This document shows, piece after piece, positions 1 through 64,000 of a DNA stretch of 64,000 bases. The DNA comes from Sulfurospirillum halorespirans DSM 13726 (GTDB lineage: Bacteria > Campylobacterota > Campylobacteria > Campylobacterales > Sulfurospirillaceae), in contig NZ_CP017111.1 in NCBI RefSeq assembly GCF_001723605.1, positions 2,542,001 to 2,606,000 on the forward strand. The letters run 5' to 3'. Position 1 is the first letter of the stretch. Every line of letters begins with the position of its first letter. The notes beneath the pieces were generated by a model. That model had not been told where the DNA came from and ran no database searches. It saw only the letters and a list, made by a program, of their open reading frames with translations. The position numbers and the translations under genes were made by a program.

Positions 1-24
1 TTTTTGCATGAGCGTTTAACCTTT

Positions 25-768
25 TTAGGAGCGTTTTTGGCTACTGATATTTAAGTGTTTAAAGATGTACCCTTGTACAAAATCAACCCCCAATGCCCTA
101 GCCATCGTAAAATCCTCTTCTTTCTCAACCCCTTCTAGGATGCTTTTTTTACCCTGCGCTTTTGCAAAGCTCAAAAACCCTTTGAGGATCTCTTGGTAAT
201 CCACGCACGCCTTGATTTTTAAAAGCCATGTCCGATCAAATTTTAAAAACTGCGCACGCTTCGTTAAATCAAAGCAAAAAGGCTTTTGATCGTTGCCAAT
301 GTCATCTTGTGCGATGGGAATGCCACTTTTTTGAATCTCATCCAAGCAATACGACAGAAGTGAAACCTGCATATCGCCCGTATTTTCAGTCACTTCGATG
401 CAGAGATTTTGAATATCGCGAAAGAGCGTATGCCAATACCGAATCTTATCGCTATCGCTGAAATTATGAGGGTCAATGTTGACAAAAAGCATACCCTCAC
501 GAGGGCGATGCGCTAGTTGCATGATTTTAAGCGCCCGCTCCAAATGAAAGAAAAGTTCGTTCTCTTTGTGCGCAATCTCTAAAATAGGCATGGGAGGAAT
601 CTGCTTGCCATTGATGACAAAACGGGCGAGTGCTTCATAGCCGAAAATATCGCCATTGTTCATATCGATAATGGGTTCATATTCGACCCAAAAACTCTGC
701 GTATCGATAATTTTGCAGATGTCATCGTAATTGAGAAGATGCTCATGCGAGAGGGTTGGAAGAGACAT
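25..768 (-). CDS. EAL-domain c-di-GMP phosphodiesterase
   Basis: A 247-residue protein that is essentially a single EAL domain with no membrane segment or partner domain. Visible motifs are YEALAR near residue 45 (the EAL signature), FVNIDP near 95, EVTEN near 125 (metal ligand region), QDDIGND near 153 in place of the usual DDFG, LKFD near 175, LEGVE near 212 and VQGYIF near 232. The catalytic acidic residues look present, so hydrolysis of cyclic di-GMP to pGpG in the cytoplasm is likely; the Ile replacing Phe in DDFG is the only oddity. It is monocistronic, with a strong hairpin just upstream separating it from the next gene. Its partners are unknown. Confidence 0.88.
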   Translation of the reverse strand: MSLPTLSHEHLLNYDDICKIIDTQSFWVEYEPIIDMNNGDIFGYEALARFVINGKQIPPMPILEIAHKENELFFHLERALKIMQLAHRPREGMLFVNIDPHNFSDSDKIRYWHTLFRDIQNLCIEVTENTGDMQVSLLSYCLDEIQKSGIPIAQDDIGNDQKPFCFDLTKRAQFLKFDRTWLLKIKACVDYQEILKGFLSFAKAQGKKSILEGVEKEEDFTMARALGVDFVQGYIFKHLNISSQKRS

Positions 769-792
769 ATCAAAAACCTTTAGTAGCGAAAC

Positions 793-822
793 GTAAGGTC
801 ATAATGCACGTTATGACCTTAC
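793..822. terminator. Perfect 12-bp inverted repeat, probable terminator
   Basis: GTAAGGTCATAA (793-804) and TTATGACCTTAC (811-822) are exact reverse complements around a 6-nt loop. The hairpin sits between the stop of the DUF2325 gene and the start of the EAL gene, both on the minus strand. The U-tract is poor on the minus side, so termination efficiency is uncertain. The right arm overlaps one of the ACATGT palindromes described below. Confidence 0.6.
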
Positions 823-832
823 ATGTAAACGC

Positions 833-1144
833 TTATTTTTCTAAAATACAACCGCCGTTTGGATTGTATTTTTTACAGAGTTCACAAAAAACTGAGCTTT
901 CACTTCGTTTCGCGCAGATAAACTCTATCGCTTTACGCTTGGCTTCATTTTTGAACTTATTCATCGCGTTGTGATTTAAAAAGTTGGTAAGCATGATCAC
1001 CAAGGTGACATCCTGAGGAATCTCTTTTTTAACCACGGAAGGGTTTCGCGCATCCCAATGCGTGACTTTCTCAAAAGAGAAATCTTGCAAAACAGACGTT
1101 ATTGAATCAATTTTATCTCCACCTATGACAAGAACCGCTGACAT
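833..1144 (-). CDS. DUF2325 family protein
   Basis: A 103-residue protein that starts VLVIGGDKIDSI, the nucleotide-fold-like opening typical of DUF2325, and continues through THWDARNP and LVIMLTNFLNH. The C-terminal tail carries three cysteines (FCELC and GGC), which could bind a metal or react to redox state. DUF2325 has no established biochemical function. It is transcribed divergently from the phosphonate-type transporter operon and shares a roughly 160-bp promoter region with it. The SD (AGGAG) lies just ahead of the ATG. Family assignment is from memory of the pattern. Confidence 0.7.
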   Translation of the reverse strand: MSAVLVIGGDKIDSITSVLQDFSFEKVTHWDARNPSVVKKEIPQDVTLVIMLTNFLNHNAMNKFKNEAKRKAIEFICAKRSESSVFCELCKKYNPNGGCILEK

Positions 1145-1212
1145 AACTTCTCCTTTTTGATAATTGTTATTAAAATAATAGACTAATAAAGCTTAATTTT
1201 ACATAACTTTGA

Positions 1213-1231
1213 GATTTATTATCATTATTTC
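1213..1231. promoter_or_regulatory. Candidate Fur box in divergent promoter region
   Basis: The segment around ATTATCATTAT (1218-1228) matches the right half and centre of the classical 19-bp Fur box, about 14 of 19 positions by eye. A second AT-rich dyad-like run (GATAATTGTTATTA) lies near 1158-1171 at the presumed start of the DUF2325 transcript. A TATATT -10-like hexamer at 1273-1278 precedes the phnD-like gene. AT-rich background makes a chance match possible. Confidence 0.4.
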
Positions 1232-1302
1232 TATGTAATCATTTTGTAATGCACCCGTAGTAAAGTAATTTCTATATTTTTTAAAACAAGGAGTGTTCTA
1301 TT

Positions 1303-2250
1303 ATGAGACGTTTTATGCACCTAATTTTAGCATCAGTACTATGTTCGAGCCTAGCATGGGCAGAGTTTAAACTGGATTCGCGTTATGAAGATAAAGACGG
1401 AGACATGGTAGCCGACACTCCCAAAGAAGCTTCAAAACTCATAGATCCCTCCACACTGATTTTTGCGTATACACCTGTGGAAGACCCTGCTGTTTATGTT
1501 GAAGTATGGGCGGAGTTTTTAAAGCATATGGAAAAAGTGACCGGCAAAAAAGTCCAATTTTTTCCCGTTCAGTCTAATGCGGCACAAATCGAAGCGATGC
1601 GAGCAGGACGCTTACATGTAGCAGGATTTAACACAGGTTCTAACCCCATTGCCGTTGCGTGCGCAGGGTTCAAACCTTTTACAATGATGGCAGCCAATGA
1701 CAACTCTTACGGTTACGAGATGGAAATCATTACCTATCCAGGATCGGGCATTACAAAAGTGGAAGATATTAAAGGTAAAAAACTCGCCTTTACATCTCAA
1801 ACCTCTAACTCAGGCTATAAAGCACCCTCAGCAATTCTAAAAGCGGAATTTCATATGGAAGCAGAAAAAGATTTTGAACCCGTTTTTTCAGGCAAACATG
1901 ACAATTCCATCTTGGGTGTTGCCAATAAAGATTATCCAGCTGCATCGATTGCCAACTCTGTTTTGGTGCGTATGCTAGAGCGAAATGTGATTAAAAAAGA
2001 GCAACTCGTGAGCATCTACAAATCTCAAACTTTTCCAACTACGGGTTATGGTATGGCGTATAATTTAAAACCTGAATTGCAAGAGAAAATCAAAGAAGCC
2101 TTTTTTACCTTTGACTGGAAAGGTACCAAACTCGAAAAAGAGTTCGCCAGTGCCAACCAAACAAAATTTATGCCTATCACATTTAAAGAGCATTGGGACG
2201 TCGTTCGTAAAATTGATGACGCCATGGGTGTTAGTTACACGTGCAAATAA
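1303..2250 (+). CDS. phnD: PhnD-type phosphonate/phosphite ABC transporter substrate-binding protein
   Basis: A 315-residue periplasmic binding protein with a signal peptide (about residues 1-20, cleaved after SSLAWA). The body has the PhnD-family pattern: a PVEDPAVYVEVWAEFL start of lobe 1, GKKVQFFPVQSNAAQIEAMR, a RLHVAGFNTGSNP ligand loop, DIKGKKLAF, and SGYKAPSAIL where phosphonate binders hold the Ser/Thr-rich anion site. The mature N-terminus carries an unusual acidic DKDGDMVAD segment resembling an EF-hand loop. It heads an operon with one ATPase, two permeases and a HAD hydrolase. The substrate may be a phosphonate, phosphite or another oxyanion; sequence alone does not decide. No C-P lyase genes are nearby. 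Confidence 0.85.
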   Translation: MRRFMHLILASVLCSSLAWAEFKLDSRYEDKDGDMVADTPKEASKLIDPSTLIFAYTPVEDPAVYVEVWAEFLKHMEKVTGKKVQFFPVQSNAAQIEAMRAGRLHVAGFNTGSNPIAVACAGFKPFTMMAANDNSYGYEMEIITYPGSGITKVEDIKGKKLAFTSQTSNSGYKAPSAILKAEFHMEAEKDFEPVFSGKHDNSILGVANKDYPAASIANSVLVRMLERNVIKKEQLVSIYKSQTFPTTGYGMAYNLKPELQEKIKEAFFTFDWKGTKLEKEFASANQTKFMPITFKEHWDVVRKIDDAMGVSYTCK

Positions 2251-2258
2251 GGTAAGGT

Positions 2259-3083
2259 ATGTTATCTATTCAGCATCTTAGCAAGTCATACAAAGACACT
2301 CGTCTTGTTTTAAATGATGTCAGTTTTGACGTTCAAAAAGGAGAGATCATAGGACTCATTGGCCCCTCAGGGGCAGGTAAATCCACACTAATTCGGTGTA
2401 TTAACCGTTTGATAGAACCCACAAGTGGTTCTATTACGCTTGAGGGCATTGAACTCTCGCACCTTTCTTCGTCTAGACTGCGTGAACAGCGCCGTCGTAT
2501 CGGGATGATTTTTCAAGAATACGCGTTGGTCGAACGCCTCAGCGTCATGGAAAACGTTCTTTCTGGAACACTGGGCTATGTCCCTTTTTGGCGCTCCTTT
2601 TTTTGTAAATTTCCGCAAGAAAAGATCGAAAAAGCCTTTGGATATTTAGGACGTGTTGGACTCATGGATCATGTAAACAAACGTGCCGATGAACTTAGTG
2701 GTGGGCAAAAACAGCGTGTTGGTATTGCGCGAGCACTTGCGCAAGAACCTTCTTTACTGCTGATTGACGAACCCACTGCAAGCTTAGATCCTAAGACCTC
2801 ACGGCAAATCATGCGCCTCATTAAAGAGATCTGCAAAGAGCAACAGTTGCCTGCTATCATCAACATTCACGACGTTCTTTTGGCACAAACCTTTGTTGAT
2901 CGCATCATCGGACTCAATGAAGGAAAAATCGTCTTTGATGGAAGTCCTAGTGAGCTCAATGAAGCGGTTTTAACAACAATTTATGGCAAAGAGGAGTGGC
3001 AAACAGCGCCCCAAGAGAAAGAGGCGACGGTAGCCACTCTTACCCCTGAGAGTATCGCGGTTAAATTAGAGCTTGCCGTATGA
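2259..3083 (+). CDS. phnC: PhnC-type phosphonate ABC transporter ATPase
   Basis: A 274-residue ABC ATPase that powers import from the preceding binding protein through the two permeases that follow. Walker A is GPSGAGKST near residue 35, the signature is [15 protein letters not shown] near 145, Walker B is [12 protein letters not shown] near 165, and the H-loop is NIHD near 200. PhnC-like features include the [11 protein letters not shown] run. The C-terminal 25 residues past the ATPase core are of unknown role. It starts 8 nt after phnD and overlaps the first permease by 4 nt (ATGA), indicating translational coupling. Confidence 0.88.
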
Positions 3084-3871
3084 TGCGTGCATGGCATCGA
3101 CCGCATTATATTATTCCTCAAGCAAAGTGGCGCTGGCTTCTTTGGGCATGTTTTATTCTCTATCTCATTGTGGCGACGGGAAGTATTGATCTTCATTGGA
3201 GTCGTGTATTAGAGGGTTTTGAGCGGGGTTGGCGTTTTGTCCATGCTTTTTTGCATCCCAATTTCACCACACGTTGGAGCGACATTCAATCGGGCATGAT
3301 TGAGAGCCTTACGATGAGCCTGACTTCGACATTTGTGGGTATTTTGCTCTCCATCCCTGTGGGAATCGGGGCGGCATCTAACATCAGCACGAAAAGCATT
3401 TATGCCCTATGTCGTTTTTTTATCAGCATTTCTCGATCCATGCAAGAGGTGATTGTTGCCATCTTTTTGGTTGCGTTATTTGGATTTGGCACCTTTGCAG
3501 GCTTTTTAACACTGACGTTTGCCACCATAGGTTTTTTAGCAAAACTGCTGGCAGAAGAGATTGAAGGCATTCACAAAGCGCCACTGGAAGCCATTCGTGC
3601 GACAGGAGCTTCATGGTTACAAACCTTACATTATGCGATTATGCCGCAAATCATGCCACGTTTAGTTGGGTTATGGCTTTACCGATTCGATATTAATTTC
3701 AGAGAATCCGCTGTGATTGGCATTGTCGGAGCAGGCGGCATTGGCGCAACGCTCAATACGGCGATTGAACGCTACGAATATGACTCAGCGGCGGCGGTTT
3801 TATTGCTGATTATTGCTATTGTTTTTTTATGCGAATATGTATCGGGGTACTTACGAAAATGGTTCATTTAA
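3080..3871 (+). CDS. phnE: PhnE-type ABC transporter permease 1
   Basis: A 263-residue inner-membrane permease with about six predicted membrane segments, starting near residue 22. The EAA-type coupling loop is visible as [20 protein letters not shown] near residues 170-190, followed by [23 protein letters not shown], the standard PhnE C-terminal pattern. It overlaps the ATPase gene by 4 nt and the second permease by 13 nt if that permease starts at 3859. Two different permeases probably form a heterodimeric channel. Confidence 0.87.
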
Positions 3872-4674
3872 CATCAGAAGAAGAGCTCATCTGGCAAAAA
3901 CGTATGCGTTTAAAAGCGTGGTTGTGGTGGTTTGCTTGGCTTTTTTGTATTAGTTTTTTCATGATGTGTTGGCAGACAATGACACGCGATACGATGTGGG
4001 TTTTTATTTACGATGCGCCAACCCAAGCGTATGACCTGCTTGATCGTATGTTTCCGCCACGATGGAGTTATCTTCCAACACTGCTCAAACCGCTGTGGGA
4101 TACGCTCAATATCGCAACGATAGGAACACTGATAGGCATCATCCTCGCCTTTCCCATCGCTTTTTTAGCCGCACGCACCACAACGCCTTCCGTGCTTTTT
4201 GTGCGTCCCATTGCGCTGTTTATTATTGTCGCTTCACGCTCCATTAACTCGTTGATTTGGGCGCTTTTACTGGTAGCGATTTTAGGTCCTGGGCTTTTGG
4301 CGGGTATTATCGCCATTGCATTTCGTTCCATTGGGTTTGTCGCTAAACTGCTTTATGAAGCCATCGAAGAGGTCGATCAAACGCCTGTTGAAGCCCTCAG
4401 CGCAACCGGGGCAAGTACGCTTCAGGTCATTGATTATGCGATTGTGCCACAAATATTGCCAAGCTTCATCGGGATTTCCCTCTTTCGTTGGGACATTAAT
4501 ATTCGTGAATCCACAATTTTAGGGCTCGTCGGAGCAGGAGGCATTGGCTTGGAACTGCAAGCTTCATTGAGTATTTTGGCATGGCCGCAAGTGATTTTAA
4601 TCGTTCTTTTGATTTTTGCCACCGTCATTTTTTCCGAAGCACTCTCCGCTAAAATCAGGCAAGCGATTCTGTGA
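3859..4674 (+). CDS. phnE: PhnE-type ABC transporter permease 2
   Basis: A 271-residue inner-membrane permease, paralogous to the preceding gene. It has the coupling loop EALSATGASTLQVIDYAIVP and the matching tail FRWDINIRESTILGLVGAGG. I prefer the ATG at 3859 because the upstream extension (to 3829) would lie wholly inside the previous gene. Tandem PhnE copies are common where each contributes half of the translocation pathway. The stop overlaps the start of the HAD gene (TGATG), so translation is coupled. Confidence 0.87.
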   Translation: MVHLTSEEELIWQKRMRLKAWLWWFAWLFCISFFMMCWQTMTRDTMWVFIYDAPTQAYDLLDRMFPPRWSYLPTLLKPLWDTLNIATIGTLIGIILAFPIAFLAARTTTPSVLFVRPIALFIIVASRSINSLIWALLLVAILGPGLLAGIIAIAFRSIGFVAKLLYEAIEEVDQTPVEALSATGASTLQVIDYAIVPQILPSFIGISLFRWDINIRESTILGLVGAGGIGLELQASLSILAWPQVILIVLLIFATVIFSEALSAKIRQAIL

Positions 4675-5594
4675 TGCTGGCTTTAGAAACCCAAAAGGCA
4701 TTTGATGCCTACGAATCCATTCGCCATCGCCTTCCTTCTGCTTCGTTTCCCAAAAACGCCACAACGCTGTCTCATGTCGAAATACTGTTTGAGCATGTTG
4801 ATGGTTTTTTCCTCGATGCATTTGGGGTTTTAAACGTTGGAACGGGCGCGATTGAAGGAGCAAAAAAGTTCATCGAAACCTTGCATAAAGCCAAAAAGCC
4901 CTTTTTTATTCTCTCCAATTCTGCCTCAATGCCCAAAGCGTATCTTCTCGCTTTTTTTCACAGCGTGGGACTTCCTTTTGATGCGTCGCAAGTGATTACC
5001 AGTCGGGAGGTGCTTTGGCGGGTATTTGATCCACATAGTAAGCCTTCATGGGGCGTGATCGCACAGCAAGAACAAGCACTGGAGCAGACGTTTTCTCATG
5101 CCTTTGCTCCCGATGAGGCGTTTTGGAACAGTGACGCATTCCTCTTTTTAGGCAGTGTTTCATGGAACGAAACGCTGCAAAAACGCTGGATTGAAAGCTT
5201 ACATGTAAAGGCAAAACCTATCTGGATTGCCAACCCAGACATCACCGCGCCAAGAGGTGAAGGCATCTACTCGAAAGAGCCTGGTTTTTACACGCTCTTA
5301 AGCGATGATGCGTTGTTTGAGCAGATGTCCTTTGTGGGCAAACCTTTTAACACTATTTTTGAATATGCCTTGCAAAGAGCCCATCAAGAATGGGGCATTT
5401 CCAAAGAGCGCATTCTCATGGTCGGCGACACGCTTCACACGGATATTTTAGGCGGATGCGCAGCAGGTGTCAAAACAATGCTTCTGGAAGATTACGGTTT
5501 TTTTGCCCATCAAAATGTCGATCCCTTTATCGATCAAAGTGGCATAATACCTCATTTTCGCCTAAAAAACTACGAAACGCTCTTTCATTCTTAG
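4674..5594 (+). CDS. HAD-superfamily (class IIA-like) phosphatase
   Basis: A 306-residue cytosolic HAD hydrolase. Motif I is FLDAFGVLN near residue 43, with the first Asp as nucleophile; the usual DxD second Asp is replaced in a DAFGV form seen in NagD-like relatives. Motif II is ILSNSAS near 80, motif III the Lys of FVGKPF near 223, and motif [15 protein letters not shown] near 250. The cap lies between motifs II and III, as in class IIA. Its place at the end of the importer operon suggests it removes phosphate from an imported or derived compound, but this is inference. Start is ATG 4674, overlapping the permease stop. Confidence 0.8.
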
Positions 5595-5609
5595 ATCAGT
5601 TTTGTTGGG

Positions 5610-5615
5610 TATACT
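5610..5615 (+). promoter_or_regulatory. Candidate -10 box for ynfA-type gene
   Basis: TATACT lies 23 nt before the chosen ATG at 5638 and 16 nt after the HAD stop, so the small membrane protein probably has its own promoter. No -35 is obvious, which is usual in Campylobacterota. Confidence 0.4.
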
Positions 5616-5637
5616 CTTATTTAAAAAGAGGATGACA

Positions 5638-5964
5638 ATGGAATATCTCAAATCGTTGGGCTATTTTCTGCTAGCAGGACTGTTTGAAATTGGTGGCGGT
5701 TATCTCATCTGGCTTTGGCTTAGAGAAGGAAAAGGGATTGTTTATGCGCTGTTTGGTGCCATTATTTTAGTGCTTTACGGTGTCATTCCAACCTTGCAAC
5801 CTGCTAGTTTTGGACGTGTTTATGCCGCGTATGGCGGTGTTTTTATCGCACTTTCACTTCTGTGGGGATGGAAGGTTGAGGGCATTGTTCCTGATACCTA
5901 CGATCTTATTGGGGGAGCCATCGCGCTATTGGGTGTGGGCATCATTATGTACGCACCTCGATAA
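5638..5964 (+). CDS. UPF0060 (YnfA-type) small membrane protein
   Basis: A 108-residue inner-membrane protein with four hydrophobic segments and the YnfA-family pattern: [17 protein letters not shown] near the start, [17 protein letters not shown] in the middle, and [15 protein letters not shown] at the end. YnfA proteins are SMR-like and have been linked to small-cation drug efflux. The length with this start equals the usual 108 residues. AAAGAGG lies 6 nt upstream of this ATG; the in-frame ATG at 5632 would have no spacing. Confidence 0.9.
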
Positions 5965-5995
5965 TTGCAACTTAGTTGTATTTACTTTTTTTAGC

Positions 5996-6001
5996 TACAA
6001 T
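5996..6001 (+). promoter_or_regulatory. Candidate -10 box for DUF1007/NicO operon
   Basis: TACAAT about 30 nt before the first ATG of the DUF1007-NicO gene set. The interval 5965-6031 holds no other feature I can support. Confidence 0.35.
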
Positions 6002-6031
6002 ACTTTATATCCCTAGGTTAAGAGTATTTAA

Positions 6032-6538
6032 ATGGTACGATTTTTTTTACTTCTTTTGTGTTTAATTTCCATTGGGAATGCACATCCTCACACATTCATT
6101 GATGTTTATTTAGAGATTTCGAAAAATGAACTAAAAATTAAATGGTTTTTTGATGAAATGACATCTGGAGCTTTAATAGAGGATTTTGATTTAAACCATA
6201 ATAAATCTTTCGATGATAAAGAAACTGCACTCTTTAAAAATGAAGTTTTTAATCCTCTTCAAAAGTTTTCTTTTTTTACAAACCTCAAAGTTGCAAAGAA
6301 AAAAATCATTTTTTCTCCTAAAAATCTTCAACTCTCACAAGTTGGAAACACTTTTGTGATAGAATTCTGCGTTGATTTAAAGCCATATGAACATCAAAAA
6401 AAATCCATTGGCTTTTGGGATGACTCTTTTTTATGTGCGCTATCGCTTGAAGCCGCGCATATTCACTCAACATTACACTATACCTTAAAAGTAGTTGATA
6501 ACGCCTACTATTATGGGTACCTTTTGGAGCTACCATGA
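6032..6538 (+). CDS. DUF1007 family periplasmic protein (first copy)
   Basis: A 168-residue secreted protein with a short signal peptide ending near NAHPHTF. The mature start HPHTFIDV is the hallmark of DUF1007, where the His pair is a likely metal ligand. The WFFDEMTSG segment and the acidic DLNHNKSFDD loop (EF-hand-like) follow. DUF1007 proteins are commonly encoded beside NicO-type nickel/cobalt transporters and are assumed to be their periplasmic accessory part. Local base use is more AT-rich than the genes after it. Its stop overlaps the NicO start (ATGA). Confidence 0.8.
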   Translation: MVRFFLLLLCLISIGNAHPHTFIDVYLEISKNELKIKWFFDEMTSGALIEDFDLNHNKSFDDKETALFKNEVFNPLQKFSFFTNLKVAKKKIIFSPKNLQLSQVGNTFVIEFCVDLKPYEHQKKSIGFWDDSFLCALSLEAAHIHSTLHYTLKVVDNAYYYGYLLELP

Positions 6539-7284
6539 CACTTTCATCCCTTGCCACCACCTTTGCCGAAGCCAATCGCTATTTCAATACCGAACTCTCC
6601 GCTCATTTTAGAGCGATTGATGAGGGAAACCTACTGCCGATGCTGCTTATTTTTGCCCTTTCATTTGGGTATGGCGTCGTGCATGCCATAGGACCAGGAC
6701 ATGGAAAAGCGCTCGTTGCAGGCTACCTTTTAGCCAATCCCACCAAACGCTCCCACGTCTTTCAAATAGGCTTTTTCATTGCCATCGTACATGCGCTCTC
6801 AGCCCTTATTGTGACACTTTCAGCGACCTATATCATCCAGATCAGCGCGATGAAACTCTTTCGTCAGGTCAATCCACCGCTGTTTCAGATCTCAGGTGGG
6901 CTCATCGTGCTGATGGGCTGTTGGCTTCTTTATGATGTGTGGCGCTCACGCACGATCACCAAAGAGAGCATTCGCCCACACAATAGCCGTTTTGGCGTGG
7001 TTCTTTTAGCAGGTGTCGTACCTTGTCCTGGCGTTATCACGCTCTGTTTTTTTGCGATCACGTTGGGGCACATCGGCATTGGCATCATCGCGGCTGTTTT
7101 TATGAGTCTAGGCATGGGACTGACCATCTCACTCGCAGGTCTAGTGGTGAACCGTTTTCAAAAAGTGCGTCCTATCGTTAAACATCCGCGCTGGTTTTGG
7201 GTTTTGCGCCTTGTGGGTGTTCTGTGTGTCATTGCCTTAGGCGTTTGGTTTTTAGCCAACCCCATGTCCACGAGGGCTTTTTAA
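6535..7284 (+). CDS. NicO-family nickel/cobalt transporter
   Basis: A 249-residue inner-membrane protein with about six membrane segments. The NicO/RcnA signature HAIGPGHGKALVAGYLL is at about residues 50-66, and a second conserved block GVVPCPGVITLCFFAIT near 160 carries the PCPG motif. A conserved VHALSAL histidine is near residue 85. Such proteins move Ni2+ or Co2+, either in or out; direction cannot be told here. It is coupled to DUF1007 upstream and lies 3 nt from the fusion gene downstream. Confidence 0.83.
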   Translation: MTLSSLATTFAEANRYFNTELSAHFRAIDEGNLLPMLLIFALSFGYGVVHAIGPGHGKALVAGYLLANPTKRSHVFQIGFFIAIVHALSALIVTLSATYIIQISAMKLFRQVNPPLFQISGGLIVLMGCWLLYDVWRSRTITKESIRPHNSRFGVVLLAGVVPCPGVITLCFFAITLGHIGIGIIAAVFMSLGMGLTISLAGLVVNRFQKVRPIVKHPRWFWVLRLVGVLCVIALGVWFLANPMSTRAF

Positions 7285-7287
7285 ATC

Positions 7288-8715
7288 ATGTGCAAAAAAT
7301 TTCTTTTCGCTTTTATGCTTCTAACCCTGCCCTATCAACTCTGTGCTTGTGCATTGTGCGCACTTTACACGCCTTCTGCCACGGTGGCTATTACGATGGA
7401 AGGCTCACCTTCAAAGATCATTTCGATCAGCTTTCTATGGAGTTTCAGCCAAGATTTCATTAACTCACTTTTAGAACGTTACGATGAAAACCACAATAAA
7501 AAACTTGACCCCAATGAGTTAGAGCGCATAAGGATCATCTTAGAAAACTACATTTCCAAGAAAAATTACCTCACCAGTATCGAATACGTGAGTGCAAAAG
7601 ATGCTCAAGCACATGTTACAAAAATCCCTATAAAAGTGCTGCAAAGAGCGTTTTGGCAAGAAGGCAGTGCGCTCAATTTTCGCTTCACCACAGAGGTCAA
7701 TCAAGCAGTAGCAAAGGGCGATGAGATTTCTTTTGTCATCGAAGATAAAGAGGAGTATTTCAAATTTTTAGTTCACAGCGTGACGCATACGATCGCAAAA
7801 CCGTTTGCGATGGAATTCAACCTCTTTAACCACATCGCCTTTACCAAAATCACCGATGGCGAGCTCATCCAAAAGGATGCTCTTGCATCACCTCCTGCCA
7901 AAGCGATACCCTCACCAGCTGCATCGGTCGAACAACCCAAAGAGCTTCCGCCTTCACTCTCGTGGCTTCAATCGCGTTTAGCGCATCTGCAACAAAACAT
8001 CCAAGAGGCGATGAACGCACTCAAAGAAAAAGGCACGTTTGCCGCTTACACGCTTTTTTTAGGTACTTCGTTTCTCTACGGACTACTTCATGCCGCAGGT
8101 CCTGGGCACGGCAAAGCGCTTGTAAGCTCGTACCTCTTTGCATCCAAACATCGCTACACCAAAGCGATCAGCATGGCCGCCCTCATTGGCATCGTGCATA
8201 CCTTTGCGGCATTTATACTCACACTGGTCATTTACGCCCTCTTTGATCTCTTTTTTAACGCCTTTTTTACCGATGTCACCTACTATGCCACAAAACTCTC
8301 AGCGCTGATGATCATTGGCATTGCAGGCTATTTGAGCTGGCAGAAAATAAGAGCGTTGCAACGCACACCCAAAATCGTCGCTTTTTCTGCTCACCCGTTT
8401 ACATGTAACTGTTCTGCCTGCTCACCAAAGTCCCAAAGTACCGACTGGGGCGTCGTTTTAAGCGCTGGAATCATCCCCTGCCCTGGCACCATCACGATCT
8501 TTATTTTTGCGCTGAATACGGGAGCCTATTTTTTAGGATTTATGGCGGCTCTTAGCATGAGTTTAGGCATGAGCAGTGTCATCGCACTCACCGCCATCGC
8601 TTCGGTCTTTACCCAAAATCGTTTTCAAACCAAAAGCCCTAAAATTCTCACCTACAGTGAGCCCATCAGCCTTTTGATTATGCTAAGCCTTGGCTTTATT
8701 CTACTGATCGCCTAA
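7288..8715 (+). CDS. DUF1007-like/NicO fusion transporter
   Basis: A 475-residue fusion. Residues 1-25 form a signal or anchor with several Cys (LCACALCALY). Residues 25-200 resemble a divergent DUF1007 domain with an EF-hand-like DENHNKKLDPNE loop. Then comes a Pro/Ala linker, and from about 250 a NicO domain with HAAGPGHGKALVSSYLF and IIPCPGTITIF. Between membrane segments lies a Cys-rich loop (CNCSAC, about residue 375) that the sister transporter lacks; it could bind the transported metal. Part of that loop is encoded by an ACATGT palindrome (8401-8406). Confidence 0.78.
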   Translation: MCKKFLFAFMLLTLPYQLCACALCALYTPSATVAITMEGSPSKIISISFLWSFSQDFINSLLERYDENHNKKLDPNELERIRIILENYISKKNYLTSIEYVSAKDAQAHVTKIPIKVLQRAFWQEGSALNFRFTTEVNQAVAKGDEISFVIEDKEEYFKFLVHSVTHTIAKPFAMEFNLFNHIAFTKITDGELIQKDALASPPAKAIPSPAASVEQPKELPPSLSWLQSRLAHLQQNIQEAMNALKEKGTFAAYTLFLGTSFLYGLLHAAGPGHGKALVSSYLFASKHRYTKAISMAALIGIVHTFAAFILTLVIYALFDLFFNAFFTDVTYYATKLSALMIIGIAGYLSWQKIRALQRTPKIVAFSAHPFTCNCSACSPKSQSTDWGVVLSAGIIPCPGTITIFIFALNTGAYFLGFMAALSMSLGMSSVIALTAIASVFTQNRFQTKSPKILTYSEPISLLIMLSLGFILLIA

Positions 8716-8724
8716 GGAGTTTTT

Positions 8725-9240
8725 GTGTTTTTCCGCCTACTTTTTTACGCCTGTTGTTTTGGCACATTTGTGTCCGCGCATCCGCATGTCTTTATCGAGA
8801 CAAAAGTGGACGTTTTGCCTGAAAAAATCATCGTGACTTGGAGTTTTGATGAGATGAGTTCGGCGATGTTGATGGACGATTACGATAAAAACAAAAACAA
8901 AAAACTCGACCCTGACGAGGTTGCTTTTATGGAGAAAGATCACTTTAGAACGTTAGAGCCGTACAGTTATTTTATCCATATGTCCGATGGGAAAGATGAG
9001 TTTGATCTTAAACGGGTAGGCGAATTTAGCGCTTTGTTTGACGCGAAGAAGCTCATCTACACCTTTGCGATTCCCAAGCCAAAATTTAAAAAATACGAGC
9101 TTCGTTTTTACGATGCAGAGATGTATGTCGCGTTGATTTTAAAAAAAGAGTGGCTTACATGTAAAGAGCCCATGAAGTGTAAAATTGAAGGGTATGATGC
9201 GGATTTTTACTACGCGTATAAGGTGATGGTTCAAGAATAA
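8725..9240 (+). CDS. DUF1007 family periplasmic protein (second copy)
   Basis: A 171-residue protein with a GTG start preceded by AGGAG, and a signal peptide ending FVSAHPHVFIET. It keeps the HPH mature N-terminus, WSFDEMSSAML, and the acidic DKNKNKKLDPDE loop of the first copy, so the two are paralogues. It closes the four-gene metal transport set and is followed at once by a hairpin terminator. Confidence 0.82.
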   Translation: MFFRLLFYACCFGTFVSAHPHVFIETKVDVLPEKIIVTWSFDEMSSAMLMDDYDKNKNKKLDPDEVAFMEKDHFRTLEPYSYFIHMSDGKDEFDLKRVGEFSALFDAKKLIYTFAIPKPKFKKYELRFYDAEMYVALILKKEWLTCKEPMKCKIEGYDADFYYAYKVMVQE

Positions 9241-9263
9241 GGAGAAGGCGAAGTGCCTTCTCC
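9241..9263. terminator. Rho-independent-type hairpin
   Basis: GGAGAAGGC and GCCTTCTCC are perfect 9-bp arms around GAAGT, beginning right after the DUF1007 stop codon. It lies between convergent units and may serve both, though neither side has a long T-run. Confidence 0.7.
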
Positions 9264-9271
9264 TCTAACAT

Positions 9272-9406
9272 TTAGCAGGTGCATTTGCAAAAAAGCAGAC
9301 GCTCTTTTGCATTTTTTGCACTGTTTTGCTCAGGTTTTTCGACATTTTTTGACTTTGGACTCGCCGCAGGATTTGGCTTAGTGTAAGCAATGTCACATGC
9401 ACTCAT
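9272..9406 (-). CDS. Small Cys-rich protein coupled to flavodoxin
   Basis: A 44-residue ORF starting with ATG (9406-9404) that overlaps the flavodoxin stop as ATGA, the usual geometry of translational coupling. The protein begins MSACDIAYTKPNP, has a Lys/Asn/Ala-rich hydrophilic middle, and ends LLFCKCTC, so four of its 44 residues are cysteines, with three clustered at the very C-terminus in a CxCxC motif. I do not recognise the family. Context suggests a redox or metal partner of flavodoxin, or a small metal sensor. The exact overlap and non-random Cys cluster argue that it is real; no homology was tested. Confidence 0.6.
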   Translation of the reverse strand: MSACDIAYTKPNPAASPKSKNVEKPEQNSAKNAKERLLFCKCTC

Positions 9407-9909
9407 GCACTCGCCTTCAACTCATCTTCCAACTGGGTGCACCATGACTCAATTCGACTTTTAGTGAGATCACTTTGATTGTCTTCATCGAGTGCAAGAC
9501 CTATAAATTTACCATCAATGACCGAGTTTGAGCTCTCAAACGAATATCCATCAATCGACCATGAACCGATCACTTTCGCCCCTTTTTCGATCGCAGCATC
9601 GTAAATAAAGCGCATACCATTGACAAAATCACTGCCGTATCCCTCTTGATCACCCATACCAAACAGTGCAACGATTTTACCGCTCAGGTCGGCTGATTTA
9701 AGATGGCTTATAAAGCTCTCCCAATCGTCTTGCAAATCGCCATCGTACCATGTGGACGTGCCAAGAATAAGCATATCGTACTGGGCAAGTTCATCGCCAC
9801 CGTTTAGTTTTCCTACATCGTAAAGATCCGCATTGAAACGTTTTTTGATTTGTGAAGCCGCATCGGCGGTATTGCCATTTGTACTTCCATAAAAGACCGC
9901 TGTTTTCAT
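9403..9909 (-). CDS. fldA: Flavodoxin
   Basis: A 168-residue long-chain flavodoxin that carries electrons on FMN. The phosphate-binding loop is FYGSTNGNTAD at residues 6-16, and ring-contacting regions are GTSTWYDGDLQDDW near residue 52 and ALFGMGDQEGYGSDF near residue 85. Length and motifs fit FldA of Campylobacterota, where it accepts electrons from pyruvate or 2-oxoglutarate oxidoreductases. It follows a hypothetical gene by 24 nt and precedes the small Cys-rich ORF. Fur-box-like sequence upstream of the operon agrees with induction in low iron, when ferredoxin is replaced. Confidence 0.95.
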   Translation of the reverse strand: MKTAVFYGSTNGNTADAASQIKKRFNADLYDVGKLNGGDELAQYDMLILGTSTWYDGDLQDDWESFISHLKSADLSGKIVALFGMGDQEGYGSDFVNGMRFIYDAAIEKGAKVIGSWSIDGYSFESSNSVIDGKFIGLALDEDNQSDLTKSRIESWCTQLEDELKASA

Positions 9910-9933
9910 AAACTCATTTCTCCTTCGTAAGAT

Positions 9934-10380
9934 TTAATAGATAGTATAAGGAACTAATTTAAGCGTATAGTCAAGCCCAAGCGCGTCCAGTTTTGGGCTA
10001 CGCACAGGCACATGTTTTCTAAAATTGGCACTTCTAGGAAAAAGAAGATAGATATGTTTGCACTCTTGGGTTTCAAGCACATCAATCGCCCGACTGATCT
10101 CTTCGCACGCCTCGACATCGACGCGCCCTTCGATCATTTTCCATGTGGGGTACAGGTGTAGCGCCTCAGCACACTCCTCGCTTTGAATCACAATGCGAAC
10201 GGCCTCTTGAACCACTGATTTGTCAGGATTTTGACGTTTCACACGGCTGAAAACGTGGTGCGTAAAGAGCTCGTAATTGTTGATCGTAAAATGAAGATCG
10301 GGATGTTTGGCAAGCAGTGCCAAATCTTCACTGTCAAAACGTTGGCTGATTTCGGTTAGGGTTGAATGCGCTTCGGACAT
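9934..10380 (-). CDS. Hypothetical protein upstream of fldA
   Basis: A 148-residue soluble protein with no signal peptide or membrane segment. I do not recognise it. It is mixed alpha/beta in character, with two acidic-helix stretches (SQRFDSEDLALLAKH, and EACEEISRAIDVLETQ) and a basic, Pro-containing C-terminal part (RSANFRKHVPVRSPK). Two Cys are scattered and form no motif. It is the first gene of the fldA operon, so an iron- or redox-related role is possible, but nothing in the sequence shows it. Confidence 0.7.
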   Translation of the reverse strand: MSEAHSTLTEISQRFDSEDLALLAKHPDLHFTINNYELFTHHVFSRVKRQNPDKSVVQEAVRIVIQSEECAEALHLYPTWKMIEGRVDVEACEEISRAIDVLETQECKHIYLLFPRSANFRKHVPVRSPKLDALGLDYTLKLVPYTIY

Positions 10381-10468
10381 CGATCACCTCTTTTTGTTTT
10401 TGAAATGATAACCGTTTTCAAATCATAAGTCAATATCTTTTTAGTTCTCTTGCTGTAATATTTTAAAA

Positions 10469-10487
10469 TTAATGCGAATCATTTCAT
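10469..10487. promoter_or_regulatory. Candidate Fur box between fldA operon and LysE gene
   Basis: AATGCGAATCATTT (10471-10484) is close to the common Fur-box form AATGAGAATCATT. A second site, TGAAATGATAACCGTTTTCA (10401-10420), has TGAAA/TTTCA arms and lies just upstream of the hypothetical-fldA operon. Together they make iron-responsive control of the flavodoxin operon likely. Confidence 0.5.
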
Positions 10488-10548
10488 TTAAAAGCCCTAA
10501 AACAGGGAATTTTAATGATTTAAATCTTTACATGTAAAAAGGAAGAAA

Positions 10549-11175
10549 ATGCCGTTGGAGCTTTGGACATTTTTAATTGCGATTACCCTGCTGACGATGA
10601 CACCCGGAGCGGACACGATGATCGTCATTCGCAACACTCTGCGTGGTGGTGCTCGTGATGGGCTCGTTTCAAGTTTGGGAATTTGTTTGGGATTATTTGT
10701 GCACGCAACGCTCTCAGCTGTGGGCATTTCAGCGATTTTGCTCTATTCGGCTACAGCGTTTATGCTTTTAAAAACGATCGGTGCACTCTATCTTCTCTGG
10801 CTTGGTCTGAGTTCGCTTCGCTCTTTTTGGAATGCCAAAAGGATGCACCAAAAAGCGGTGGAGAAAAAACCATTTTCCTTTTGGACATCGCTTCATGAGG
10901 GCTTTTTATCGAATGTTCTCAATCCAAAAGCGATCATTTTTTACATGGCATTTCTGCCACAATTTATCTCACACGATCACTCCGCCCTTGCGCAATCTCT
11001 CTTTTTGGCGCTTATTCACTTTATCATTGGGATGATTTGGCTTGGGCTTTTGATCTACACGATTGTCTCAACCCATAGTTTTATCACGAGAAAAAGTGTA
11101 CGCCAAAGTCTGGATGCCATCTCGGGCGTCGTGATGATTGCCCTTGGTATCCGACTTTTTTTGGAAAAACGTTAA
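10549..11175 (+). CDS. LysE/RhtB-family exporter
   Basis: A 208-residue inner-membrane protein with five to six membrane segments. The family motif LLTMTPGADTMIVIRN is at residues 15-30, followed by GLVSSLGICLGLFVHA. The NPKAIIFYMAFLPQF segment near residue 125 is also typical. Members export amino acids or related small molecules; the substrate is unknown. The SD AAGGAAG sits 5 nt before the ATG, with an ACATGT palindrome immediately upstream of the SD. It converges with the epimerase gene and overlaps it by 4 nt. Confidence 0.88.
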   Translation: MPLELWTFLIAITLLTMTPGADTMIVIRNTLRGGARDGLVSSLGICLGLFVHATLSAVGISAILLYSATAFMLLKTIGALYLLWLGLSSLRSFWNAKRMHQKAVEKKPFSFWTSLHEGFLSNVLNPKAIIFYMAFLPQFISHDHSALAQSLFLALIHFIIGMIWLGLLIYTIVSTHSFITRKSVRQSLDAISGVVMIALGIRLFLEKR

Positions 11176-11987
11176 GCCAAAATTTTACGAAGGGAACTCT
11201 CCAAATCAGGATACGCAAAGACAAACCCTTGATTTAAAAGCGCTTTAGGGTACGCCTCTTTACTATCAAGCAACACGGTCGATCCCTCGCCAAAGAGCAT
11301 TTTAATGATGAAGGATGGCACCGGAAAAAACGTTGGGCGATGCAATACCTTGCCCAGTATTTTGGTAAAGTGATAGTTCGTAAGCGGTTGCGGAGATGTC
11401 GCGTTAAAAATGCCTTCCAACCGTTTTTCTAGTACAAACGCATAAATGGAGACCAGATCATCAATGTCGATCCAACTGGTGATCATCCTGCCATCGCCGA
11501 TGATGCCTCCCATGCACATCCGAAACGCAGGCAACATCTTCTCCAACGCTCCTCCCTCGCCCAAAACCACGCCAAAGCGTAAAATAGTCGTGCGCTTTGT
11601 GCATTTTTGTGCTTCCCTCTCCCATGCAAGGGCGAGATGTCCTAAAAAATCTTCACTTAATTTGGAGCTCTCTTCATCGCAGGGCACATTATTGGGGTAA
11701 ATTCCCACCGCAGAAGTTGAGATGAAATGCTCTACGTCGCTTTGATGAATCGCCGCTACAAGCTTTTTGGTCGTCTCGATGCGACTGTCCCACAACACTT
11801 TTTTATACGCTTCATCCCACTTTGCCACAATGGGAGCCCCCGCAAGGTTGAAAACGGCATAGACATCTTTTAGCTTGCGCGCAATTGCTTCCACATCATC
11901 CTTGCGTTCAATCACCACAAAATCAGGAAATTTCTGTTTTAACGCGTTTGCCACAAAACCGCTTGCGCCGCTGATCGCTACTTTCAT
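11172..11987 (-). CDS. TIGR01777-type SDR epimerase (YfcH-like)
   Basis: A 271-residue NAD(P)-binding extended SDR. The Rossmann motif ISGASGFVA is at residues 5-13. The STSAVGIYPN segment near residue 110 carries the Ser/Tyr region, and ILRFGVVLGEGGALEKMLP near 155 plus SWIDIDDLV near 188 are the family hallmarks. The C-terminal part (PVPSFIIKMLFGE) corresponds to the DUF1731 extension. The cellular substrate of this family is unknown. It is 1 nt downstream of the NosL-like gene and may be co-transcribed with that cluster. Confidence 0.87.
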   Translation of the reverse strand: MKVAISGASGFVANALKQKFPDFVVIERKDDVEAIARKLKDVYAVFNLAGAPIVAKWDEAYKKVLWDSRIETTKKLVAAIHQSDVEHFISTSAVGIYPNNVPCDEESSKLSEDFLGHLALAWEREAQKCTKRTTILRFGVVLGEGGALEKMLPAFRMCMGGIIGDGRMITSWIDIDDLVSIYAFVLEKRLEGIFNATSPQPLTNYHFTKILGKVLHRPTFFPVPSFIIKMLFGEGSTVLLDSKEAYPKALLNQGFVFAYPDLESSLRKILA

Positions 11988-11988
11988 C

Positions 11989-12495
11989 TTAGTGTCCTTT
12001 GAGTCGTTGTCGTATTTTTGGATCGCTCATGTTTTCGCCTCTGAGCATGCGAAGACGCATCTCCGTAAAGTCTATCATACCCTCTTTTGGATTTTCGTAG
12101 GCGGCAAAACCATAGAGCATCGGTGTCTCTTCGGTGAACGTGTACGACGCTTTGAGCGCATCGATGTAGCGATTGATCTCAGTACTAAAGACCCACAGCG
12201 TAATGGTTTCGGGGTCAATCTTCTGCTCTTTGAGCCACAAAATAGCACACCCAATGTCATCAAAAAAGTGCGTTTTAAGATCGTTCGTGATGATCTGCGC
12301 TGTGTGTTTTTCACCCACAAGGTACATATTGCAAAGCGCGCAGGTAACGGTATTGTCCTTAAATTCGAGAGGCATTTTCTCTTTATTGACGATTTGCGTG
12401 GGCAGTTGATGCTTTACATGTAAAAACCAAAAGAGACCACCCAGCGCAAGAAGTGGGAAAAGTACGAGAATAAAAACTCCTATTTTTTTCTTCAT
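11989..12495 (-). CDS. NosL-like membrane-anchored protein
   Basis: A 168-residue protein with one N-terminal membrane anchor (about residues 4-26) and a periplasmic domain. The CALCNMYL motif at about residues 53-60 resembles the CxxCxM copper-binding motif of NosL, and FFDDIGCAILWL near 80 is also NosL-like. NosL delivers Cu(I) to nitrous oxide reductase, but no nosZ is in the window, so a copper or other metal chaperone for a different target is possible. It overlaps the upstream membrane-protein gene by 4 nt. It is anchored by a membrane helix rather than a lipobox. Confidence 0.75.
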   Translation of the reverse strand: MKKKIGVFILVLFPLLALGGLFWFLHVKHQLPTQIVNKEKMPLEFKDNTVTCALCNMYLVGEKHTAQIITNDLKTHFFDDIGCAILWLKEQKIDPETITLWVFSTEINRYIDALKASYTFTEETPMLYGFAAYENPKEGMIDFTEMRLRMLRGENMSDPKIRQRLKGH

Positions 12496-13454
12496 AACCA
12501 GACTCCATTGCGTAGAAAATAGACGAGCGGATAGGCGGAAATGCTAAGCAGATAGAGCGTATTAAATGCCAAAGAAGAACGCATAAATCGAGGCTGAGTT
12601 CTTCGTGAAAGAAGCGCTAGGACACCTCCTCCCATTCCCAAAAACGTACCTGCAAACACGAAAGCATACAGCGCGTACCCGACGTAATAATAATCTTTTT
12701 GCAAGAGACAAAACGGACAACGGTGTGTCGGAAGCTCGTACACATAGGTGCTAAAAAAGATGATCAACGAGATGATCGCAAAAATGAGGAAAAGTGCATT
12801 AGAGACAATCAAAAGTAGGCGGTTTTTAAGTCCATACGCCAAGAGTGTGATGCCAAAAGAGCCGTAAAAGAGCCCAACCCAAACACGCTCATCGACCACA
12901 AAAAGCAGTGACATGTACGAATCACTTGCCGCAGAGAAGAGCGTTCCGCAACAGCTGACGATTTTGCTGATGTTAAGGCTGGAAAAAAACGAGACTTCAA
13001 GCGCAATTTCGGCAAAAAGAGGCAGTGCAAACAGTAAAAACAGCACAAATTTGAGTCGTGTAAAGGGGAGTTTTTCATCAGTAACATCGGCATAATGCAG
13101 GAGCAACCAAAAGCCAAAAAGGTAGAGATTGAGCAGTTTAAACAGCGTCAAATAAAGCCCAAAATCAACCGAATTAACCACCCCTGCGGCACACATCGCT
13201 CCTGCGATGATGGAAGAGAGTTTGTCGCACGTGTAGATAAAAAAGGCAAACAGCGGCAGTTTGAGCATAAAAATGTACTTGATGATGATGGCACCCAAAT
13301 AGCTCTGTTTGGAAAGGGTGTATTGAAAGGGTGTCGTTGCTTTGGCGTTCCAGTGAAATGCGATGCGAAACGCCACAACCCACGCGATGAGCCCAAAAAA
13401 GCAAAAGATGGCATCCAGCGTTAAAAGCGCGATAATTTCAGGTGTCAAACTCAT
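12492..13454 (-). CDS. Polytopic membrane protein with paired cysteines
   Basis: A 320-residue protein with about eight hydrophobic segments. Two Cys motifs stand out: VSCCG near residue 166, and HRCPFCLLQKDYYY near 253, which recalls the CPxC-Q pattern of DsbB and VKOR-type thiol oxidoreductases. I do not recognise the whole family. It lies between the ABC ATPase (4-nt overlap) and the NosL-like gene (4-nt overlap), so it belongs to the same operon. A role in thiol redox or metal handling at the periplasmic face is inference. Confidence 0.7.
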   Translation of the reverse strand: MSLTPEIIALLTLDAIFCFFGLIAWVVAFRIAFHWNAKATTPFQYTLSKQSYLGAIIIKYIFMLKLPLFAFFIYTCDKLSSIIAGAMCAAGVVNSVDFGLYLTLFKLLNLYLFGFWLLLHYADVTDEKLPFTRLKFVLFLLFALPLFAEIALEVSFFSSLNISKIVSCCGTLFSAASDSYMSLLFVVDERVWVGLFYGSFGITLLAYGLKNRLLLIVSNALFLIFAIISLIIFFSTYVYELPTHRCPFCLLQKDYYYVGYALYAFVFAGTFLGMGGGVLALLSRRTQPRFMRSSLAFNTLYLLSISAYPLVYFLRNGVWL

Positions 13455-14116
13455 ACCAGTTCACCGTTTTTGATCTCGATGATACGATCGACAAACCCAA
13501 GCTCAAAAAAGAGCGGATCGTGCGTTGCGATGAGTTGCGTAATGCCTTGGCGTTTAAGTCTTTCAAACTGCGCTATCAGCTCACGCGAGAGATTTTCATC
13601 GAGATTGGCGGTCGGCTCATCGGCTAAAATAAGCAGAGGGTTATTAACCAAAGCACGCGCAATGGCGACGCGTTGCTGCTCGCCTCCTGAGAGGCGGTTT
13701 ACGCGCATCTGCGCTTTATGCGCTATGCCACACTGTTCCATCGATGTTTTGGCTTTTTCATCCAAAAGAGAGAGCGCAAGGTTTTCAGGAATCAGGGGCG
13801 TTATCACATTTTCCAAAGCAGTCAGATGGGGAATCAAATGAAATTTCTGAAAGATAAACCCGATCTTTTGGCGACGCAGTTTGGCGCTAAACTGTTCAGG
13901 CAATTTTGAAATTTCCCTGCCATCCACGCTCACTTCGCCACTGTTGGGTTGCGCAAGTCCTGCGATTAAAGAAAGCAGCGTACTCTTTCCACTGCCGCTA
14001 TTTCCTTTGAGCACCACACACTCGCCACGCTTTACATGTAAAGAGATTTGAGTGAGGGCAAATACGCTCTCATCGCCTTGCATAAAGCTTTTACACACAT
14101 CATGGAGCTGTATCAT
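13451..14116 (-). CDS. LolD/MacB-type ABC transporter ATPase
   Basis: A 221-residue ATPase with Walker A GNSGSGKST near residue 39, signature LSGGEQQRVAIARAL near 140, Walker B LLILADEPTANLDE near 160, and H-loop ATHDP near 195. The pattern places it with MacB/LolD/FtsE ATPases that work with FtsX-like permeases in mechanotransmission. I use the ATG at 14116 because it overlaps the permease stop as ATGA; the longer form starting at 14155 adds 13 residues out of family. An ACATGT palindrome encodes the SLHVKRG segment before Walker A. Confidence 0.87.
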   Translation of the reverse strand: MIQLHDVCKSFMQGDESVFALTQISLHVKRGECVVLKGNSGSGKSTLLSLIAGLAQPNSGEVSVDGREISKLPEQFSAKLRRQKIGFIFQKFHLIPHLTALENVITPLIPENLALSLLDEKAKTSMEQCGIAHKAQMRVNRLSGGEQQRVAIARALVNNPLLILADEPTANLDENLSRELIAQFERLKRQGITQLIATHDPLFFELGFVDRIIEIKNGELV

Positions 14117-15288
14117 CGCATCACCTCGTCCGCATCTAAACTTGAAGCGCGCCATGAGGGAATCAAGGTTGCGGCGATGTAAATGGGCACACTGAGTAAA
14201 AAAAGCAGTACCACCATGGAAAGATTGAAACTAAAGGGAAGCAAAAAGGTGGGTTTGAGCTCCGAATAGCCCATGAAAAGGTTTCGCAAGAGCGGTGCTT
14301 GCAGTGCATACACGTAAAAAAGAGCGCACGAGATACTCAGTAAAAAAGCGCCCAACGAGAGGATAAAACTCTCATAAAACTTCTCTTTCACAATGTCATC
14401 ACTGCTCCAACCAATCGCCTTTAAAATGCCGATTTCCCGCTTCTCTTCGGAGCTTAGCCCGCTGGTTTTATCGTAAATGATGATGAAAAAGGCAAACGCA
14501 CAGACGCTAAAAAGGGAGAGAAAAAAGCCACTTTTATAATCAAAAATATTTTGGTAACTCACCCTGATGTCATCTTGCGTGATGGCGCGCATATCAGGAT
14601 AGCGCGCGGTGATTTTCTGCACAATGGTCGCAATCTCTTTGACATTTGCCACTTTGACCACAATGTCAGTCGCTTTGCTCTCCTCCATACCAAAAATGGC
14701 GTAGGCAAGTTTTTTAGGAAGGATGATCAGATCGTTTGACTCCAAAGCAAGATCGGAATGAAAAACCCCAGCAATCGGCACTCTTTTCCACTGACCATCG
14801 GGCGTAATAAAGTTAAAAAAGTCGGTGTAGTAGTTCTCTGCTAAGATTTTTTTCACCCCTTCGCCTACGATCATGCTCTCTTTATTGGCGAGCAGTTTCA
14901 TATCGAAATGTTGGGTCAAAAGCGTAAGCGTTGACGAGTACTGCTCCTCATACGCATCGATGCCCACGACCGAAAAGTTCACACCTGCGGGTTTAAAATA
15001 GTAGTAACCCCACACACGTGGTGTCACTGCACTGATGCCTTCAATGTCTAAAAGTGCCTCGGCGCGCGCAATCGGAACATCACTCTGTTTGCCAGCGATA
15101 AAACGCTGCAAGGTGATCTGCGGCAAGGTTTTCAGCGTCGAATTTAGCTCCAACTTGATCGCATCGGCGATCATCAAAACCGAAGCGAGCAGAAAAATCA
15201 GCAGGCTTAAAATCAAAAAGATAAAAAAATTCTTGCTAAAGCGTCGCATCAAAGAGCGAATCGCATAATCCAGCAGTAAAAAATTCAT
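14113..15288 (-). CDS. FtsX-like ABC transporter permease
   Basis: A 391-residue permease with one N-terminal membrane segment (about 20-45), a periplasmic MacB-PCD-like domain of about 200 residues, and three C-terminal segments (from about 255). The cytoplasmic coupling loop SSEEKREIGILKAIGWSS is visible near 285. ATG 15288 is preferred to the GTG at 15300, because that GTG lies inside the upstream gene. With the ATPase it should form a MacB/LolCDE-type mechanotransmission machine. Its substrate is unknown; the NosL-like and Cys-rich neighbours hint at metalloprotein assembly. Confidence 0.85.
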   Translation of the reverse strand: MNFLLLDYAIRSLMRRFSKNFFIFLILSLLIFLLASVLMIADAIKLELNSTLKTLPQITLQRFIAGKQSDVPIARAEALLDIEGISAVTPRVWGYYYFKPAGVNFSVVGIDAYEEQYSSTLTLLTQHFDMKLLANKESMIVGEGVKKILAENYYTDFFNFITPDGQWKRVPIAGVFHSDLALESNDLIILPKKLAYAIFGMEESKATDIVVKVANVKEIATIVQKITARYPDMRAITQDDIRVSYQNIFDYKSGFFLSLFSVCAFAFFIIIYDKTSGLSSEEKREIGILKAIGWSSDDIVKEKFYESFILSLGAFLLSISCALFYVYALQAPLLRNLFMGYSELKPTFLLPFSFNLSMVVLLFLLSVPIYIAATLIPSWRASSLDADEVMR

Positions 15289-15289
15289 A

Positions 15290-15601
15290 TTAAAAATCAC
15301 GTTCTATCCTTGAAGGCTGTGTGTTGGGTGCGAAATGGTAGACAAAAGTGGAAGGAAAATATTCTAACAGCTCAGGCGATTCATTAAAATAGGAGAAAAC
15401 ATCGCTGAGACTTCGGTGGCGAACATAGTGTGCTTCACCCACAAGCGCAAGATCGGGAAGCCCTACAAATGCGCTCAATGCTTCTTTACATGTAAGCTTT
15501 TCTTGAGTCAGTGCACGCGTGGATGAGAAGTAAAACAGTTGTGCCATTATCGTGACACACAGCGTCATAAAGAGTGCAAAAAACGTGATTCGAGCTGACA
15601 T
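15290..15601 (-). CDS. Small membrane-anchored protein in NosL/ABC operon
   Basis: A 103-residue protein with one N-terminal hydrophobic segment (about residues 5-22) and a small periplasmic domain. It contains LTCKEALSAFVGLPDLAL and LVGEAHYVRHRS, with a single Cys and three His. I do not recognise it. AGGAG lies 5 nt upstream of this ATG, which supports the start over the longer ORF reaching 15655. It is the first gene of the minus-strand operon and ends 1 nt before the permease start. The TCK segment coincides with an ACATGT palindrome. Confidence 0.6.
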   Translation of the reverse strand: MSARITFFALFMTLCVTIMAQLFYFSSTRALTQEKLTCKEALSAFVGLPDLALVGEAHYVRHRSLSDVFSYFNESPELLEYFPSTFVYHFAPNTQPSRIERDF

Positions 15602-15655
15602 CATCTCTCCTGTAACATTCGCGAAGATTGTACCACACGAACGCTCTTTTATCAA

Positions 15656-15871
15656 TAGAGTTATTATAGAACTCTTAACACGTTTTTAAAGCAAAGCTCA
15701 AAACGAAGTTTCTGTGAAAAAACTACGTTAACACTGGGTTTTCCTCGGCGGAATGCCCACGCACCTTTGGTGCTTTGTGATCTTGCGAATAAATTTTGAA
15801 AAAACTCTATTTCTTCTAAGCCATTTTGATTTACAATACGGCATCTTAAATGCTTTAGCGAAGGACGTTTT
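15656..15871. other. Intergenic region, no supported gene
   Basis: This 216-bp gap separates divergent units. An 84-codon minus-strand ORF spans part of it but has no recognisable domain and overlaps the plus-strand LysE start, so I leave it out. The gap contains the dispersed hairpin repeat at 15754-15774. Confidence 0.6.
15754..15774. repeat. Dispersed 21-bp hairpin repeat, copy 1
   Basis: The block contains GCACCTTTGGTGC, a perfect 5-bp stem with a TTT loop, preceded by TGCCCAC. The same 21 bases recur at 32298-32318, in another intergenic gap. Flanks differ, so it is a short dispersed element rather than a larger duplication. Confidence 0.65.
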
Positions 15872-16495
15872 ATGCAACTTGATATTTGGCTTACGATGCT
15901 GGTCGCATCCATTCTCATCAGTGTTTCACCAGGAGCAGGTGCGGTGGTTTCTATGAATTATGGACTCAAATACGGGCTCAAACGCTCTTATGCCGCCATT
16001 ATGGGGCTTCAAATGGGGCTTTTTGTGCAAACCTTTGTGGTCGTTATTGGACTTGGCTCACTCATTATGAGTTCGCTTCTGCTGTTTAACATCATCAAGT
16101 GGATTGGTGTGGTTTATTTGATCTTTTTAGGCGTGATGAAGTTCATCGAAAAACCTCAATTGCCAAGTGATGCCGCCAATATTAAAGCGTTCTCAGCGTC
16201 CAAAGCATTTGTTCAAGCCACGCTCATTAACCTCACCAACATCAAAGCAACGGTCTTCTTGGTGGCGTTTATTCCCCAATTTCTCAACCCAAATGAGCCG
16301 CTTTTAGGGCAATTTGTCATCATCTGTTCGACGCTCATTTGCGTGGACATCATCGTAATGACAGGCTACAGCTCCCTTGCTTCACGCCTGAAAAACGTCA
16401 TCAAATCCATTCGCGCAATTCAGATTCAAAACCGTCTGACTGGTGCTTTTTTACTCGTAGCAGCCTTTTTTATCTCAACCGCAAAAAGGGCTTAA
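15872..16495 (+). CDS. LysE/RhtB-family exporter
   Basis: A 207-residue inner-membrane exporter with about six hydrophobic segments. The motif ISVSPGAGAVVSMNYGLK lies at residues 16-33 and NLTNIKATVFLVAFIPQF near 130. It is paralogous to the LysE-type gene at 10549 but clearly diverged; the PGAD of that gene is PGAG here. The substrate is not predictable, with homoserine, threonine or other amino acids being usual for the family. It converges with the ArsC-like gene, overlapping by 4 nt. Confidence 0.87.
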   Translation: MQLDIWLTMLVASILISVSPGAGAVVSMNYGLKYGLKRSYAAIMGLQMGLFVQTFVVVIGLGSLIMSSLLLFNIIKWIGVVYLIFLGVMKFIEKPQLPSDAANIKAFSASKAFVQATLINLTNIKATVFLVAFIPQFLNPNEPLLGQFVIICSTLICVDIIVMTGYSSLASRLKNVIKSIRAIQIQNRLTGAFLLVAAFFISTAKRA

Positions 16496-16833
16496 GCGAA
16501 CGTCTTGGCGTAAACCTCTTCATCAAATCCAACCAAAAGCGCCCCGTCTTCACACTCGACGATGGGGCGTTTGAAGAGGAGTTGTTCTCGTAAAAGCCAG
16601 CTTTTCTTCTCTTCATCGCTGATCTCTTTGGTTAGATTCAAGGTTTTAAACTTTGTGCCTTTGGTATTGAAAACAACAGAAAGAGGTTTTTTGGATAGCC
16701 ACTCTTCCAGTTTTGCTTCGCTGATTGCGGTGGTTTTAAGATCGATAAAACTGTAAGGAACCACCTTCGCTTTAAAAAATGAAATGGCTTTTTTCACACT
16801 GCCACAGGTGGTAATGCCGTAAACTTTAATCAT
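16492..16833 (-). CDS. ArsC/Spx-family (YffB-like) reductase
   Basis: A 113-residue thioredoxin-fold protein. The N-terminal KVYGITTCGSVKKAISFF holds a single Cys at residue 11, as in YffB and arsenate reductase relatives, and LLREQLLFKRPIVE near 85 is the ArsC-family RPI(V) motif. YffB-like proteins are thought to be glutathione-dependent thiol reductases; arsenate reductase activity is not shown. Its start overlaps the stop of the diguanylate cyclase by 4 nt, so both may be on one transcript. Confidence 0.85.
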   Translation of the reverse strand: MIKVYGITTCGSVKKAISFFKAKVVPYSFIDLKTTAISEAKLEEWLSKKPLSVVFNTKGTKFKTLNLTKEISDEEKKSWLLREQLLFKRPIVECEDGALLVGFDEEVYAKTFA

Positions 16834-18947
16834 CCTAACTCCTCATAAAATTCGATGCGGTTGCGCCCTTTTTGTTTGGCAAGGTACATCGCCTTATCGG
16901 CTTCGCTAAAGACACGCTCTTTGCTGTGTGAATGCTGGCTAAAAAGCGAAATACCAATGCTTGCACTGCACTCATGTGTAATGATGCGTGAATCGTCTTC
17001 AAGATCAAGCACGAGCACGTATGGAGCGTTTACATGTAAACGAATTTTACCTGCAATTTTCAGTGCTTCTGCTTTGGCGGCACTCTCTTCTTCATCTAAA
17101 TCCCGTAGGGCAACCAAAAACTCATCGCCACCAAAACGTGCCACCAAGTCTACCTCACGCACACAAGCGCGAAGCCTTTTTGCCACTTCGATCAACAAAA
17201 GATCGCCTGCATTGTGACCGTGCGTATCGTTGAGAGGTTTGAAATTATCAAGGTCGAGCACCAACAGTGCCCCGTGTTTTTGCATGCGTTTGGCATGGGC
17301 TATCATCGTAGCAAAGGTTTCATGAAACATCCTGCGATTGGGCAGATGCGTCAAGGAGTCATGATACGCAAGCTCTTTGATCAGCTCTTCACTCTTTTTG
17401 CGCTCGGTAATATCCGTCGAAATGCCACACAAACCGTAAATAATTCCCTCTTCATTGTAAAGAGGTATTTTCGTCGAGATACACGTAATCGCCATGGAAT
17501 GATCTTTAAGCACAAAAGTATCTTCCGAGGTCACTTTATGCCCAAAATGAATCACCTCTTCATCTATTTTGCGAATCATCTGAATCGTTTTGGCATCAAA
17601 AAAGAGCTCATCACTTTGTCCTATGATCTCCTCTAGTTTCACTTCCAAATGTTCGCAAGCTCTTTTGTTGGCATACGCATAACGGTACTGAACATCTTTA
17701 ATGTAGATAAACGCATCAACGCTGTCTAAAATCGTATTGAGCTTCGCTTCGCTTTGCATAAACCCTTTGGTACGTTCTTGGATTTTTTCTTCAAGGGCAA
17801 CATTATTGGCACGTATATAGGCGATCATCTTGATAAACTCTTGGGAAAGTGCTTCAATTTCTGCACTTCCTAAAGGGGAGAGATCCACCTCATAGTTCCC
17901 TTTTTCCACCCGTTGCATGGAGGATTTTAGCTTTTCAAGAGGTTTGATGATTAAAAAATGTAGCGCTCCTGCAACCAAAATTAGAATCACCAAAAAGAGC
18001 AGACAAAGCATCGGGAAGATCGAAAAATCTTTGGCGATTTGCAGCTCTTCTTCATCAATGAGCGTCAAATTGAACCATTCAACCTCGGGAAGAAAACTCA
18101 TGCCTAAGAGTTTTTTAGACCCCTCATACTCAACCCAAAAGGTACGAATGGCATCTGGATGCGCCCTTAGATACATTATTGCATCACGAATGGCATCTTT
18201 ATCTTCAACCCGTGTAAAAAACTCCGTAATTTTTTTATGCCCACCAGCGTTTGTTTTGAGGTTTTCATCGTATTTCAGATGGGTATCTCGCTCTAATTGA
18301 ACATCTAAGTGGCGGTTGATAAAAAAGTTTCGCACACCCTCTTGCTCAATGCCCACGGACTCTCTCACAAAGCGGGTAAAATCCAGTCCTGTTCCAACAA
18401 TGCCTAAGAGTTCACCGTTTTCTTTTAAATCATAGTTGATCCAAATGTACGTCGTACCCAAAAATTCATCGGTATCGACATTGATGCGATACGCTTGATT
18501 GTCGCTCAAAACATCGTAAAACCATGCGTCATTTTTTTGACTTGAGGAGAGTTTGTACTGAAACTGTTTTCCGTTATAACTGTTTTTGGCATCATTGAAG
18601 TAGTAATTTTCACTTTTTGTAAACGCCGCAAAATAGCTTTGGCTCTGAAACTTTGAACGATACGCCTCTAACAGTGCAATGCCATTTTTGCGTAAAAGGG
18701 GGTCTTTATCATTGCGCGCCATGGCAAGCAGTGTGGGTTCTTTGACCATCTCTTTGATAATCTCAAGCTCGTGCAAAAGGGGCAAAAGCGTGCGATTTTT
18801 ATCAAAAAGAATCTGCTTCTTGACAAACCGTTCAGCCCATTTTTCATTGATCTGTTCTAGCACATGCTTAGAATAGGACCAAACCGTAAGCGAAAAGAGG
18901 ATGAACAAAGCGGTCATAAAGATAAAAAGTTTTACTTTGAGACTCAT
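16830..18947 (-). CDS. Membrane sensor diguanylate cyclase (Cache-HAMP-PAS-GGDEF)
   Basis: A 705-residue inner-membrane protein. A first membrane segment is at residues 5-25, a periplasmic Cache-like sensor spans about 30-310, and a second segment at about 315-335 leads to a HAMP-like linker (KPLEKLKSSMQRVEKGN). A PAS domain covers about 420-540, ending DITERKKSEE. The C-terminal GGDEF domain has LPNRRMFHE and RFGGDEFLVAL, with an inhibitory-site RxxD (REVD) five residues before GGDEF, so active and product-inhibited synthesis of c-di-GMP is expected. I use ATG 18947, which has GGGAG upstream and a minus-strand TATAAT at 18983-18978. The ligand is unknown. Confidence 0.9.
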   Translation of the reverse strand: MSLKVKLFIFMTALFILFSLTVWSYSKHVLEQINEKWAERFVKKQILFDKNRTLLPLLHELEIIKEMVKEPTLLAMARNDKDPLLRKNGIALLEAYRSKFQSQSYFAAFTKSENYYFNDAKNSYNGKQFQYKLSSSQKNDAWFYDVLSDNQAYRINVDTDEFLGTTYIWINYDLKENGELLGIVGTGLDFTRFVRESVGIEQEGVRNFFINRHLDVQLERDTHLKYDENLKTNAGGHKKITEFFTRVEDKDAIRDAIMYLRAHPDAIRTFWVEYEGSKKLLGMSFLPEVEWFNLTLIDEEELQIAKDFSIFPMLCLLFLVILILVAGALHFLIIKPLEKLKSSMQRVEKGNYEVDLSPLGSAEIEALSQEFIKMIAYIRANNVALEEKIQERTKGFMQSEAKLNTILDSVDAFIYIKDVQYRYAYANKRACEHLEVKLEEIIGQSDELFFDAKTIQMIRKIDEEVIHFGHKVTSEDTFVLKDHSMAITCISTKIPLYNEEGIIYGLCGISTDITERKKSEELIKELAYHDSLTHLPNRRMFHETFATMIAHAKRMQKHGALLVLDLDNFKPLNDTHGHNAGDLLLIEVAKRLRACVREVDLVARFGGDEFLVALRDLDEEESAAKAEALKIAGKIRLHVNAPYVLVLDLEDDSRIITHECSASIGISLFSQHSHSKERVFSEADKAMYLAKQKGRNRIEFYEELG
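17028..17041. repeat. Highly iterated palindrome TTTACATGTAAA (representative copy)
   Basis: The fully extended form GTTTACATGTAAAC lies here, inside the diguanylate cyclase gene. ACATGT cores flanked as TACATGTAA are at 821, 5201, 8401, 9157, 10530, 12416, 14034, 15488, 17032, 23542, 23679, 27823, 27927, 28539, 33104, 33163, 36948, 37223, 38601, 38789, 40919, 41655, 48415, 53136 and 59792 (first base of each core). Weaker relatives are at 1614 and 20555. They occur in both coding and intergenic DNA. Confidence 0.9.
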
Positions 18948-18977
18948 TGTCACTCCCTCTCTTTCCTGATGATTTGA

Positions 18978-19055
18978 ATTATAACAATTTTTTGTCACAA
19001 ATACGAATGACATCTTGATTTTAATTTCAACCTGTAAGCATCATTACTCTATAAT
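18978..19055. promoter_or_regulatory. Divergent promoter region, diguanylate cyclase and rarD
   Basis: A minus-strand TATAAT (18983-18978) lies 31 nt before the cyclase ATG, and a plus-strand TATAAT (19050-19055) lies 29 nt before the rarD ATG. Both positions support the shorter starts chosen for the two genes. Confidence 0.5.
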
Positions 19056-19083
19056 AACAGCACTTTTTTACAAGTTGGAACCC

Positions 19084-19980
19084 ATGAATAATCTCTCTCG
19101 TGAAGCACAAGGCTACATCTACGCACTGATGGCATTTGGTTTTTGGGGCTTAATCCCGATCTATTTTAAACTGATCGCTTCGGTCTCACCTGCGGAGATC
19201 TTGGCGCATCGTATTATCTGGTCGGTGGTGTTGCTCTTTGGCATGATCCTTTTTAGCCGTCAATTTGGTGCATTTACCCTCCTCATTCGAGACCTCCACA
19301 AGATCAAATACCTCGTCCTCACAGCCCTGCTTGTCTCCATCAATTGGCTCGTTTTCATCTGGGCGGTAAGCCATAACATGATCGCAGAATCCAGCCTTGG
19401 CTACTACATTAACCCACTGGTCAATTTTGCACTGGGCATCATTTTTTTCAAAGATCGTCCCTCCTTTTGGCAAAAAGTTGCCATTGGGTTAGCCTTTGGC
19501 GCTATTGTCTATCAAGTCGTTACGCTCGGCTCCATCCCTGTTATTTCACTCGCCTTAGCCTTTAGTTTTGGCTTTTACGGGATGATTCGCAAACAGATCA
19601 ACTTGCCTGCCATGAATGGGCTTTACATCGAAACGCTCATTTTATTGCCTTTGGCACTGCTCTATTTTAGCTACCTTGTTGCGACAGACCAAAACGCGTT
19701 TGTCTTTCCACCCAATGGCGTTTCATGGCTTTTACTGCTCGCTGGCATCATCACCGTACTTCCATTGTTGTGGTTTAATGCCGCTGCTACACGCATTTCA
19801 CTGATCCACATCGGCTTTTTTCAGTACATTAGCCCGACCGTTTCCTTTTTGTTAGCTATTTTTGTTTATGATGAAGTTTTACTTCCTGAAAAACTGACGA
19901 CGTTTGTGCTGATTTGGATTGCGTTAGCCATTTTTAGCATCGATGGGTATATGAAAAAAAGAGCTTCCAAAGAGGGTTAA
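19084..19980 (+). CDS. rarD: RarD-type EamA/DMT-family permease
   Basis: A 298-residue inner-membrane protein with about ten membrane segments and two EamA halves. It has the RarD opening GYIYALMAFGFWGLIPIYFK, then PAEILAHRIIWSVVLLF, and the mid-protein FIWAVSHNMIAESSLGYYIN. RarD is annotated as a chloramphenicol-sensitivity-linked permease, but its true substrate is uncertain. ATG 19084 gives the usual family length and avoids an N-terminal extension running through the TATAAT box. The response regulator starts on the next base after its stop. Confidence 0.88.
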   Translation: MNNLSREAQGYIYALMAFGFWGLIPIYFKLIASVSPAEILAHRIIWSVVLLFGMILFSRQFGAFTLLIRDLHKIKYLVLTALLVSINWLVFIWAVSHNMIAESSLGYYINPLVNFALGIIFFKDRPSFWQKVAIGLAFGAIVYQVVTLGSIPVISLALAFSFGFYGMIRKQINLPAMNGLYIETLILLPLALLYFSYLVATDQNAFVFPPNGVSWLLLLAGIITVLPLLWFNAAATRISLIHIGFFQYISPTVSFLLAIFVYDEVLLPEKLTTFVLIWIALAIFSIDGYMKKRASKEG

Positions 19981-20655
19981 ATGAAAATTTTAGTCGTTGA
20001 AGATGATGCCAAAATCGCCTCGTTCCTTAAAAAAGGACTCGAAGAGGAGTATTTTTGTGTCGATCAGTGTGACAACGGTGAAGACGCGATCTACTTAGCG
20101 CAAATGGGTGCTTACGATGTGATCATTTTAGATATTATGCTGCGAGGTGCGCAAGGCGATCAGGTTTGCCAAAAGATTCGCGAAAAGAAACTTACAACGC
20201 CTATCATTATGCTCAGTGCCAAAAGTACGATCAGCGATAAAGTGAGTCTGCTCAATTTTGGAGCCGATGACTACTTGACCAAACCGTTTAGTTTTGAAGA
20301 ACTTTTGGCGCGCATTCATGTGCAACTACGCAAACATAACGCCAAAGAATCTGTGCTCAAAGTGGCAGATTTGGAGCTCAATCTTTTGAGTAAAACGGTG
20401 ATGCGTTCAAGTGAGCACATTGTTTTAACCGCCAAAGAGTATGCCCTTTTGGAGTATCTGATGCGCCATAAAGGCTCCATCATCGAAGAGCGCGCTTTAG
20501 AAGAGCAACTCTTTAGCAGTGACCAATCCATCAACAGCAATATCATTTCTGTTTACATGTACCGCTTACGCACAAAAATCGATAAAAATTTTGAGCTAAA
20601 GCTCATTAAAACCCACCGTAATTTAGGATACTCGATCCATGAAAACGCCCTTTAA
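19981..20655 (+). CDS. OmpR-family response regulator
   Basis: A 224-residue two-domain regulator. The receiver has VVEDD at residues 5-9, the phosphoacceptor Asp in ILDIML near 51, and the Lys in TKPFS near 101. The C-terminal winged helix (about 125-224) has LTAKEYALLEYLMR and the usual ending THRNLGYSI. It overlaps its kinase by 17 nt. Together with the eptA gene that follows the kinase, it resembles PmrAB-type modules that adjust surface phosphoethanolamine; the target genes here are inferred from position. Confidence 0.92.
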   Translation: MKILVVEDDAKIASFLKKGLEEEYFCVDQCDNGEDAIYLAQMGAYDVIILDIMLRGAQGDQVCQKIREKKLTTPIIMLSAKSTISDKVSLLNFGADDYLTKPFSFEELLARIHVQLRKHNAKESVLKVADLELNLLSKTVMRSSEHIVLTAKEYALLEYLMRHKGSIIEERALEEQLFSSDQSINSNIISVYMYRLRTKIDKNFELKLIKTHRNLGYSIHENAL

Positions 20656-22036
20656 AAGCCTTAGATTCCGTCTTTTGGCGGCACTTTTTGTTATCTTGTC
20701 TGCTCTGTTTTACAGCTTTGGCTATTTGGTCATTTATACCCTTGAAACGTCGTATCAAAAAAGCATTGAAGCGACGTTATTTACCGTTTTAAAAGACATT
20801 AAACACGATTTTGAGGAAGATCCAAACAAAGAGATAACGCTAAATGAAGTCAAAGAGGAGTTTGCCATTCCGCTCTTGTATGCGCAAGTGGTCGCGTATG
20901 ACAGCATGTCAAATGCCCCACAGATCCTGTCGCGCTCAAGCGATCTTAAAGAGCTGAGGCTGAAAATCGAGCCTGCTCTCATTCAAGAGATCTTGGAACA
21001 ACCCAGAGAAATCGCCTTTTCACTCGCTTTTGAGCCGAATCTGAGCCCTCATAAAATCTATATCGGAACCATGTTTTTAGCGCAAAATGAGTACCAAATG
21101 CTCTTTTTACAATGTGCTATTCCCTACGATAATCTCACACCACAGATTCAAGAGATGATCACAACGCTGAGTATCGGGCTTTGCGCTTTGCTCTTAATTG
21201 TTCTTGGTTTAGCCTACATGCTCATCTCCAAATCGCTCTCCAACGTTCAGCATGTTACCAATGCCGCTAAAGCGATGCGAGGAGAGATGGCGCATTCCAT
21301 CATTCCTAAATCGCACACCGCTTATGAGATAGACGATCTCATCGAAACCTTTAACACACTTCTTAGCGAACTCCAACACGCCTACGCACAAGTCAAACAG
21401 TTTGGGCAAAATGCTTCGCATGAGCTCAAAACGCCCCTCACCATCATCAAAGGCGAAGTCGAAGTCGGGCTTCGTAAAGAGCGAACCATCCACGAGTATG
21501 AGCAAATTTTAGAAAAAGTGGCAAAAGAGGTTGGGGTTTTGCATGAAGTCATCGAAAAGATTCTTTTTTTATCGAGCAACACCAAAAATGATCTTAAAAA
21601 ACATTTTCATGAGGTCTATCTGGATGAAGTTTTACTCGAAGCCATCGAAGAAAAACGCCCTTTGTGTGAACCCAAAGGCATTCACCTCATCGTCGAAACC
21701 CTGCAAGCACAAAATCTCAGAGGCAATGCAACCCTTTTAAAAATCGCCATTGCCAACCTCATCGACAATGCCATCAAATATTCACCCCAAAATGCCACGA
21801 TTCACATCAGCCTTAACGCGCACGAGCTGAGCGTTAGGGACGAGGGGATGGGCATTAAGCAAGAGGCTATAGAGCATGTTTTTGAGCAGTTTTACCGCAC
21901 TCAAGAGAGCAAAGAGATCGCCTCTGGGAGTGGATTGGGGCTTGCAATCGTTAAAAATATTATCGATCTGCATGATCTTTCCATCACCCTTGAAAGCGAA
22001 GAGCAAAAAGGAACACATGTAAAAATCCTTTTCTAA
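20639..22036 (+). CDS. Sensor histidine kinase
   Basis: A 465-residue inner-membrane kinase with membrane segments at about 10-32 and 175-197 and a periplasmic sensor of about 140 residues between them. It has a HAMP-like region near 200-250, then the H-box ASHELKTPLTIIKGEVE near 258, N-box NLIDNAIKYS near 375, G1 DEGMGIKQEA, and G2 GSGLGLAIVK. It pairs with the overlapping regulator. The sensor domain has no motif that identifies the signal. Confidence 0.92.
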   Translation: MKTPFKSLRFRLLAALFVILSALFYSFGYLVIYTLETSYQKSIEATLFTVLKDIKHDFEEDPNKEITLNEVKEEFAIPLLYAQVVAYDSMSNAPQILSRSSDLKELRLKIEPALIQEILEQPREIAFSLAFEPNLSPHKIYIGTMFLAQNEYQMLFLQCAIPYDNLTPQIQEMITTLSIGLCALLLIVLGLAYMLISKSLSNVQHVTNAAKAMRGEMAHSIIPKSHTAYEIDDLIETFNTLLSELQHAYAQVKQFGQNASHELKTPLTIIKGEVEVGLRKERTIHEYEQILEKVAKEVGVLHEVIEKILFLSSNTKNDLKKHFHEVYLDEVLLEAIEEKRPLCEPKGIHLIVETLQAQNLRGNATLLKIAIANLIDNAIKYSPQNATIHISLNAHELSVRDEGMGIKQEAIEHVFEQFYRTQESKEIASGSGLGLAIVKNIIDLHDLSITLESEEQKGTHVKILF

Positions 22037-22067
22037 TTCATCTTCCATTCATGCTCATGCTCTAAAA

Positions 22068-22092
22068 TTTCCTTATCTTTTAGGTAAGGAAA
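22068..22092 (+). promoter_or_regulatory. eptA: Hairpin covering the eptA ribosome binding site
   Basis: TTTCCTTA (22068-22075) pairs exactly with TAAGGAAA (22085-22092). The second arm contains the SD AAGGA, which lies 5-7 nt before the ATG at 22097. In RNA the stem would hide the SD, giving a possible translational brake. Confidence 0.5.
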
Positions 22093-22096
22093 ACCT

Positions 22097-23653
22097 ATGC
22101 TTTTCTCTTTTTTCAGATCCCAAAGTCAAAGGGCCATTTTAATGACCGCCCTAGGGATTGCTCTGTTATGCAACATCACTTTTTTTTCAAAACTGTTTCA
22201 CTATGCTCTCAGTGAGCACAACTATTTTCTAGCGTTGAGCGCACCTTTTATTCTGATGCTGATGCTCATTGCTCTCTTAAACCTTCTCTTGCTTTTTGCC
22301 TCTAAAAAGCTTTTTCGCTTGAGTCTTGTTGTGCTGATTTTTGCGGGTATTTTAGGCAGTTATTTTATTGATTCTTTTGGAGCTATCATCGATGCCAATA
22401 TGTACACCAATATTTTTCAAACCGATAGCGGTGAAATACTCGATCTTTTAACGCCTAAACTTTTGCTCTACGTTGGGGCTGCCACACTTATCTCACTTTG
22501 GATACTTTTTAAAGCGCCTATACGGTTTGAAAGTTTCACCCAAGAGTTTGCTCAAAAAGCACTGGTACTGATTGTCTCTCTCCTGATGGTTTTGGGTGTT
22601 TATATGAATTTTGGCAAATCCTACAGCTCCTTTTTTAGAAACCATAATGAGCTTAAAATGTACATAAACCCAGCTTTTCCTATGCTCTCTTTTACAAAAT
22701 TCGTTTATAAAAAAATCAAGCCAAAGCCTGTTTTTACCGCTATTGCAATGGATGCAACGCGTCCCATCCATGAAAAGAAAAAACTGGTTGTATTTATCTT
22801 AGGTGAAACAGCACGTGCGCGTAATTTTGCGCTCTTTGGGTATGATCGCCCAACCAATCCTCTGCTTTCCAAACGGGATGACATCGTCTTTTTAGACAAT
22901 TTTGCCTCCTGTGGAACGGCAACGGCGATCTCGGTGCCGTGCATGTTCTCTAAATTTGGTAGAACCAATTGGAGTGAAGAGAAAGAGTCGTATGAAAATA
23001 TCGTGGACGTGCTTGCCAAAACAGGCGTGCGCGTCATCTGGAGAGACAACAATTCAGGTGGCGACAAAAAAGTTGCCAAACGCATGAGCGATGTCGTGAA
23101 CTACGGGGGAAAAGGGTTTGATGATGTCCTGCTTCGTGACTTTCAAGCCAACATCGATAAGCAGTATAAAGACACGTTTGTGGTCTTGCACCAAGAAGGA
23201 AGCCACGGACCGACCTACTTTAAGCGCTATCCTGACGCGTTTAAAACATTCACTCCAACCTGTGATACGCAAGATTTGGAAAAATGTACGCAAGAGATGA
23301 TCGTCAATACCTACAATAACACAATTGCGTACACCGATTACATCATCAACGAGACGATTACGCAGCTCAAAGCCAATGAAGACAAATACGACACCACGCT
23401 CATTTATATCTCCGACCACGGCGAGTCTTTGGGTGAAAATGGTGTCTACTTACACGGACTTCCCTACATGATCGCTCCCGAAGATCAAAAGCACGTGCCA
23501 GCACTCTTTTACTTCAGCGACAAAGCTAAGCGTGAAGCCTTACATGTAAAAGCCAATGAGCGCTTTTCGCAGGACAATCTTTTCCACACGCTCTTAACGC
23601 TTTTTGAGGTTAAAACCAGCGAATACAAGCCAAACCTAGACCTCTTGCGCTAG
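22097..23653 (+). CDS. eptA: Phosphoethanolamine transferase (EptA family)
   Basis: A 518-residue inner-membrane enzyme that moves phosphoethanolamine from phosphatidylethanolamine to lipid A or another surface acceptor. Five membrane segments lie within residues 1-175. The periplasmic sulfatase-fold domain has ILGETARARNFALFGYDR near 235, the Thr nucleophile in SCGTATAISVPCMFS near 275, LHQEGSHGP near 370, and metal-binding SDHGESLGENG near 440. Such enzymes lower negative surface charge and give resistance to polymyxins. It follows the two-component pair and is probably its target. Confidence 0.92.
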   Translation: MLFSFFRSQSQRAILMTALGIALLCNITFFSKLFHYALSEHNYFLALSAPFILMLMLIALLNLLLLFASKKLFRLSLVVLIFAGILGSYFIDSFGAIIDANMYTNIFQTDSGEILDLLTPKLLLYVGAATLISLWILFKAPIRFESFTQEFAQKALVLIVSLLMVLGVYMNFGKSYSSFFRNHNELKMYINPAFPMLSFTKFVYKKIKPKPVFTAIAMDATRPIHEKKKLVVFILGETARARNFALFGYDRPTNPLLSKRDDIVFLDNFASCGTATAISVPCMFSKFGRTNWSEEKESYENIVDVLAKTGVRVIWRDNNSGGDKKVAKRMSDVVNYGGKGFDDVLLRDFQANIDKQYKDTFVVLHQEGSHGPTYFKRYPDAFKTFTPTCDTQDLEKCTQEMIVNTYNNTIAYTDYIINETITQLKANEDKYDTTLIYISDHGESLGENGVYLHGLPYMIAPEDQKHVPALFYFSDKAKREALHVKANERFSQDNLFHTLLTLFEVKTSEYKPNLDLLR

Positions 23654-23658
23654 GTTTG
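23631..23658 (+). terminator. Hairpin terminator at the end of eptA
   Basis: CAAACCTAG (23631-23639) and CTAGGTTTG (23650-23658) form a perfect 9-bp stem with a 10-nt loop that includes the eptA stop codon, followed shortly by a TTTTT run. A TATACT hexamer (23662-23667) right after it could start the next transcript. Confidence 0.6.
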
Positions 23659-23698
23659 TGCTATACTTTTTGATCTTTACATGTAAAGTGAAAAAAGC

Positions 23699-24172
23699 AT
23701 GCACCATACGTTTGAACCTGTTTATAATATCCACTCAAACGTGCTGATTTTAGGCACGTTTCCCTCCGTTAAATCGCGTGAACAACACTTCTTTTACGGC
23801 AACCCACAGAACCGTTTTTGGAAGGTCATTTCCGCCATTACTGAAGCACCGCTTCCCATCACCATCGAAGAGAAAAAAGCGATGCTCTTAGATCATGGCA
23901 TTGCCATTTGGGATGTCATTCAAAGCTGCGATATTACAGGCTCCAGCGATAGCAGCATCACAAATGTGGTACCGATGGATTTTTCAAAGATTCTAAGGCA
24001 CGCTTCCATCAAACAGATCTACGCCAACGGCGCAACAGCTGAAAAACTCTACCAAAAGCACTGCGAAGCAACGACAGGAAGGAACATCATCAAACTCCCT
24101 TCCACTAGCCCTGCTAATGCCGCATGTTCTTTGGAAAAACTGATCGAAGCGTGGAGCGTTATCTGCCGATAA
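23699..24172 (+). CDS. DNA-deoxyinosine glycosylase (UDG superfamily)
   Basis: A 157-residue uracil-DNA-glycosylase-fold enzyme. The opening GTFPSVKSREQHFFYGNPQNRFW is the clear hallmark of the hypoxanthine-DNA glycosylase group (TIGR04274 type); a conserved GIAIWDVIQSC follows near residue 65, and KLPSTSPANA near 128 is the second conserved loop. It removes hypoxanthine (deaminated adenine) from DNA. An ACATGT palindrome lies 15 nt before the ATG. The gene stands alone between eptA and an EAL gene. Confidence 0.87.
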   Translation: MHHTFEPVYNIHSNVLILGTFPSVKSREQHFFYGNPQNRFWKVISAITEAPLPITIEEKKAMLLDHGIAIWDVIQSCDITGSSDSSITNVVPMDFSKILRHASIKQIYANGATAEKLYQKHCEATTGRNIIKLPSTSPANAACSLEKLIEAWSVICR

Positions 24173-24213
24173 CGTTGCCTTCTTTTTCATCATGCGCCCT
24201 CATAGCGCTGTGT

Positions 24214-24219
24214 TATAAT
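24214..24219 (+). promoter_or_regulatory. TATAAT -10 box of EAL gene
   Basis: TATAAT overlaps the upstream in-frame ATG at 24218, so that ATG cannot be the translation start of a transcript made from this promoter. This supports the GTG at 24248. Confidence 0.55.
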
Positions 24220-24247
24220 GTCTCTCATAGACCAAAAAGGGGGCTTT

Positions 24248-25435
24248 GTGGTTGCACAACTCATTCAAGACAGCGCTATTTACATCTATTTTCAACCGAT
24301 CGTCTCCATTCGCAGTGCCAAGGTGATTGGTGTTGAAGCGCTGATGCGCGCGCACGATAAGCACAATGAACCGCTCTCGCCTATCTTTGTATTTGACCAA
24401 GCCAAAAAAGAGCATCTCTCGTTTGAGCTCGACAAATACGCGCGAACCAAAGCGCTTGAAACCTTTAAACCACTGCTAGACGCCAACAAAGAGCTGTTAC
24501 TCTTTCTCAATTTTGAATCGCATCTGCTCGATAGCAAAATTAGCTTTGATGACTTTGCTTTCTGTTCACTCGCCAATGATTTTGGTATTCCGCCCTCACA
24601 CATCGTCATTGAGATCAAAGAGTATCAGATCGAAGACACAGAGCGTCTCAAACAGTTCTGCGACTTCTACAAAGATCGAGGCTTTCTCATCGCTCTGGAT
24701 GATTTTGGTGCGGGCAATGCCAATTTTGATCGCATCTCCACCGTACGCCCCCACATCGTCAAAGTTGATCGCTCGCTCGTGTTTAATGTGCATCAAAATT
24801 TCATCCATAAAGAGATTTTAAAATCCATCGCTAATATGTGCTTCAACATCGGCGCACTCGTGCTTGCCGAAGGGGTGGAAGAGGAAGAGGAAATTTTGCG
24901 CTCTTTAAAACTCGACATCGATCTTTTTCAAGGATTCTGGTTCGCAAGACCTAGTGCAACGATCTTTGATAAAGCGCTTTTGGATGAAAAAATTACCCAC
25001 ATTGGAGCAAGACATACTCAAAATGTCAAATCTTCCATGCAACGCAAAGAGATCTTAATCGAGAGTGCCAAAGCCTACACACACGCAATTATCGAAACAA
25101 TTACACAAAAACATCAACCTGATCTGTTCGCGTTTCTGAAAGAGTTTGAGATCATCGAAGCGATCTACTGCATTGATGCTCAAACAGGCATTCAAGAGGG
25201 CAATACGATCATCAGCGCAGACACCAACGAGTTTTTCCAACCCGCACGAAACGGCGATAACCACGCGCTTAAAGAGTATTTTTACATCACCAAAGAGTCC
25301 AAACGGGGCAATTACCTGAGCCAAAAGTACATTTCAAGGGCTTCGGGTCGCATGTGCCGCACCTTCGCTCAAAAATTTGCGCATGAAGGCAAAGAGAGCA
25401 TTTTGTGTCTCGATCTTAAAGTGCAAACGCTATAA
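24248..25435 (+). CDS. EAL phosphodiesterase with C-terminal sensory domain
   Basis: A 395-residue soluble protein. The EAL domain (about 1-240) has YFQPIVS, VEALMRAHD, LNFESH, EIKEYQ, DDFGAGNANFD, VKVDRS, LAEGVEEEEE and FQGFWFARP, so the catalytic set looks intact. Residues 260-395 form a separate alpha/beta domain that resembles a PAS- or Cache-like EAL-associated domain (YkuI C-terminal type is a possibility). GTG 24248 follows AGGGGG by a suitable distance and lies beyond the TATAAT box. Likely role: ligand-controlled breakdown of c-di-GMP. Confidence 0.85.
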   Translation: MVAQLIQDSAIYIYFQPIVSIRSAKVIGVEALMRAHDKHNEPLSPIFVFDQAKKEHLSFELDKYARTKALETFKPLLDANKELLLFLNFESHLLDSKISFDDFAFCSLANDFGIPPSHIVIEIKEYQIEDTERLKQFCDFYKDRGFLIALDDFGAGNANFDRISTVRPHIVKVDRSLVFNVHQNFIHKEILKSIANMCFNIGALVLAEGVEEEEEILRSLKLDIDLFQGFWFARPSATIFDKALLDEKITHIGARHTQNVKSSMQRKEILIESAKAYTHAIIETITQKHQPDLFAFLKEFEIIEAIYCIDAQTGIQEGNTIISADTNEFFQPARNGDNHALKEYFYITKESKRGNYLSQKYISRASGRMCRTFAQKFAHEGKESILCLDLKVQTL

Positions 25436-25498
25436 CACAAATGCCTAAAGTTTGATGGTCATTCTAAAAGTACAAAAGCCGTTTAGCCTGATTTGCGC

Positions 25499-25530
25499 TA
25501 TAATATGAATACAAAAAATACACGTATTCA
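25499..25530 (+). promoter_or_regulatory. Promoter and operator of RelBE-type pair
   Basis: TATAAT (25499-25504) is followed by the inverted repeat TGAATAC (25506-25512) / GTATTCA (25524-25530), perfect 7-bp arms with centres 18 bp apart. This is the placement expected for binding of a ribbon-helix-helix antitoxin that represses its own promoter. Confidence 0.6.
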
Positions 25531-25544
25531 CAAAGGAGGATATT

Positions 25545-25760
25545 ATGGCGACTTCCATTCGACTTGATGATAGTTTTGAAGCACGCTTAAGCCGTTTAGC
25601 CTCATTAACCGATCGTCCAAAATCTTTTTATATCCGCAAATTATTTGAGGATTATTTTGAAAATTTGGAAGATTATTATTTGGCAGAAAAAGCAGATCAA
25701 ACGCCTGAGCCAATTTATACCTTAGATGAAGTGGTACAAGAACTTGGCTTGGATCGTTAA
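25545..25760 (+). CDS. Ribbon-helix-helix antitoxin (RelB/CopG-like)
   Basis: A 71-residue antitoxin. The N-terminal MATSIRLDDSFEARLSRLA is a typical RHH strand-helix, followed by TDRPKSFYIRKLFEDYF. The acidic C-terminal half (from about 45) should wrap the toxin. It has a strong SD (AAGGAGG) and its own promoter and operator. It overlaps the toxin ORF, indicating coupled translation. Confidence 0.88.
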   Translation: MATSIRLDDSFEARLSRLASLTDRPKSFYIRKLFEDYFENLEDYYLAEKADQTPEPIYTLDEVVQELGLDR

Positions 25761-26013
25761 ATTTAAAGAGAGTGCCAAAAAAGAGCTTTCAAAACTAGAC
25801 AAACCTATTGCAAAAAAGCTTGTTATCTTTTTACAACAACTAAGTAATTGTGATGATCCTAGGCATAAAGGTAAACAGCTCAAGGGTAAACTCAAAGATT
25901 TTTGGAGATATAGAGTGAGTGATTATCGCATCATTACCAAAATCACCGATCAAGAAATCACTATTTTAGTTTTAAAAGTGGCACATCGTAAAGATGTTTA
26001 CGAGGATCAATAA
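25744..26013 (+). CDS. RelE-family toxin
   Basis: An 89-residue toxin of the RelE/ParE superfamily, probably an mRNA interferase. It reads AWIVKFKESAKKELSKLDK at the start, then GKQLKGKLKDFWRYRVSDYRII in the centre with the basic/aromatic residues used for RNA contact, and ends VAHRKDVYED, a RelE-type HR-Y tail. The TTG at 25744 gives the family-like AWxVxF start; an ATG at 25726 adds six residues. Either way it overlaps the antitoxin gene. Confidence 0.85.
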   Translation: MAWIVKFKESAKKELSKLDKPIAKKLVIFLQQLSNCDDPRHKGKQLKGKLKDFWRYRVSDYRIITKITDQEITILVLKVAHRKDVYEDQ

Positions 26014-26047
26014 GTCAGATTTAAAAGGTTACATTTTTACAAACGCT

Positions 26048-27577
26048 TTAAGGTCGTGGAAATGCCACAATAAACCTAGCGCCGATCGTGCGCTCTTCGT
26101 GGGTGATATTTTCCACCCTGATGCTGCCTCCAAAGCTCTCGTTCATGATCATCGAGCAGATGTAAAGCCCGATGCCACTGCCTTGCATCTTCCCTTTGGT
26201 GCTAAAATAAGGCTCGAAAATGCGCTCCAATAAGCTCTCCTCAATGCCCCCTGCGTTATCTTCCACACACAAATGCACCCCCTCTTCATTCCTCCATGCT
26301 ACAAGGCAGATCTGTTTGGGCTCAATTTCCTTGGTGCTAAACGCATCTTTGGCATTGCTTAAAAGGTTGAGGATGACTTGCTGTAACTCATTGGCTAAGC
26401 CATAAACCTCCACCGTTTCATCGATATTGTGGGAGAGTGCGATGCCTTCATTGCGCAGTTGTATGGCGGTGATATTGGTTGCATAGCGCACCGCTTCGTG
26501 CAGCTTAAATGCTTTTTTCTCTTTATTTGGTTTGTAAAAATCCATAAAATCGTTGATGGTACTGCTCATCTGCTCAGTCAGTGACTCAATCGTATCAAAC
26601 GCGCTGTGAAATTTTTCATCGCTTAAAGCGCCTAAGGCATGTTTGCATCTAAGATCGAACGTTGTGAGATTGAGCACATTGAGCGGTTGGCGCCACTGGT
26701 GGGCGATGTGTCCGATGATTTCGCCCATGGCGGCGAGCTTGTGTTGCTGTACCAGCATCGCCTCTTGCGCTTTTTGCAGGCGCCTTGATTCTACCATTTC
26801 GGTCACATCAAAAACCGTCATAATTTTATAAGGCCCTCCAACAATATGCTCCAAAAGCCCTTCGGTCGCATAAACGTCGATGCGCTTGCCACCTTTTCGT
26901 ACTAACTCCATTTCGCCATCGTGCGCCGTTTCACGATGAGAGAGAAAAGCATTGTGATGCAGCTCTGATTCATCGCGCAACTCTTCAGGAACAAGCAGAT
27001 GAAAATGTCTGCCAATCAACTCTGCTTCGCTGTAGCCGTAAAGTTTAGCAAACGCGGGATTAAGTGCCACAAAACGCCCTTCTTGATCTAACAAAGCGAT
27101 GCCAAGATTGGCGGTTGCAAAGATCTGCTCGTAAAAAGCCTCACTCTCTTTCTGGTCACCCTCTTCTTGAAAAAGGAGGCTGTGAGCACACGAAAGATCG
27201 GCATCACTTTCCCCCAAAGCAGGCGTAGCAATAGGCCAAAAGAAGACGATATAGCCCTGTTTACAACCCTCTTCAAGCAGGGGATTGGCTCTGACAAACA
27301 CATCGATCCACCTGCCATCTTTGGTTAAAAAGACCTCTTCGCCCGCATAGGTTTTATCTTGCAGAAACGCTTTGTAGATGGAGCATTGCAAAAGCCCTTT
27401 TTTTTCATGATGCGCGTGAAAGATAAAATGTCCAATTTTGCCTAAAAGTTCCTCTTCACTGTAACCTAAAATCGTTTGAGCCGCGGGATTAAAATGGGTG
27501 ATTTTGCCATCGCTATCAAAGGCGTAAAGCCCTTCACTCATCGAGTCATAAAACTGTTTTAAAAACTTAGAGGGCAT
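26048..27577 (-). CDS. Soluble PAS-PAS histidine kinase
   Basis: A 509-residue cytoplasmic kinase. PAS 1 spans about 1-110 (FDSDGKITHFNPAAQ, GYSEEELLGK), and PAS 2 about 145-260 (LLDQEGRFVALNPAFAKLYG). The H-box GHIAHQWRQPLNVLNL near 290 is the form common in Campylobacterota. N-box is NLLSNAKDAFS near 408, G1 DNAGGIEE, and G2 GSGIGLYICSMI. It overlaps the next upstream kinase by 11 nt and is the last gene of a four-gene operon with a CheY-like protein and a chemoreceptor. Confidence 0.9.
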   Translation of the reverse strand: MPSKFLKQFYDSMSEGLYAFDSDGKITHFNPAAQTILGYSEEELLGKIGHFIFHAHHEKKGLLQCSIYKAFLQDKTYAGEEVFLTKDGRWIDVFVRANPLLEEGCKQGYIVFFWPIATPALGESDADLSCAHSLLFQEEGDQKESEAFYEQIFATANLGIALLDQEGRFVALNPAFAKLYGYSEAELIGRHFHLLVPEELRDESELHHNAFLSHRETAHDGEMELVRKGGKRIDVYATEGLLEHIVGGPYKIMTVFDVTEMVESRRLQKAQEAMLVQQHKLAAMGEIIGHIAHQWRQPLNVLNLTTFDLRCKHALGALSDEKFHSAFDTIESLTEQMSSTINDFMDFYKPNKEKKAFKLHEAVRYATNITAIQLRNEGIALSHNIDETVEVYGLANELQQVILNLLSNAKDAFSTKEIEPKQICLVAWRNEEGVHLCVEDNAGGIEESLLERIFEPYFSTKGKMQGSGIGLYICSMIMNESFGGSIRVENITHEERTIGARFIVAFPRP

Positions 27578-29258
27578 GGATAGACTCCTTTGCTAAAGGA
27601 AGGCGTACCTCAAAAACGGCACCCTCTTTTTCATTGTACGCGATGATTTCACCCTCGTGTTGTGTAATGATTTGCTGAGCGATATTGAGCCCAATGCCAA
27701 TGCCAGAGCTCTCTTTCGTACTCTCAAATGGCTCAAAAATACGCGGTAAAATCGCAGCATCAATGCCTCCAGCGTTATCACAAAAACGCACCACAACCGT
27801 TTGATCTTCTTTAAAAATCTTTACATGTAAAGTGCGTTTTTCAAACGACTCGATCTTGACAAGCTCATCTAAAGCGTTGTTCAAAATGATCACAAACACC
27901 TGCTCGATGCGCTGTTTTTGAACGTTACATGTAAAGTGGTATTCACTTTTAGAAAGGCTTAGATCAAAGATTTTATCATTCATAGAAATAGCAACAATCT
28001 GCTTTGAACGGTTGTATGAAAGGGCTAAAGAAGCGCACAAAAGTTCAAACAGATTGACCTTCTCTTTTTGTTCGCGACTCTTTTGAGACGCCTCACGCAT
28101 CGTCTCGATAATGCTCTCAATTCGCTCAATGCCCTCTTGAATGGATTTGCTATCTTTGAGCATCAGGTTTTTACGAGAAGAATCCGGCAGTGCTGCCATA
28201 ATGTCTTCTACCAGCATCTCAAAATTACCTTTGACATAAGTCAAAGGCGTGTTGATCTCATGCGTAATGCCCGCTGCCATTTGACCGATGGCGCTAAATT
28301 TGGCATTGCGTACCATCTCTTCTTGGTAGATTGCTTGGATTTTGAGGTTTTTATCCAGCTCTTCGCGAATACGATTTTGCAGGTAGATTTCTTGTTTTTC
28401 CGCTTCGGTCATATCGATGAAAACGCCCACAAACCCGTCAAAAACACCATTGCGCATCATCCGTTTTTTTTGGATTTCCAACGTTATTTCCTTGTTGGTA
28501 AGGGGTGCGATGGTCGTGGTTTTATAGACTTGAAGGTTACATGTAAGCATCTCTTGGTCTTTTTTAGAGAGCCTCTTAGCGATTTCGACAGGGTAGAGAT
28601 CAAACACCGTTTTGCCCAGAACATCCTCTTTTTTCAAACCAAAATAGGCACAATACGCACGACTGCATCCGATGTAGCGAAAGTGGCGATCTTTAATAAA
28701 AACAGGTACAGGAATAATGTCCAAAATCGTTTCGATGTCGCGTAATTGCTTTTGGTATTTGAGGTTGAGTTTTGCAATGGTATTGCGTGATTTAACGCGT
28801 AAATTAATATCTCGAATACTCCAAATACTGTAGCTTCCCTCCGTATCGACAAAGCGCCTACCATAAAGCTCCGCCCAGAAACTTTGACGGTTTTTGGTGC
28901 GCAAACGATACTCAAGGCTTGAAATGCTTTCAAAATTTCCCTCATGCAGGTACTCTCTCCACCATTTTTCATAACGCTTAGGCGTTGTAAAGAGTTTTTT
29001 AACGTATACGCCCAGTATCTCGCCTCGACCATAGCCCAAAAGCTTGCTAAAGGTCTCATTCACTTCAATAATACATTGGTGCTCGTCTAAAACCATATAG
29101 GCAAGATCGGAATTGTCAAAGAAGAGTTTGGCTTTACTCGCTAAGCGCTCTAGCTCTTTTTTTTCAGCAATGGCGCACTCTAAGATGCGCCTGTTTTGGC
29201 TTTTAAGAACGGTAATTTCTTGCTCAAGATCGAGGATCTTAGAGAGTAAATCTTTCAT
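27567..29258 (-). CDS. Soluble PAS-PAS histidine kinase
   Basis: A 563-residue cytoplasmic kinase. Residues 1-45 are coiled coil, PAS 1 lies about 45-165 (VLDEHQCIIEVNETFSKLLG) and PAS 2 about 175-290 (PVPVFIKDRHFRYIGCSRAY). The H-box is AAGITHEINTPLTYVKGNFE near 318, N-box NNALDELVK near 470, G1 DNAGGIDAAI, and G2 SSGIGIGLNIAQQII. Three of the ACATGT palindromes fall in this gene (27823, 27927, 28539). It lies 8 nt from the receiver gene. Confidence 0.9.
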   Translation of the reverse strand: MKDLLSKILDLEQEITVLKSQNRRILECAIAEKKELERLASKAKLFFDNSDLAYMVLDEHQCIIEVNETFSKLLGYGRGEILGVYVKKLFTTPKRYEKWWREYLHEGNFESISSLEYRLRTKNRQSFWAELYGRRFVDTEGSYSIWSIRDINLRVKSRNTIAKLNLKYQKQLRDIETILDIIPVPVFIKDRHFRYIGCSRAYCAYFGLKKEDVLGKTVFDLYPVEIAKRLSKKDQEMLTCNLQVYKTTTIAPLTNKEITLEIQKKRMMRNGVFDGFVGVFIDMTEAEKQEIYLQNRIREELDKNLKIQAIYQEEMVRNAKFSAIGQMAAGITHEINTPLTYVKGNFEMLVEDIMAALPDSSRKNLMLKDSKSIQEGIERIESIIETMREASQKSREQKEKVNLFELLCASLALSYNRSKQIVAISMNDKIFDLSLSKSEYHFTCNVQKQRIEQVFVIILNNALDELVKIESFEKRTLHVKIFKEDQTVVVRFCDNAGGIDAAILPRIFEPFESTKESSGIGIGLNIAQQIITQHEGEIIAYNEKEGAVFEVRLPLAKESIHAL

Positions 29259-29266
29259 ACAAGACG

Positions 29267-29635
29267 CTACTGAACCAGTTCGTAAATCTTCTCTTCTAAG
29301 GCTTTCATTGAGGAAAATGGTTTCATAATGTAGTGGGTTGCCCCTTCGCGGTGCGATTTGAGCACTTTATCAAGCGTGGAGTACGCTGTCATCATAATGA
29401 TTTTAAGCTCTGGTGCTTTTTCATGCAAACTTTTGAGTACATCCAACCCATTCATCTGTGGCATCATAATGTCTAAAAGCACCACATCGTAGCTTTTATC
29501 AATGCGAGAAATTGCATTATGCGGGTTGGAAAAAGTCGTGACCGCAAAACCTTGCGTTCGACTCAAATACTTTTCGATCATATCCAAGATCTCTTGCTCA
29601 TCGTCAATGACCGCTACTTTAATCGTTTTTTTCAT
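29267..29635 (-). CDS. Single-domain response regulator (CheY-like)
   Basis: A 122-residue receiver without output domain. It has VIDDEQEIL at residues 9-17, phosphoacceptor Asp in LLDIMMPQMNG near 55, Thr in MMTAYS near 83, and Lys in IMKPFSS near 105. It sits between a chemoreceptor-like protein and two kinases (gaps 3 and 8 nt), so it probably relays phosphate among them or acts on a shared target. Confidence 0.92.
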   Translation of the reverse strand: MKKTIKVAVIDDEQEILDMIEKYLSRTQGFAVTTFSNPHNAISRIDKSYDVVLLDIMMPQMNGLDVLKSLHEKAPELKIIMMTAYSTLDKVLKSHREGATHYIMKPFSSMKALEEKIYELVQ

Positions 29636-29638
29636 TCA

Positions 29639-30961
29639 TTATCCCCTCACCTGTTTGTCAAAAAGATGCTCTTTGGCTTCGAGCATCAACGTTTTTGCTT
29701 TTTCATCGACCATCGAGTCCAGTGTTGTAAAAACATCGCCGCTAGCACTTTCAATCTCTTTGACCATCGTTTCAATTTCGGCTTTTGAACAGACCGCTTT
29801 TTCGCCGCCACACTCTTTGGCTAAACGATTTGCCAATTCATGCACTTTGGCATGCGGGTTTTCCAGTTTTCCAAACGAAGCCGTTTTGCTAAACTCCTCT
29901 TTGCCGATGCCTCGCTCATACCAATTGCCCAATCGGCAGTCATGGTGCGTAGTGGCTTTAAAGTCGGTGTGTTCGCCAAACAGAAGCGCGTAGAGATTAT
30001 TTTTATAGATGACATGGTCGATTTTAGCGAGCGATGCGAAGATTTTATCACTCAGATGACTCACTTCAAACATCGATCTCGTCGCATTTTTCTCAAAAGA
30101 GATGATCTTAATTTTAAGCGCGTCGGTCTGCTCTTTGGTGGTACGCGCAATCACGCTCACCTCTTCGGTACTATGCTCAGAGTGTGAAGACTCTTGTTGC
30201 ATCGTTTGAACGACCATCGCGATCTCTTTGGTCGCTTTTTGCGTGCGTTCAGCCAAGTTTCGCACCTCATCAGCAACGACAGCAAACCCACGTCCGTGCT
30301 CACCTGCACGCGCGGCTTCGATGGCGGCATTAAGGGCTAAAAGATTGGTCTGATCGGCAATATCTTCGATAAGTTGCACCACTCCTGAGATCTCTTTGCT
30401 TCTGGTTAAAAGCGACTTTGCATTGCTGAGTACATCACTCATCAATAGACTGAGTTTATCCATGGCGGTGGAAGAATCGTTGGCAAGGGTGAGTCCTTCG
30501 CGTGATTCTTGAGAGATTTGAGCTGACTCTGTTTTCATCACTTTAAGGTCATCCAAAATTTCAGAAAAGGTCGTTTGAGAGTTTTTAAGCGCTCCTGCAA
30601 TGGAGTTTTGATGCAGGCTTAAGATGTTGCTGTCTTTGGCGTTGCGAACATCGGTTTTGATGATGCTATACGCAACAAGCTCAGGGCTTAAACGTTTGGA
30701 AAGAACGGAACCTTGGCAACCATCCATGCTGATGTTTTCCATCGATTCATTCAAAAGTGAGGCTAATTTAGCAGGCTCTTTGATCGTCACTTTGGCAAGA
30801 TCGTTTTGCATCACGATCTTTTTAGCGCTATCAATCACAATGATCATCTCTTCTTGCGAGAATTGAGAAAGTGCGAGAAGGCGCTCATTTTCTGCTTTCA
30901 ATTCCACGATCTCATTTCGCAGAATCGCAAGTTCTTCAGGCTCTTTTTTCGTAAAAAACAT
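29639..30961 (-). CDS. Soluble methyl-accepting chemotaxis protein with CZB domain
   Basis: A 440-residue chemoreceptor with no membrane segment. Residues 10-40 are coiled coil, and residues 40-105 may be a small PAS-like sensor ([15 protein letters not shown]). The signalling tip has [19 protein letters not shown] near 205 and [16 protein letters not shown]. The C-terminal CZB zinc-binding domain has the His-Cys-His-His pattern: [20 protein letters not shown], and [11 protein letters not shown] receptors respond to zinc or oxidants such as HOCl. It heads an operon with a CheY-like receiver and two PAS kinases. Confidence 0.92.
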
Positions 30962-31050
30962 CCATCGCCCCTGTACAATTTTGATGCGATACTATACCAT
31001 ATTCATCTGCATTTTTTGCGCTTCGGGGCTAGGAAAATGTCACGCTTTTT

Positions 31051-31563
31051 TTAGGAGTGATCATGATGGCAATTGCCATGCTTATGGTCGTGTTCATGCC
31101 CACCTTGATGACCGCTTAGAGGATTGTTTTTCGGTTTTTCACAGCATTTCACTTTGGCACGAAATTCACCTGCTTTGAGCTCGTCGCCACAGCCATGTCC
31201 TTTTTTTTCGTCCTGCTCCTCACCTAGAAGTTCGGCGTAGTTTGTCACGTTGACTTCGAGCAAAGTGCCTTCTTTAAATTTTTGCAATGCCTCAGCAACT
31301 TCGATGCGCTCTTTACCTGCAAAATAGATGTTAATCCCTGATTTTTGAAGTGCTTGAAACGGCTTTTCGCCCAAATGGTTGGTAATCAATGTTTTAACCC
31401 CTAAACTCTCAAACCATCGCGCTGTTTTGATGCCACCTTCGGCTTGGTTTTGCGATACACTAATAGCGCCGTCTTCTGCTACAAAAGCAAACCATTTGGC
31501 TTTGCCAAACAGGGGTGCAAGCGCACTCTCTTTTTTTTCGGTTTTAATGGGTAATGCGATCAT
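31051..31563 (-). CDS. NifX/NafY-type (DIMN) protein with His-rich tail
   Basis: A 170-residue protein. The DIMN fold (residues 1-115) is seen in IALPIK, the KTARWFESLGVKTLITNHLG segment and GINIYFAGKERIEVAEALQ. Such domains bind Fe-Mo or Mo-Cu type cofactors or relatives. The C-terminal 55 residues carry Cys (GCG, KCCEK) and a His-rich end (GHEHDHKHGNCHHDHS), likely a metal-binding or storage tail. It is divergent from a DUF134 gene that also carries a DIMN-like domain, across a paired inverted repeat. No nif genes are in the window. Confidence 0.8.
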   Translation of the reverse strand: MIALPIKTEKKESALAPLFGKAKWFAFVAEDGAISVSQNQAEGGIKTARWFESLGVKTLITNHLGEKPFQALQKSGINIYFAGKERIEVAEALQKFKEGTLLEVNVTNYAELLGEEQDEKKGHGCGDELKAGEFRAKVKCCEKPKNNPLSGHQGGHEHDHKHGNCHHDHS

Positions 31564-31582
31564 TCTAAACTCCTTAATTGGT

Positions 31583-31620
31583 CATATGTTCACAATCATA
31601 GCACTTTAAATGAACATATG
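31583..31620. promoter_or_regulatory. Paired inverted repeat between NifX-like and DUF134 genes
   Basis: CATATGTTCA (31583-31592) and TGAACATATG (31611-31620) are perfect 10-bp inverted arms with an 18-nt spacer, in the divergent promoter region. Candidate -10 boxes for the DUF134 gene are TATGAT (31646-31651) and TATAAT (31657-31662). The arms are a good operator candidate for the DUF134 HTH protein. Confidence 0.6.
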
Positions 31621-31679
31621 TCAACTATCTTTCAATAATCTATGCTATGATACTTTTATAATTAGACAAAAGGAATGCA

Positions 31680-32264
31680 ATGCCTCGCCACAAATGTCGC
31701 CGTGCAACTTCGTATCAGCCGCTGATTACCCGTTTTATGCCCAAAGGTGGCGTGCATGAGGAGTCTATTACGCTCATTCCAGAAGAGATAGAAGCACTCT
31801 ATTTGATGGATTTGTTGGGGCTGTATCAAGAAGAAGCAGCGGTGAAAATGGAAGTCTCACGCCCCACGTTTGCGCGCATCATTAAAACCGCACGTCAAAA
31901 AGTGGCATTAGCGCTTCTTTGCGGACAAGAGCTACACTTAGAAACCAAGCGCGATCGCTATGTGATCGCCTTTTGTTGTGATGAGAAAGAGCGCTATGAG
32001 AACCTTCATCCAAAAGGAAAATACCTCTTTATTTTTACGGTGCAAGACCAAAAAATTGAGCACTTTCTCTGCTTAGAAAATCCTGCCCATGGCAAAGACA
32101 TGAAGCCACCCCTTCTTTTAACCCCTCTTTTTCAAGAACATGGCGTGAACTTTTTTCTCACCGCAACCTTAGGGCAAGGGCTCAAAAAAACCCTCGCCAG
32201 CGGAGGAATTCAGGTCATCTCCAAAGAGAGCATTTCAGAAGAGGAGATACCTAAACTTTTTTGA
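31680..32264 (+). CDS. DUF134 HTH regulator with DIMN-like C-terminus
   Basis: A 194-residue protein. The first 95 residues form the DUF134 module: MPRHKCRRA start, ITLIPEEIEALYLMDLLGLYQ, then a helix-turn-helix (QEEAAVKMEVSRPTFARIIKTA). Residues 105-194 resemble a NifX-type DIMN domain (IEHFLCLENP, HGVNFFLTATLGQGLKK). It could be a DNA-binding sensor of a metal cofactor or of the neighbour NifX-like protein. Start ATG 31680 has AAAGGA at the right distance. Confidence 0.82.
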   Translation: MPRHKCRRATSYQPLITRFMPKGGVHEESITLIPEEIEALYLMDLLGLYQEEAAVKMEVSRPTFARIIKTARQKVALALLCGQELHLETKRDRYVIAFCCDEKERYENLHPKGKYLFIFTVQDQKIEHFLCLENPAHGKDMKPPLLLTPLFQEHGVNFFLTATLGQGLKKTLASGGIQVISKESISEEEIPKLF

Positions 32265-32297
32265 TTTTAATAGCGTCCTTATCGAACGCTTGGAGAG

Positions 32298-32318
32298 TGC
32301 CCACGCACCTTTGGTGCT
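32298..32318. repeat. Dispersed 21-bp hairpin repeat, copy 2
   Basis: Identical over 21 bases to 15754-15774, with the GCACCTTTGGTGC hairpin. It sits in the short gap between the convergent DUF134 and uppP genes, so it could act as a bidirectional terminator, although no T-run follows. Confidence 0.65.
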
Positions 32319-32328
32319 AACATAAAAT

Positions 32329-33093
32329 CTAGTAAAGTGCTAAGAGTACGACACCAAAAATGATGCGGTAGATGCCAAAACTGACAAAAGTAAAACTGCG
32401 TAAAAAGCGTAAAAAGAGCTTAATCGTAAAATACGCGGTCATAAATGCAACCACAAAACCTACACCTAAAACGATGAGATTGTCGGCGTTAAATTCTTGG
32501 TAATTTTTCACGATGCTGTATCCTGTTGCCGCACTCATGACAGGGAAGGCGAGTAAGAAGGAAAATTCGGCACTTGCTTTGCGCGTGAGTCCCACAAACA
32601 TAGCGCCTAAAATGGATGAGCCTGAACGAGACGTGCCTGGAACCAGCCCTGCAAGTTGTGCGAGTCCAATGAGAAAAGCTTGCTTGTAACTCACTTTTTC
32701 AATATCATCAATAAAATGCTCTTTGGGTTTGTAGTACTTCTCCGCAATCAAGAAAACCACACCACCCACGATAAACATTGTCGCGACGATCTCGACGCTA
32801 AAGAGCCCTTTGATCTGCTTGGAAAACAAAAATGCAACCATGCCAATGGGCAAAAACGCCACGATTATTTTCTTCCAAAGCTCTATTTTTTGGAATGTAA
32901 ATTTCTCTTTATACGCCAAAACAACCGCCAAAATCGCCGCAAACTGAATGATAATCTCATACGCCTTGGTGACACTGTCTTGTTTGATGCCTAAAAAATC
33001 TGCCATAACGATCATGTGCCCCGTTGAAGAAACAGGCAAAAACTCGGTGAAACCCTCGACGATTCCCATAATGATTGATTGAAAAATATCCAC
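32329..33093 (-). CDS. uppP: Undecaprenyl-diphosphatase
   Basis: A 254-residue inner-membrane enzyme of the BacA/UppP family that recycles undecaprenyl pyrophosphate for cell-wall and surface glycan synthesis. The active-site motifs are GIVEGFTEFLPVSSTGHM near residue 10 and LVPGTSRSGSSILGAMF near 150. About seven to eight membrane segments are visible. I choose the GTG at 33093, which has AGGAA 5 nt upstream and gives the normal N-terminus; a longer ORF reaches 33132. An ACATGT palindrome lies right before the SD. Confidence 0.93.
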   Translation of the reverse strand: MDIFQSIIMGIVEGFTEFLPVSSTGHMIVMADFLGIKQDSVTKAYEIIIQFAAILAVVLAYKEKFTFQKIELWKKIIVAFLPIGMVAFLFSKQIKGLFSVEIVATMFIVGGVVFLIAEKYYKPKEHFIDDIEKVSYKQAFLIGLAQLAGLVPGTSRSGSSILGAMFVGLTRKASAEFSFLLAFPVMSAATGYSIVKNYQEFNADNLIVLGVGFVVAFMTAYFTIKLFLRFLRSFTFVSFGIYRIIFGVVLLALY

Positions 33094-33181
33094 AAAAATT
33101 CCTACATGTAAAATAAAAAAAGATTGTAACATAAGGCTTATTAGACTTTGAGAAAATGGTTTACATGTAAAGATAGAAGCT

Positions 33182-33208
33182 AAAAAGAGTTCGTGAAGAA
33201 CTCTTTTT
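33182..33208 (-). terminator. Strong hairpin terminator after enolase-superfamily gene
   Basis: AAAAAGAGTTC (33182-33192) and GAACTCTTTTT (33198-33208) form a perfect 11-bp stem with a 5-nt loop and A/T flanks. It ends the minus-strand metNIQ-enolase operon, and the stop codon lies at its edge. It could also work in the other direction. Confidence 0.85.
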
Positions 33209-34385
33209 ACTGAATGGTAGTAATAACACCTTTTTTGAAAACAAACTCTGAAAACTCATTACCAATTCCTGGTAAATCTGGCACAGTATACATCCCTTTT
33301 TCAGGCTGATAATCATGAATACAGAGTCGTTTATTGTAGTCATGCAAATTATAGACATGATGCTCATGAATCGTAAAGTTTGGAATGGCCGCTTCGAGTT
33401 GAAGCGCAACAGCGGTTGAAAGCGGACTGGCGCAGACATGCGCTTGAACCCCAACGTCATACAGATGTGCCATATCGCAAATCTTTTTCGCTTCGGTGAT
33501 GCCACCGCAATTACCAATATCAGGCTGAATCATCTGAATAGAGCCATTTTCAAAATAAGGCGCGAAACCCCACCTAGAGTAGATGCGCTCGCCTTGAGCG
33601 ATGGGGATATTAATATGATCGTGGATAAATTTATTGGTTTTTGGCGTTGGGGTGCAGGGCTCTTCAAAAAGAAAAATGTCATATTTTTCAACCAAACGAC
33701 CCAATTGAACTGCCACTTGCGCATCAATGTATGAATGGTTTTCCATAATAATATCCACATCCGCACCAATAGCATCTCTCACCGCCGCGACTCTGTTGAC
33801 GACCATATTTTTATATTTGGGAGCCAACAGTCTGGTTGTATCTTCACTTGTAAGACGACGACCCGTTTCATCAAAAGTGAAAAAGTCGATTTTAATCGCG
33901 TCATAGCCTTGTGCCACCGCAATTTTTGCATACTTCACATAATCAGCAATGCTCGCCGCAATTTCCCTGCGCTCACCCCAACCAAACTGCAATTGACTCG
34001 CATATGTGCGCAACTTATCGCGCATTTTTCCACCCAGAAGCGCATAAATTGGCATCTGAAGCGCTTTGCCTTTAATGTCCCAGAGCGCAATGTCTAAAGC
34101 AGAAATTGCCGAAAAGATGACTGAACCGCCATTTTGTGCCCAAAAGGTTGACTTGTAGAGTTTTTCCCAGATCACTTCCGTGTCAAACGGATTCATTCCA
34201 ATGATTAAAGGGGCCACATCTAACAGCATTCCATGTGCCGCTTTGGCACCAATGCCATACGCCATCGCCGATTCGCCATCGCCATAAATACTCTCATCGG
34301 TATAAACCCTACACACAATAGGATGCCACCCTTTAGGATTGTCTTCTACATCCACCGCGATGACGTCAATCTTCGTTATTTTCAC
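33207..34385 (-). CDS. Enolase-superfamily enzyme (mandelate racemase/sugar-acid dehydratase-like)
   Basis: A 392-residue protein with the MR-type capping domain (1-120) and barrel. YDAIKIDFF near 165 gives the first catalytic Lys region (KxD rather than KxK). The metal ligands appear as Asp/Glu in VDIIMENHS near 215, Glu in LFEEPC near 241, and Glu in AQGERI near 267. A His is in GVQAHVCASPLS near 315, as in galactonate- and mannonate-dehydratase-like members. The substrate is unassigned. GTG 34385 follows AGGAG by 6 nt; a TTG at 34391 has no spacing. It ends the metNIQ-type operon. Confidence 0.82.
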   Translation of the reverse strand: MKITKIDVIAVDVEDNPKGWHPIVCRVYTDESIYGDGESAMAYGIGAKAAHGMLLDVAPLIIGMNPFDTEVIWEKLYKSTFWAQNGGSVIFSAISALDIALWDIKGKALQMPIYALLGGKMRDKLRTYASQLQFGWGERREIAASIADYVKYAKIAVAQGYDAIKIDFFTFDETGRRLTSEDTTRLLAPKYKNMVVNRVAAVRDAIGADVDIIMENHSYIDAQVAVQLGRLVEKYDIFLFEEPCTPTPKTNKFIHDHINIPIAQGERIYSRWGFAPYFENGSIQMIQPDIGNCGGITEAKKICDMAHLYDVGVQAHVCASPLSTAVALQLEAAIPNFTIHEHHVYNLHDYNKRLCIHDYQPEKGMYTVPDLPGIGNEFSEFVFKKGVITTIQ

Positions 34386-34419
34386 CTTCAACTCCTAGTG
34401 TTTCATGCTAATGTATCCC

Positions 34420-35235
34420 CTAAAAACCAGGGATACTGCTTCCTTTGTAAATACCATTAATGCCTTCTCGTACTTTTTCAGTGGTATAAGAAGCCAGAAT
34501 ATCTTTCGCCCATTTCGTATCTTTGTTTTTGTTCGCAATGATAAAACCAACACCGAATTTATCGGCATCTTTCGATGTCGCAATTTGGTATTTTGGGTCT
34601 AACTTATTGCTCACCGCAAATAACGTAGCCGAAAATGCTGCGTCCGCATCGTCTAATGAGGCGATCACTTGATGGACATGGATTTTAAAGATTTTAACGT
34701 TTTTGTCATTGCTCTCAATGTCCAAATCCGTAGGACTCGTCACGCCAGCCTTTAGCTTGATAAAGTTTAATTGCTCCATCATAAACAATGAACGCGCCAA
34801 ATTGGACTCATCTTGGGGAATAATGATTTTAGCCCCATTAGGAATCTCTTCTGGGGTAGCATATTTTTTAGAGAACATCCCAAATGTATTTTTATGAATA
34901 TACGGTGTTAGCATCGCGATATCGGTTTTATTGCCTGCATTGTAGCTGTCCATCCACGGTTTGTGAGGATGCAATGCCACATCAATTTCGCCGTTTTCAA
35001 TGGCTTTACACATCGTCGTTGCATCTTGCAAAACTTTTACAGTCACCTCATAACCTCTTTTTTTGAGATCTTCGATTCCCAATTCAACCTCAGGCATTGC
35101 CAACGCTGTTGTCGCGATGGTAATGGTTTTTTTCTCAACGGTTGCACCACTAGTTTTACCTTTGTTATCTGAACATCCAGAGAACAGAAGCATACTGCAT
35201 ACAACACCAACAAATAACATCACTATTTTTTTCAT
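34420..35235 (-). CDS. metQ: MetQ/NlpA-family substrate-binding lipoprotein
   Basis: A 271-residue lipoprotein with lipobox LLFSGC (Cys near residue 20) and an NlpA-type fold. Visible segments are ITIATTALAMPEVE at the mature start, GEIDVALHPHKPWMDSYN near 95, and DESNLARSLFMMEQLNFIKL near 150. MetQ proteins bind methionine or its derivatives, but NlpA relatives vary; the usual HQ-PYL segment of MetQ reads HPHKPWMDS here, so the ligand may differ. It has AAGGAG upstream of the ATG and is placed between MetI and the enolase-superfamily gene. Confidence 0.85.
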   Translation of the reverse strand: MKKIVMLFVGVVCSMLLFSGCSDNKGKTSGATVEKKTITIATTALAMPEVELGIEDLKKRGYEVTVKVLQDATTMCKAIENGEIDVALHPHKPWMDSYNAGNKTDIAMLTPYIHKNTFGMFSKKYATPEEIPNGAKIIIPQDESNLARSLFMMEQLNFIKLKAGVTSPTDLDIESNDKNVKIFKIHVHQVIASLDDADAAFSATLFAVSNKLDPKYQIATSKDADKFGVGFIIANKNKDTKWAKDILASYTTEKVREGINGIYKGSSIPGF

Positions 35236-35246
35236 TTTAACTCCTT

Positions 35247-35909
35247 TTATTTAATGCGTTTATAGACATAATCACCCAATAACTGTATTGCCAAAACCAA
35301 GATGAACAGGACAATGACGAGCGTGTACATGATTTTGTCGTTGAAACTTTGATAGCCATAAATTAGTGCAGACGCACCAATGCCTCCTGCTCCCAATGTT
35401 CCTGCAATCGTGGTCAAACTCAAAATTTGGATCACCGATAAAACGCCCCCATTGACGATGGAAGGCAGTGTGGCTGGAATCAAAATTTTAAAGACAATTT
35501 GAAGATTGGTTGCGCCAAATGAACGTGCGGCATCGATGAGATCGAGCGAAACCTCTTTAAAACAGTTCTCAAATATCCGTCCCATAAACGGCGTTGCCGC
35601 AACCGTCAAAGGAAAGAGTGCCGATTCCCAACCGATAACGGAACCCGTGATAAACCGAGTAATCGGAAGAATCGAAATAGCCAAAATGATAAAGGGAAAG
35701 GAGCGTATAAAACTCACAACGATATTGAGCATTGAGTAGCATTTTTCATTGGGAGAGAGCCCATGTTTGCCAACCCAAAACAGCGCAATCGCCAAGCAAA
35801 ACCCCAAAAGACACGCCAACACGGTCGCGCACAGCACCATTAAAAGGGTTACACCCATTGATGGAAATATAATTTGAAAGATAATAACGTCCCATGAATA
35901 ATTCGTCAT
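35247..35909 (-). CDS. metI: MetI-family ABC permease
   Basis: A 220-residue inner-membrane permease with five membrane segments. It has the MetI features TLLMVLCATVLACLLG, FIRSFPFIILAISILP, and the coupling loop LIDAARSFGATNLQIVFKIL near residue 140, followed by AGTLGAGGIGASALIYGYQ. It works with the MetN ATPase 8 nt upstream and the MetQ-like lipoprotein 11 nt downstream. Confidence 0.9.
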   Translation of the reverse strand: MTNYSWDVIIFQIIFPSMGVTLLMVLCATVLACLLGFCLAIALFWVGKHGLSPNEKCYSMLNIVVSFIRSFPFIILAISILPITRFITGSVIGWESALFPLTVAATPFMGRIFENCFKEVSLDLIDAARSFGATNLQIVFKILIPATLPSIVNGGVLSVIQILSLTTIAGTLGAGGIGASALIYGYQSFNDKIMYTLVIVLFILVLAIQLLGDYVYKRIK

Positions 35910-35917
35910 GTTTTTCC

Positions 35918-36886
35918 TTACCCGCGTTCAATGCGTTTATAGCTTAAATGCTGTGCATCAAAATACGCTAAAAATTCTTCTAAACATTCTTCTGAAATAT
36001 TCATCACAAAAGCACTCAAAACACCCTCACGGTAATGGGTTAAACTGCTGTTGATTAGTTTATACGGCTTTTTAAGGGATAGCGATAGATCGGAATGAAA
36101 CTGCTGTCCAACGGCTTCATCGGTAATCAAAATTTCGATATTTATCCCTGTTTCGGGCAAGTTGCACTCCAATATGCCGACAAGATTTTGCAAGGCTTCG
36201 GGTTGTTCTAAAAACACCTCTTTCACATCGCCCGATACCATGCAATGCCCATTTTCAAGAATGCTCATTTTGGTGCACATTCTGTGAATGACCGACATCT
36301 GATGCGTCACCATGATGATCGTTATGCCGTATTCTTTGTTCAGTTGCAGGAGCAATTCAAGAATTTCATCCGTCGTTTTAGGGTCAAGTGCGGAAGTGGC
36401 TTCATCGCAGAGTAAGATTTTAGGATTCATCACCATCGCTCGTGCGATCGCCACGCGTTGTTTTTGTCCGCCACTAAGATCGCGTGCTTTTTGATCGCGT
36501 TTGCTCTCCAAACCGACGATTTTAAGTAGCTTTTCTATTCTCTCTTTTTGCTCAGGTTTGGGTATATGCCAGCACTCCAAAGGAATGGCGATATTTTCAT
36601 ACACCGTTTTTCGATCAATCAGCGAAAATCCTTGAAAAATCATGCCAATATTTTTACGCAATTCTCTAAGGCTTTTGTCCTGTAGCGTCGTAATATCCAC
36701 ACCATCAATAACGATTGATCCGCTTTGAAACGTCTCCAAACCATTGATACATCGAAGTAGTGTCGATTTCCCCGCACCACTGCGCCCGATCAATCCATAG
36801 ATGTCACCATCATCAATCGTAATGTTTATATTTTTCAATACCTCAGTATCGTGATAACGTTTGTGCAAATTTTCGATGGTGATCAT
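35918..36886 (-). CDS. metN: MetN-family ABC ATPase with NIL domain
   Basis: A 322-residue ATPase. Walker A is GRSGAGKST near residue 35, the signature [16 protein letters not shown] near 138, Walker B LLCDEATSALD near 160, and H-loop VTHQM near 193. The C-terminal NIL/ACT-like domain (about 245-320), used in MetN for trans-inhibition by methionine, is present. ATG 36886 gives the family start MITIENLHK; a TTG at 36904 gives six more residues. Its 5' region holds the shared leader described separately. No SAM riboswitch pattern is visible. Confidence 0.9.
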   Translation of the reverse strand: MITIENLHKRYHDTEVLKNINITIDDGDIYGLIGRSGAGKSTLLRCINGLETFQSGSIVIDGVDITTLQDKSLRELRKNIGMIFQGFSLIDRKTVYENIAIPLECWHIPKPEQKERIEKLLKIVGLESKRDQKARDLSGGQKQRVAIARAMVMNPKILLCDEATSALDPKTTDEILELLLQLNKEYGITIIMVTHQMSVIHRMCTKMSILENGHCMVSGDVKEVFLEQPEALQNLVGILECNLPETGINIEILITDEAVGQQFHSDLSLSLKKPYKLINSSLTHYREGVLSAFVMNISEECLEEFLAYFDAQHLSYKRIERG

Positions 36887-36944
36887 ACGAAATGCTTTCT
36901 CCAAATATTTAATGTAGATGAGATTAAGTAGTGACTGTGTAGTA

Positions 36945-37031
36945 TTTACATGTAAAAGGAAAAAGCAGGAAAAAGAGGTGCTACTTCATGTATGTCTAAG
37001 CCTTAGACCAACAGTGTTTCGCGTATTGTAA
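36945..37031 (-). promoter_or_regulatory. Shared leader element, copy A (metN operon)
   Basis: Read on the minus strand: TTACAATAC with a -10-like TACAAT (37030-37025), then the dyad GTCTAAGGCTTAGAC (37008-36994), then the invariant ATACATGAAGTAGCACCTC, a T-run, CTGC, and TTTACATGTAAA (36956-36945). A 38-nt block from TCTAAGG to the T-run is identical to copies B and C. Confidence 0.75.
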
Positions 37032-37145
37032 TTGAATCTTTTTTAAAATGCGGTTAAATGCAAATGACGATTTAATTGCTCACATTGCTTTTGTTAAAGC
37101 GCACTCTGTCTTTTTGCAATTAACCTTTTTTTAACGCCTCGTAGA

Positions 37146-37231
37146 TTAAAATACCTTAAACGCAGTGAGTCTAAGGCTTAGACATACATGAAGTAGCACC
37201 TCTTTTTTCTGCTTCCACCTTTACATGTAAA
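37146..37231 (+). promoter_or_regulatory. Shared leader element, copy B (first reductase)
   Basis: TTAAAATACC with a -10-like TAAAAT (37147-37152), dyad GTCTAAG-G-CTTAGAC (37169-37183), the invariant block to about 37206, CTGC, and TTTACATGTAAA (37220-37231), then the reductase ATG at 37266. If the -10 is right, the dyad lies in the transcribed leader. AGTAG near 37192 can pair with CTGCT near 37209 to form a second stem. Confidence 0.75.
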
Positions 37232-37265
37232 CCACACCGCACACATTTTCACACAAGGAAAAACT

Positions 37266-38585
37266 ATGGGTGTTGAACTCCATAAAGATTTATTAGAGAG
37301 CATCAATATTGACGTCGAACGTCACGCTAAAATGATGGGAATGGGACTTGAAGGCTACAAAACTCAGTTTATGAGCCAAGACAATCGTCCCAAAGCGATG
37401 GAGTATTTCAACTGGTTTATGAGCGAAATCCAAGGACAACGCATCGCCGAGATCAATCAACTAAGAGCCGAGAAAAAACCTGCGGTTGGGGCGTTTTGCA
37501 TCTTCGTTCCCGAAGAGATCGTTGTGGGCGCGGGTGGTGTCTGTTATGGTCTGTGCGGCGGTTCCAACGCTACTGTAGCCGATGCGGAAAGCGAACTGCC
37601 TCGCAATATCTGCCCTCTCATCAAATCCGCCTACGGCTTCAAACTCCAACGCACCTGTGCGTACACCCAATCGGCTGATTTTATTTGCGGTGAAACCACC
37701 TGTGAAGCGAAAAAAAAGACGTGGGAGCTCTTAAACAAACACCATCCCGTTCACGTCATCAACGTCCCACATATGAAGCGCGAACGTGATCTCAGTATAT
37801 GGCAAGAAGAGATCAAAGAGTTTAAAGAGCGCATCGAGAGCGTCACGGAGAAAAAACTCACCCTTGCTGAGATGCTCGAAGGTGTGGAGATCATTAACGC
37901 CAAGCGTGCTGCGCTGTTGCGCTTAGATAAACTCCGTTCTCAAAATCCAGATGTGATGCCCATCAGCGGCAAAGACGCGCTGTTTATCTTGCAAATGGGC
38001 TCAATGGACGATCCCGTGCGCTACACTCAAAATGTCAACAACGTCTGCGATGAACTTGAAGTGCGCCTTCAAAAAGGCATCAGCGTTTTTCCCAAAAACA
38101 CACCGCGTTTGATGGTTTTAGGCACCCCGATTGCCATTCCAAACTGGAAACTTCACACCGCCATCGAAAGTTCAGGTGGATGCGTTATCAACGAAGAGTC
38201 CTGCACAGGGCACCGTTACTATAAAGACAATGTAGATGTCACAGGCGTGCAAAGTGAAGATGACCTCTACCATCGTTTGATCGAGCGCTACGCTAAAATC
38301 GACTGTGCATGTTTCACCCCCAACACAGGAAGAGTTGAAAAAATCGTCCAAATGTACAAAGAGCGCAAAGCCGATGGCGTCATCTACTATACCCTCTCCT
38401 TCTGCCACACGTACAATGTTGAGTCGCACCTTGTCACCGAAGCGCTCGCTAAAGAAGGGATTCCGTGTCTCGTCATTGAGTCGGATTACTCCCCTGAAGA
38501 TGCAGGGCAGATCAAAACGCGTGTCGAAGCCTTTTTAGAGAGCATTGCCTTCAAACAAAAAGCCCAAGCATTCGCGAATAAATAA
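37266..38585 (+). CDS. Double-cubane-cluster-type anaerobic reductase 1
   Basis: A 439-residue protein of the 2-hydroxyacyl-CoA dehydratase/benzoyl-CoA reductase B/D fold, in the double-cubane-cluster protein (DCCP) branch. Cys lie at about 78, 93, 97, 116, 131, 141, 146, 306, 313, 347, 349 and 380, within FCIFVPEEIVVGAGGVCYG, CPLIKSAYGFK, SGGCVINEESCTGHRYY and IDCACFTPNTGR. DCCP from Carboxydothermus is known to hold an [8Fe-9S] double cubane and to reduce small molecules such as acetylene with an ATP-driven activator. The natural substrate here is unknown. It has its own leader and terminator, and is nearly a duplicate of the next reductase. Confidence 0.85.
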   Translation: MGVELHKDLLESINIDVERHAKMMGMGLEGYKTQFMSQDNRPKAMEYFNWFMSEIQGQRIAEINQLRAEKKPAVGAFCIFVPEEIVVGAGGVCYGLCGGSNATVADAESELPRNICPLIKSAYGFKLQRTCAYTQSADFICGETTCEAKKKTWELLNKHHPVHVINVPHMKRERDLSIWQEEIKEFKERIESVTEKKLTLAEMLEGVEIINAKRAALLRLDKLRSQNPDVMPISGKDALFILQMGSMDDPVRYTQNVNNVCDELEVRLQKGISVFPKNTPRLMVLGTPIAIPNWKLHTAIESSGGCVINEESCTGHRYYKDNVDVTGVQSEDDLYHRLIERYAKIDCACFTPNTGRVEKIVQMYKERKADGVIYYTLSFCHTYNVESHLVTEALAKEGIPCLVIESDYSPEDAGQIKTRVEAFLESIAFKQKAQAFANK

Positions 38586-38630
38586 TATTCTAAGATCGTT
38601 ACATGTAATGCTGTAAAAAGTGGGTGCATT

Positions 38631-38697
38631 GGAGGAAAATTCGTGATAAGCGGAGAAATTTCCTCCTAATTTGGTAAAAGATATTTTACCTCTTTTT
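38631..38697 (+). terminator. Double hairpin terminator after reductase 1
   Basis: First hairpin GGAGGAAA (38631-38638) / TTTCCTCC (38659-38666); second hairpin GGTAAAA (38673-38679) / TTTTACC (38684-38690) followed by TCTTTTT. The second is a classic intrinsic terminator, so the two reductase genes are separate transcription units. Confidence 0.8.
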
Positions 38698-38710
38698 AAT
38701 GTTAAGCAGA

Positions 38711-38797
38711 TTACAATACTTTAAACGCTGTTAGTCTAAGGCTTAGACATACATGAAGTAGCACCTCTTTTTTTCTGCTGACCGCTTTACATGTAAA
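38711..38797 (+). promoter_or_regulatory. Shared leader element, copy C (second reductase)
   Basis: TTACAATACT with a -10-like TACAAT (38712-38717), dyad GTCTAAG-G-CTTAGAC (38734-38748), the invariant block, CTGCT, and TTTACATGTAAA (38786-38797); ATG at 38834. Same order and nearly the same spacing as copy B. Confidence 0.75.
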
Positions 38798-38833
38798 CCC
38801 CCACAGCACATATTTTCACAACAAGGAATGACA

Positions 38834-40153
38834 ATGGGTGTTGAACTTCACAAAGAGTTATTGAGTAGTATTGGTGTTGACGTTGAGCGTCATGCAAAAA
38901 TGATGGGTATGGGACTTGCAGGCTATCAAGCGGGTTTTATGAGCCAACCGAACCGTCCCAAAGCGATGGCATATTTTGACTGGTTTATGAGTGAAATCCA
39001 AGCCGAACGTATTGCTGAGATTAATGCACTAAAAGCGCAAAAAAAACCTGCGGTGGGAACCTTTTGTATCTTCGTTCCTGAAGAGATCGTCGTAGGTGCT
39101 GGCGGAGCCTGTTTTGGACTGTGTGGCGGAGCTAACCCACCTATTGCTGATGCAGAGACAGAGCTTCCTCGTAACATCTGCCCTCTCATCAAATCTGCGT
39201 ATGGTTTTAAACTCCAACACACCTGTGCGTATACACAGTCGGCTGATTTTATCTACGGTGAAACCACCTGTGAAGCGAAGAAAAAAACATGGGAACTTTT
39301 GGGCAAACATCACCCTGTGCATGTCATGAACATTCCGCATATGAAACGAGAACGTGATCTTAAAATGTGGCAAGAAGAGATCAAAGAGTTTAAAGAGCAC
39401 ATCGAAGAGGTCAGTGAGCGAAAACTCAGCCTTTCGGAGATGCTTGATGGTGTCAAACTTATCAACGCCAAACGTGACGCAATGAAACGCCTTGACACGC
39501 TTCGTGGCATGCACCCAGACATCATGCCTATCAGCGGTAAAGACGCACTTTTCATCAGCCAAATGAGCTTTTTAGATGACCCAAAACGCTTTACGCAAAA
39601 AGTAAATGAACTCTGCGATGAACTGGGTGAGCGCATCAAAAACAAAGTAAGTGTTTTCCCTGAAAACACCCCTCGCATCATGGTTTTAGGCACACCCATT
39701 GCGCCACCAAACTGGAAACTTCACACCGCTGTTGAAGGCTCAGGTGCGTGCATCATCAATGAAGAAGGGTGCATCGGACATCGTTACTTTAAAGACAATG
39801 TGGACATTGAAGGAGTACAAAGCGAAGACGAACTCTATGCCCGTTTGATGCAACGCTACTCCAAAATCGACTGCGCGTGTTTCACGCCAAACACAGGCAG
39901 AACCGATAAAATCGTCCAAATGTACAAAGATAGACGTGCCGATGGTGTCATCTACTACACGCTTTCTTTCTGCCATACCTACAATGTCGAGTCGCACCTT
40001 GTGACCGAAGCATTAGCGAAAGAAGGCATTCCGTGCCTCGTCATCGAGTCAGATTATTCCCCAGAAGATGCAGGACAGATCAAAACCCGTGTTGAAGCCT
40101 TTTTGGAGAGCATTACGTTTAAACAAAAAGCCGAAGCGTTCGCTAACAAATAA
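38834..40153 (+). CDS. Double-cubane-cluster-type anaerobic reductase 2
   Basis: A 439-residue paralogue of the preceding reductase with the same length and nearly all Cys kept. One Cys is lost: FICGETTCEA of copy 1 reads FIYGETTCEA here (position about 141), so that Cys is not a required ligand. Other differences cluster in the helical middle (about 180-270). ATG 38834 matches the start of copy 1 and has AAGGA at the same spacing; an ATG at 38828 is also in frame. The stop overlaps the activator start (TAATG), which couples this copy, not copy 1, to the activator. Confidence 0.85.
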   Translation: MGVELHKELLSSIGVDVERHAKMMGMGLAGYQAGFMSQPNRPKAMAYFDWFMSEIQAERIAEINALKAQKKPAVGTFCIFVPEEIVVGAGGACFGLCGGANPPIADAETELPRNICPLIKSAYGFKLQHTCAYTQSADFIYGETTCEAKKKTWELLGKHHPVHVMNIPHMKRERDLKMWQEEIKEFKEHIEEVSERKLSLSEMLDGVKLINAKRDAMKRLDTLRGMHPDIMPISGKDALFISQMSFLDDPKRFTQKVNELCDELGERIKNKVSVFPENTPRIMVLGTPIAPPNWKLHTAVEGSGACIINEEGCIGHRYFKDNVDIEGVQSEDELYARLMQRYSKIDCACFTPNTGRTDKIVQMYKDRRADGVIYYTLSFCHTYNVESHLVTEALAKEGIPCLVIESDYSPEDAGQIKTRVEAFLESITFKQKAEAFANK

Positions 40154-40911
40154 TGTTTTGGGGCGTAGATATAGGCTCAACCTATACAAAAATCATCGGT
40201 ATCGGAAGAGAGAAGGAGATCACCCATCATGTGGTGATCCCGACTATCTTTAACCAAGACGTCATCGTGGGCGAGTATTTAGCAGACAAAGAGGTCAAAA
40301 TGCTCGTCGCCACGGGCTATGGACGGCATATGCTAGGAGATTCGCTCGGCGCTCCCGTCATCTCCGAGATCAAAGCCCACGCCAAAGGGGCGTACTTTTT
40401 TCACAACGAAGTCAAAACCGTCATCGACCTAGGCGGACAAGACAGCAAAGTCATCAAAATGGGTGACGATGGCGGATTTACCGACTTTCGCATGAACGAC
40501 AAGTGTGCGGCAGGAACAGGAAAATTTTTAGAGATCGCCGCGAATCGTTTGGGCTTAGACATGCAAACTTTCGCCAACGCAGGCTTTGATGCGACTAAAG
40601 AGCTAACAATATCGAGCATGTGCGCCGTCTTCGCCGAGTCTGAGGTCATTTCCCTTATCGCCAAAAAAGAGAGTTTAGCCAACATCTGCTGGGGAGTTCA
40701 CGAATCCATCGCCTCACGTTTAGCTTCGATGGCTAAAAAATTTGTAGTAAAAGAAAACGACTGCATCGTCTTCACAGGTGGTGGCGCACTCAACCCGTTT
40801 TTACACCATATGTTAGAACTCAAACTAGAGCGTAAAATTCTCGTGCCTGAACATCCTCAACTCATAGGCGCTGTTGGAGCGGCACTTTCGGGGTTTGAAG
40901 TGGTGCAATAA
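40153..40911 (+). CDS. BadF/HgdC-type ATP-dependent activator (DCCP reductase)
   Basis: A 252-residue ASKHA-fold ATPase. It has the DIGSTYTKI phosphate loop at residues 5-13, IDLGGQDSKVIK near 93, the first cluster Cys in NDKCAAGTGKFLE near 118, the second in SSMCAVFAESEVISL near 155, and FTGGGALNP near 208. The homodimer should hold one [4Fe-4S] cluster between subunits and inject electrons at low potential into the reductase on ATP hydrolysis. A single activator probably serves both reductases. Flavodoxin or ferredoxin is the likely donor. Confidence 0.9.
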   Translation: MFWGVDIGSTYTKIIGIGREKEITHHVVIPTIFNQDVIVGEYLADKEVKMLVATGYGRHMLGDSLGAPVISEIKAHAKGAYFFHNEVKTVIDLGGQDSKVIKMGDDGGFTDFRMNDKCAAGTGKFLEIAANRLGLDMQTFANAGFDATKELTISSMCAVFAESEVISLIAKKESLANICWGVHESIASRLASMAKKFVVKENDCIVFTGGGALNPFLHHMLELKLERKILVPEHPQLIGAVGAALSGFEVVQ

Positions 40912-40967
40912 TTTTTTTACATGTAAAGGTTTGGATATAATTTTGTAACTCGCTAAAAAGGTTGTTT

Positions 40968-41645
40968 ATGAATATCAAATCTTTACCTAAAAAAATTGGA
41001 AATAAAGCAAAAGCAAACTTGAACAATACCTATCAAGTAATAGATTTTGTAACAGGTGGGACACTCTCTTTATTTGTACAAACTATTATCAAAAGCCATC
41101 AAGGTTATATAAAAGAGAAGTTTGATAATTTACTTCTTGATTTAGCAAATAATGAGATTAACGATGAAGAACTTTTAGATTTTATCAACTCACAATTTCA
41201 ATCTGATAGAGAATTTCTTAGCAATATGCTTATTAAAAACTTTCATGCTGACAATCGCATCACTATTTTTATTCTTGCTAAACTTTGGGCAAATAAAATC
41301 AAAAACGGTTCGCTCAATTATTATGAATCTTCACTTTTTACAAACATCAATACTTTCACTTATGAAGATTTTAAAATATATTATTTTGCTATACAACATA
41401 TTCATCCATCTGAGAAAAAGCTCAATAGTATGGCTCCTTTTATCTCAATTCCCTTAGAAGATGAACATTATATTTTTGCAATAGATAAATTTTGTAGTTT
41501 TGGAATTTTACAAACGGCGAATACGATGGATGGTAGATACGATAAAAAAGATAATGAAATTAAAATCTTTTTTATCAAAACACCCTACTCTGATACGTTT
41601 TACCAAATACTTGATGAGTATTTTAAGAATACTCCACCATCGTAA
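40968..41645 (+). CDS. Hypothetical AT-rich protein
   Basis: A 225-residue protein that I do not recognise. It is rich in Lys, Asn, Ile and Phe, and the gene is visibly more AT-rich than its neighbours, suggesting recent acquisition. Residues 20-45 include a weakly hydrophobic stretch (VIDFVTGGTLSLFVQTII). The remainder is helical and charged, with many aromatics near the C-terminus. ATG 40968 is chosen over the TTG at 40962. It stands alone between the activator gene and a toxin-antitoxin pair, a context common for accessory or defence genes, but no such function can be read from it. Confidence 0.6.
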   Translation: MNIKSLPKKIGNKAKANLNNTYQVIDFVTGGTLSLFVQTIIKSHQGYIKEKFDNLLLDLANNEINDEELLDFINSQFQSDREFLSNMLIKNFHADNRITIFILAKLWANKIKNGSLNYYESSLFTNINTFTYEDFKIYYFAIQHIHPSEKKLNSMAPFISIPLEDEHYIFAIDKFCSFGILQTANTMDGRYDKKDNEIKIFFIKTPYSDTFYQILDEYFKNTPPS

Positions 41646-41734
41646 ATTATTCTTACATGTAAACCCAATCTCTCAGCCAACTTTCCAAAAGTATTCTTTA
41701 TAATACGCTAAATCGTACTATTAAGGATACTCTT

Positions 41735-41995
41735 ATGATCGTATCAGCCAATGACATTAAAACCAAAGGGGTCACGCTGCTTGACAAACTCTTCGAGAGC
41801 GTGAGCGAAGTGGTCATCAATGTGCGGGGGAAAAACAAGTATGTAGTCATCGACATTGAGCGCTACAAGCAGTTGAGAACCTTGGAGCTTGACCGACTTT
41901 ATGAAGAGACGATGCAAGAGATTAAGGAAGGCAAGTACACGACAGATGTCGAGGAGCACCTCAAAGAAGTAAGAGCTATCGCCAATGGCTTATGA
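41735..41995 (+). CDS. Phd/YefM-family antitoxin
   Basis: An 86-residue antitoxin. The N-terminal Phd-type DNA-binding part reads SANDIKTKGVTLLDKLF with VVINVRGKNKYVVIDIERYKQL, and the C-terminal acidic helix (LYEETMQEIKEGKY) should bind the toxin. A TATAAT (41699-41704) precedes it by 31 nt and AAGGA serves as SD. It overlaps the toxin gene by 11 nt. Confidence 0.88.
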   Translation: MIVSANDIKTKGVTLLDKLFESVSEVVINVRGKNKYVVIDIERYKQLRTLELDRLYEETMQEIKEGKYTTDVEEHLKEVRAIANGL

Positions 41996-42260
41996 AATTC
42001 GTTTAAGCGAAAGCTACAAAAAGCGGCTTCGTAAATTTATTCAATCTCATAAAGATATGGCAGTGCGTTATGAAAAGACCATTCGTACGCTTCAAGAAAA
42101 CCCGTACCATCCTTCCCTTCGCCTTCATAAACTCAAAGGGAATTTAAGTGAGTATTTCTCTATTTCGATTAACATTGAGTATCGCATTATTATGGATTTC
42201 ATGATTGTGGATAACGTCATTCTACTACTCGACATCGGCGCACATGACGAAGTTTACTAA
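41985..42260 (+). CDS. RelE/YafQ-type toxin
   Basis: A 91-residue toxin of the RelE/ParE superfamily. It begins YEIRLSESYKKRLRKFIQSH and carries LRLHKLKGNLSEYFSISI, IEYRIIMDF, and a short C-terminus ending DIGAHDEVY, where the His and Tyr match the mRNA-interferase active-site positions of RelE/YafQ relatives. It should cut ribosome-bound mRNA unless bound by the Phd-type antitoxin. Its stop converges on the T1SS adaptor gene 9 nt away. Confidence 0.87.
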   Translation: MAYEIRLSESYKKRLRKFIQSHKDMAVRYEKTIRTLQENPYHPSLRLHKLKGNLSEYFSISINIEYRIIMDFMIVDNVILLLDIGAHDEVY

Positions 42261-42268
42261 TTCAAAAA

Positions 42269-43540
42269 CTACGGCTCCAACATCGCATTTTTGCTCATTC
42301 GTTTCAATGGAAGCAAAATGTACCCAAGCACGGTTCGTTTACCTGTAATAATATTAATCCCCGTCTCCATTCCTGGCATAATGGGCAAGTTTGGACCGAG
42401 TCGATCTTTGAATGCTTTGATTTTAATGGCATAAAAGATCTCTCCTTTTTGCGTCGTAAAACTATCGGGGCTAATCGAAACAAGTTCGCCCTCAATCATG
42501 CCATAACGAGCATAATCATACGCAGTAATTTCAATATTTGCTTTTTGTCCGACCCAAATGCGACCACGATCAGCCGCTTTGATGTTGGCTTCGACCATCA
42601 AACCCTCTTCCAATGGTGTAATCTCAGCAACCTTATCTCCAGATTTGATCGTGCCACCCACCGTATGAAAATAGAGCACATTCACGATGCCATTGACAGG
42701 AGAGGTGATGAGAAGACGTTTGGTTCTATCGACACTTGCTTCCGTTTGTTGGGAAAGTTGACTTATTTTGAGACGCACATCTTTGAGGTCATTGAGCAAT
42801 TTGGATTGAATGTCAGAGCGAACCGAACCTAACTCATGTATCACCTCTTTGTATTTGCCTTGCGTGACGGGTATGAGATTTTTCACCTCATCGACTTGGG
42901 TAATGAGATTTTGTTTTTTACTCATCTCAAAAAGGTACTCTTTGCGAGACCCAGCGCCTGATTTCATTAACTGCTCAGCAATCGTCGTATTTTCAAGTGC
43001 CATATTGAGCTCTAACATGAGGTTTTTTTGCCGACTCTCTAACTCTTTGAGTTCATACTGTCGCTGTTCTACTTTTTGTTGCACGCCACTGAGACGTTCC
43101 GAATTATTGAGCTTCTCACTCCTAAAAATCTGCATCTCATTTCCAACAATCTCAGGGTATTGTTCGACCAACGCTTTATCAAATACCAACTCTTTGTCAT
43201 CAATGAGACTCATCAAGCGCTCTTCTTTAGCTTGTAAAGAGACACGGTCAAGATCTTTCCCTTTCATATCTGCCGTAAAAAAGGCTTGGTTTAGCTGGTA
43301 AATGGGTTGATTGAGGGCAACATTTTGTCCCTCTTTCACTAGGATTTCAGAGACAATGCCACCTTCCATGTGTTGAAGGACTTTGGTTTGCCCAGAGGGA
43401 ACAATCTTTCCATTACCACGAACCACTTCATCAATTTCACTAAATGCCGCCCAGATCAAAAAAACAAAGAAAAAAAGAGCAATAGGCACGACCGTGATGT
43501 AATAATTCCAGCGTTTTTCAATCATCATTCTGTTTATCAT
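42269..43540 (-). CDS. HlyD-family T1SS membrane fusion protein
   Basis: A 423-residue periplasmic adaptor with one N-terminal membrane segment (about 14-32), a lipoyl-like strand GNGKIVPSGQTKVLQHMEGGIVSEI, a long coiled-coil hairpin (about 90-280), and a beta-barrel part ending with ISPDSF, PIMPGMETGINIITGKRT. It connects the ABC exporter to the TolC-type channel in secretion of the adhesin. It overlaps the ABC gene as ATGA. Confidence 0.92.
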   Translation of the reverse strand: MINRMMIEKRWNYYITVVPIALFFFVFLIWAAFSEIDEVVRGNGKIVPSGQTKVLQHMEGGIVSEILVKEGQNVALNQPIYQLNQAFFTADMKGKDLDRVSLQAKEERLMSLIDDKELVFDKALVEQYPEIVGNEMQIFRSEKLNNSERLSGVQQKVEQRQYELKELESRQKNLMLELNMALENTTIAEQLMKSGAGSRKEYLFEMSKKQNLITQVDEVKNLIPVTQGKYKEVIHELGSVRSDIQSKLLNDLKDVRLKISQLSQQTEASVDRTKRLLITSPVNGIVNVLYFHTVGGTIKSGDKVAEITPLEEGLMVEANIKAADRGRIWVGQKANIEITAYDYARYGMIEGELVSISPDSFTTQKGEIFYAIKIKAFKDRLGPNLPIMPGMETGINIITGKRTVLGYILLPLKRMSKNAMLEP

Positions 43541-45678
43541 GCTGGTTTGCCTTGCAACTGTTTTAATATCTCATCTTTAGCGCCATCCGCAACAATGCGA
43601 CCATTATTAACCACAAGCACTCTATCAACCAAATCCAATGCGGCAAAGCGATGGGTAATGACAATCAGCGTTTTATCTTCCATCATGGGTCTAAGGTGTT
43701 CCACCATCTCTTTTTCAAGCCCCACGTCCATACCCGTTGTAGGCTCATCCAAAATAACAATCGAAGGATCGCTAATCAAGGCACGTGCCAGTCCGACAAG
43801 ATGACGTTGCCCCACAGAGAGGCGATTGCCATTTTCGCCAACTTGGAAGTTTTCACCCTCGCCTGAGCGTTTCACCAACTCTTCAAGTCCCGTCATAGCT
43901 AGCAGTTTAATGAGTCTGTCTTTGCCAATATTGACACCAATCTCAATATTTTCTTTGAGTGTGCCTGAAAACAAAAAAGGCTCTTGGGGCATAATGCCTA
44001 TATGGGAACGCAGTTCCACAGGGTGAATCGTATTGATCTCATGCCCATCAATATAAATAGAGCCTGATTGTGCAACATCAAGTCCTGAGAGAAGTCGTAA
44101 AACCGTACTTTTACCCGCTCCAGTACGTCCGATAAACCCTACTTTCTCACCTGCTTTAATCTTAAAAGTTGCCGCTTGAAGTGAAGGATTTTTAGAACCC
44201 AAATAGGTGTAGCTGACATTGTTAAATTCGATATCGCCCTTAAGGTTTTGTATGCCAATCTCAATCGATTTTTGTGTCTCTAACGGCAAGTGCCAAAAAT
44301 GATTAATCGACTCTAGGGCTTCTTTGAACTCTTTGTACTTACTCAAAATCGTAGATATTTGAACAATAGGCACCATCGCGCGCCCTACTAAAATACCTAA
44401 AGCAACCAAAGCACCTATCGTCATTGTTTTATCTTGAATCTCATAGACACCAATGACCAACGTCAAAACCGTTGCTAATTGCATGACAATAGCGGAGAGA
44501 TTCATCGCAAGATTCGATTGCATCTGAATTTTAAGATTGATAAAATTGTAAAAACTAACAAGCTGTCGCCACTTAAAAAGTCGTTTTGTAATGGCATTGG
44601 TCAGTTTAAGTGTCTCGATGCCTTTAATGGTTTCAAACAGATAGTTGTGCTTCATCTGCCCATCTTTAAAAAGTTTTTTGCTCCAGCTAAAAATGGTAAT
44701 CTGAAACACCATATTAATTCCAATAATAATCAATCCACATACAAGTGCCATGGAAGCGATCATGGGAGAGATCAAGTAGATGACAAAAAGGGTTAGCACC
44801 ACAAAAGGCAGATCAAGTGCGGTGCCGATGCTCTTTGACATAAAAAAATCGCGTATTTGGGCAATCTCTCTAAAAAGATTCGCCTTAGAGCCTGCTAGAA
44901 GCTGGTCATGCCCGCTTTGAATCAGCAGCAAACGCTTCAATGCCTCTTCTTCCAATACACTCCCAATACGCTTTCCCATACTCTCTAAGATATAAACACG
45001 CACCATCTTAAACAGTGCATCAAAAATAAAGATAAGCCCTACGCCAAGGGTTAAAACAAACAGTGTTTCGGTTGCAAAGTTAGGAATGACTCTGTTATAG
45101 ACATTCATCGCGTACATGGGAATTAAAATAATAAAAAGATTGATAAAAACCGTTAGAATTCCCACACGAATAATGTCGGACTTTGCATCTAAAAGATGTT
45201 TCCAAAACCACTCTTTACTCTTTTCGGGATGCGTTAAGATATTTTTATAAGCAATATCTTTAAAAAAAGTTAACAGCGTTGTAAATCGTGCCTGTAAAGC
45301 TTCCATACTCAGATACTCTTTTTCATGCGTTAGAGGATTCAAAAGCGTGATCGTCTCCTCTTCAAAAGAGCTCAAAATAGCGATTTCTTCATTGTCAGAG
45401 ATAACAATGCAGGGAAAAACATGGGAATGCACCATATCTGAGGAGAGTGCTATCTCCTCAAACTCTAACCCAAAATCTTTGGAACCGTATCTCAAATCAT
45501 CGACAGTCACCTGCTTATGATCGTGTGCTAAGATATTTTGAATGGTCTCAAAAGAGACATCCCCATAATAAAAATCAAGAATGTACTTAAAACAAAGGAG
45601 TAATCTATCTTTTGTTTTATGCAAAGGTACTTCTACTAACGTGTCGTGCTGTTGCACTTTTTTTCCTTTAAACAACAT
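43537..45678 (-). CDS. Type I secretion ABC transporter (LapB/RtxB-like)
   Basis: A 713-residue exporter. Residues 10-130 form a C39-like domain without a catalytic Cys/His pair, which in this class binds rather than cuts the substrate. Membrane segments span about 155-430. The nucleotide-binding domain has Walker A GRTGAGKST near 508, signature LSVGQRHLVGLARAL near 605, and Walker B IVILDEPTTGMD near 628. I take ATG 45678, which lies inside the last codons of the adhesin gene; longer in-frame sequence is only adhesin in another frame. It secretes the RTX protein encoded just upstream. Confidence 0.9.
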   Translation of the reverse strand: MLFKGKKVQQHDTLVEVPLHKTKDRLLLCFKYILDFYYGDVSFETIQNILAHDHKQVTVDDLRYGSKDFGLEFEEIALSSDMVHSHVFPCIVISDNEEIAILSSFEEETITLLNPLTHEKEYLSMEALQARFTTLLTFFKDIAYKNILTHPEKSKEWFWKHLLDAKSDIIRVGILTVFINLFIILIPMYAMNVYNRVIPNFATETLFVLTLGVGLIFIFDALFKMVRVYILESMGKRIGSVLEEEALKRLLLIQSGHDQLLAGSKANLFREIAQIRDFFMSKSIGTALDLPFVVLTLFVIYLISPMIASMALVCGLIIIGINMVFQITIFSWSKKLFKDGQMKHNYLFETIKGIETLKLTNAITKRLFKWRQLVSFYNFINLKIQMQSNLAMNLSAIVMQLATVLTLVIGVYEIQDKTMTIGALVALGILVGRAMVPIVQISTILSKYKEFKEALESINHFWHLPLETQKSIEIGIQNLKGDIEFNNVSYTYLGSKNPSLQAATFKIKAGEKVGFIGRTGAGKSTVLRLLSGLDVAQSGSIYIDGHEINTIHPVELRSHIGIMPQEPFLFSGTLKENIEIGVNIGKDRLIKLLAMTGLEELVKRSGEGENFQVGENGNRLSVGQRHLVGLARALISDPSIVILDEPTTGMDVGLEKEMVEHLRPMMEDKTLIVITHRFAALDLVDRVLVVNNGRIVADGAKDEILKQLQGKPA

Positions 45679-48600
45679 GCATATAAAGTGTTTCGTTATT
45701 GGTGGTTGTAATCGTATAATCACCTGTAGCGCTCAAAGCCCATGAGTGATCGGCATCCGTAACACCATTCACACTGGCGACATTATCTAAGGAGATATTG
45801 CTCACAGTTGTTCCACTATTTGCCACATCCAGTGTTAACATAGTGCTCGCAGTTGTTGAAGAGTCAAATGCAAATAAAGATGACGCATTGATGCTTAGAC
45901 CTAAACCACTATCAAGTCCAAGATTACTAATGTCTAAGGTTTCGATATTGCTAAAGAGTGTTGAGTCATTTAAAACAGATGCGTTGGAACCTGTGATACT
46001 GACCGTATCGTTCCCACTTCCTCCATCAAAATGGTCAAATGATGCTAAGTTACTAAAATCTAAAACCAATTGATCATTGCCATTTCCTGTTTGAATCACA
46101 TCAGCACCACCTGTGCTATGAATGAGATCATCTTGTCCCGTCCCCGTAATCGTGTCATCCCCTGTTGTGTCGTTGATTGTTACACCTTTACCCGTAATGC
46201 TTGAAGCATCGTAGGTTCCAGTGGCGCTTAAATTAATACTTAAATTTCCCGTTCCACTCAGGGCAAAACTAGCATCATCACTACTCGTGATCGTTGCATC
46301 GTAACTGTTTAGATTCAGTGCTTCAATATCTTGAAGTTTTCCACTCATATCCATGGTGCTTAAAAGATTGACCGTATCGGTTCCACCATTACCATCAATA
46401 CTGCTTGCCGCGGAAAGATTATAGGTCTCAGTCACACTGCTTGAACCTGAGATAGAATGACCACCTATTGTATCATTATAAGTAATTCCACTTAATCCTG
46501 ATACGGTGGCTACACTCATATCGAGCGAGGCATCCAGCGTTGTTACTAAGGAACCACTTCCAGCAATCGTGCTAAATTGATCAACTTGGGATGAGTTCAT
46601 CGTTAAAGCAACACCGCTATTGATGCTTAACGTATCAAGATTTGAAAGCGTTACACTGCTTAGATCCATGGTTGATGTCACGGTGAGATTATCGGTTCCA
46701 CTCACACCATCAAAACTATGGATGGCGCTTGCATTTGAAACGGTTAGTGTATCATTTCCACTGCCACCTAAAACATCGTAACTACCGCTGGCAAGGGTTA
46801 AAGAGTTACCTAAATCGGAGAAATGGATCGTTTCAATATTGGTGACATTACTGCCAAGACCACTAATGGCTCCACCTGTGGTAAAGTAAAGCGTATCGGT
46901 GCCACTACTTCCATTGACACTATCACTGGCACTAAAATTAGCAACGGTATAATAAAAGATATCTGCACCAGTGCCACCAATGAGGCTAACGTTATTATAA
47001 TCCAATGCCACATCATTGCCACCATTAGCAAGTTGAATGATTTCTATACCACTGAGGGCTGCACTAATACCACCTGCACCACTGATAGCATCGGTAATGA
47101 GCACTGTATCGACGCCACTGCCCCCATTAATTACGGCACTTTGCGTTGCTGTAATGCTAATCGTATCGGAACTACTGCCTGTGGTGACACTAACGGCATT
47201 GGTATACGAAGAGATATCGATGATTAAACTACCCGATGCTAAAGAGCCATCAATCGTAGCAAATTTGTTGATAGCACTGCTATCAAGCGTTACCGATCCG
47301 CTAAAACTGGAGAGATTGAGCGTTTCAAAGTTAGTGACGTTTTGGAACAATGCTCCACCCAGCGTACCGCTTCCTGTTATTTTGAGGATGTCGGTATTAG
47401 CACCACCATCAAGGGTATCACTCGCCGCTAAATTACCCAGTGCGAATTCAACGGTATCAGCTCCATTTCCTGCATAGAGTGTATTATTAACGCTACTTCC
47501 ACCAATAATCGTATCATTGCCACTGGTACCAAGAACGGAAATATTACCCACATTAATGGTATTGGTTCCACTGGCAAGTTGTAAAAATTCAACCGAACTG
47601 TCAATTTTAGTCGTCGTAATCGTTCCTGCATCGCTCATCACAATCGTATCATTGCCACTACCACCAACTAATGTACCAACCGACGTGAGATTTGCAATGC
47701 TGAGATTAAACGTGTCATCCCCATCATCGCCATACAAAAGATCCGCTCCACCGCCACCATTGATGATGTCATTGCCATTGCCACCATAAATCGTATTGGC
47801 AGCACTGGTTCCAGTGATCGTATCTGCGAAGCTTCCGCCTACGAGTGAAACCCCTGTTTTAGAAAAATTGGTTACGGTGTTGATTCCCGCACTTGAAAGC
47901 TGAATCACTTCAATACCGCTCACAGAGTTAAACATCGAAGAAGCATCAAGCGTCCCACTGTTTGAAAATGCCAACGTATCAATACCTGAGCCACCAACAA
48001 TAATGTCTGCACTGCTTAAATTGGCAATGGCATAATTAAATGTATCATTATCGCTACCGCCAATGAGGGAGATTCCATCAAGATTGAGGGTAATCGTATT
48101 GGTGCCCAAAGAAGAAAATTGAATTTTTTGAATATTGGTATAGCTTCCAGCAATCGCACTTATCGTTCCATTGTCGGTAAATTCAAGCGTATTGACGCCA
48201 AGACCACCGTTAATAATATCGCCCGCTGTAAAATCTGCAAGTGCAAATTTAAAGGTGTCATTACCATTGCCTGCATTGACGGTATTGTTGTATCCAACAC
48301 CTCCGATAATCGTGTCATCTGAGGTACTTCCAAGAATGCTGTACCCAGATCCAATGTTTAAAGTATTGGTTCCAGTAGCAAGCTGAATGTACTCAATTTC
48401 GTTTACATGTAAAAGATTGGCAGCATCAATTGTGCCTGTATCAAGGAAGCTCAGCGTATCATTTCCAGCACCTCCATAAAGGGTATCACTGCTACTGAGT
48501 GTGCTGATACTATAGTTAAAGATGTCAGCACCATTACCACCCAATAGCGTAACGCCTTTACTGCTGGCATCTAAAGTAATGGCATTTCCACCGCCATCCG

Positions 48601-51600
48601 CCAGTTGAACTTTTTGAATATTTGACATATTCGTAAACATCGCTTCGGTAAGTGTTCCTGCGGTCGTAAAGAGAAGTGTATTCACCCCACTTCCGCCATC
48701 AAGTGTATCATGGCTATCAAACGTCGTGGCGGTGTATTTAAAAATATCATCCCCGCTACTACCCAAAAGGGTTCCATCGTTAAAATCAATCGTTACGGTA
48801 TTGTTGCCTGTAAAAAGTTGTATCTTTTCGATACCTAAAGCATTCGTAAAGAGTGGATTATCACTTGTCGTTATCGTATCTTTGAGTTGTATCGTATCTA
48901 CGCCTAATCCACCAATCATCGTAAGATTACTGGTGAGATCACTTTTACTCATTAAAAAAGTATCGTTTCCGCTTAATGATCCTGCAACATCATCGCCATA
49001 CAAGACATCCGTTCCACCAAGCGTTCCTCGCTCCAGCGTATCATTACCGCCATTACCAACGAGTGTGTTGCTTGAAGCGTTGCCAACGAGGCTATCATCA
49101 CCCGTCCCTGCGAAGACCCATTCAAATCCACTAATGGTATCTTTAACACTGCTATTCCCGATTTGATAGGCGACATTGGTTGAGAGATTGACATAAATAT
49201 TTTTGCCGCTTAATTCATCATACCTTAGAATATCGGTACTCGTATCCGTTGAAGCATCGCCACCGTACAAGGTGTCGCTATCTAACATACCGTAAATCGT
49301 ATCGCTTCCATTGCCACCATAAAGGATGTCACTACTTCCATCTGCGGTATTCGCTCCTGTAACAGAGCTCCCTCCACCACGAAGAATATCATTACCATCG
49401 CCACCCACAATTATATCAGCACCCATTCCTCCAGCGATAATGTCATTATCAGAACCACCATCGAGATAATCATTACCCTCATCGCCGAACAAACTGTCAT
49501 TACCACGATTTCCCCAAATGCTATTATTGGCATTATTGCCATAAATAATATCTGCATTAGAGGATGTAGCCGTAACGTCCGAACCACTGATATTTTCAAA
49601 ATTACTAATCGTATCTTCTGCCACAAAGCTTGAACCATTCCATACCGAAACCGTTGTTGTTCCCGAATCATTCAACGTGACATTGATTTTACTTTGATTG
49701 ACATAACTAACGGTATCAACGCCATTGCCACCATCAAGGACATCGTTACCACCCATACCCATAATGACATCATTACCATCTTCGCCGTAAATAGTATTAA
49801 CAGCGCTATCGCCAGTAAACGAATCGCTATAGGCCGTTCCTTTAATATTTTCGATTCCACTGATAAGATCGTTCCCACGCGATGCTGAGATATACTGCGT
49901 ATTTGAGGTAGTGCGTAGATCCGTACTGGCGGCTTCTGCAATGCCATCAACGGAATAATCAATCCAGTCACTGCCTGCTCCACCTATCAGCGTATCGCTT
50001 CCAGTACCACCCATAAGGATGTCATCATCATCGCCACCATTAAGGATGTCATTGCCTATGCCACCTTTGAGTGTGTCATCGCCTGCATTACCCAGAAGAG
50101 TATTATCGTTACTATCTCCGCTTAGTGTATCATTAGCACTGCCACCTGTAACGTTTTCGATGTTAACAATCGTATCCGTATCGCCACCACTGAGCGTTAC
50201 AGTTGCATTGGTCGCACCATTAAGTACAACGGTAATCACGCCATTGAGAGCAGAATAATCCACCGTATCACTGTCACCTTCGCCATTGTAAAAATCAGTA
50301 CCATCGCTTAGAGAGGAAGCATAAATGGTATCGTTACCACTACCTCCATAGACACTATCATTCCCTGATTCTGCATACAGTTGATCACTCCCAGCTCCAC
50401 CATAAAGGGTATCGCCGTCATTCCCACCATGAAGGATGTCATTACCATCATCTCCATACAATGTATCACTACCGGCATTGCCATAAATGGTATCGTTACT
50501 TCCATAACCGTGAATAATATTCGCAAGGCTATTTCCGGTTAACGTATCGTCGTAATTGTTTGAGCCTTCAAGATTTTCAATATCTTCGGCAATAAAACGA
50601 TCACTGCCTCCACCACCTGTTGTTTGAACGGAAGTGTTGGAAATATCTACGCTAATAGAAGATCCTGCATAATAATACGAAACCGTATCAATACCGTCTC
50701 CTCCGCTGATCGTATCATTGCCTTCGTGGACTCTAAAATAGTCATTGCCTTCATTGCCATAAAGCGTATTGGTGCCAGCGTTTCCTTCAATAAAATCGTT
50801 GCCTTCTCCAGCATAGAGTATATCGTTATCGTCCCCTCCGTATAAAGAGTCATCCCCTTTACCGCCATAAATGGTATCAGCGCCTACTTCTCCCCAAATC
50901 GTATCGGCACCCGTTTCAGTGCCTCCTGTGGCTAAAGCGTTGGTATTATCATCTCCATAAAGGAGATCCGCTCCTGCTCCTGCATAAATCGTATCATTGC
51001 CTGTGCGACCAACAATGGTATTGCGATTGCTATCACCCGTAAGGGTGTCATTATAAAGGGTGGCTGTGATATTTTCAATACCGGTAATATAATCAACACC
51101 CGCACTTCCCGTGGCATTGCTGTTTGAAAGATTCACAATAACAGAACCACCAATTTGAGCAAAATCAATGGTATCGCCCAAAGTATCATGAGCTCCACCG
51201 TCAATGGTATCATTGCCCGTTGTCATAACAAACCAGTCATCACCCGCATTACCGTGAAGAGTATCCGAACCACTATTTCCGATCAAGGTATCATTATAGG
51301 TCGACCCTAAAACTTTGTAAAAATTGGTGACACTATCAACCGCACCACTGCCATCAACAGCACTGTTTTGAACAACGCCATTAATTGTCAATCCTGAGCT
51401 TAGATTTACAGTAACAGCTGCACTATCAGCAGAATAATCAATGGTATCGGTTCCACTTGCACTACCAACATTACCGCCACTGAGCGTATCTGCGCCAATG
51501 CCTCCTGAAATGGTATCGTTTCCATCGCCACCGTAAATAACATCATCCCCCGCGCCACCTGAGAGAATATCATTACCGCCCCATCCGTAGAGGGTATTCG

Positions 51601-54600
51601 CATTATCATTGCCCGTAATCGTATCGCCAAAACCGTTACTGCCATAAATGATTTCAACATCATCGCTGATCGTATCGGTTCCCTCAGAAGTGCTTAGTGT
51701 GCCTGTAGAGAGGACATTTCCATTGGTAGCATCGGGGGCAATGACGATTTTGGCTGTGGCATTGCGGTAATCGGCAATATCGATCCCATCACCGCCAACA
51801 AAAACATCATTACCAACACCGCCGATAAAGCTATCATCGCCAGCGCCACCCACTAAACTATCATTGCCTGAACCACCAACGAGTATATCACTACCATCTT
51901 CGCCATAGAGCGTATCATTATCGGCGCCGCCGTCTAAACTGTCATTACCCATACCACCGTAAAGTAAGTCCGCGCCATCGTTACCAGAGAGTGTATCCGC
52001 TCCTGCATTACCATAAATAGTATTTGCCATGCCATCGCCATAGAGCGTATCGTTGCCACTCCCTGCATTGATATTTTCAACATTCACAATGGTCTCAGTG
52101 TTGCCATAGCCATCATTGATAATTTTTTGTGTGGATAAATTGATCGTAATCGGTGTCGTGGTGATAGCAGAAAAATCTATCCAATCGTTAGAGCCACTAC
52201 CCCCATCAATGTAATCAACCCCGACACTGGTAAAAATGGTATCATCGCCAGCGCCACCTTTAAGGGTATTGGCTTGGTCATCACCGTAAATCGTATCATT
52301 ACCCGTGCCACCGGTGATATTTTCTATTTCACTAAAGGTGCTTGCATTCGTATTTACACTACCCATTGCCATATTAATCACTAACGCTGTTGCAACATCT
52401 GAAAAATCTAGTGTATCGCCATTACTTTCGCCATTTTCACCGCCAGTAATGACATCACCATCCGTATTGCCATAAAAAAGGTCATCACCATCACCACCGA
52501 AAAGGTTATCAGCCCCAGAGCCACCTTTGAGAGTATCATTGCCTGCTTCACCAAATAGGGTATCGACTTGACTTCCGCCTGTGACAATGTCATTTCCAGC
52601 ACCGGCATAAATGGTTGATAAGACACCGCTGTTTGCCATCGTAATGACATCGGCTAAATTGCCCGCTCTTAAAATTTCTATCGTGGTAATATCAACACTA
52701 TCAGCGCCTTCACCCGTAATCAAAGTGCTATTTAATGTCGCGGTAATCGCAACACCTGCGGTTGAATAATCTAGGGTATCAATTCCACTACCGCCATTAA
52801 AGGTATCATTTCCAGCGCCACCTCTTAGGGTATCGTCACCGCCACCACCATAGAGGATGTCATCACCATCGCCACCCTCTAAAATGTCATTACCGATTAA
52901 GGCATTGAGACTATCATCGCCATAAAGGGTATCTGCACCCGCACCACCTTTGAGCGTATCTGCACCTGCATTCCCCATCAAGATATTGGCTTGAGAATCG
53001 CCATTTAGAGCATCATTGCCACTGCCTGCTACAACATTTTCGATGTTATAAAGCGCGTCAGCACCAATTGTTGCACCACTGGTTATCGCACTCCCCGCAC
53101 TTGAGCCATTTAAAGTAACCGTCAAATTTTCGTTTACATGTAAAAGACTATAGTCGATCGTATCGCTTCCCGTTCCCCCATCATAACGATCCGAACTGCC
53201 ATCAATGTCTGCAGATGCAATGACAATCGTATCATCCCCTGCATCACCATACAGATTATCGCTACCAGCACCACCGTATAAGGTATCATTATCGGCGCCA
53301 CCGTATAAAGTATCGTTTCCACCTTCACCACTGAGCGTATCAGTACCCTCATTGCCATAGATGATATTGCTGAGCGTATCACCCGTAATGGTATCGGAAA
53401 CTTTGGAGCCTTTGACATTTTCAATGTTTCGAATAACATCATCATTTCCACCACCAGCGGTTCCGACAACAACTGTTGCATCCAATGATCCTGCTAATGT
53501 GAGCGTGATGTTTTCTAAAAGGGTACTGTAATCAATCGTATCAATGCCACTTCCACCATCAATGGAAAAGGACTTCGTATCCGAACTAGCACTTTGCGTA
53601 ATCGTATCGGCACCTGAGCCTGTTTGAATAAACTCAATAGTATTAAAAGTGTCTTTATTGGCTAAAGACGCTGTTTTTGCGATACTTTGCACACTCAGAT
53701 CAACGCTTAACGATGCCGTTTCACTTCCATACGCAAGAGTATCCGTACCATCTTCACCCTCCAACATATCGCCATCAAAATTACCTGTGAGAAGATCATT
53801 TCCCAGACCTCCTTTAAGCGTATTGATCGTTCCACTTTTACCCATGAGCGTATCATTACCACTGCCGGCGATTGCATTTTGAAGATTAACCAAGGTATCA
53901 TAGGTAGCAGAGCCTGTGTAGTTGGCTTGGCTGTTGGACAAATTAATTGAGATATTGGCACTTTCACTGGAATAATCAACACTGTTGGTACCTGTTCCGC
54001 CGTCTAAATAATCGCCATCCAGCCCGCCATAAAGGGTATCATTTCCCCCAGCACCACTGAGCGTATTCACAACACCGACTTTACCTCGTATCGTATCATC
54101 CCCAGAAGAGCCAATAATATTTTCAATACCATAAAGGGTATCCGTACCTTCCGTTGAGGCATTACCTACGACGGTTCCAGTTGCAAGATTTGCATTAATA
54201 CTAAAAAGAGCGGATGTATAATCTGCTGTGTCATTACCACTATCAACGCTTATACTTGTGCCACCGATGAATGTGTCATTGCCAGCACCGCCGATAAACG
54301 TGTCATTGCCCATTTCACCATAGAGCAAGTCATCCCCTAGTCCAGCCGAAAGGACATCATTTCCGCTACCTGCTTTGATTGTATTATTGGCACTGTTACC
54401 AGTAATCGTATCGTTGCCACTGCCTGTGTTAATATTTTGAAGATTATTGAGTGTATCTGAATTGGTTGTTGTAGGAGAAGTACCTGTTTTATAAATATTT
54501 TTAGAAGCAGTAGAAAGATCAACGGTTAAACTCTCTGTACGTGCTGAATAATCAGCCAGATTAACCCCACTCGCACCATCAAGATAATCACCATCCAAAT

Positions 54601-57600
54601 TGCCCGTTAGCGTATCATTCCCATCGCCACCATAAAGGGTATTAGAAGCACCACTTCCTCCAATCATCGTATCATCGCCAACGGTTCCATAGACCTCTTC
54701 AATGCCATAGAGCGTATCGGTTGAAAGTGTTGCATTGGAAGCATCTCTTAAAAAAACTTTGTTTAAAGAGAGATCAACATAGATATTATCGATACTGGAT
54801 AACGTGGAATAATCAATACGGTCTTGATAACTATCTATTGCGACGCCAACCTCAGCACCATAATAAAGATCATTTCCCAGTGTTGCATAAAAGGTATCAT
54901 TGCCACCCATACCAATGAGCGTATCTGAATTACTAGAACCGGTCATATGATCTTGGTATAAAGAACCCTTGATCATTTCAACACTCACAAGTGTATCAGT
55001 ACCCCCTAAGCCATCAATCACACTGTTGGTTGTTAAATTGGCGGTAATCGCATTGGAAGAAGAGTAATCAGCCATATCAGAACCTGCCCCACCATCCAAA
55101 AGATCCGCACCCAATCCACCAATTAACGTATCATTGCCATCGCCTCCGTACAGCGTGTCATCACCTGCCATACCATTTAAGGTATCAGCATCACCTCGTC
55201 CATCAAGAATATTGGCATCACTGTTTCCCACTAAGGTATCTTTATTGGAAGAGGCATAAATATTTTCAATATCGATGAGTTTGTCACTAGAATTACTGGA
55301 TCCATCCAACGTTACATTGATTTTAGCGCTGATATTGACATAATCAATTGTATCGATTCCACTACCACCATCGAAGGTATCGCCATCAAAATAACCATAG
55401 AAAAGATCATTGCCCCCTTTTCCTAAAAGGGTATTTACCACACCTTGTGAGCCAGAGAGTGTATCATTTCCACTGGAGCCAATCACATTTTCAATTGAAA
55501 TGAGACGATCGGTATCACTTATAGAAACGCTACCACTCTCATTCGCAAGATTAACCGTAACGCTCGAAGCATAACTGTAATCAACCCAGTCACTTCCCAC
55601 TCTTCCATCCAGCGTATCATTGCCATCCAAACCACTTAGTGTATCTCCACCCAAACTTCCAACGATCGTATTAGCAAGGGCATTACCAACAAGCGTATCG
55701 CCCAAGCTAGAGCTAGAGCTAGAACCTATAATATTTTCAACATTATAGATTTGATCACTTCCTTCACCCACCGCAGAATTTAGGTTGAGGTTGACATAGA
55801 CCTTGGAAGTTGACGAGCTAAAATCAACGGTGTCATACCCACTTCCCCCATTGATATAATCATCCCCCGCACCACCTTGCAAGGTATCATTACCACCATA
55901 AATCGTTGCGAGCGTTGCATTGGTATCGATATTGCGAATAAACTCTACACTTTGATCTGCAGAAACTTCCACAACGGTTTTGCTCGAAACAGGGGCAGAA
56001 TCACCATAGATTTTATCGTTTTCACTTCCACCTTGGAGAACATCATCTCCACCATACAGGGCTCCAACAATCACCGAATCCACTTGCATATCACCCACAA
56101 TGGTATCAGCTCCAGCCCCTCCATTGATCGTATCATCATTTGCGGTAACGGCTGCAGCACTATGATTATAGCCACCAATTAAAAGATTGTCTGAATTATC
56201 CCCATTGATAATATCTTTGTATTGCGTTCCAGCAACGTTTTCAACATTTTTGATAATCGTCGTTGCTGTTGTACTGCCAATATTGCCGAGTGATCCATTC
56301 GCAGAATTATTAAGCGTGATCGTAATACCATTAGAATTATTTGAAAAATCGATCGTATCCGTATTATCGCCACCATCGATCATATAATCATCAGTACTGC
56401 CAATGAGCCAATCATTTCCAGCGCCACCATCTAACCAATCAGTACCACCTCTTCCCTCTAAGGTATCGTTTCCTTCCCCGCCTGAAAGCTTATTGGCCTC
56501 ATTGTCACCACGAATGGTATCATCGTATTTTGAACCAATCACATACTCTATTCCACTTAAGGAATCAGCAATATCTTTAGAGGTTTCACCCGCGGTGACA
56601 TCACCGGTGTTACTATCGTAAACGGTTTTTCCGGTTGCGATCCCTGCTTGTAAATCAACGATAATGCCTTTACTATCATTACTAAAGGTTTGATTAGCAA
56701 ATAAGAAATCATCACTGAATTTGGTGAGAAAGTCATAACTGATGGTATCAATCCCTTCTCCACCATCGATAATGTTTGTGCCAGCTCCACCGCTAAGCGT
56801 ATCATTTCCAGCATCGCCATTCATGGTATCATTTCCAATACTTCCATAAATGGTGTCGCTTGCAAGGCCACCATAAACGGTAGAATCATACTTTGAGGTA
56901 TAAATGATATTATCATTTGGCGTTGTGTCAAGCACAAATCCAGTCGAATACTTTCCAGAATACGTATAATCAGACTCGCCTGTAACATCTTTAACAATCA
57001 CGCCTATGTCTTTATAAGAATGTAATGTTGTTAAATCAGGGACAACCACGTCTGATTGATTTGCGGCAGGAACATTACTCATATCAAAGACAGACGTTAA
57101 ACTCACTTTCATCAAATAATCATTCAAAAGTATCATATTGGCAGAAGATGGCTCGTAGCGAATATAAAATTCGATAATCTGTCCACCATCGGTAAGGGTT
57201 GAAGTAAACCCTGTACCTGCACTCAGGCTCCATCCTCCATCCGTTGAATTAGCCGAAGTAAAGTCTGCATTTAAAATCTGAAAACCATTGGAAAGACCCA
57301 AAATCGTAATATCAGTAATTGCAAATCCTATTGGTTGCGAAACGGTGAGTCGTACCAATTTTGTAAGATACGTTGCATTGACTAAATTAGAATTATCTGC
57401 CGTAATCACTGTTGAATAAGCATCGTTACGATAATCCAGTGTCTCTGCTTGAAACTGAGCCGCCGCACTTTTACTCACATTGCCTAAGGCACTTCCTGTT
57501 CCACCTAAAACGGTTGTAACATTTGAGCTTGTAGTATCCGAACTCTCAATTTGATAAAACCCAATATCAAAAGAGAGTGCGGCTGAAACATCTGCAACAT

Positions 57601-58198
57601 TATCTTTCGATTTACTTTGGTCATCCGTTGATTTATTTTTTTCACTGTTATCATCAACTGCCGTATTATCACTTGTGTAGTTTGTAACGGCTTCTTGCAA
57701 ATATTTGCCACTATTCTCTTTTGAACTAACATCATCATTGGGTTTTATAAACGGGACGGGATCACTATAATAGGCATTGTAATCATTAACAGGCGCTTCT
57801 TCTTTTTTTGATTGTTCATTCTGCAACGTTTTTTCATGTTCACTTTCCAACGAAACAGGACCAGAGACAAGAATACTATCTTTAGGCGCTTGCCCAATAT
57901 CATGGATTTGATTTAAAATTTGCTCAATCTGTAAAATCGTACCATTGGAAAGTTTGAGAACAGGCGCATTACTTTCAAACGCCATCATTCCTAATGAAAC
58001 GAAGGTAATTTGTCCTCCATTAGGAAGGTTTGCAACAACATCGCCTCCTACAATTTGCAGTGTTGCTTTTGAAATATCAATCGCTAAAGAGAGTTCATCG
58101 CCTGGGCGTAAAAAGAGATTGATATTTTCGCCCTTTTGAGGGGGGCTTTTGAGACTAATAGTGCTCTTGCTATAGTTTATTTCAGATGTCTCTGCCAT
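45668..58198 (-). CDS. Giant RTX adhesin (4176 residues)
   Basis: A 4176-residue secreted protein. Residues 1-125 are a retention-like module (RPGDELSLAIDISKATLQIV). Residues 130-205 are a charged, low-complexity linker. Residues 230-420 are a beta-rich domain. From about 425 to 3070 come dozens of RTX nonapeptides (GGxGxDxL type) separated by repeated IDYS-xITVxL-xDTLxNIENVxGS units, which bind Ca2+ outside the cell. From about 3075 to 3700 a different repeat appears (DTLDGGSG, LxF, xxIExIQLxxGxN). The last 50 residues should hold the T1SS signal. A LapG-type cleavage motif (TAAG/PAAG) is not evident in the first 430 residues. SD is GGGAGGAA. Two ACATGT palindromes lie inside (48415, 53136). 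Confidence 0.9.
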   Translation of the reverse strand: MAETSEINYSKSTISLKSPPQKGENINLFLRPGDELSLAIDISKATLQIVGGDVVANLPNGGQITFVSLGMMAFESNAPVLKLSNGTILQIEQILNQIHDIGQAPKDSILVSGPVSLESEHEKTLQNEQSKKEEAPVNDYNAYYSDPVPFIKPNDDVSSKENSGKYLQEAVTNYTSDNTAVDDNSEKNKSTDDQSKSKDNVADVSAALSFDIGFYQIESSDTTSSNVTTVLGGTGSALGNVSKSAAAQFQAETLDYRNDAYSTVITADNSNLVNATYLTKLVRLTVSQPIGFAITDITILGLSNGFQILNADFTSANSTDGGWSLSAGTGFTSTLTDGGQIIEFYIRYEPSSANMILLNDYLMKVSLTSVFDMSNVPAANQSDVVVPDLTTLHSYKDIGVIVKDVTGESDYTYSGKYSTGFVLDTTPNDNIIYTSKYDSTVYGGLASDTIYGSIGNDTMNGDAGNDTLSGGAGTNIIDGGEGIDTISYDFLTKFSDDFLFANQTFSNDSKGIIVDLQAGIATGKTVYDSNTGDVTAGETSKDIADSLSGIEYVIGSKYDDTIRGDNEANKLSGGEGNDTLEGRGGTDWLDGGAGNDWLIGSTDDYMIDGGDNTDTIDFSNNSNGITITLNNSANGSLGNIGSTTATTIIKNVENVAGTQYKDIINGDNSDNLLIGGYNHSAAAVTANDDTINGGAGADTIVGDMQVDSVIVGALYGGDDVLQGGSENDKIYGDSAPVSSKTVVEVSADQSVEFIRNIDTNATLATIYGGNDTLQGGAGDDYINGGSGYDTVDFSSSTSKVYVNLNLNSAVGEGSDQIYNVENIIGSSSSSSLGDTLVGNALANTIVGSLGGDTLSGLDGNDTLDGRVGSDWVDYSYASSVTVNLANESGSVSISDTDRLISIENVIGSSGNDTLSGSQGVVNTLLGKGGNDLFYGYFDGDTFDGGSGIDTIDYVNISAKINVTLDGSSNSSDKLIDIENIYASSNKDTLVGNSDANILDGRGDADTLNGMAGDDTLYGGDGNDTLIGGLGADLLDGGAGSDMADYSSSNAITANLTTNSVIDGLGGTDTLVSVEMIKGSLYQDHMTGSSNSDTLIGMGGNDTFYATLGNDLYYGAEVGVAIDSYQDRIDYSTLSSIDNIYVDLSLNKVFLRDASNATLSTDTLYGIEEVYGTVGDDTMIGGSGASNTLYGGDGNDTLTGNLDGDYLDGASGVNLADYSARTESLTVDLSTASKNIYKTGTSPTTTNSDTLNNLQNINTGSGNDTITGNSANNTIKAGSGNDVLSAGLGDDLLYGEMGNDTFIGGAGNDTFIGGTSISVDSGNDTADYTSALFSINANLATGTVVGNASTEGTDTLYGIENIIGSSGDDTIRGKVGVVNTLSGAGGNDTLYGGLDGDYLDGGTGTNSVDYSSESANISINLSNSQANYTGSATYDTLVNLQNAIAGSGNDTLMGKSGTINTLKGGLGNDLLTGNFDGDMLEGEDGTDTLAYGSETASLSVDLSVQSIAKTASLANKDTFNTIEFIQTGSGADTITQSASSDTKSFSIDGGSGIDTIDYSTLLENITLTLAGSLDATVVVGTAGGGNDDVIRNIENVKGSKVSDTITGDTLSNIIYGNEGTDTLSGEGGNDTLYGGADNDTLYGGAGSDNLYGDAGDDTIVIASADIDGSSDRYDGGTGSDTIDYSLLHVNENLTVTLNGSSAGSAITSGATIGADALYNIENVVAGSGNDALNGDSQANILMGNAGADTLKGGAGADTLYGDDSLNALIGNDILEGGDGDDILYGGGGDDTLRGGAGNDTFNGGSGIDTLDYSTAGVAITATLNSTLITGEGADSVDITTIEILRAGNLADVITMANSGVLSTIYAGAGNDIVTGGSQVDTLFGEAGNDTLKGGSGADNLFGGDGDDLFYGNTDGDVITGGENGESNGDTLDFSDVATALVINMAMGSVNTNASTFSEIENITGGTGNDTIYGDDQANTLKGGAGDDTIFTSVGVDYIDGGSGSNDWIDFSAITTTPITINLSTQKIINDGYGNTETIVNVENINAGSGNDTLYGDGMANTIYGNAGADTLSGNDGADLLYGGMGNDSLDGGADNDTLYGEDGSDILVGGSGNDSLVGGAGDDSFIGGVGNDVFVGGDGIDIADYRNATAKIVIAPDATNGNVLSTGTLSTSEGTDTISDDVEIIYGSNGFGDTITGNDNANTLYGWGGNDILSGGAGDDVIYGGDGNDTISGGIGADTLSGGNVGSASGTDTIDYSADSAAVTVNLSSGLTINGVVQNSAVDGSGAVDSVTNFYKVLGSTYNDTLIGNSGSDTLHGNAGDDWFVMTTGNDTIDGGAHDTLGDTIDFAQIGGSVIVNLSNSNATGSAGVDYITGIENITATLYNDTLTGDSNRNTIVGRTGNDTIYAGAGADLLYGDDNTNALATGGTETGADTIWGEVGADTIYGGKGDDSLYGGDDNDILYAGEGNDFIEGNAGTNTLYGNEGNDYFRVHEGNDTISGGDGIDTVSYYYAGSSISVDISNTSVQTTGGGGSDRFIAEDIENLEGSNNYDDTLTGNSLANIIHGYGSNDTIYGNAGSDTLYGDDGNDILHGGNDGDTLYGGAGSDQLYAESGNDSVYGGSGNDTIYASSLSDGTDFYNGEGDSDTVDYSALNGVITVVLNGATNATVTLSGGDTDTIVNIENVTGGSANDTLSGDSNDNTLLGNAGDDTLKGGIGNDILNGGDDDDILMGGTGSDTLIGGAGSDWIDYSVDGIAEAASTDLRTTSNTQYISASRGNDLISGIENIKGTAYSDSFTGDSAVNTIYGEDGNDVIMGMGGNDVLDGGNGVDTVSYVNQSKINVTLNDSGTTTVSVWNGSSFVAEDTISNFENISGSDVTATSSNADIIYGNNANNSIWGNRGNDSLFGDEGNDYLDGGSDNDIIAGGMGADIIVGGDGNDILRGGGSSVTGANTADGSSDILYGGNGSDTIYGMLDSDTLYGGDASTDTSTDILRYDELSGKNIYVNLSTNVAYQIGNSSVKDTISGFEWVFAGTGDDSLVGNASSNTLVGNGGNDTLERGTLGGTDVLYGDDVAGSLSGNDTFLMSKSDLTSNLTMIGGLGVDTIQLKDTITTSDNPLFTNALGIEKIQLFTGNNTVTIDFNDGTLLGSSGDDIFKYTATTFDSHDTLDGGSGVNTLLFTTAGTLTEAMFTNMSNIQKVQLADGGGNAITLDASSKGVTLLGGNGADIFNYSISTLSSSDTLYGGAGNDTLSFLDTGTIDAANLLHVNEIEYIQLATGTNTLNIGSGYSILGSTSDDTIIGGVGYNNTVNAGNGNDTFKFALADFTAGDIINGGLGVNTLEFTDNGTISAIAGSYTNIQKIQFSSLGTNTITLNLDGISLIGGSDNDTFNYAIANLSSADIIVGGSGIDTLAFSNSGTLDASSMFNSVSGIEVIQLSSAGINTVTNFSKTGVSLVGGSFADTITGTSAANTIYGGNGNDIINGGGGADLLYGDDGDDTFNLSIANLTSVGTLVGGSGNDTIVMSDAGTITTTKIDSSVEFLQLASGTNTINVGNISVLGTSGNDTIIGGSSVNNTLYAGNGADTVEFALGNLAASDTLDGGANTDILKITGSGTLGGALFQNVTNFETLNLSSFSGSVTLDSSAINKFATIDGSLASGSLIIDISSYTNAVSVTTGSSSDTISITATQSAVINGGSGVDTVLITDAISGAGGISAALSGIEIIQLANGGNDVALDYNNVSLIGGTGADIFYYTVANFSASDSVNGSSGTDTLYFTTGGAISGLGSNVTNIETIHFSDLGNSLTLASGSYDVLGGSGNDTLTVSNASAIHSFDGVSGTDNLTVTSTMDLSSVTLSNLDTLSINSGVALTMNSSQVDQFSTIAGSGSLVTTLDASLDMSVATVSGLSGITYNDTIGGHSISGSSSVTETYNLSAASSIDGNGGTDTVNLLSTMDMSGKLQDIEALNLNSYDATITSSDDASFALSGTGNLSINLSATGTYDASSITGKGVTINDTTGDDTITGTGQDDLIHSTGGADVIQTGNGNDQLVLDFSNLASFDHFDGGSGNDTVSITGSNASVLNDSTLFSNIETLDISNLGLDSGLGLSINASSLFAFDSSTTASTMLTLDVANSGTTVSNISLDNVASVNGVTDADHSWALSATGDYTITTTNNETLYMHVV

Positions 58199-58256
58199 TG
58201 TCTATTCCTCCCTCTTCCAAAAATGATTAAAGAATGTGCCGCCATAAACCATACGA

Positions 58257-59222
58257 TTAAATCATTAAAACTAATAATGCAACCACTAAACCAAGTGCAG
58301 CTGTCGTAAGTCCTGTTGATATTTTTTTGATCATTTTTGGCAAGCCATTTTCTTTCGCAAGACTTTCCCCAACAATAATAACACCCACTTTTTTGTCGCT
58401 ACTACTCAAAAGAGGTTTTGCTAAAATAAAATAGTCATCGGTTAAGAGATATTTATCGGCTATAATTTTTTCAAAATCCAAATCTGCAATTTTCTGTGAA
58501 AATTCGTTATCCACTTTGGACTGTACGCTGACCTCATTTTTACCTATTTTCTGATACTTGAACGATTGCAGTTTTTTCATATCCAACGTATCTTTATCCA
58601 GTAAAATTTGAAAAATTTTGCCACTCGCAGCATAGGTATCAAATAAAAAATCAGCAGGACGCTTAATCTCTAAAATACCATTTGGGATGGGGAAAAGTGC
58701 TCTTAAAAAGACTTGACCATCTTCATAACCAATACCACTCAAAGGCTGATTGCTTGTCACTACTTTTTGCAACTCTTCAGAATCATACACATCGGGTGTT
58801 AAAATAGGAGTAGACGAAGAAGAGGCTATTTTGACTAAATTTTTAGTGTAGATCTCTAGCGTGACATCATTCTTTGCGACCACCCTTAAATGAGTATCAA
58901 ACGTATTTAACTTCTCCATCATCGCCGGAATATTATCTTGTAAACTCAATGCCACTTTAAAATCAGGGTTTGAAAGCAACATACTTCCAATAATTTCTAG
59001 ATTAAATAATGAATCATTAATTTTTGAATCTAAATCATTAAAATAACTTGTATTGGTGGATTCATAGAGATTTTTCGTTGCTCGATGGGGCATGGAATTT
59101 AAATAATATAAGGTACTAAGGACACCTAAAAGAGCCATGGTGGTAATCGTCGTAAACCAAAGAGCTTTGCGTTTTTTAAGCTTTTCAAAAAGTGCCTGAA
59201 GCTTTAAAATCATACTAAACAT
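58257..59222 (-). CDS. Cache-type periplasmic sensor protein without output domain
   Basis: A 321-residue protein with an N-terminal membrane segment (about 22-45), a periplasmic region of about 240 residues with Cache-like features (ESTNTSYFNDLDSKINDSL, GIGYEDGQVFLRALFPIPNG), and a C-terminal membrane segment (about 300-320) at which it ends. There is no HAMP, GGDEF, kinase or MCP signalling domain. It resembles the sensory half of a chemoreceptor or cyclase. ATG 59222 has GGAG 6 nt upstream; ATG 59234 is also possible. It sits in the adhesin operon and may control or assist export or retention. Confidence 0.7.
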   Translation of the reverse strand: MFSMILKLQALFEKLKKRKALWFTTITTMALLGVLSTLYYLNSMPHRATKNLYESTNTSYFNDLDSKINDSLFNLEIIGSMLLSNPDFKVALSLQDNIPAMMEKLNTFDTHLRVVAKNDVTLEIYTKNLVKIASSSSTPILTPDVYDSEELQKVVTSNQPLSGIGYEDGQVFLRALFPIPNGILEIKRPADFLFDTYAASGKIFQILLDKDTLDMKKLQSFKYQKIGKNEVSVQSKVDNEFSQKIADLDFEKIIADKYLLTDDYFILAKPLLSSSDKKVGVIIVGESLAKENGLPKMIKKISTGLTTAALGLVVALLVLMI

Positions 59223-59316
59223 TATTTTCTCCATTCATATTTTTCATCTCTTTATACAGTATACCTATACTATAAATCATAGCATTCTCTTTCTAAGATC
59301 TCTCTTCAAAGTGACT

Positions 59317-61113
59317 TCAGGGTACTGATTGATCCGAAATATAGGCATTGGCGAGACCTTGTAACTTTTCTTTAATCTGCAGAATTGGCTTTTGCCAATC
59401 ACCTCTTTTCTCTTGCCTAAATAAGACTAAATTTTCATACCATGGTGTTGTTTCGCCCTCTTGCATCCAACGCCATTCTGCAGGTTTTGAAAGTAACACA
59501 AATGTTTTTTTATTTAAAGCACCACTTAAATGAGCAACAGAAGTGTCTACAGATATGACCAGATCTAACGCTTCGATGAATGCCGCCGTTTGCGCAAAAT
59601 CTGTTAAAAGCTCTGTTTTATCGATAATTGTATCGTGAAGATGTAACGATTGGATTTCATGGCTATCTTCTCCGATTTGTAAGGAATACCATGTAATATG
59701 CTCCACATCGAAAAGTTGACTTAAAATCTTAAGTCCAATGTATCGATCTTTATGACCTCTATTGGTAGGACTACCACTCCACGTAATGCCTACATGTAAA
59801 CTTTTTTGATCAAAGGAAAATTGACTCTTTTCGGGACTCCCTAAATAGGGAAACTTACGCGGTATGGTGTGCAAAAGGGTCTTAAACCTTTGGGGGCAGG
59901 AGAGTAAAGGAAGGTAAAAATCATGCTTTGGTAAAGGATCTTCTTCACACATAATTTCGTGTACCTCTTTGATAGACCGAAAAAGCGCTACGAGTTCTAC
60001 GCGTGTTCGCACAATGACCTTTGCACCAAGTTCGCTAAAATAAGGAGCATAACGAATAAACATGATAGTGTCACCAAAACCCTGTTCCGTCTGAAGAATG
60101 ATCGTTTTATTTTGAAGCGATTCGCCTTGCCAAAGGGGAGATGTATAGACATGCGTTTTGGCAAGAAGTTCATTCATTTTCAAGCGATACTCATATCCAC
60201 GCCATCCGTTCTCGTAATGACCGTTAGAAAGATCCATCAAGGCTATATCAAATTTGGCATTCGTATGCTCAGGATTTAATGCCAGCGCTTTTTGATAATA
60301 GAAAATAGCACGATCAAACTCTTTGTTCTCTTTATAAACGGCCCCTAAATTGCTGTAAGCATCTGCATAATTTGGATTCAGGGTAATAGAACGCTTTAAA
60401 TAATCAATTGCCCCTTTTGTATCACCCATATTGCGTCGTAAGTTACCCAAATTGTTAAACGCGGCCGAGTCATTTGGATTGAGTTCTAAGGCTTTTTGGT
60501 ATGCAAATAACGCCTCTTCGTTCCTTCCCATTTCTTTATACACAACACCGATATTATTATACGCTTGTGTTTTATCAGGAGCGAGTCTGATGGCTCTACT
60601 ATAGGGTTCAACCGCTTTTTGAAAAAGCCTCCAAGAGGCAAAGAGATTCCCTAAATTAAGATACGCTTCATACTCGTTAGGGAATTTTTTGACAATTTCA
60701 TTTGACACACGTAAAGCTTCTTCAGGCTTTTTAAGAAGTTTTAAAAGTTCAACCAAGGTAATGTAGTCATTAAGCTTATGGGTAATTGAGATGGTTTTCC
60801 ATAGCATTTGCGCCGATTTGGCATACTGTTTTTGAAGTCGCAAAACAGAAGAGAGATTCGAATAAAAGGGAACATAGGAGTCATCCAATGCGATGCCTCT
60901 TTCAAAAGTAGCAATGGCTTTTTCAAATAAACCTTCGCGCTTATACGCAACGCCTAAATTAGTATAGACTCTTCGCAAGGCATTTGCATCCAAAGGATAC
61001 TCCAGTGCCTTAACATAACACGTGATCGCCGTTTTAAAGTCTAATTCTCGTAAGAAAATATCACCCGCTTCAATCAGTGAATGTACATTGTTTTCAATCG
61101 CTTCGTGTACCAC
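59317..61113 (-). CDS. TPR glycosyltransferase-like protein
   Basis: A 598-residue soluble protein. Residues 10-300 are about eight TPR motifs (such as AYNNIGVVYKEMGRNEEALF). Residues 320-590 are a GT-B-type transferase domain related to heptosyl/O-GlcNAc-like transferases: GFGDTIMFIRYAPYF near 350, VGITWSGSPTNRGHKDR near 445, and ISVDTSVAHLSGALNK near 530. It may glycosylate the giant adhesin or another surface protein. The start appears to be GTG at 61113. An ACATGT palindrome encodes the SLHVGIT segment. Confidence 0.82.
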   Translation of the reverse strand: MVHEAIENNVHSLIEAGDIFLRELDFKTAITCYVKALEYPLDANALRRVYTNLGVAYKREGLFEKAIATFERGIALDDSYVPFYSNLSSVLRLQKQYAKSAQMLWKTISITHKLNDYITLVELLKLLKKPEEALRVSNEIVKKFPNEYEAYLNLGNLFASWRLFQKAVEPYSRAIRLAPDKTQAYNNIGVVYKEMGRNEEALFAYQKALELNPNDSAAFNNLGNLRRNMGDTKGAIDYLKRSITLNPNYADAYSNLGAVYKENKEFDRAIFYYQKALALNPEHTNAKFDIALMDLSNGHYENGWRGYEYRLKMNELLAKTHVYTSPLWQGESLQNKTIILQTEQGFGDTIMFIRYAPYFSELGAKVIVRTRVELVALFRSIKEVHEIMCEEDPLPKHDFYLPLLSCPQRFKTLLHTIPRKFPYLGSPEKSQFSFDQKSLHVGITWSGSPTNRGHKDRYIGLKILSQLFDVEHITWYSLQIGEDSHEIQSLHLHDTIIDKTELLTDFAQTAAFIEALDLVISVDTSVAHLSGALNKKTFVLLSKPAEWRWMQEGETTPWYENLVLFRQEKRGDWQKPILQIKEKLQGLANAYISDQSVP

Positions 61114-61168
61114 GTTATTCTTTCTCGCTGTTATTGTGTAATTTTAAGTGTTCAGTTGTTTTCATCTA

Positions 61169-62554
61169 TTAAAAGCCAAAATATTCTACGAGCTTGCCTT
61201 GCTTAGAAAGCAGAGAGAAATAATCAACGACACGCGCTTTTTCACTTCTTAATTTTTCCAATTCAGCACTATTGACTTGCCGTTGTGCTTGAAGCAGTGT
61301 CACGAGATCTTGGCTCGAAAGCCTAAATTTTTCCCAGTAAGCCTCCGCCATTCTACGGCTCGCGTCTATCTCTGTACTTAGGGTATCAATCGTTTTAACA
61401 TTCGTTTGGACTGAATTAAACAGTTTTTGGGAATTCCATTTTGTATCTTGCTTTGTGTACTCAAGGTTATAAATTAATGCTGATGTTTCACTTAACAATT
61501 TAGCAGACTTGGCCTCTGTTCGTCCTCCATCATACAAATTGATCTTAAAAGTAAGCTCGGCTATAAAATCACTGTTTTGACCCTCTGATGGGCTTGTCGT
61601 GGGTAAATTATCATCTTTAAATCGCTTAGAATTTGTCATTGAAAAATCAATTTTCAGTCCTTGGGTTGCATTATTGATCACAATCTCTTTTTGCTTACCT
61701 TTAATCTGAGTTTCAAGGATATTTAAATCCGTATTTTGTTTTTTAATCTCTTCAAATATCTCATCAAACGCAGAAAGGTTCGTTTCAAAGGAGAGCTCTG
61801 TTGGTGTCAGATCTTCAACCTTTGCATGGGTTAGAAATTCATAATAATCTTTGGCATTATTGTAAGCGGACTCCGTATTAATCAGTGCTGTTTTGGCATT
61901 AGAAACACTCGCCTGAATAGAACTTTCATCTCCTACGGTTGCTGCGCCTAACTCTCTTTTTATTTTTACGATATCAAGAATTCGCAACAGTTTATCGTAG
62001 TTATTTTTATTGACTTCGACTGCCATACTCCCGTAGGCAACACTGAAATAAGCATCAATAACTTTGGATATTTCCTCTTCGAGTGTCCCTTTTAAGCGCT
62101 CTTCTTGTTCTTTGCGTGTAATTTTTGTTTTTGCAACCGTTTCACTGTGCATACCGGATGAAAAAAGATTGTAGGTTGTTGTCAAATCACCTCTGGCTTG
62201 TTCGTATTTTTGCTCATCAAATCCTCGGTTATCTTTACGTGTTCCAGTAGATGCAATATCGACTTGGGGCAAAAAGTCGGCATACGCTTCTTGCGTCGAA
62301 TAATCAGCCTGCACAATACGCTCTTGTGCTTGCCTAATGCGATAATTTGATTTAATTGCCGTCACAACCGCTTGCTTTAGCGTAACATTGTTGGTGTCGA
62401 TGGAAGAAGAGTCTTTTTGCGTTAAAAAATTATTTAATTTTGCAATCATATCTTTTTGAGATTCATCCTCTTGTGAATCAAGTGCCAAAAGGGACGATAA
62501 AGAAAAACTGCAGCATAGACACAGAGCAAAAAAAACGTTTACCTTTTTAACCAT
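61169..62554 (-). CDS. TolC-family outer membrane channel
   Basis: A 461-residue outer membrane efflux protein with a signal peptide ending near LLALDSQ. The two OEP repeats are visible in VTAIKSNYRIRQAQERIVQAD near 65, DIASTGTRKDNRG, FNLFSSG-like beta segments, and INLYDGGRTEAK near 340. It closes the T1SS path to the outside for the adhesin, working with the HlyD and ABC parts at the other end of the operon. ATG 62554 has GAGGA upstream; GTG 62557 is an alternative. Confidence 0.88.
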   Translation of the reverse strand: MVKKVNVFFALCLCCSFSLSSLLALDSQEDESQKDMIAKLNNFLTQKDSSSIDTNNVTLKQAVVTAIKSNYRIRQAQERIVQADYSTQEAYADFLPQVDIASTGTRKDNRGFDEQKYEQARGDLTTTYNLFSSGMHSETVAKTKITRKEQEERLKGTLEEEISKVIDAYFSVAYGSMAVEVNKNNYDKLLRILDIVKIKRELGAATVGDESSIQASVSNAKTALINTESAYNNAKDYYEFLTHAKVEDLTPTELSFETNLSAFDEIFEEIKKQNTDLNILETQIKGKQKEIVINNATQGLKIDFSMTNSKRFKDDNLPTTSPSEGQNSDFIAELTFKINLYDGGRTEAKSAKLLSETSALIYNLEYTKQDTKWNSQKLFNSVQTNVKTIDTLSTEIDASRRMAEAYWEKFRLSSQDLVTLLQAQRQVNSAELEKLRSEKARVVDYFSLLSKQGKLVEYFGF

Positions 62555-62566
62555 CACTTCTATTCC

Positions 62567-63199
62567 TCACTTAACATCTATTTTCAAATACCCAAAGTCA
62601 TAATTATTGGTGCTTTGTTGCTTATAACTCACGTGGATTTTATTTTTAAATTCGTCCATACTCTCAAGTTTATTTTTTAAACTCAAAATTCTGCCTATGG
62701 AAACTTGTTTTGCTTGTGTTGAACTTATCAGTTTTTTTGTATCCCCTACGCTAATAACAAATTGGGCATTCGGTTTTGCTTTTGCTATTTTTCCCATGGT
62801 TTTAACCAATTGACTCAGTGCATTTTGCTGTGGGAAATAGTCGTTGTTTTTAAAGACAATTAAAAGATCGGACTCTTTTACCTCAACAACACTTGATGTG
62901 TCCTTTTGCTTACTCAATGTATTTTCACCCACATCGGTACTACTTTGCACCGTTGGGTCTTTTTGATTTATTTTGGCAGATGAAAAGATTATTTTTGGAG
63001 ATTCTTTAGGCACAACCATATTCTGCGTCATCTCTTGAGGAACGTCTTGTTTGGCATTTTTTGAGGTAAACTGCATGTAGTAACCAACATTAACAAACAT
63101 GATCAATACAAAAAGGAGTAAAACCAATATAACAGAAGAGAAGAGATCAACATATGAAATATAGGGATTCATCTCTCCATCTTCAGAACTAGCAGCCAT
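62567..63199 (-). CDS. MotB/ZorB-like single-span protein with degenerate OmpA domain
   Basis: A 210-residue protein. A membrane segment at about 13-37 (YVDLFSSVILVLLLFVLIMF) starts with an Asp in the place of the proton-binding Asp of MotB, ExbD and ZorB stators. After a Lys/Ser-rich linker, residues 105-205 resemble an OmpA-like peptidoglycan-binding domain (LLIVFKNNDYFPQQNALSQL, SSTQAKQVSIGRILSLKNKL), but the usual catalytic-like NxxLSxxRA signature is degraded. It lies next to a coiled-coil partner, so a MotA/MotB-type pair is likely. The SD is AGGA. Confidence 0.68.
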   Translation of the reverse strand: MAASSEDGEMNPYISYVDLFSSVILVLLLFVLIMFVNVGYYMQFTSKNAKQDVPQEMTQNMVVPKESPKIIFSSAKINQKDPTVQSSTDVGENTLSKQKDTSSVVEVKESDLLIVFKNNDYFPQQNALSQLVKTMGKIAKAKPNAQFVISVGDTKKLISSTQAKQVSIGRILSLKNKLESMDEFKNKIHVSYKQQSTNNYDFGYLKIDVK

Positions 63200-63229
63200 T
63201 TACTTTCCTACGTTTTTTATTTGTTTTAT

Positions 63230-64000
63230 TTACTGATTTTTCGTAAACAAAGAGCCAAAAAAGCCTTTGATTTCGTCCGCAACGCTGGGGCCATGAAGTG
63301 TATTTTGTTGATCAAGGCGCGCTATAATATCTTCAATATTTTTAAGTGACTGCTCCATAAGAACCACGTGATGTTGTGTACTCTCAATTTTCTGGCTCAG
63401 TTGAGCAATCATGTTACGCGCACTTTCAGCACTTTGAATAAAATAGGTCTCTTCAAATGCCTTATTTTGAGCTAACGAGAGCTGCGCTGTTTGTTCTAGT
63501 GCTAAAAGATTGGATACGACCGTATCAAGAAGCTCCTTCTCTTGCACCATACTATTTTTTTGTGTCTCATGGCTCTCTTTTTGAGTCTCTACATAGCTGG
63601 CATGAAAAGCTTCGTGTGCCACCAAAAGAGATTCTAACGACTGCTTATTTCGACTAATGGCATGTTCAACCTCTCCAATCGCTCCACGAAGATCACTCGA
63701 AGCGTTCAATGATTCGAGTTTAAATGTCTCTTGTATTTCACCCACACGAGCAAGTGTCTGCTGTGTTTGCTCGATTGAGCTATGTATCCCTTCAAAAAGA
63801 TGATAGGCATTTTCTTGGTTAAGGATCATTTGATGGCTATCTTCACGTGATTGATGCGTGAAAAGCTCTACATATTTTATCTCTTCATGGAGCGTTACAT
63901 CCAGCGTATCAAGCTGGTGTTGCATTTGAGCATACGCGCGGACACTCTCATCAAACTGACTATTTTGGGTTGTCGCGATTAAGGAGAGTGTTTGAGCACT
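63230..64000 (-). CDS. Coiled-coil protein, possible MotA/TolQ-like partner (partial)
   Basis: The reading frame is open through the right window edge: upstream of the Met at 63925 the codons read SAQTLSLIATTQNSQFDESVRAYAQ with no stop, so the 5' end is missing. The visible 257 residues are almost entirely coiled coil, rich in Gln, Glu and His, with a short tail ending GFFGSLFTKNQ. MotA/TolQ-family proteins in RTX adhesin loci often carry long cytoplasmic coiled-coil tails, and the neighbour is MotB-like, but no membrane part is in view to confirm this. Confidence 0.65.
   Translation of the reverse strand, partial: SAQTLSLIATTQNSQFDESVRAYAQMQHQLDTLDVTLHEEIKYVELFTHQSREDSHQMILNQENAYHLFEGIHSSIEQTQQTLARVGEIQETFKLESLNASSDLRGAIGEVEHAISRNKQSLESLLVAHEAFHASYVETQKESHETQKNSMVQEKELLDTVVSNLLALEQTAQLSLAQNKAFEETYFIQSAESARNMIAQLSQKIESTQHHVVLMEQSLKNIEDIIARLDQQNTLHGPSVADEIKGFFGSLFTKNQ

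Follow-up and report, generated by a model that had tools for sequence, protein, structure and literature searches.

A likely cis-regulatory leader RNA of a selenium regulon in Sulfurospirillum and other Campylobacterales

Copies of the element in the window and its genome

Three transcription units in a 64,000-nucleotide stretch of the Sulfurospirillum halorespirans DSM 13726 genome, referred to here as the window, begin with the same short element, and one of them lies on the opposite strand. What is this element, and why do these genes share it? An initial annotation had described three copies, each with a TANAAT box, a dyad and a downstream block, and had left open whether they represent an operator or an undescribed structured leader RNA. 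The three copies were confirmed and their coordinates were exact (Table 1); of the two options, the leader RNA is the one supported here. The dyad, GTCTAAGGCTTAGAC, is exact in all three copies, where it forms the P2 of Table 1. A TANAAT box lies 8 nt upstream of each element, and the downstream block is common to all three. The inverted copy, which precedes metNIQ, has a 78-nt arm in common with the second copy at 85% identity.

The window genome, a single contig of 3.03 Mb from the genus Sulfurospirillum, contains four exact copies of the dyad. The fourth is found at genome position 2740282, 161 kb away, 5′ of a Tat-type transglutaminase-like gene (PF01841), and a fifth, P2-only copy of the element, with the P2 variant GTCTACGGCGTAGAC, precedes yedF-selD. 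A DNA similarity search of the window's own genome returned the four strong copies and low-complexity matches, and nothing else. With at most one mismatch, the dyad was present in 23 of 24 Sulfurospirillum genomes, and the reversed control gave 0 matches. Together with the four exact copies in one genome, these counts show that the repetition of the dyad is not due to chance. Its sites in the genus lie 5′ of the double-cubane reductase, the transglutaminase-like gene and yedF-selD. Scanning the whole collection with GTCTAAGGYTTAGACNNACAT gave 27 stretches, apparently all from Campylobacterota; one of these is labelled Proteobacteria, yet it matches a Sulfurospirillum genome in the set.

Table 1. 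Leader copies and the genes that they head, in window coordinates
Feature	Position	Strand	Basis
Enolase-superfamily (MR/MLE) enzyme, last gene of the metNIQ operon	33207..34391	-	PF13378, PF02746
metN, metI, metQ transporter genes, headed by the minus-strand leader	34420..36904	-	ORFs; PF03180
Leader copy 5′ of metNIQ-enolase	36933..37016	-	R2/R3 covariance-model match 83.7 / 80.3 bits; structure by alignment
Helices of metNIQ leader: P1 CACUGU/ACAGUC; P2; P3 UACAUG/CAUGUA	P2 37008-36994	-	
-10-like box TACAAT of metNIQ leader, 8 nt before P1	37025..37030	-	Sequence
-10-like box TAAAAT of reductase-1 leader	37147..37152	+	Sequence
Leader copy 5′ of reductase 1	37161..37241	+	R2/R3 match 75.9 / 73 bits
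Helices of reductase-1 leader (P1 with 4/6 pairs only)	P1 37161-37166/37236-37241; P2 37169-37183; P3 37185-37190/37224-37229	+	
Double-cubane-cluster anaerobic reductase 1 (HGD-D family)	37266..38585	+	NF040772, 452.8 bits over cut-off; PF06050
-10-like box TACAAT of reductase-2 leader	38712..38717	+	Sequence
Leader copy 5′ of reductase 2 (P2 38734-38748)	38726..38808	+	R2/R3 match 85.8 / 81.6 bits
Double-cubane reductase 2, tandem homologue of reductase 1	38828..40153	+	ORF list and translation; homology by reading both sequences
Acyl-CoA dehydratase-type activase (BcrAD/BadFG ATPase)	40153..40911	+	TIGR00241, 227.6 bits over cut-off

The element folds as a three-way junction

The element is about 80-90 nt long and consists of a closing stem, P1, and two hairpins, P2 (the dyad) and P3. 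P2 usually has 6 bp and a GGN loop, and P3 has a conserved ACAU/AUGU core. Reductase leaders of Sulfurospirillum read AUGCUGU..dyad..UACAUG..CAUGUA..ACAGCA, and transglutaminase leaders of the same genus read UGCACGA..dyad..AAACAUAA..UUAUGUUU..UCGUGCCA. The flanks of the two groups differ in sequence and are still complementary, which defines an outer P1 and an inner P3 and makes the dyad P2. The initial annotation had proposed two stems. The first, GUCUA/UAGAC, held and is P2; the second, AGUAG/CUGCU, held in part, as the inner portion of P3 in the reductase leaders. The outer P1 helix, the ACAUG/CAUGU helix of P3 and the selenium theme had been missed.

In an alignment of 52 sequences, 92.3% of cells pair, and double compensatory changes were found in all 6 pairs of P1, all 6 pairs of P2 and 15 of 18 pairs overall. 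The covariation score was 0.462, compared to 0.163 +/- 0.011 for shuffled alignments and at most 0.101 for slid ones. Alignments were built with a covariance model because MAFFT alone misaligned the 3′ arms of P3; this alignment was thus fitted to the structure model, and its covariation figures favour that structure. Support independent of the fitted alignment comes from unrelated P1 and P2 sequences read straight from the DNA. P1 varies from UGCUGU/ACAGCA through to CAUGUAAAG/CUUUACAUG. P2 hairpins of divergent copies are altered in both arms and keep the GG loop (AUCUCA-GGC-UGAGAU, GUCUAG-GGU-CUAGAC, AUCCAA-GGU-UUGGAU, GCCUAA-GGU-UUAGGC, GCCCAA-GGU-UUGGGC, GCUUAA-GGU-UUAAGC and GUUCGC-GGU-GCGAAC). 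Compensatory changes in relatives, the check that the initial annotation had proposed for an RNA, are therefore present in all three helices. Given these changes and the fold, the element is a structured RNA and not a DNA operator.

Beyond the requirements of base pairing, P2 shows the sequence preference YYYAA-GGN-UURRR, and the nucleotides of the loop and of the P3 core are conserved. Within the genus, the reductase and metNIQ leaders keep the CACCTC loop and T-run; other leaders do not. In the yedF leaders of Sulfurospirillum, P2 is present and constrained folding revealed no clear P1 or P3. None of 4227 Rfam models matched the window stretch or 19 divergent loci at the gathering score, in agreement with the initial annotation, which had recognised no known riboswitch class.

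Two variants of the architecture were seen. One leader 5′ of a reductase (L060, genome G007) has a 24-nt perfect hairpin, AUACCAACC-gcac-GGUUGGUAU, between the 5′ arm of P1 and P2. Another, 5′ of yedF (L289, genome G038), has tandem P2-type hairpins, ACCUAA-GGU-UUAGGU and GCCUAA-GGA-UUAGGC, 35 nt apart.

The operator reading holds that GTCTAAGGCTTAGAC is the site of an unidentified transcription factor just past the transcription start. In its favour, the dyad is perfect and nearly invariant within the genus, the yedF sites have it without P1 or P3, and symmetric changes in P2 alone could also reflect operator drift. Against it, P1 and P3, neither of them palindromic as DNA, show complementary changes, and unrelated P2 stem sequences occupy the same position. 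The loop retains its GG, but any base (C, T, A or G) can stand at the matching place on the other side, and the site thus lacks two-fold symmetry. The 24-nt hairpin inserted in L060 can be accommodated by a junction but would be unexpected in an operator that depends on spacing. A dimeric repressor's operator should be conserved with two-fold symmetry between unconstrained flanks; here the GGN is asymmetric and the flanks covary as P1 and P3. With covarying P1 and P3 helices and an asymmetric loop, an operator is very unlikely and was rejected as the main explanation.

Occurrence across the Campylobacterales

A covariance model (R1) built from the reductase and metNIQ leaders recovered the transglutaminase leaders. 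Of 399 genomes from the order, 50 in 13 of 87 genera matched the R2 model, a count that includes one match, within a coding region of G379, judged false; R3, used with laxer filters, added further copies. Besides Sulfurospirillum, at least 12 genera of the order have divergent copies according to the covariance models. These searches were confined to the phylum. The further copies, 5′ of related genes in other genomes, satisfy a second check that the initial annotation had proposed.

In a set of 80 genomes, picked mainly because they had no model match, only one reductase orthologue (G055, 62% identity) lacked a model flag. When its upstream DNA was read, the element was there, as UUCCCA-GGG-UGGGAA followed by ACAUGAAGU..ACUUCAUGAUGU. 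Matches in L049, L074, L075 and L077 lie inside or beside unrelated genes and were judged to be chance, and a match in G489 was left undecided.

Could the repeats be ordinary duplications of a promoter region without a function of their own? The metNIQ copy speaks for this. It is a 92% complementary inverted match to the third copy, the reductase-2 leader, over 63 nt, and it is present in only two genomes, that of the window and G012. As a general explanation, however, plain duplication is all but excluded, since the structure is conserved in at least 13 genera, 5′ of several unrelated gene families, and both the covariation and the distribution contradict it.

For the metNIQ copy itself, which is arranged back to back with the leader of reductase 1, the 92% match and the restriction to two genomes make a recent duplicate of the leader alone probable. 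Most simply, this duplication would have drawn metNIQ-enolase into the regulon. Such a capture would fit import of an organic selenium compound, but this is only a guess.

Genes headed by the leader

Overall, the element heads yedF, selD, the reductase with its activase, the transglutaminase-like gene, a rhodanese lipoprotein gene and a PstS-like ABC transporter. YedF corresponds to TIGR03527, 'selenium_YedF'. Several operons combine these genes: element-reductase-activase-yedF-selD in L243 and element-yedF-selD-selA-selB in L241. The element lies 5′ of selD in L239, with selA-selB further on; in L244 it lies 5′ of the transglutaminase-like gene, behind which comes a yedF paralogue. SelB in these operons was confirmed by profile search and SelA by reading only. 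A tRNA-Sec gene lies within 4 kb of the element at four loci (L190, L193, L197 and L200). In the window genome, the reductases (2.58 Mb), yedF-selD (2.65), two Sec-UGA formate dehydrogenases (2.67 and 2.69), selB (2.70) and the transglutaminase-like gene (2.74) all fall within about 160 kb.

Of the 53 genomes with the element, 50 have SelD and 48 have SelB; in the 27 others, the numbers are 12 and 9, respectively. These counts were made after assigning four element genomes that were found later. The comparison is confounded by kinship, which the P values ignore.

A published list of YedF partners in Slackia comprises Sec lyase, SelD, a 2-hydroxyglutaryl-CoA dehydratase subunit, a CoA-enzyme activase and a transglutaminase-like enzyme (Lin et al. 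2015, PMC5322559, Table 1). This list, which is independent of our leader analysis, nearly equals the set of genes headed by the leader. It is still largely unsolved how bacteria sense selenium and adjust its uptake, its reduction and the making of selenophosphate to their needs. The leader RNA joins yedF, selD, the double-cubane reductase and activase, the transglutaminase-like protein and two transporters as one regulon; it also gives a selenium context to reductases of unidentified substrate and provides a tractable cis-element.

For MetNIQ, the enolase and the PstS-like transporter, the link to selenium is unproven, and the MetN and MetQ/NlpA matches of the metNIQ genes are below the equivalog cut-offs. 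In the PstS-like operons (L237, L238 and L236), the element heads a substrate-binding protein, permeases and an ATPase. The binding protein has a weak, sub-threshold match to the selenium-associated LysR model NF040786, and the system is a candidate for a selenium oxyanion importer.

Two further settings were observed. At L137 and L145, both of family f17, selD flanks the element on one side, and on the other is a gene of 406 aa that has no Pfam match and only weak matches to models of R2-like ligand-binding oxidases; by reading, acyl-CoA-dehydrogenase-like and PhnD-like genes follow. At L293, L284, L295 and L132, a variant with a P1 of at least 9 bp heads the gene for a small rhodanese-domain lipoprotein, which has weak similarity to the selenoprotein TsoB model.

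Position of the leader between promoter and start codon

Of 49 leaders, 46 are preceded by a TANAAT-like box, counted when at least 5 of its 6 letters match; the median distance from the box to P1 is 8 nt. Transcription is therefore expected to start at or just before P1, although the start is unmapped. From the end of P1 to the start codon the median distance is 24 nt (49 leaders), and P1 ends about 14 nt before the Shine-Dalgarno sequence (SD), which leaves no space for an intrinsic terminator. From this spacing we infer that control of translation initiation is most likely. No consistent alternative fold that sequesters the SD was found in the leaders; the mean unpaired fraction of the SD was 0.43 when folded freely and 0.55 with the element enforced. 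The initial annotation had likened the CACCUC loop to an anti-SD. SD accessibility showed no clear switch, and this role is unsupported because the sequence is not conserved outside the reductase and metNIQ leaders.

Whichever sensor is involved, the element is likely to be a cis-regulatory leader RNA, so far undescribed, that serves a selenium regulon, a reading for which there are no expression or binding data. The RNA folds as a three-way junction and should begin at or near the transcription start. It heads the transcripts of what is likely a selenium-supply regulon, and would most likely report selenium status and tune translation initiation of its mRNA. The fold, the leader position and the gene set are data here, while regulation, the selenium signal and the translational level are inferred. 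No description of this leader RNA was found in the open-access literature searched.

Candidate sensors of the leader

We lean slightly towards SelB with Sec-tRNASec, reading a SECIS-like P2, without regarding this as more probable than its alternatives combined; SelB binding is inferred. P2 has the shape of the SECIS hairpins of the clade, with a stem of 5-6 bp and G at the first two loop positions. In the same genomes, selD carries the SECIS hairpins GGGUCC-GGA-GGACCU and GGGUCC-GGG-GGACCU, and fdhA carries UCGCA-GGUGC-UGCGA. The epsilonproteobacterial SECIS has been described as a hairpin of 5/6 bp with an invariant loop G (PMC4607533). The element is not itself a SECIS for Sec insertion, as it sits upstream of the start codon and not 3′ of an in-frame UGA in a coding region.

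There is a precedent for such control, since E. coli selAB is reportedly controlled via a SECIS-like leader hairpin (Thanbichler and Bock 2002; referenced in PMC8124441). Like that leader and bacterial SECIS elements in general, P2 is a short hairpin of 5-6 bp with G at the first two loop positions, and in some genomes the element precedes operons containing selA-selB. Unlike them, P2 is part of a covarying three-way junction with a conserved P3, and unlike the selAB leader, the element heads reductase, transporter and yedF genes. If SelB does read the leader, the E. coli precedent would be widened to regulon-wide control by SECIS-like leaders.

SelB was not found in 5 of the 53 genomes with the element, namely G013, which is 99% complete, and four draft assemblies of 160-280 contigs. 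G013 has two copies of the element, yet no SelB, SelD or reductase was found in it. This may count against selenium or SelB as the signal, unless the assembly lacks sequence. The best match to the SelB model in G013 is too weak even for an intact EF-Tu, and elsewhere in Sulfurospirillum the sel genes are grouped within a single region of about 135-160 kb. The evidence from G013 is thus weak, as the sequence could be missing.

A close second is a small-molecule riboswitch, in which the junction would bind a selenium (or related sulfur) metabolite and switch access to the start codon without a protein sensor. We place it just behind SelB, short of an even case; ligand binding is inferred. This rival keeps the leader-RNA core of the favoured reading and differs only in the sensor. 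It is supported by an aptamer-like architecture at the extreme 5′ end and by a conserved loop and P3 core, the junction and P3 exceeding what SelB should need. Transporters among the targets (PstS-like ABC and MetNIQ) and the two copies that G013 retains without SelB or SelD also speak for it. Against it, no consistent expression platform was found in the leaders, none of the 4227 Rfam families matched, and P2 resembles the SECIS hairpins of the same genomes.

In purine-type riboswitches, a P1 closes a P2/P3 junction 5′ of metabolic and transport genes. The element is similar in these respects; unlike them, it has no common sequence core and no Rfam match, and no ligand has been identified. 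For bacterial selenium sensing, only protein candidates have been proposed so far (PMC5322559). The element resembles LysR_Se and the other regulators proposed there in its proposed control of bacterial selenium genes, but those are protein transcription factors and the element is an RNA within the transcript. A bolder reading, which remains possible, is a new riboswitch class that senses a selenium compound directly and controls uptake, reduction and selenophosphate genes across the Campylobacterales. If a metabolite does read the leader, the element is a new riboswitch class; one that responds directly to selenium would be the first RNA sensor for it.

The leader could also serve as a site for some RNA-binding protein that is not SelB. 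The P2 preference beyond pairing is strong and would agree with this; no candidate has been identified, however, and the three-way junction is more elaborate than such a site requires. We consider this explanation unlikely.

An iterated palindrome at the end of the leader and other window features

The initial annotation had assigned a final TTTACATGTAAA to the element. As a specific part this claim failed, and TTTACATGTAAA was rejected as a leader-specific box because it belongs to a genus-wide iterated palindrome. With at most one mismatch it occurs at 1483 places in the genome, compared to 15 for the reversed control. It does provide the 3′ arm of P3, though not as a leader-specific sequence. 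The window contains 23 copies of the palindrome TTACATGTAA, where 0.1 would be expected, and only 3 of the next 10-nt palindrome. Sites of TTACATGTAA include 819, 5199, 36946, 37221, 38599 and 38787, some of the sites being within ORFs and others intergenic. Its density is about 0.43 per kb in loci of the genus, 0.13 in other genera of the family and near zero in other families.

Downstream of the activase, two short overlapping ORFs (41735-42260 of the window) resemble a Phd/YefM-RelE toxin-antitoxin pair. The stretch at 42269-58198 encodes a protein of 4176 aa rich in GGxGxD-like repeats, which adjoins an ABC exporter and a membrane-fusion protein and which, by reading, suggests type I secretion.
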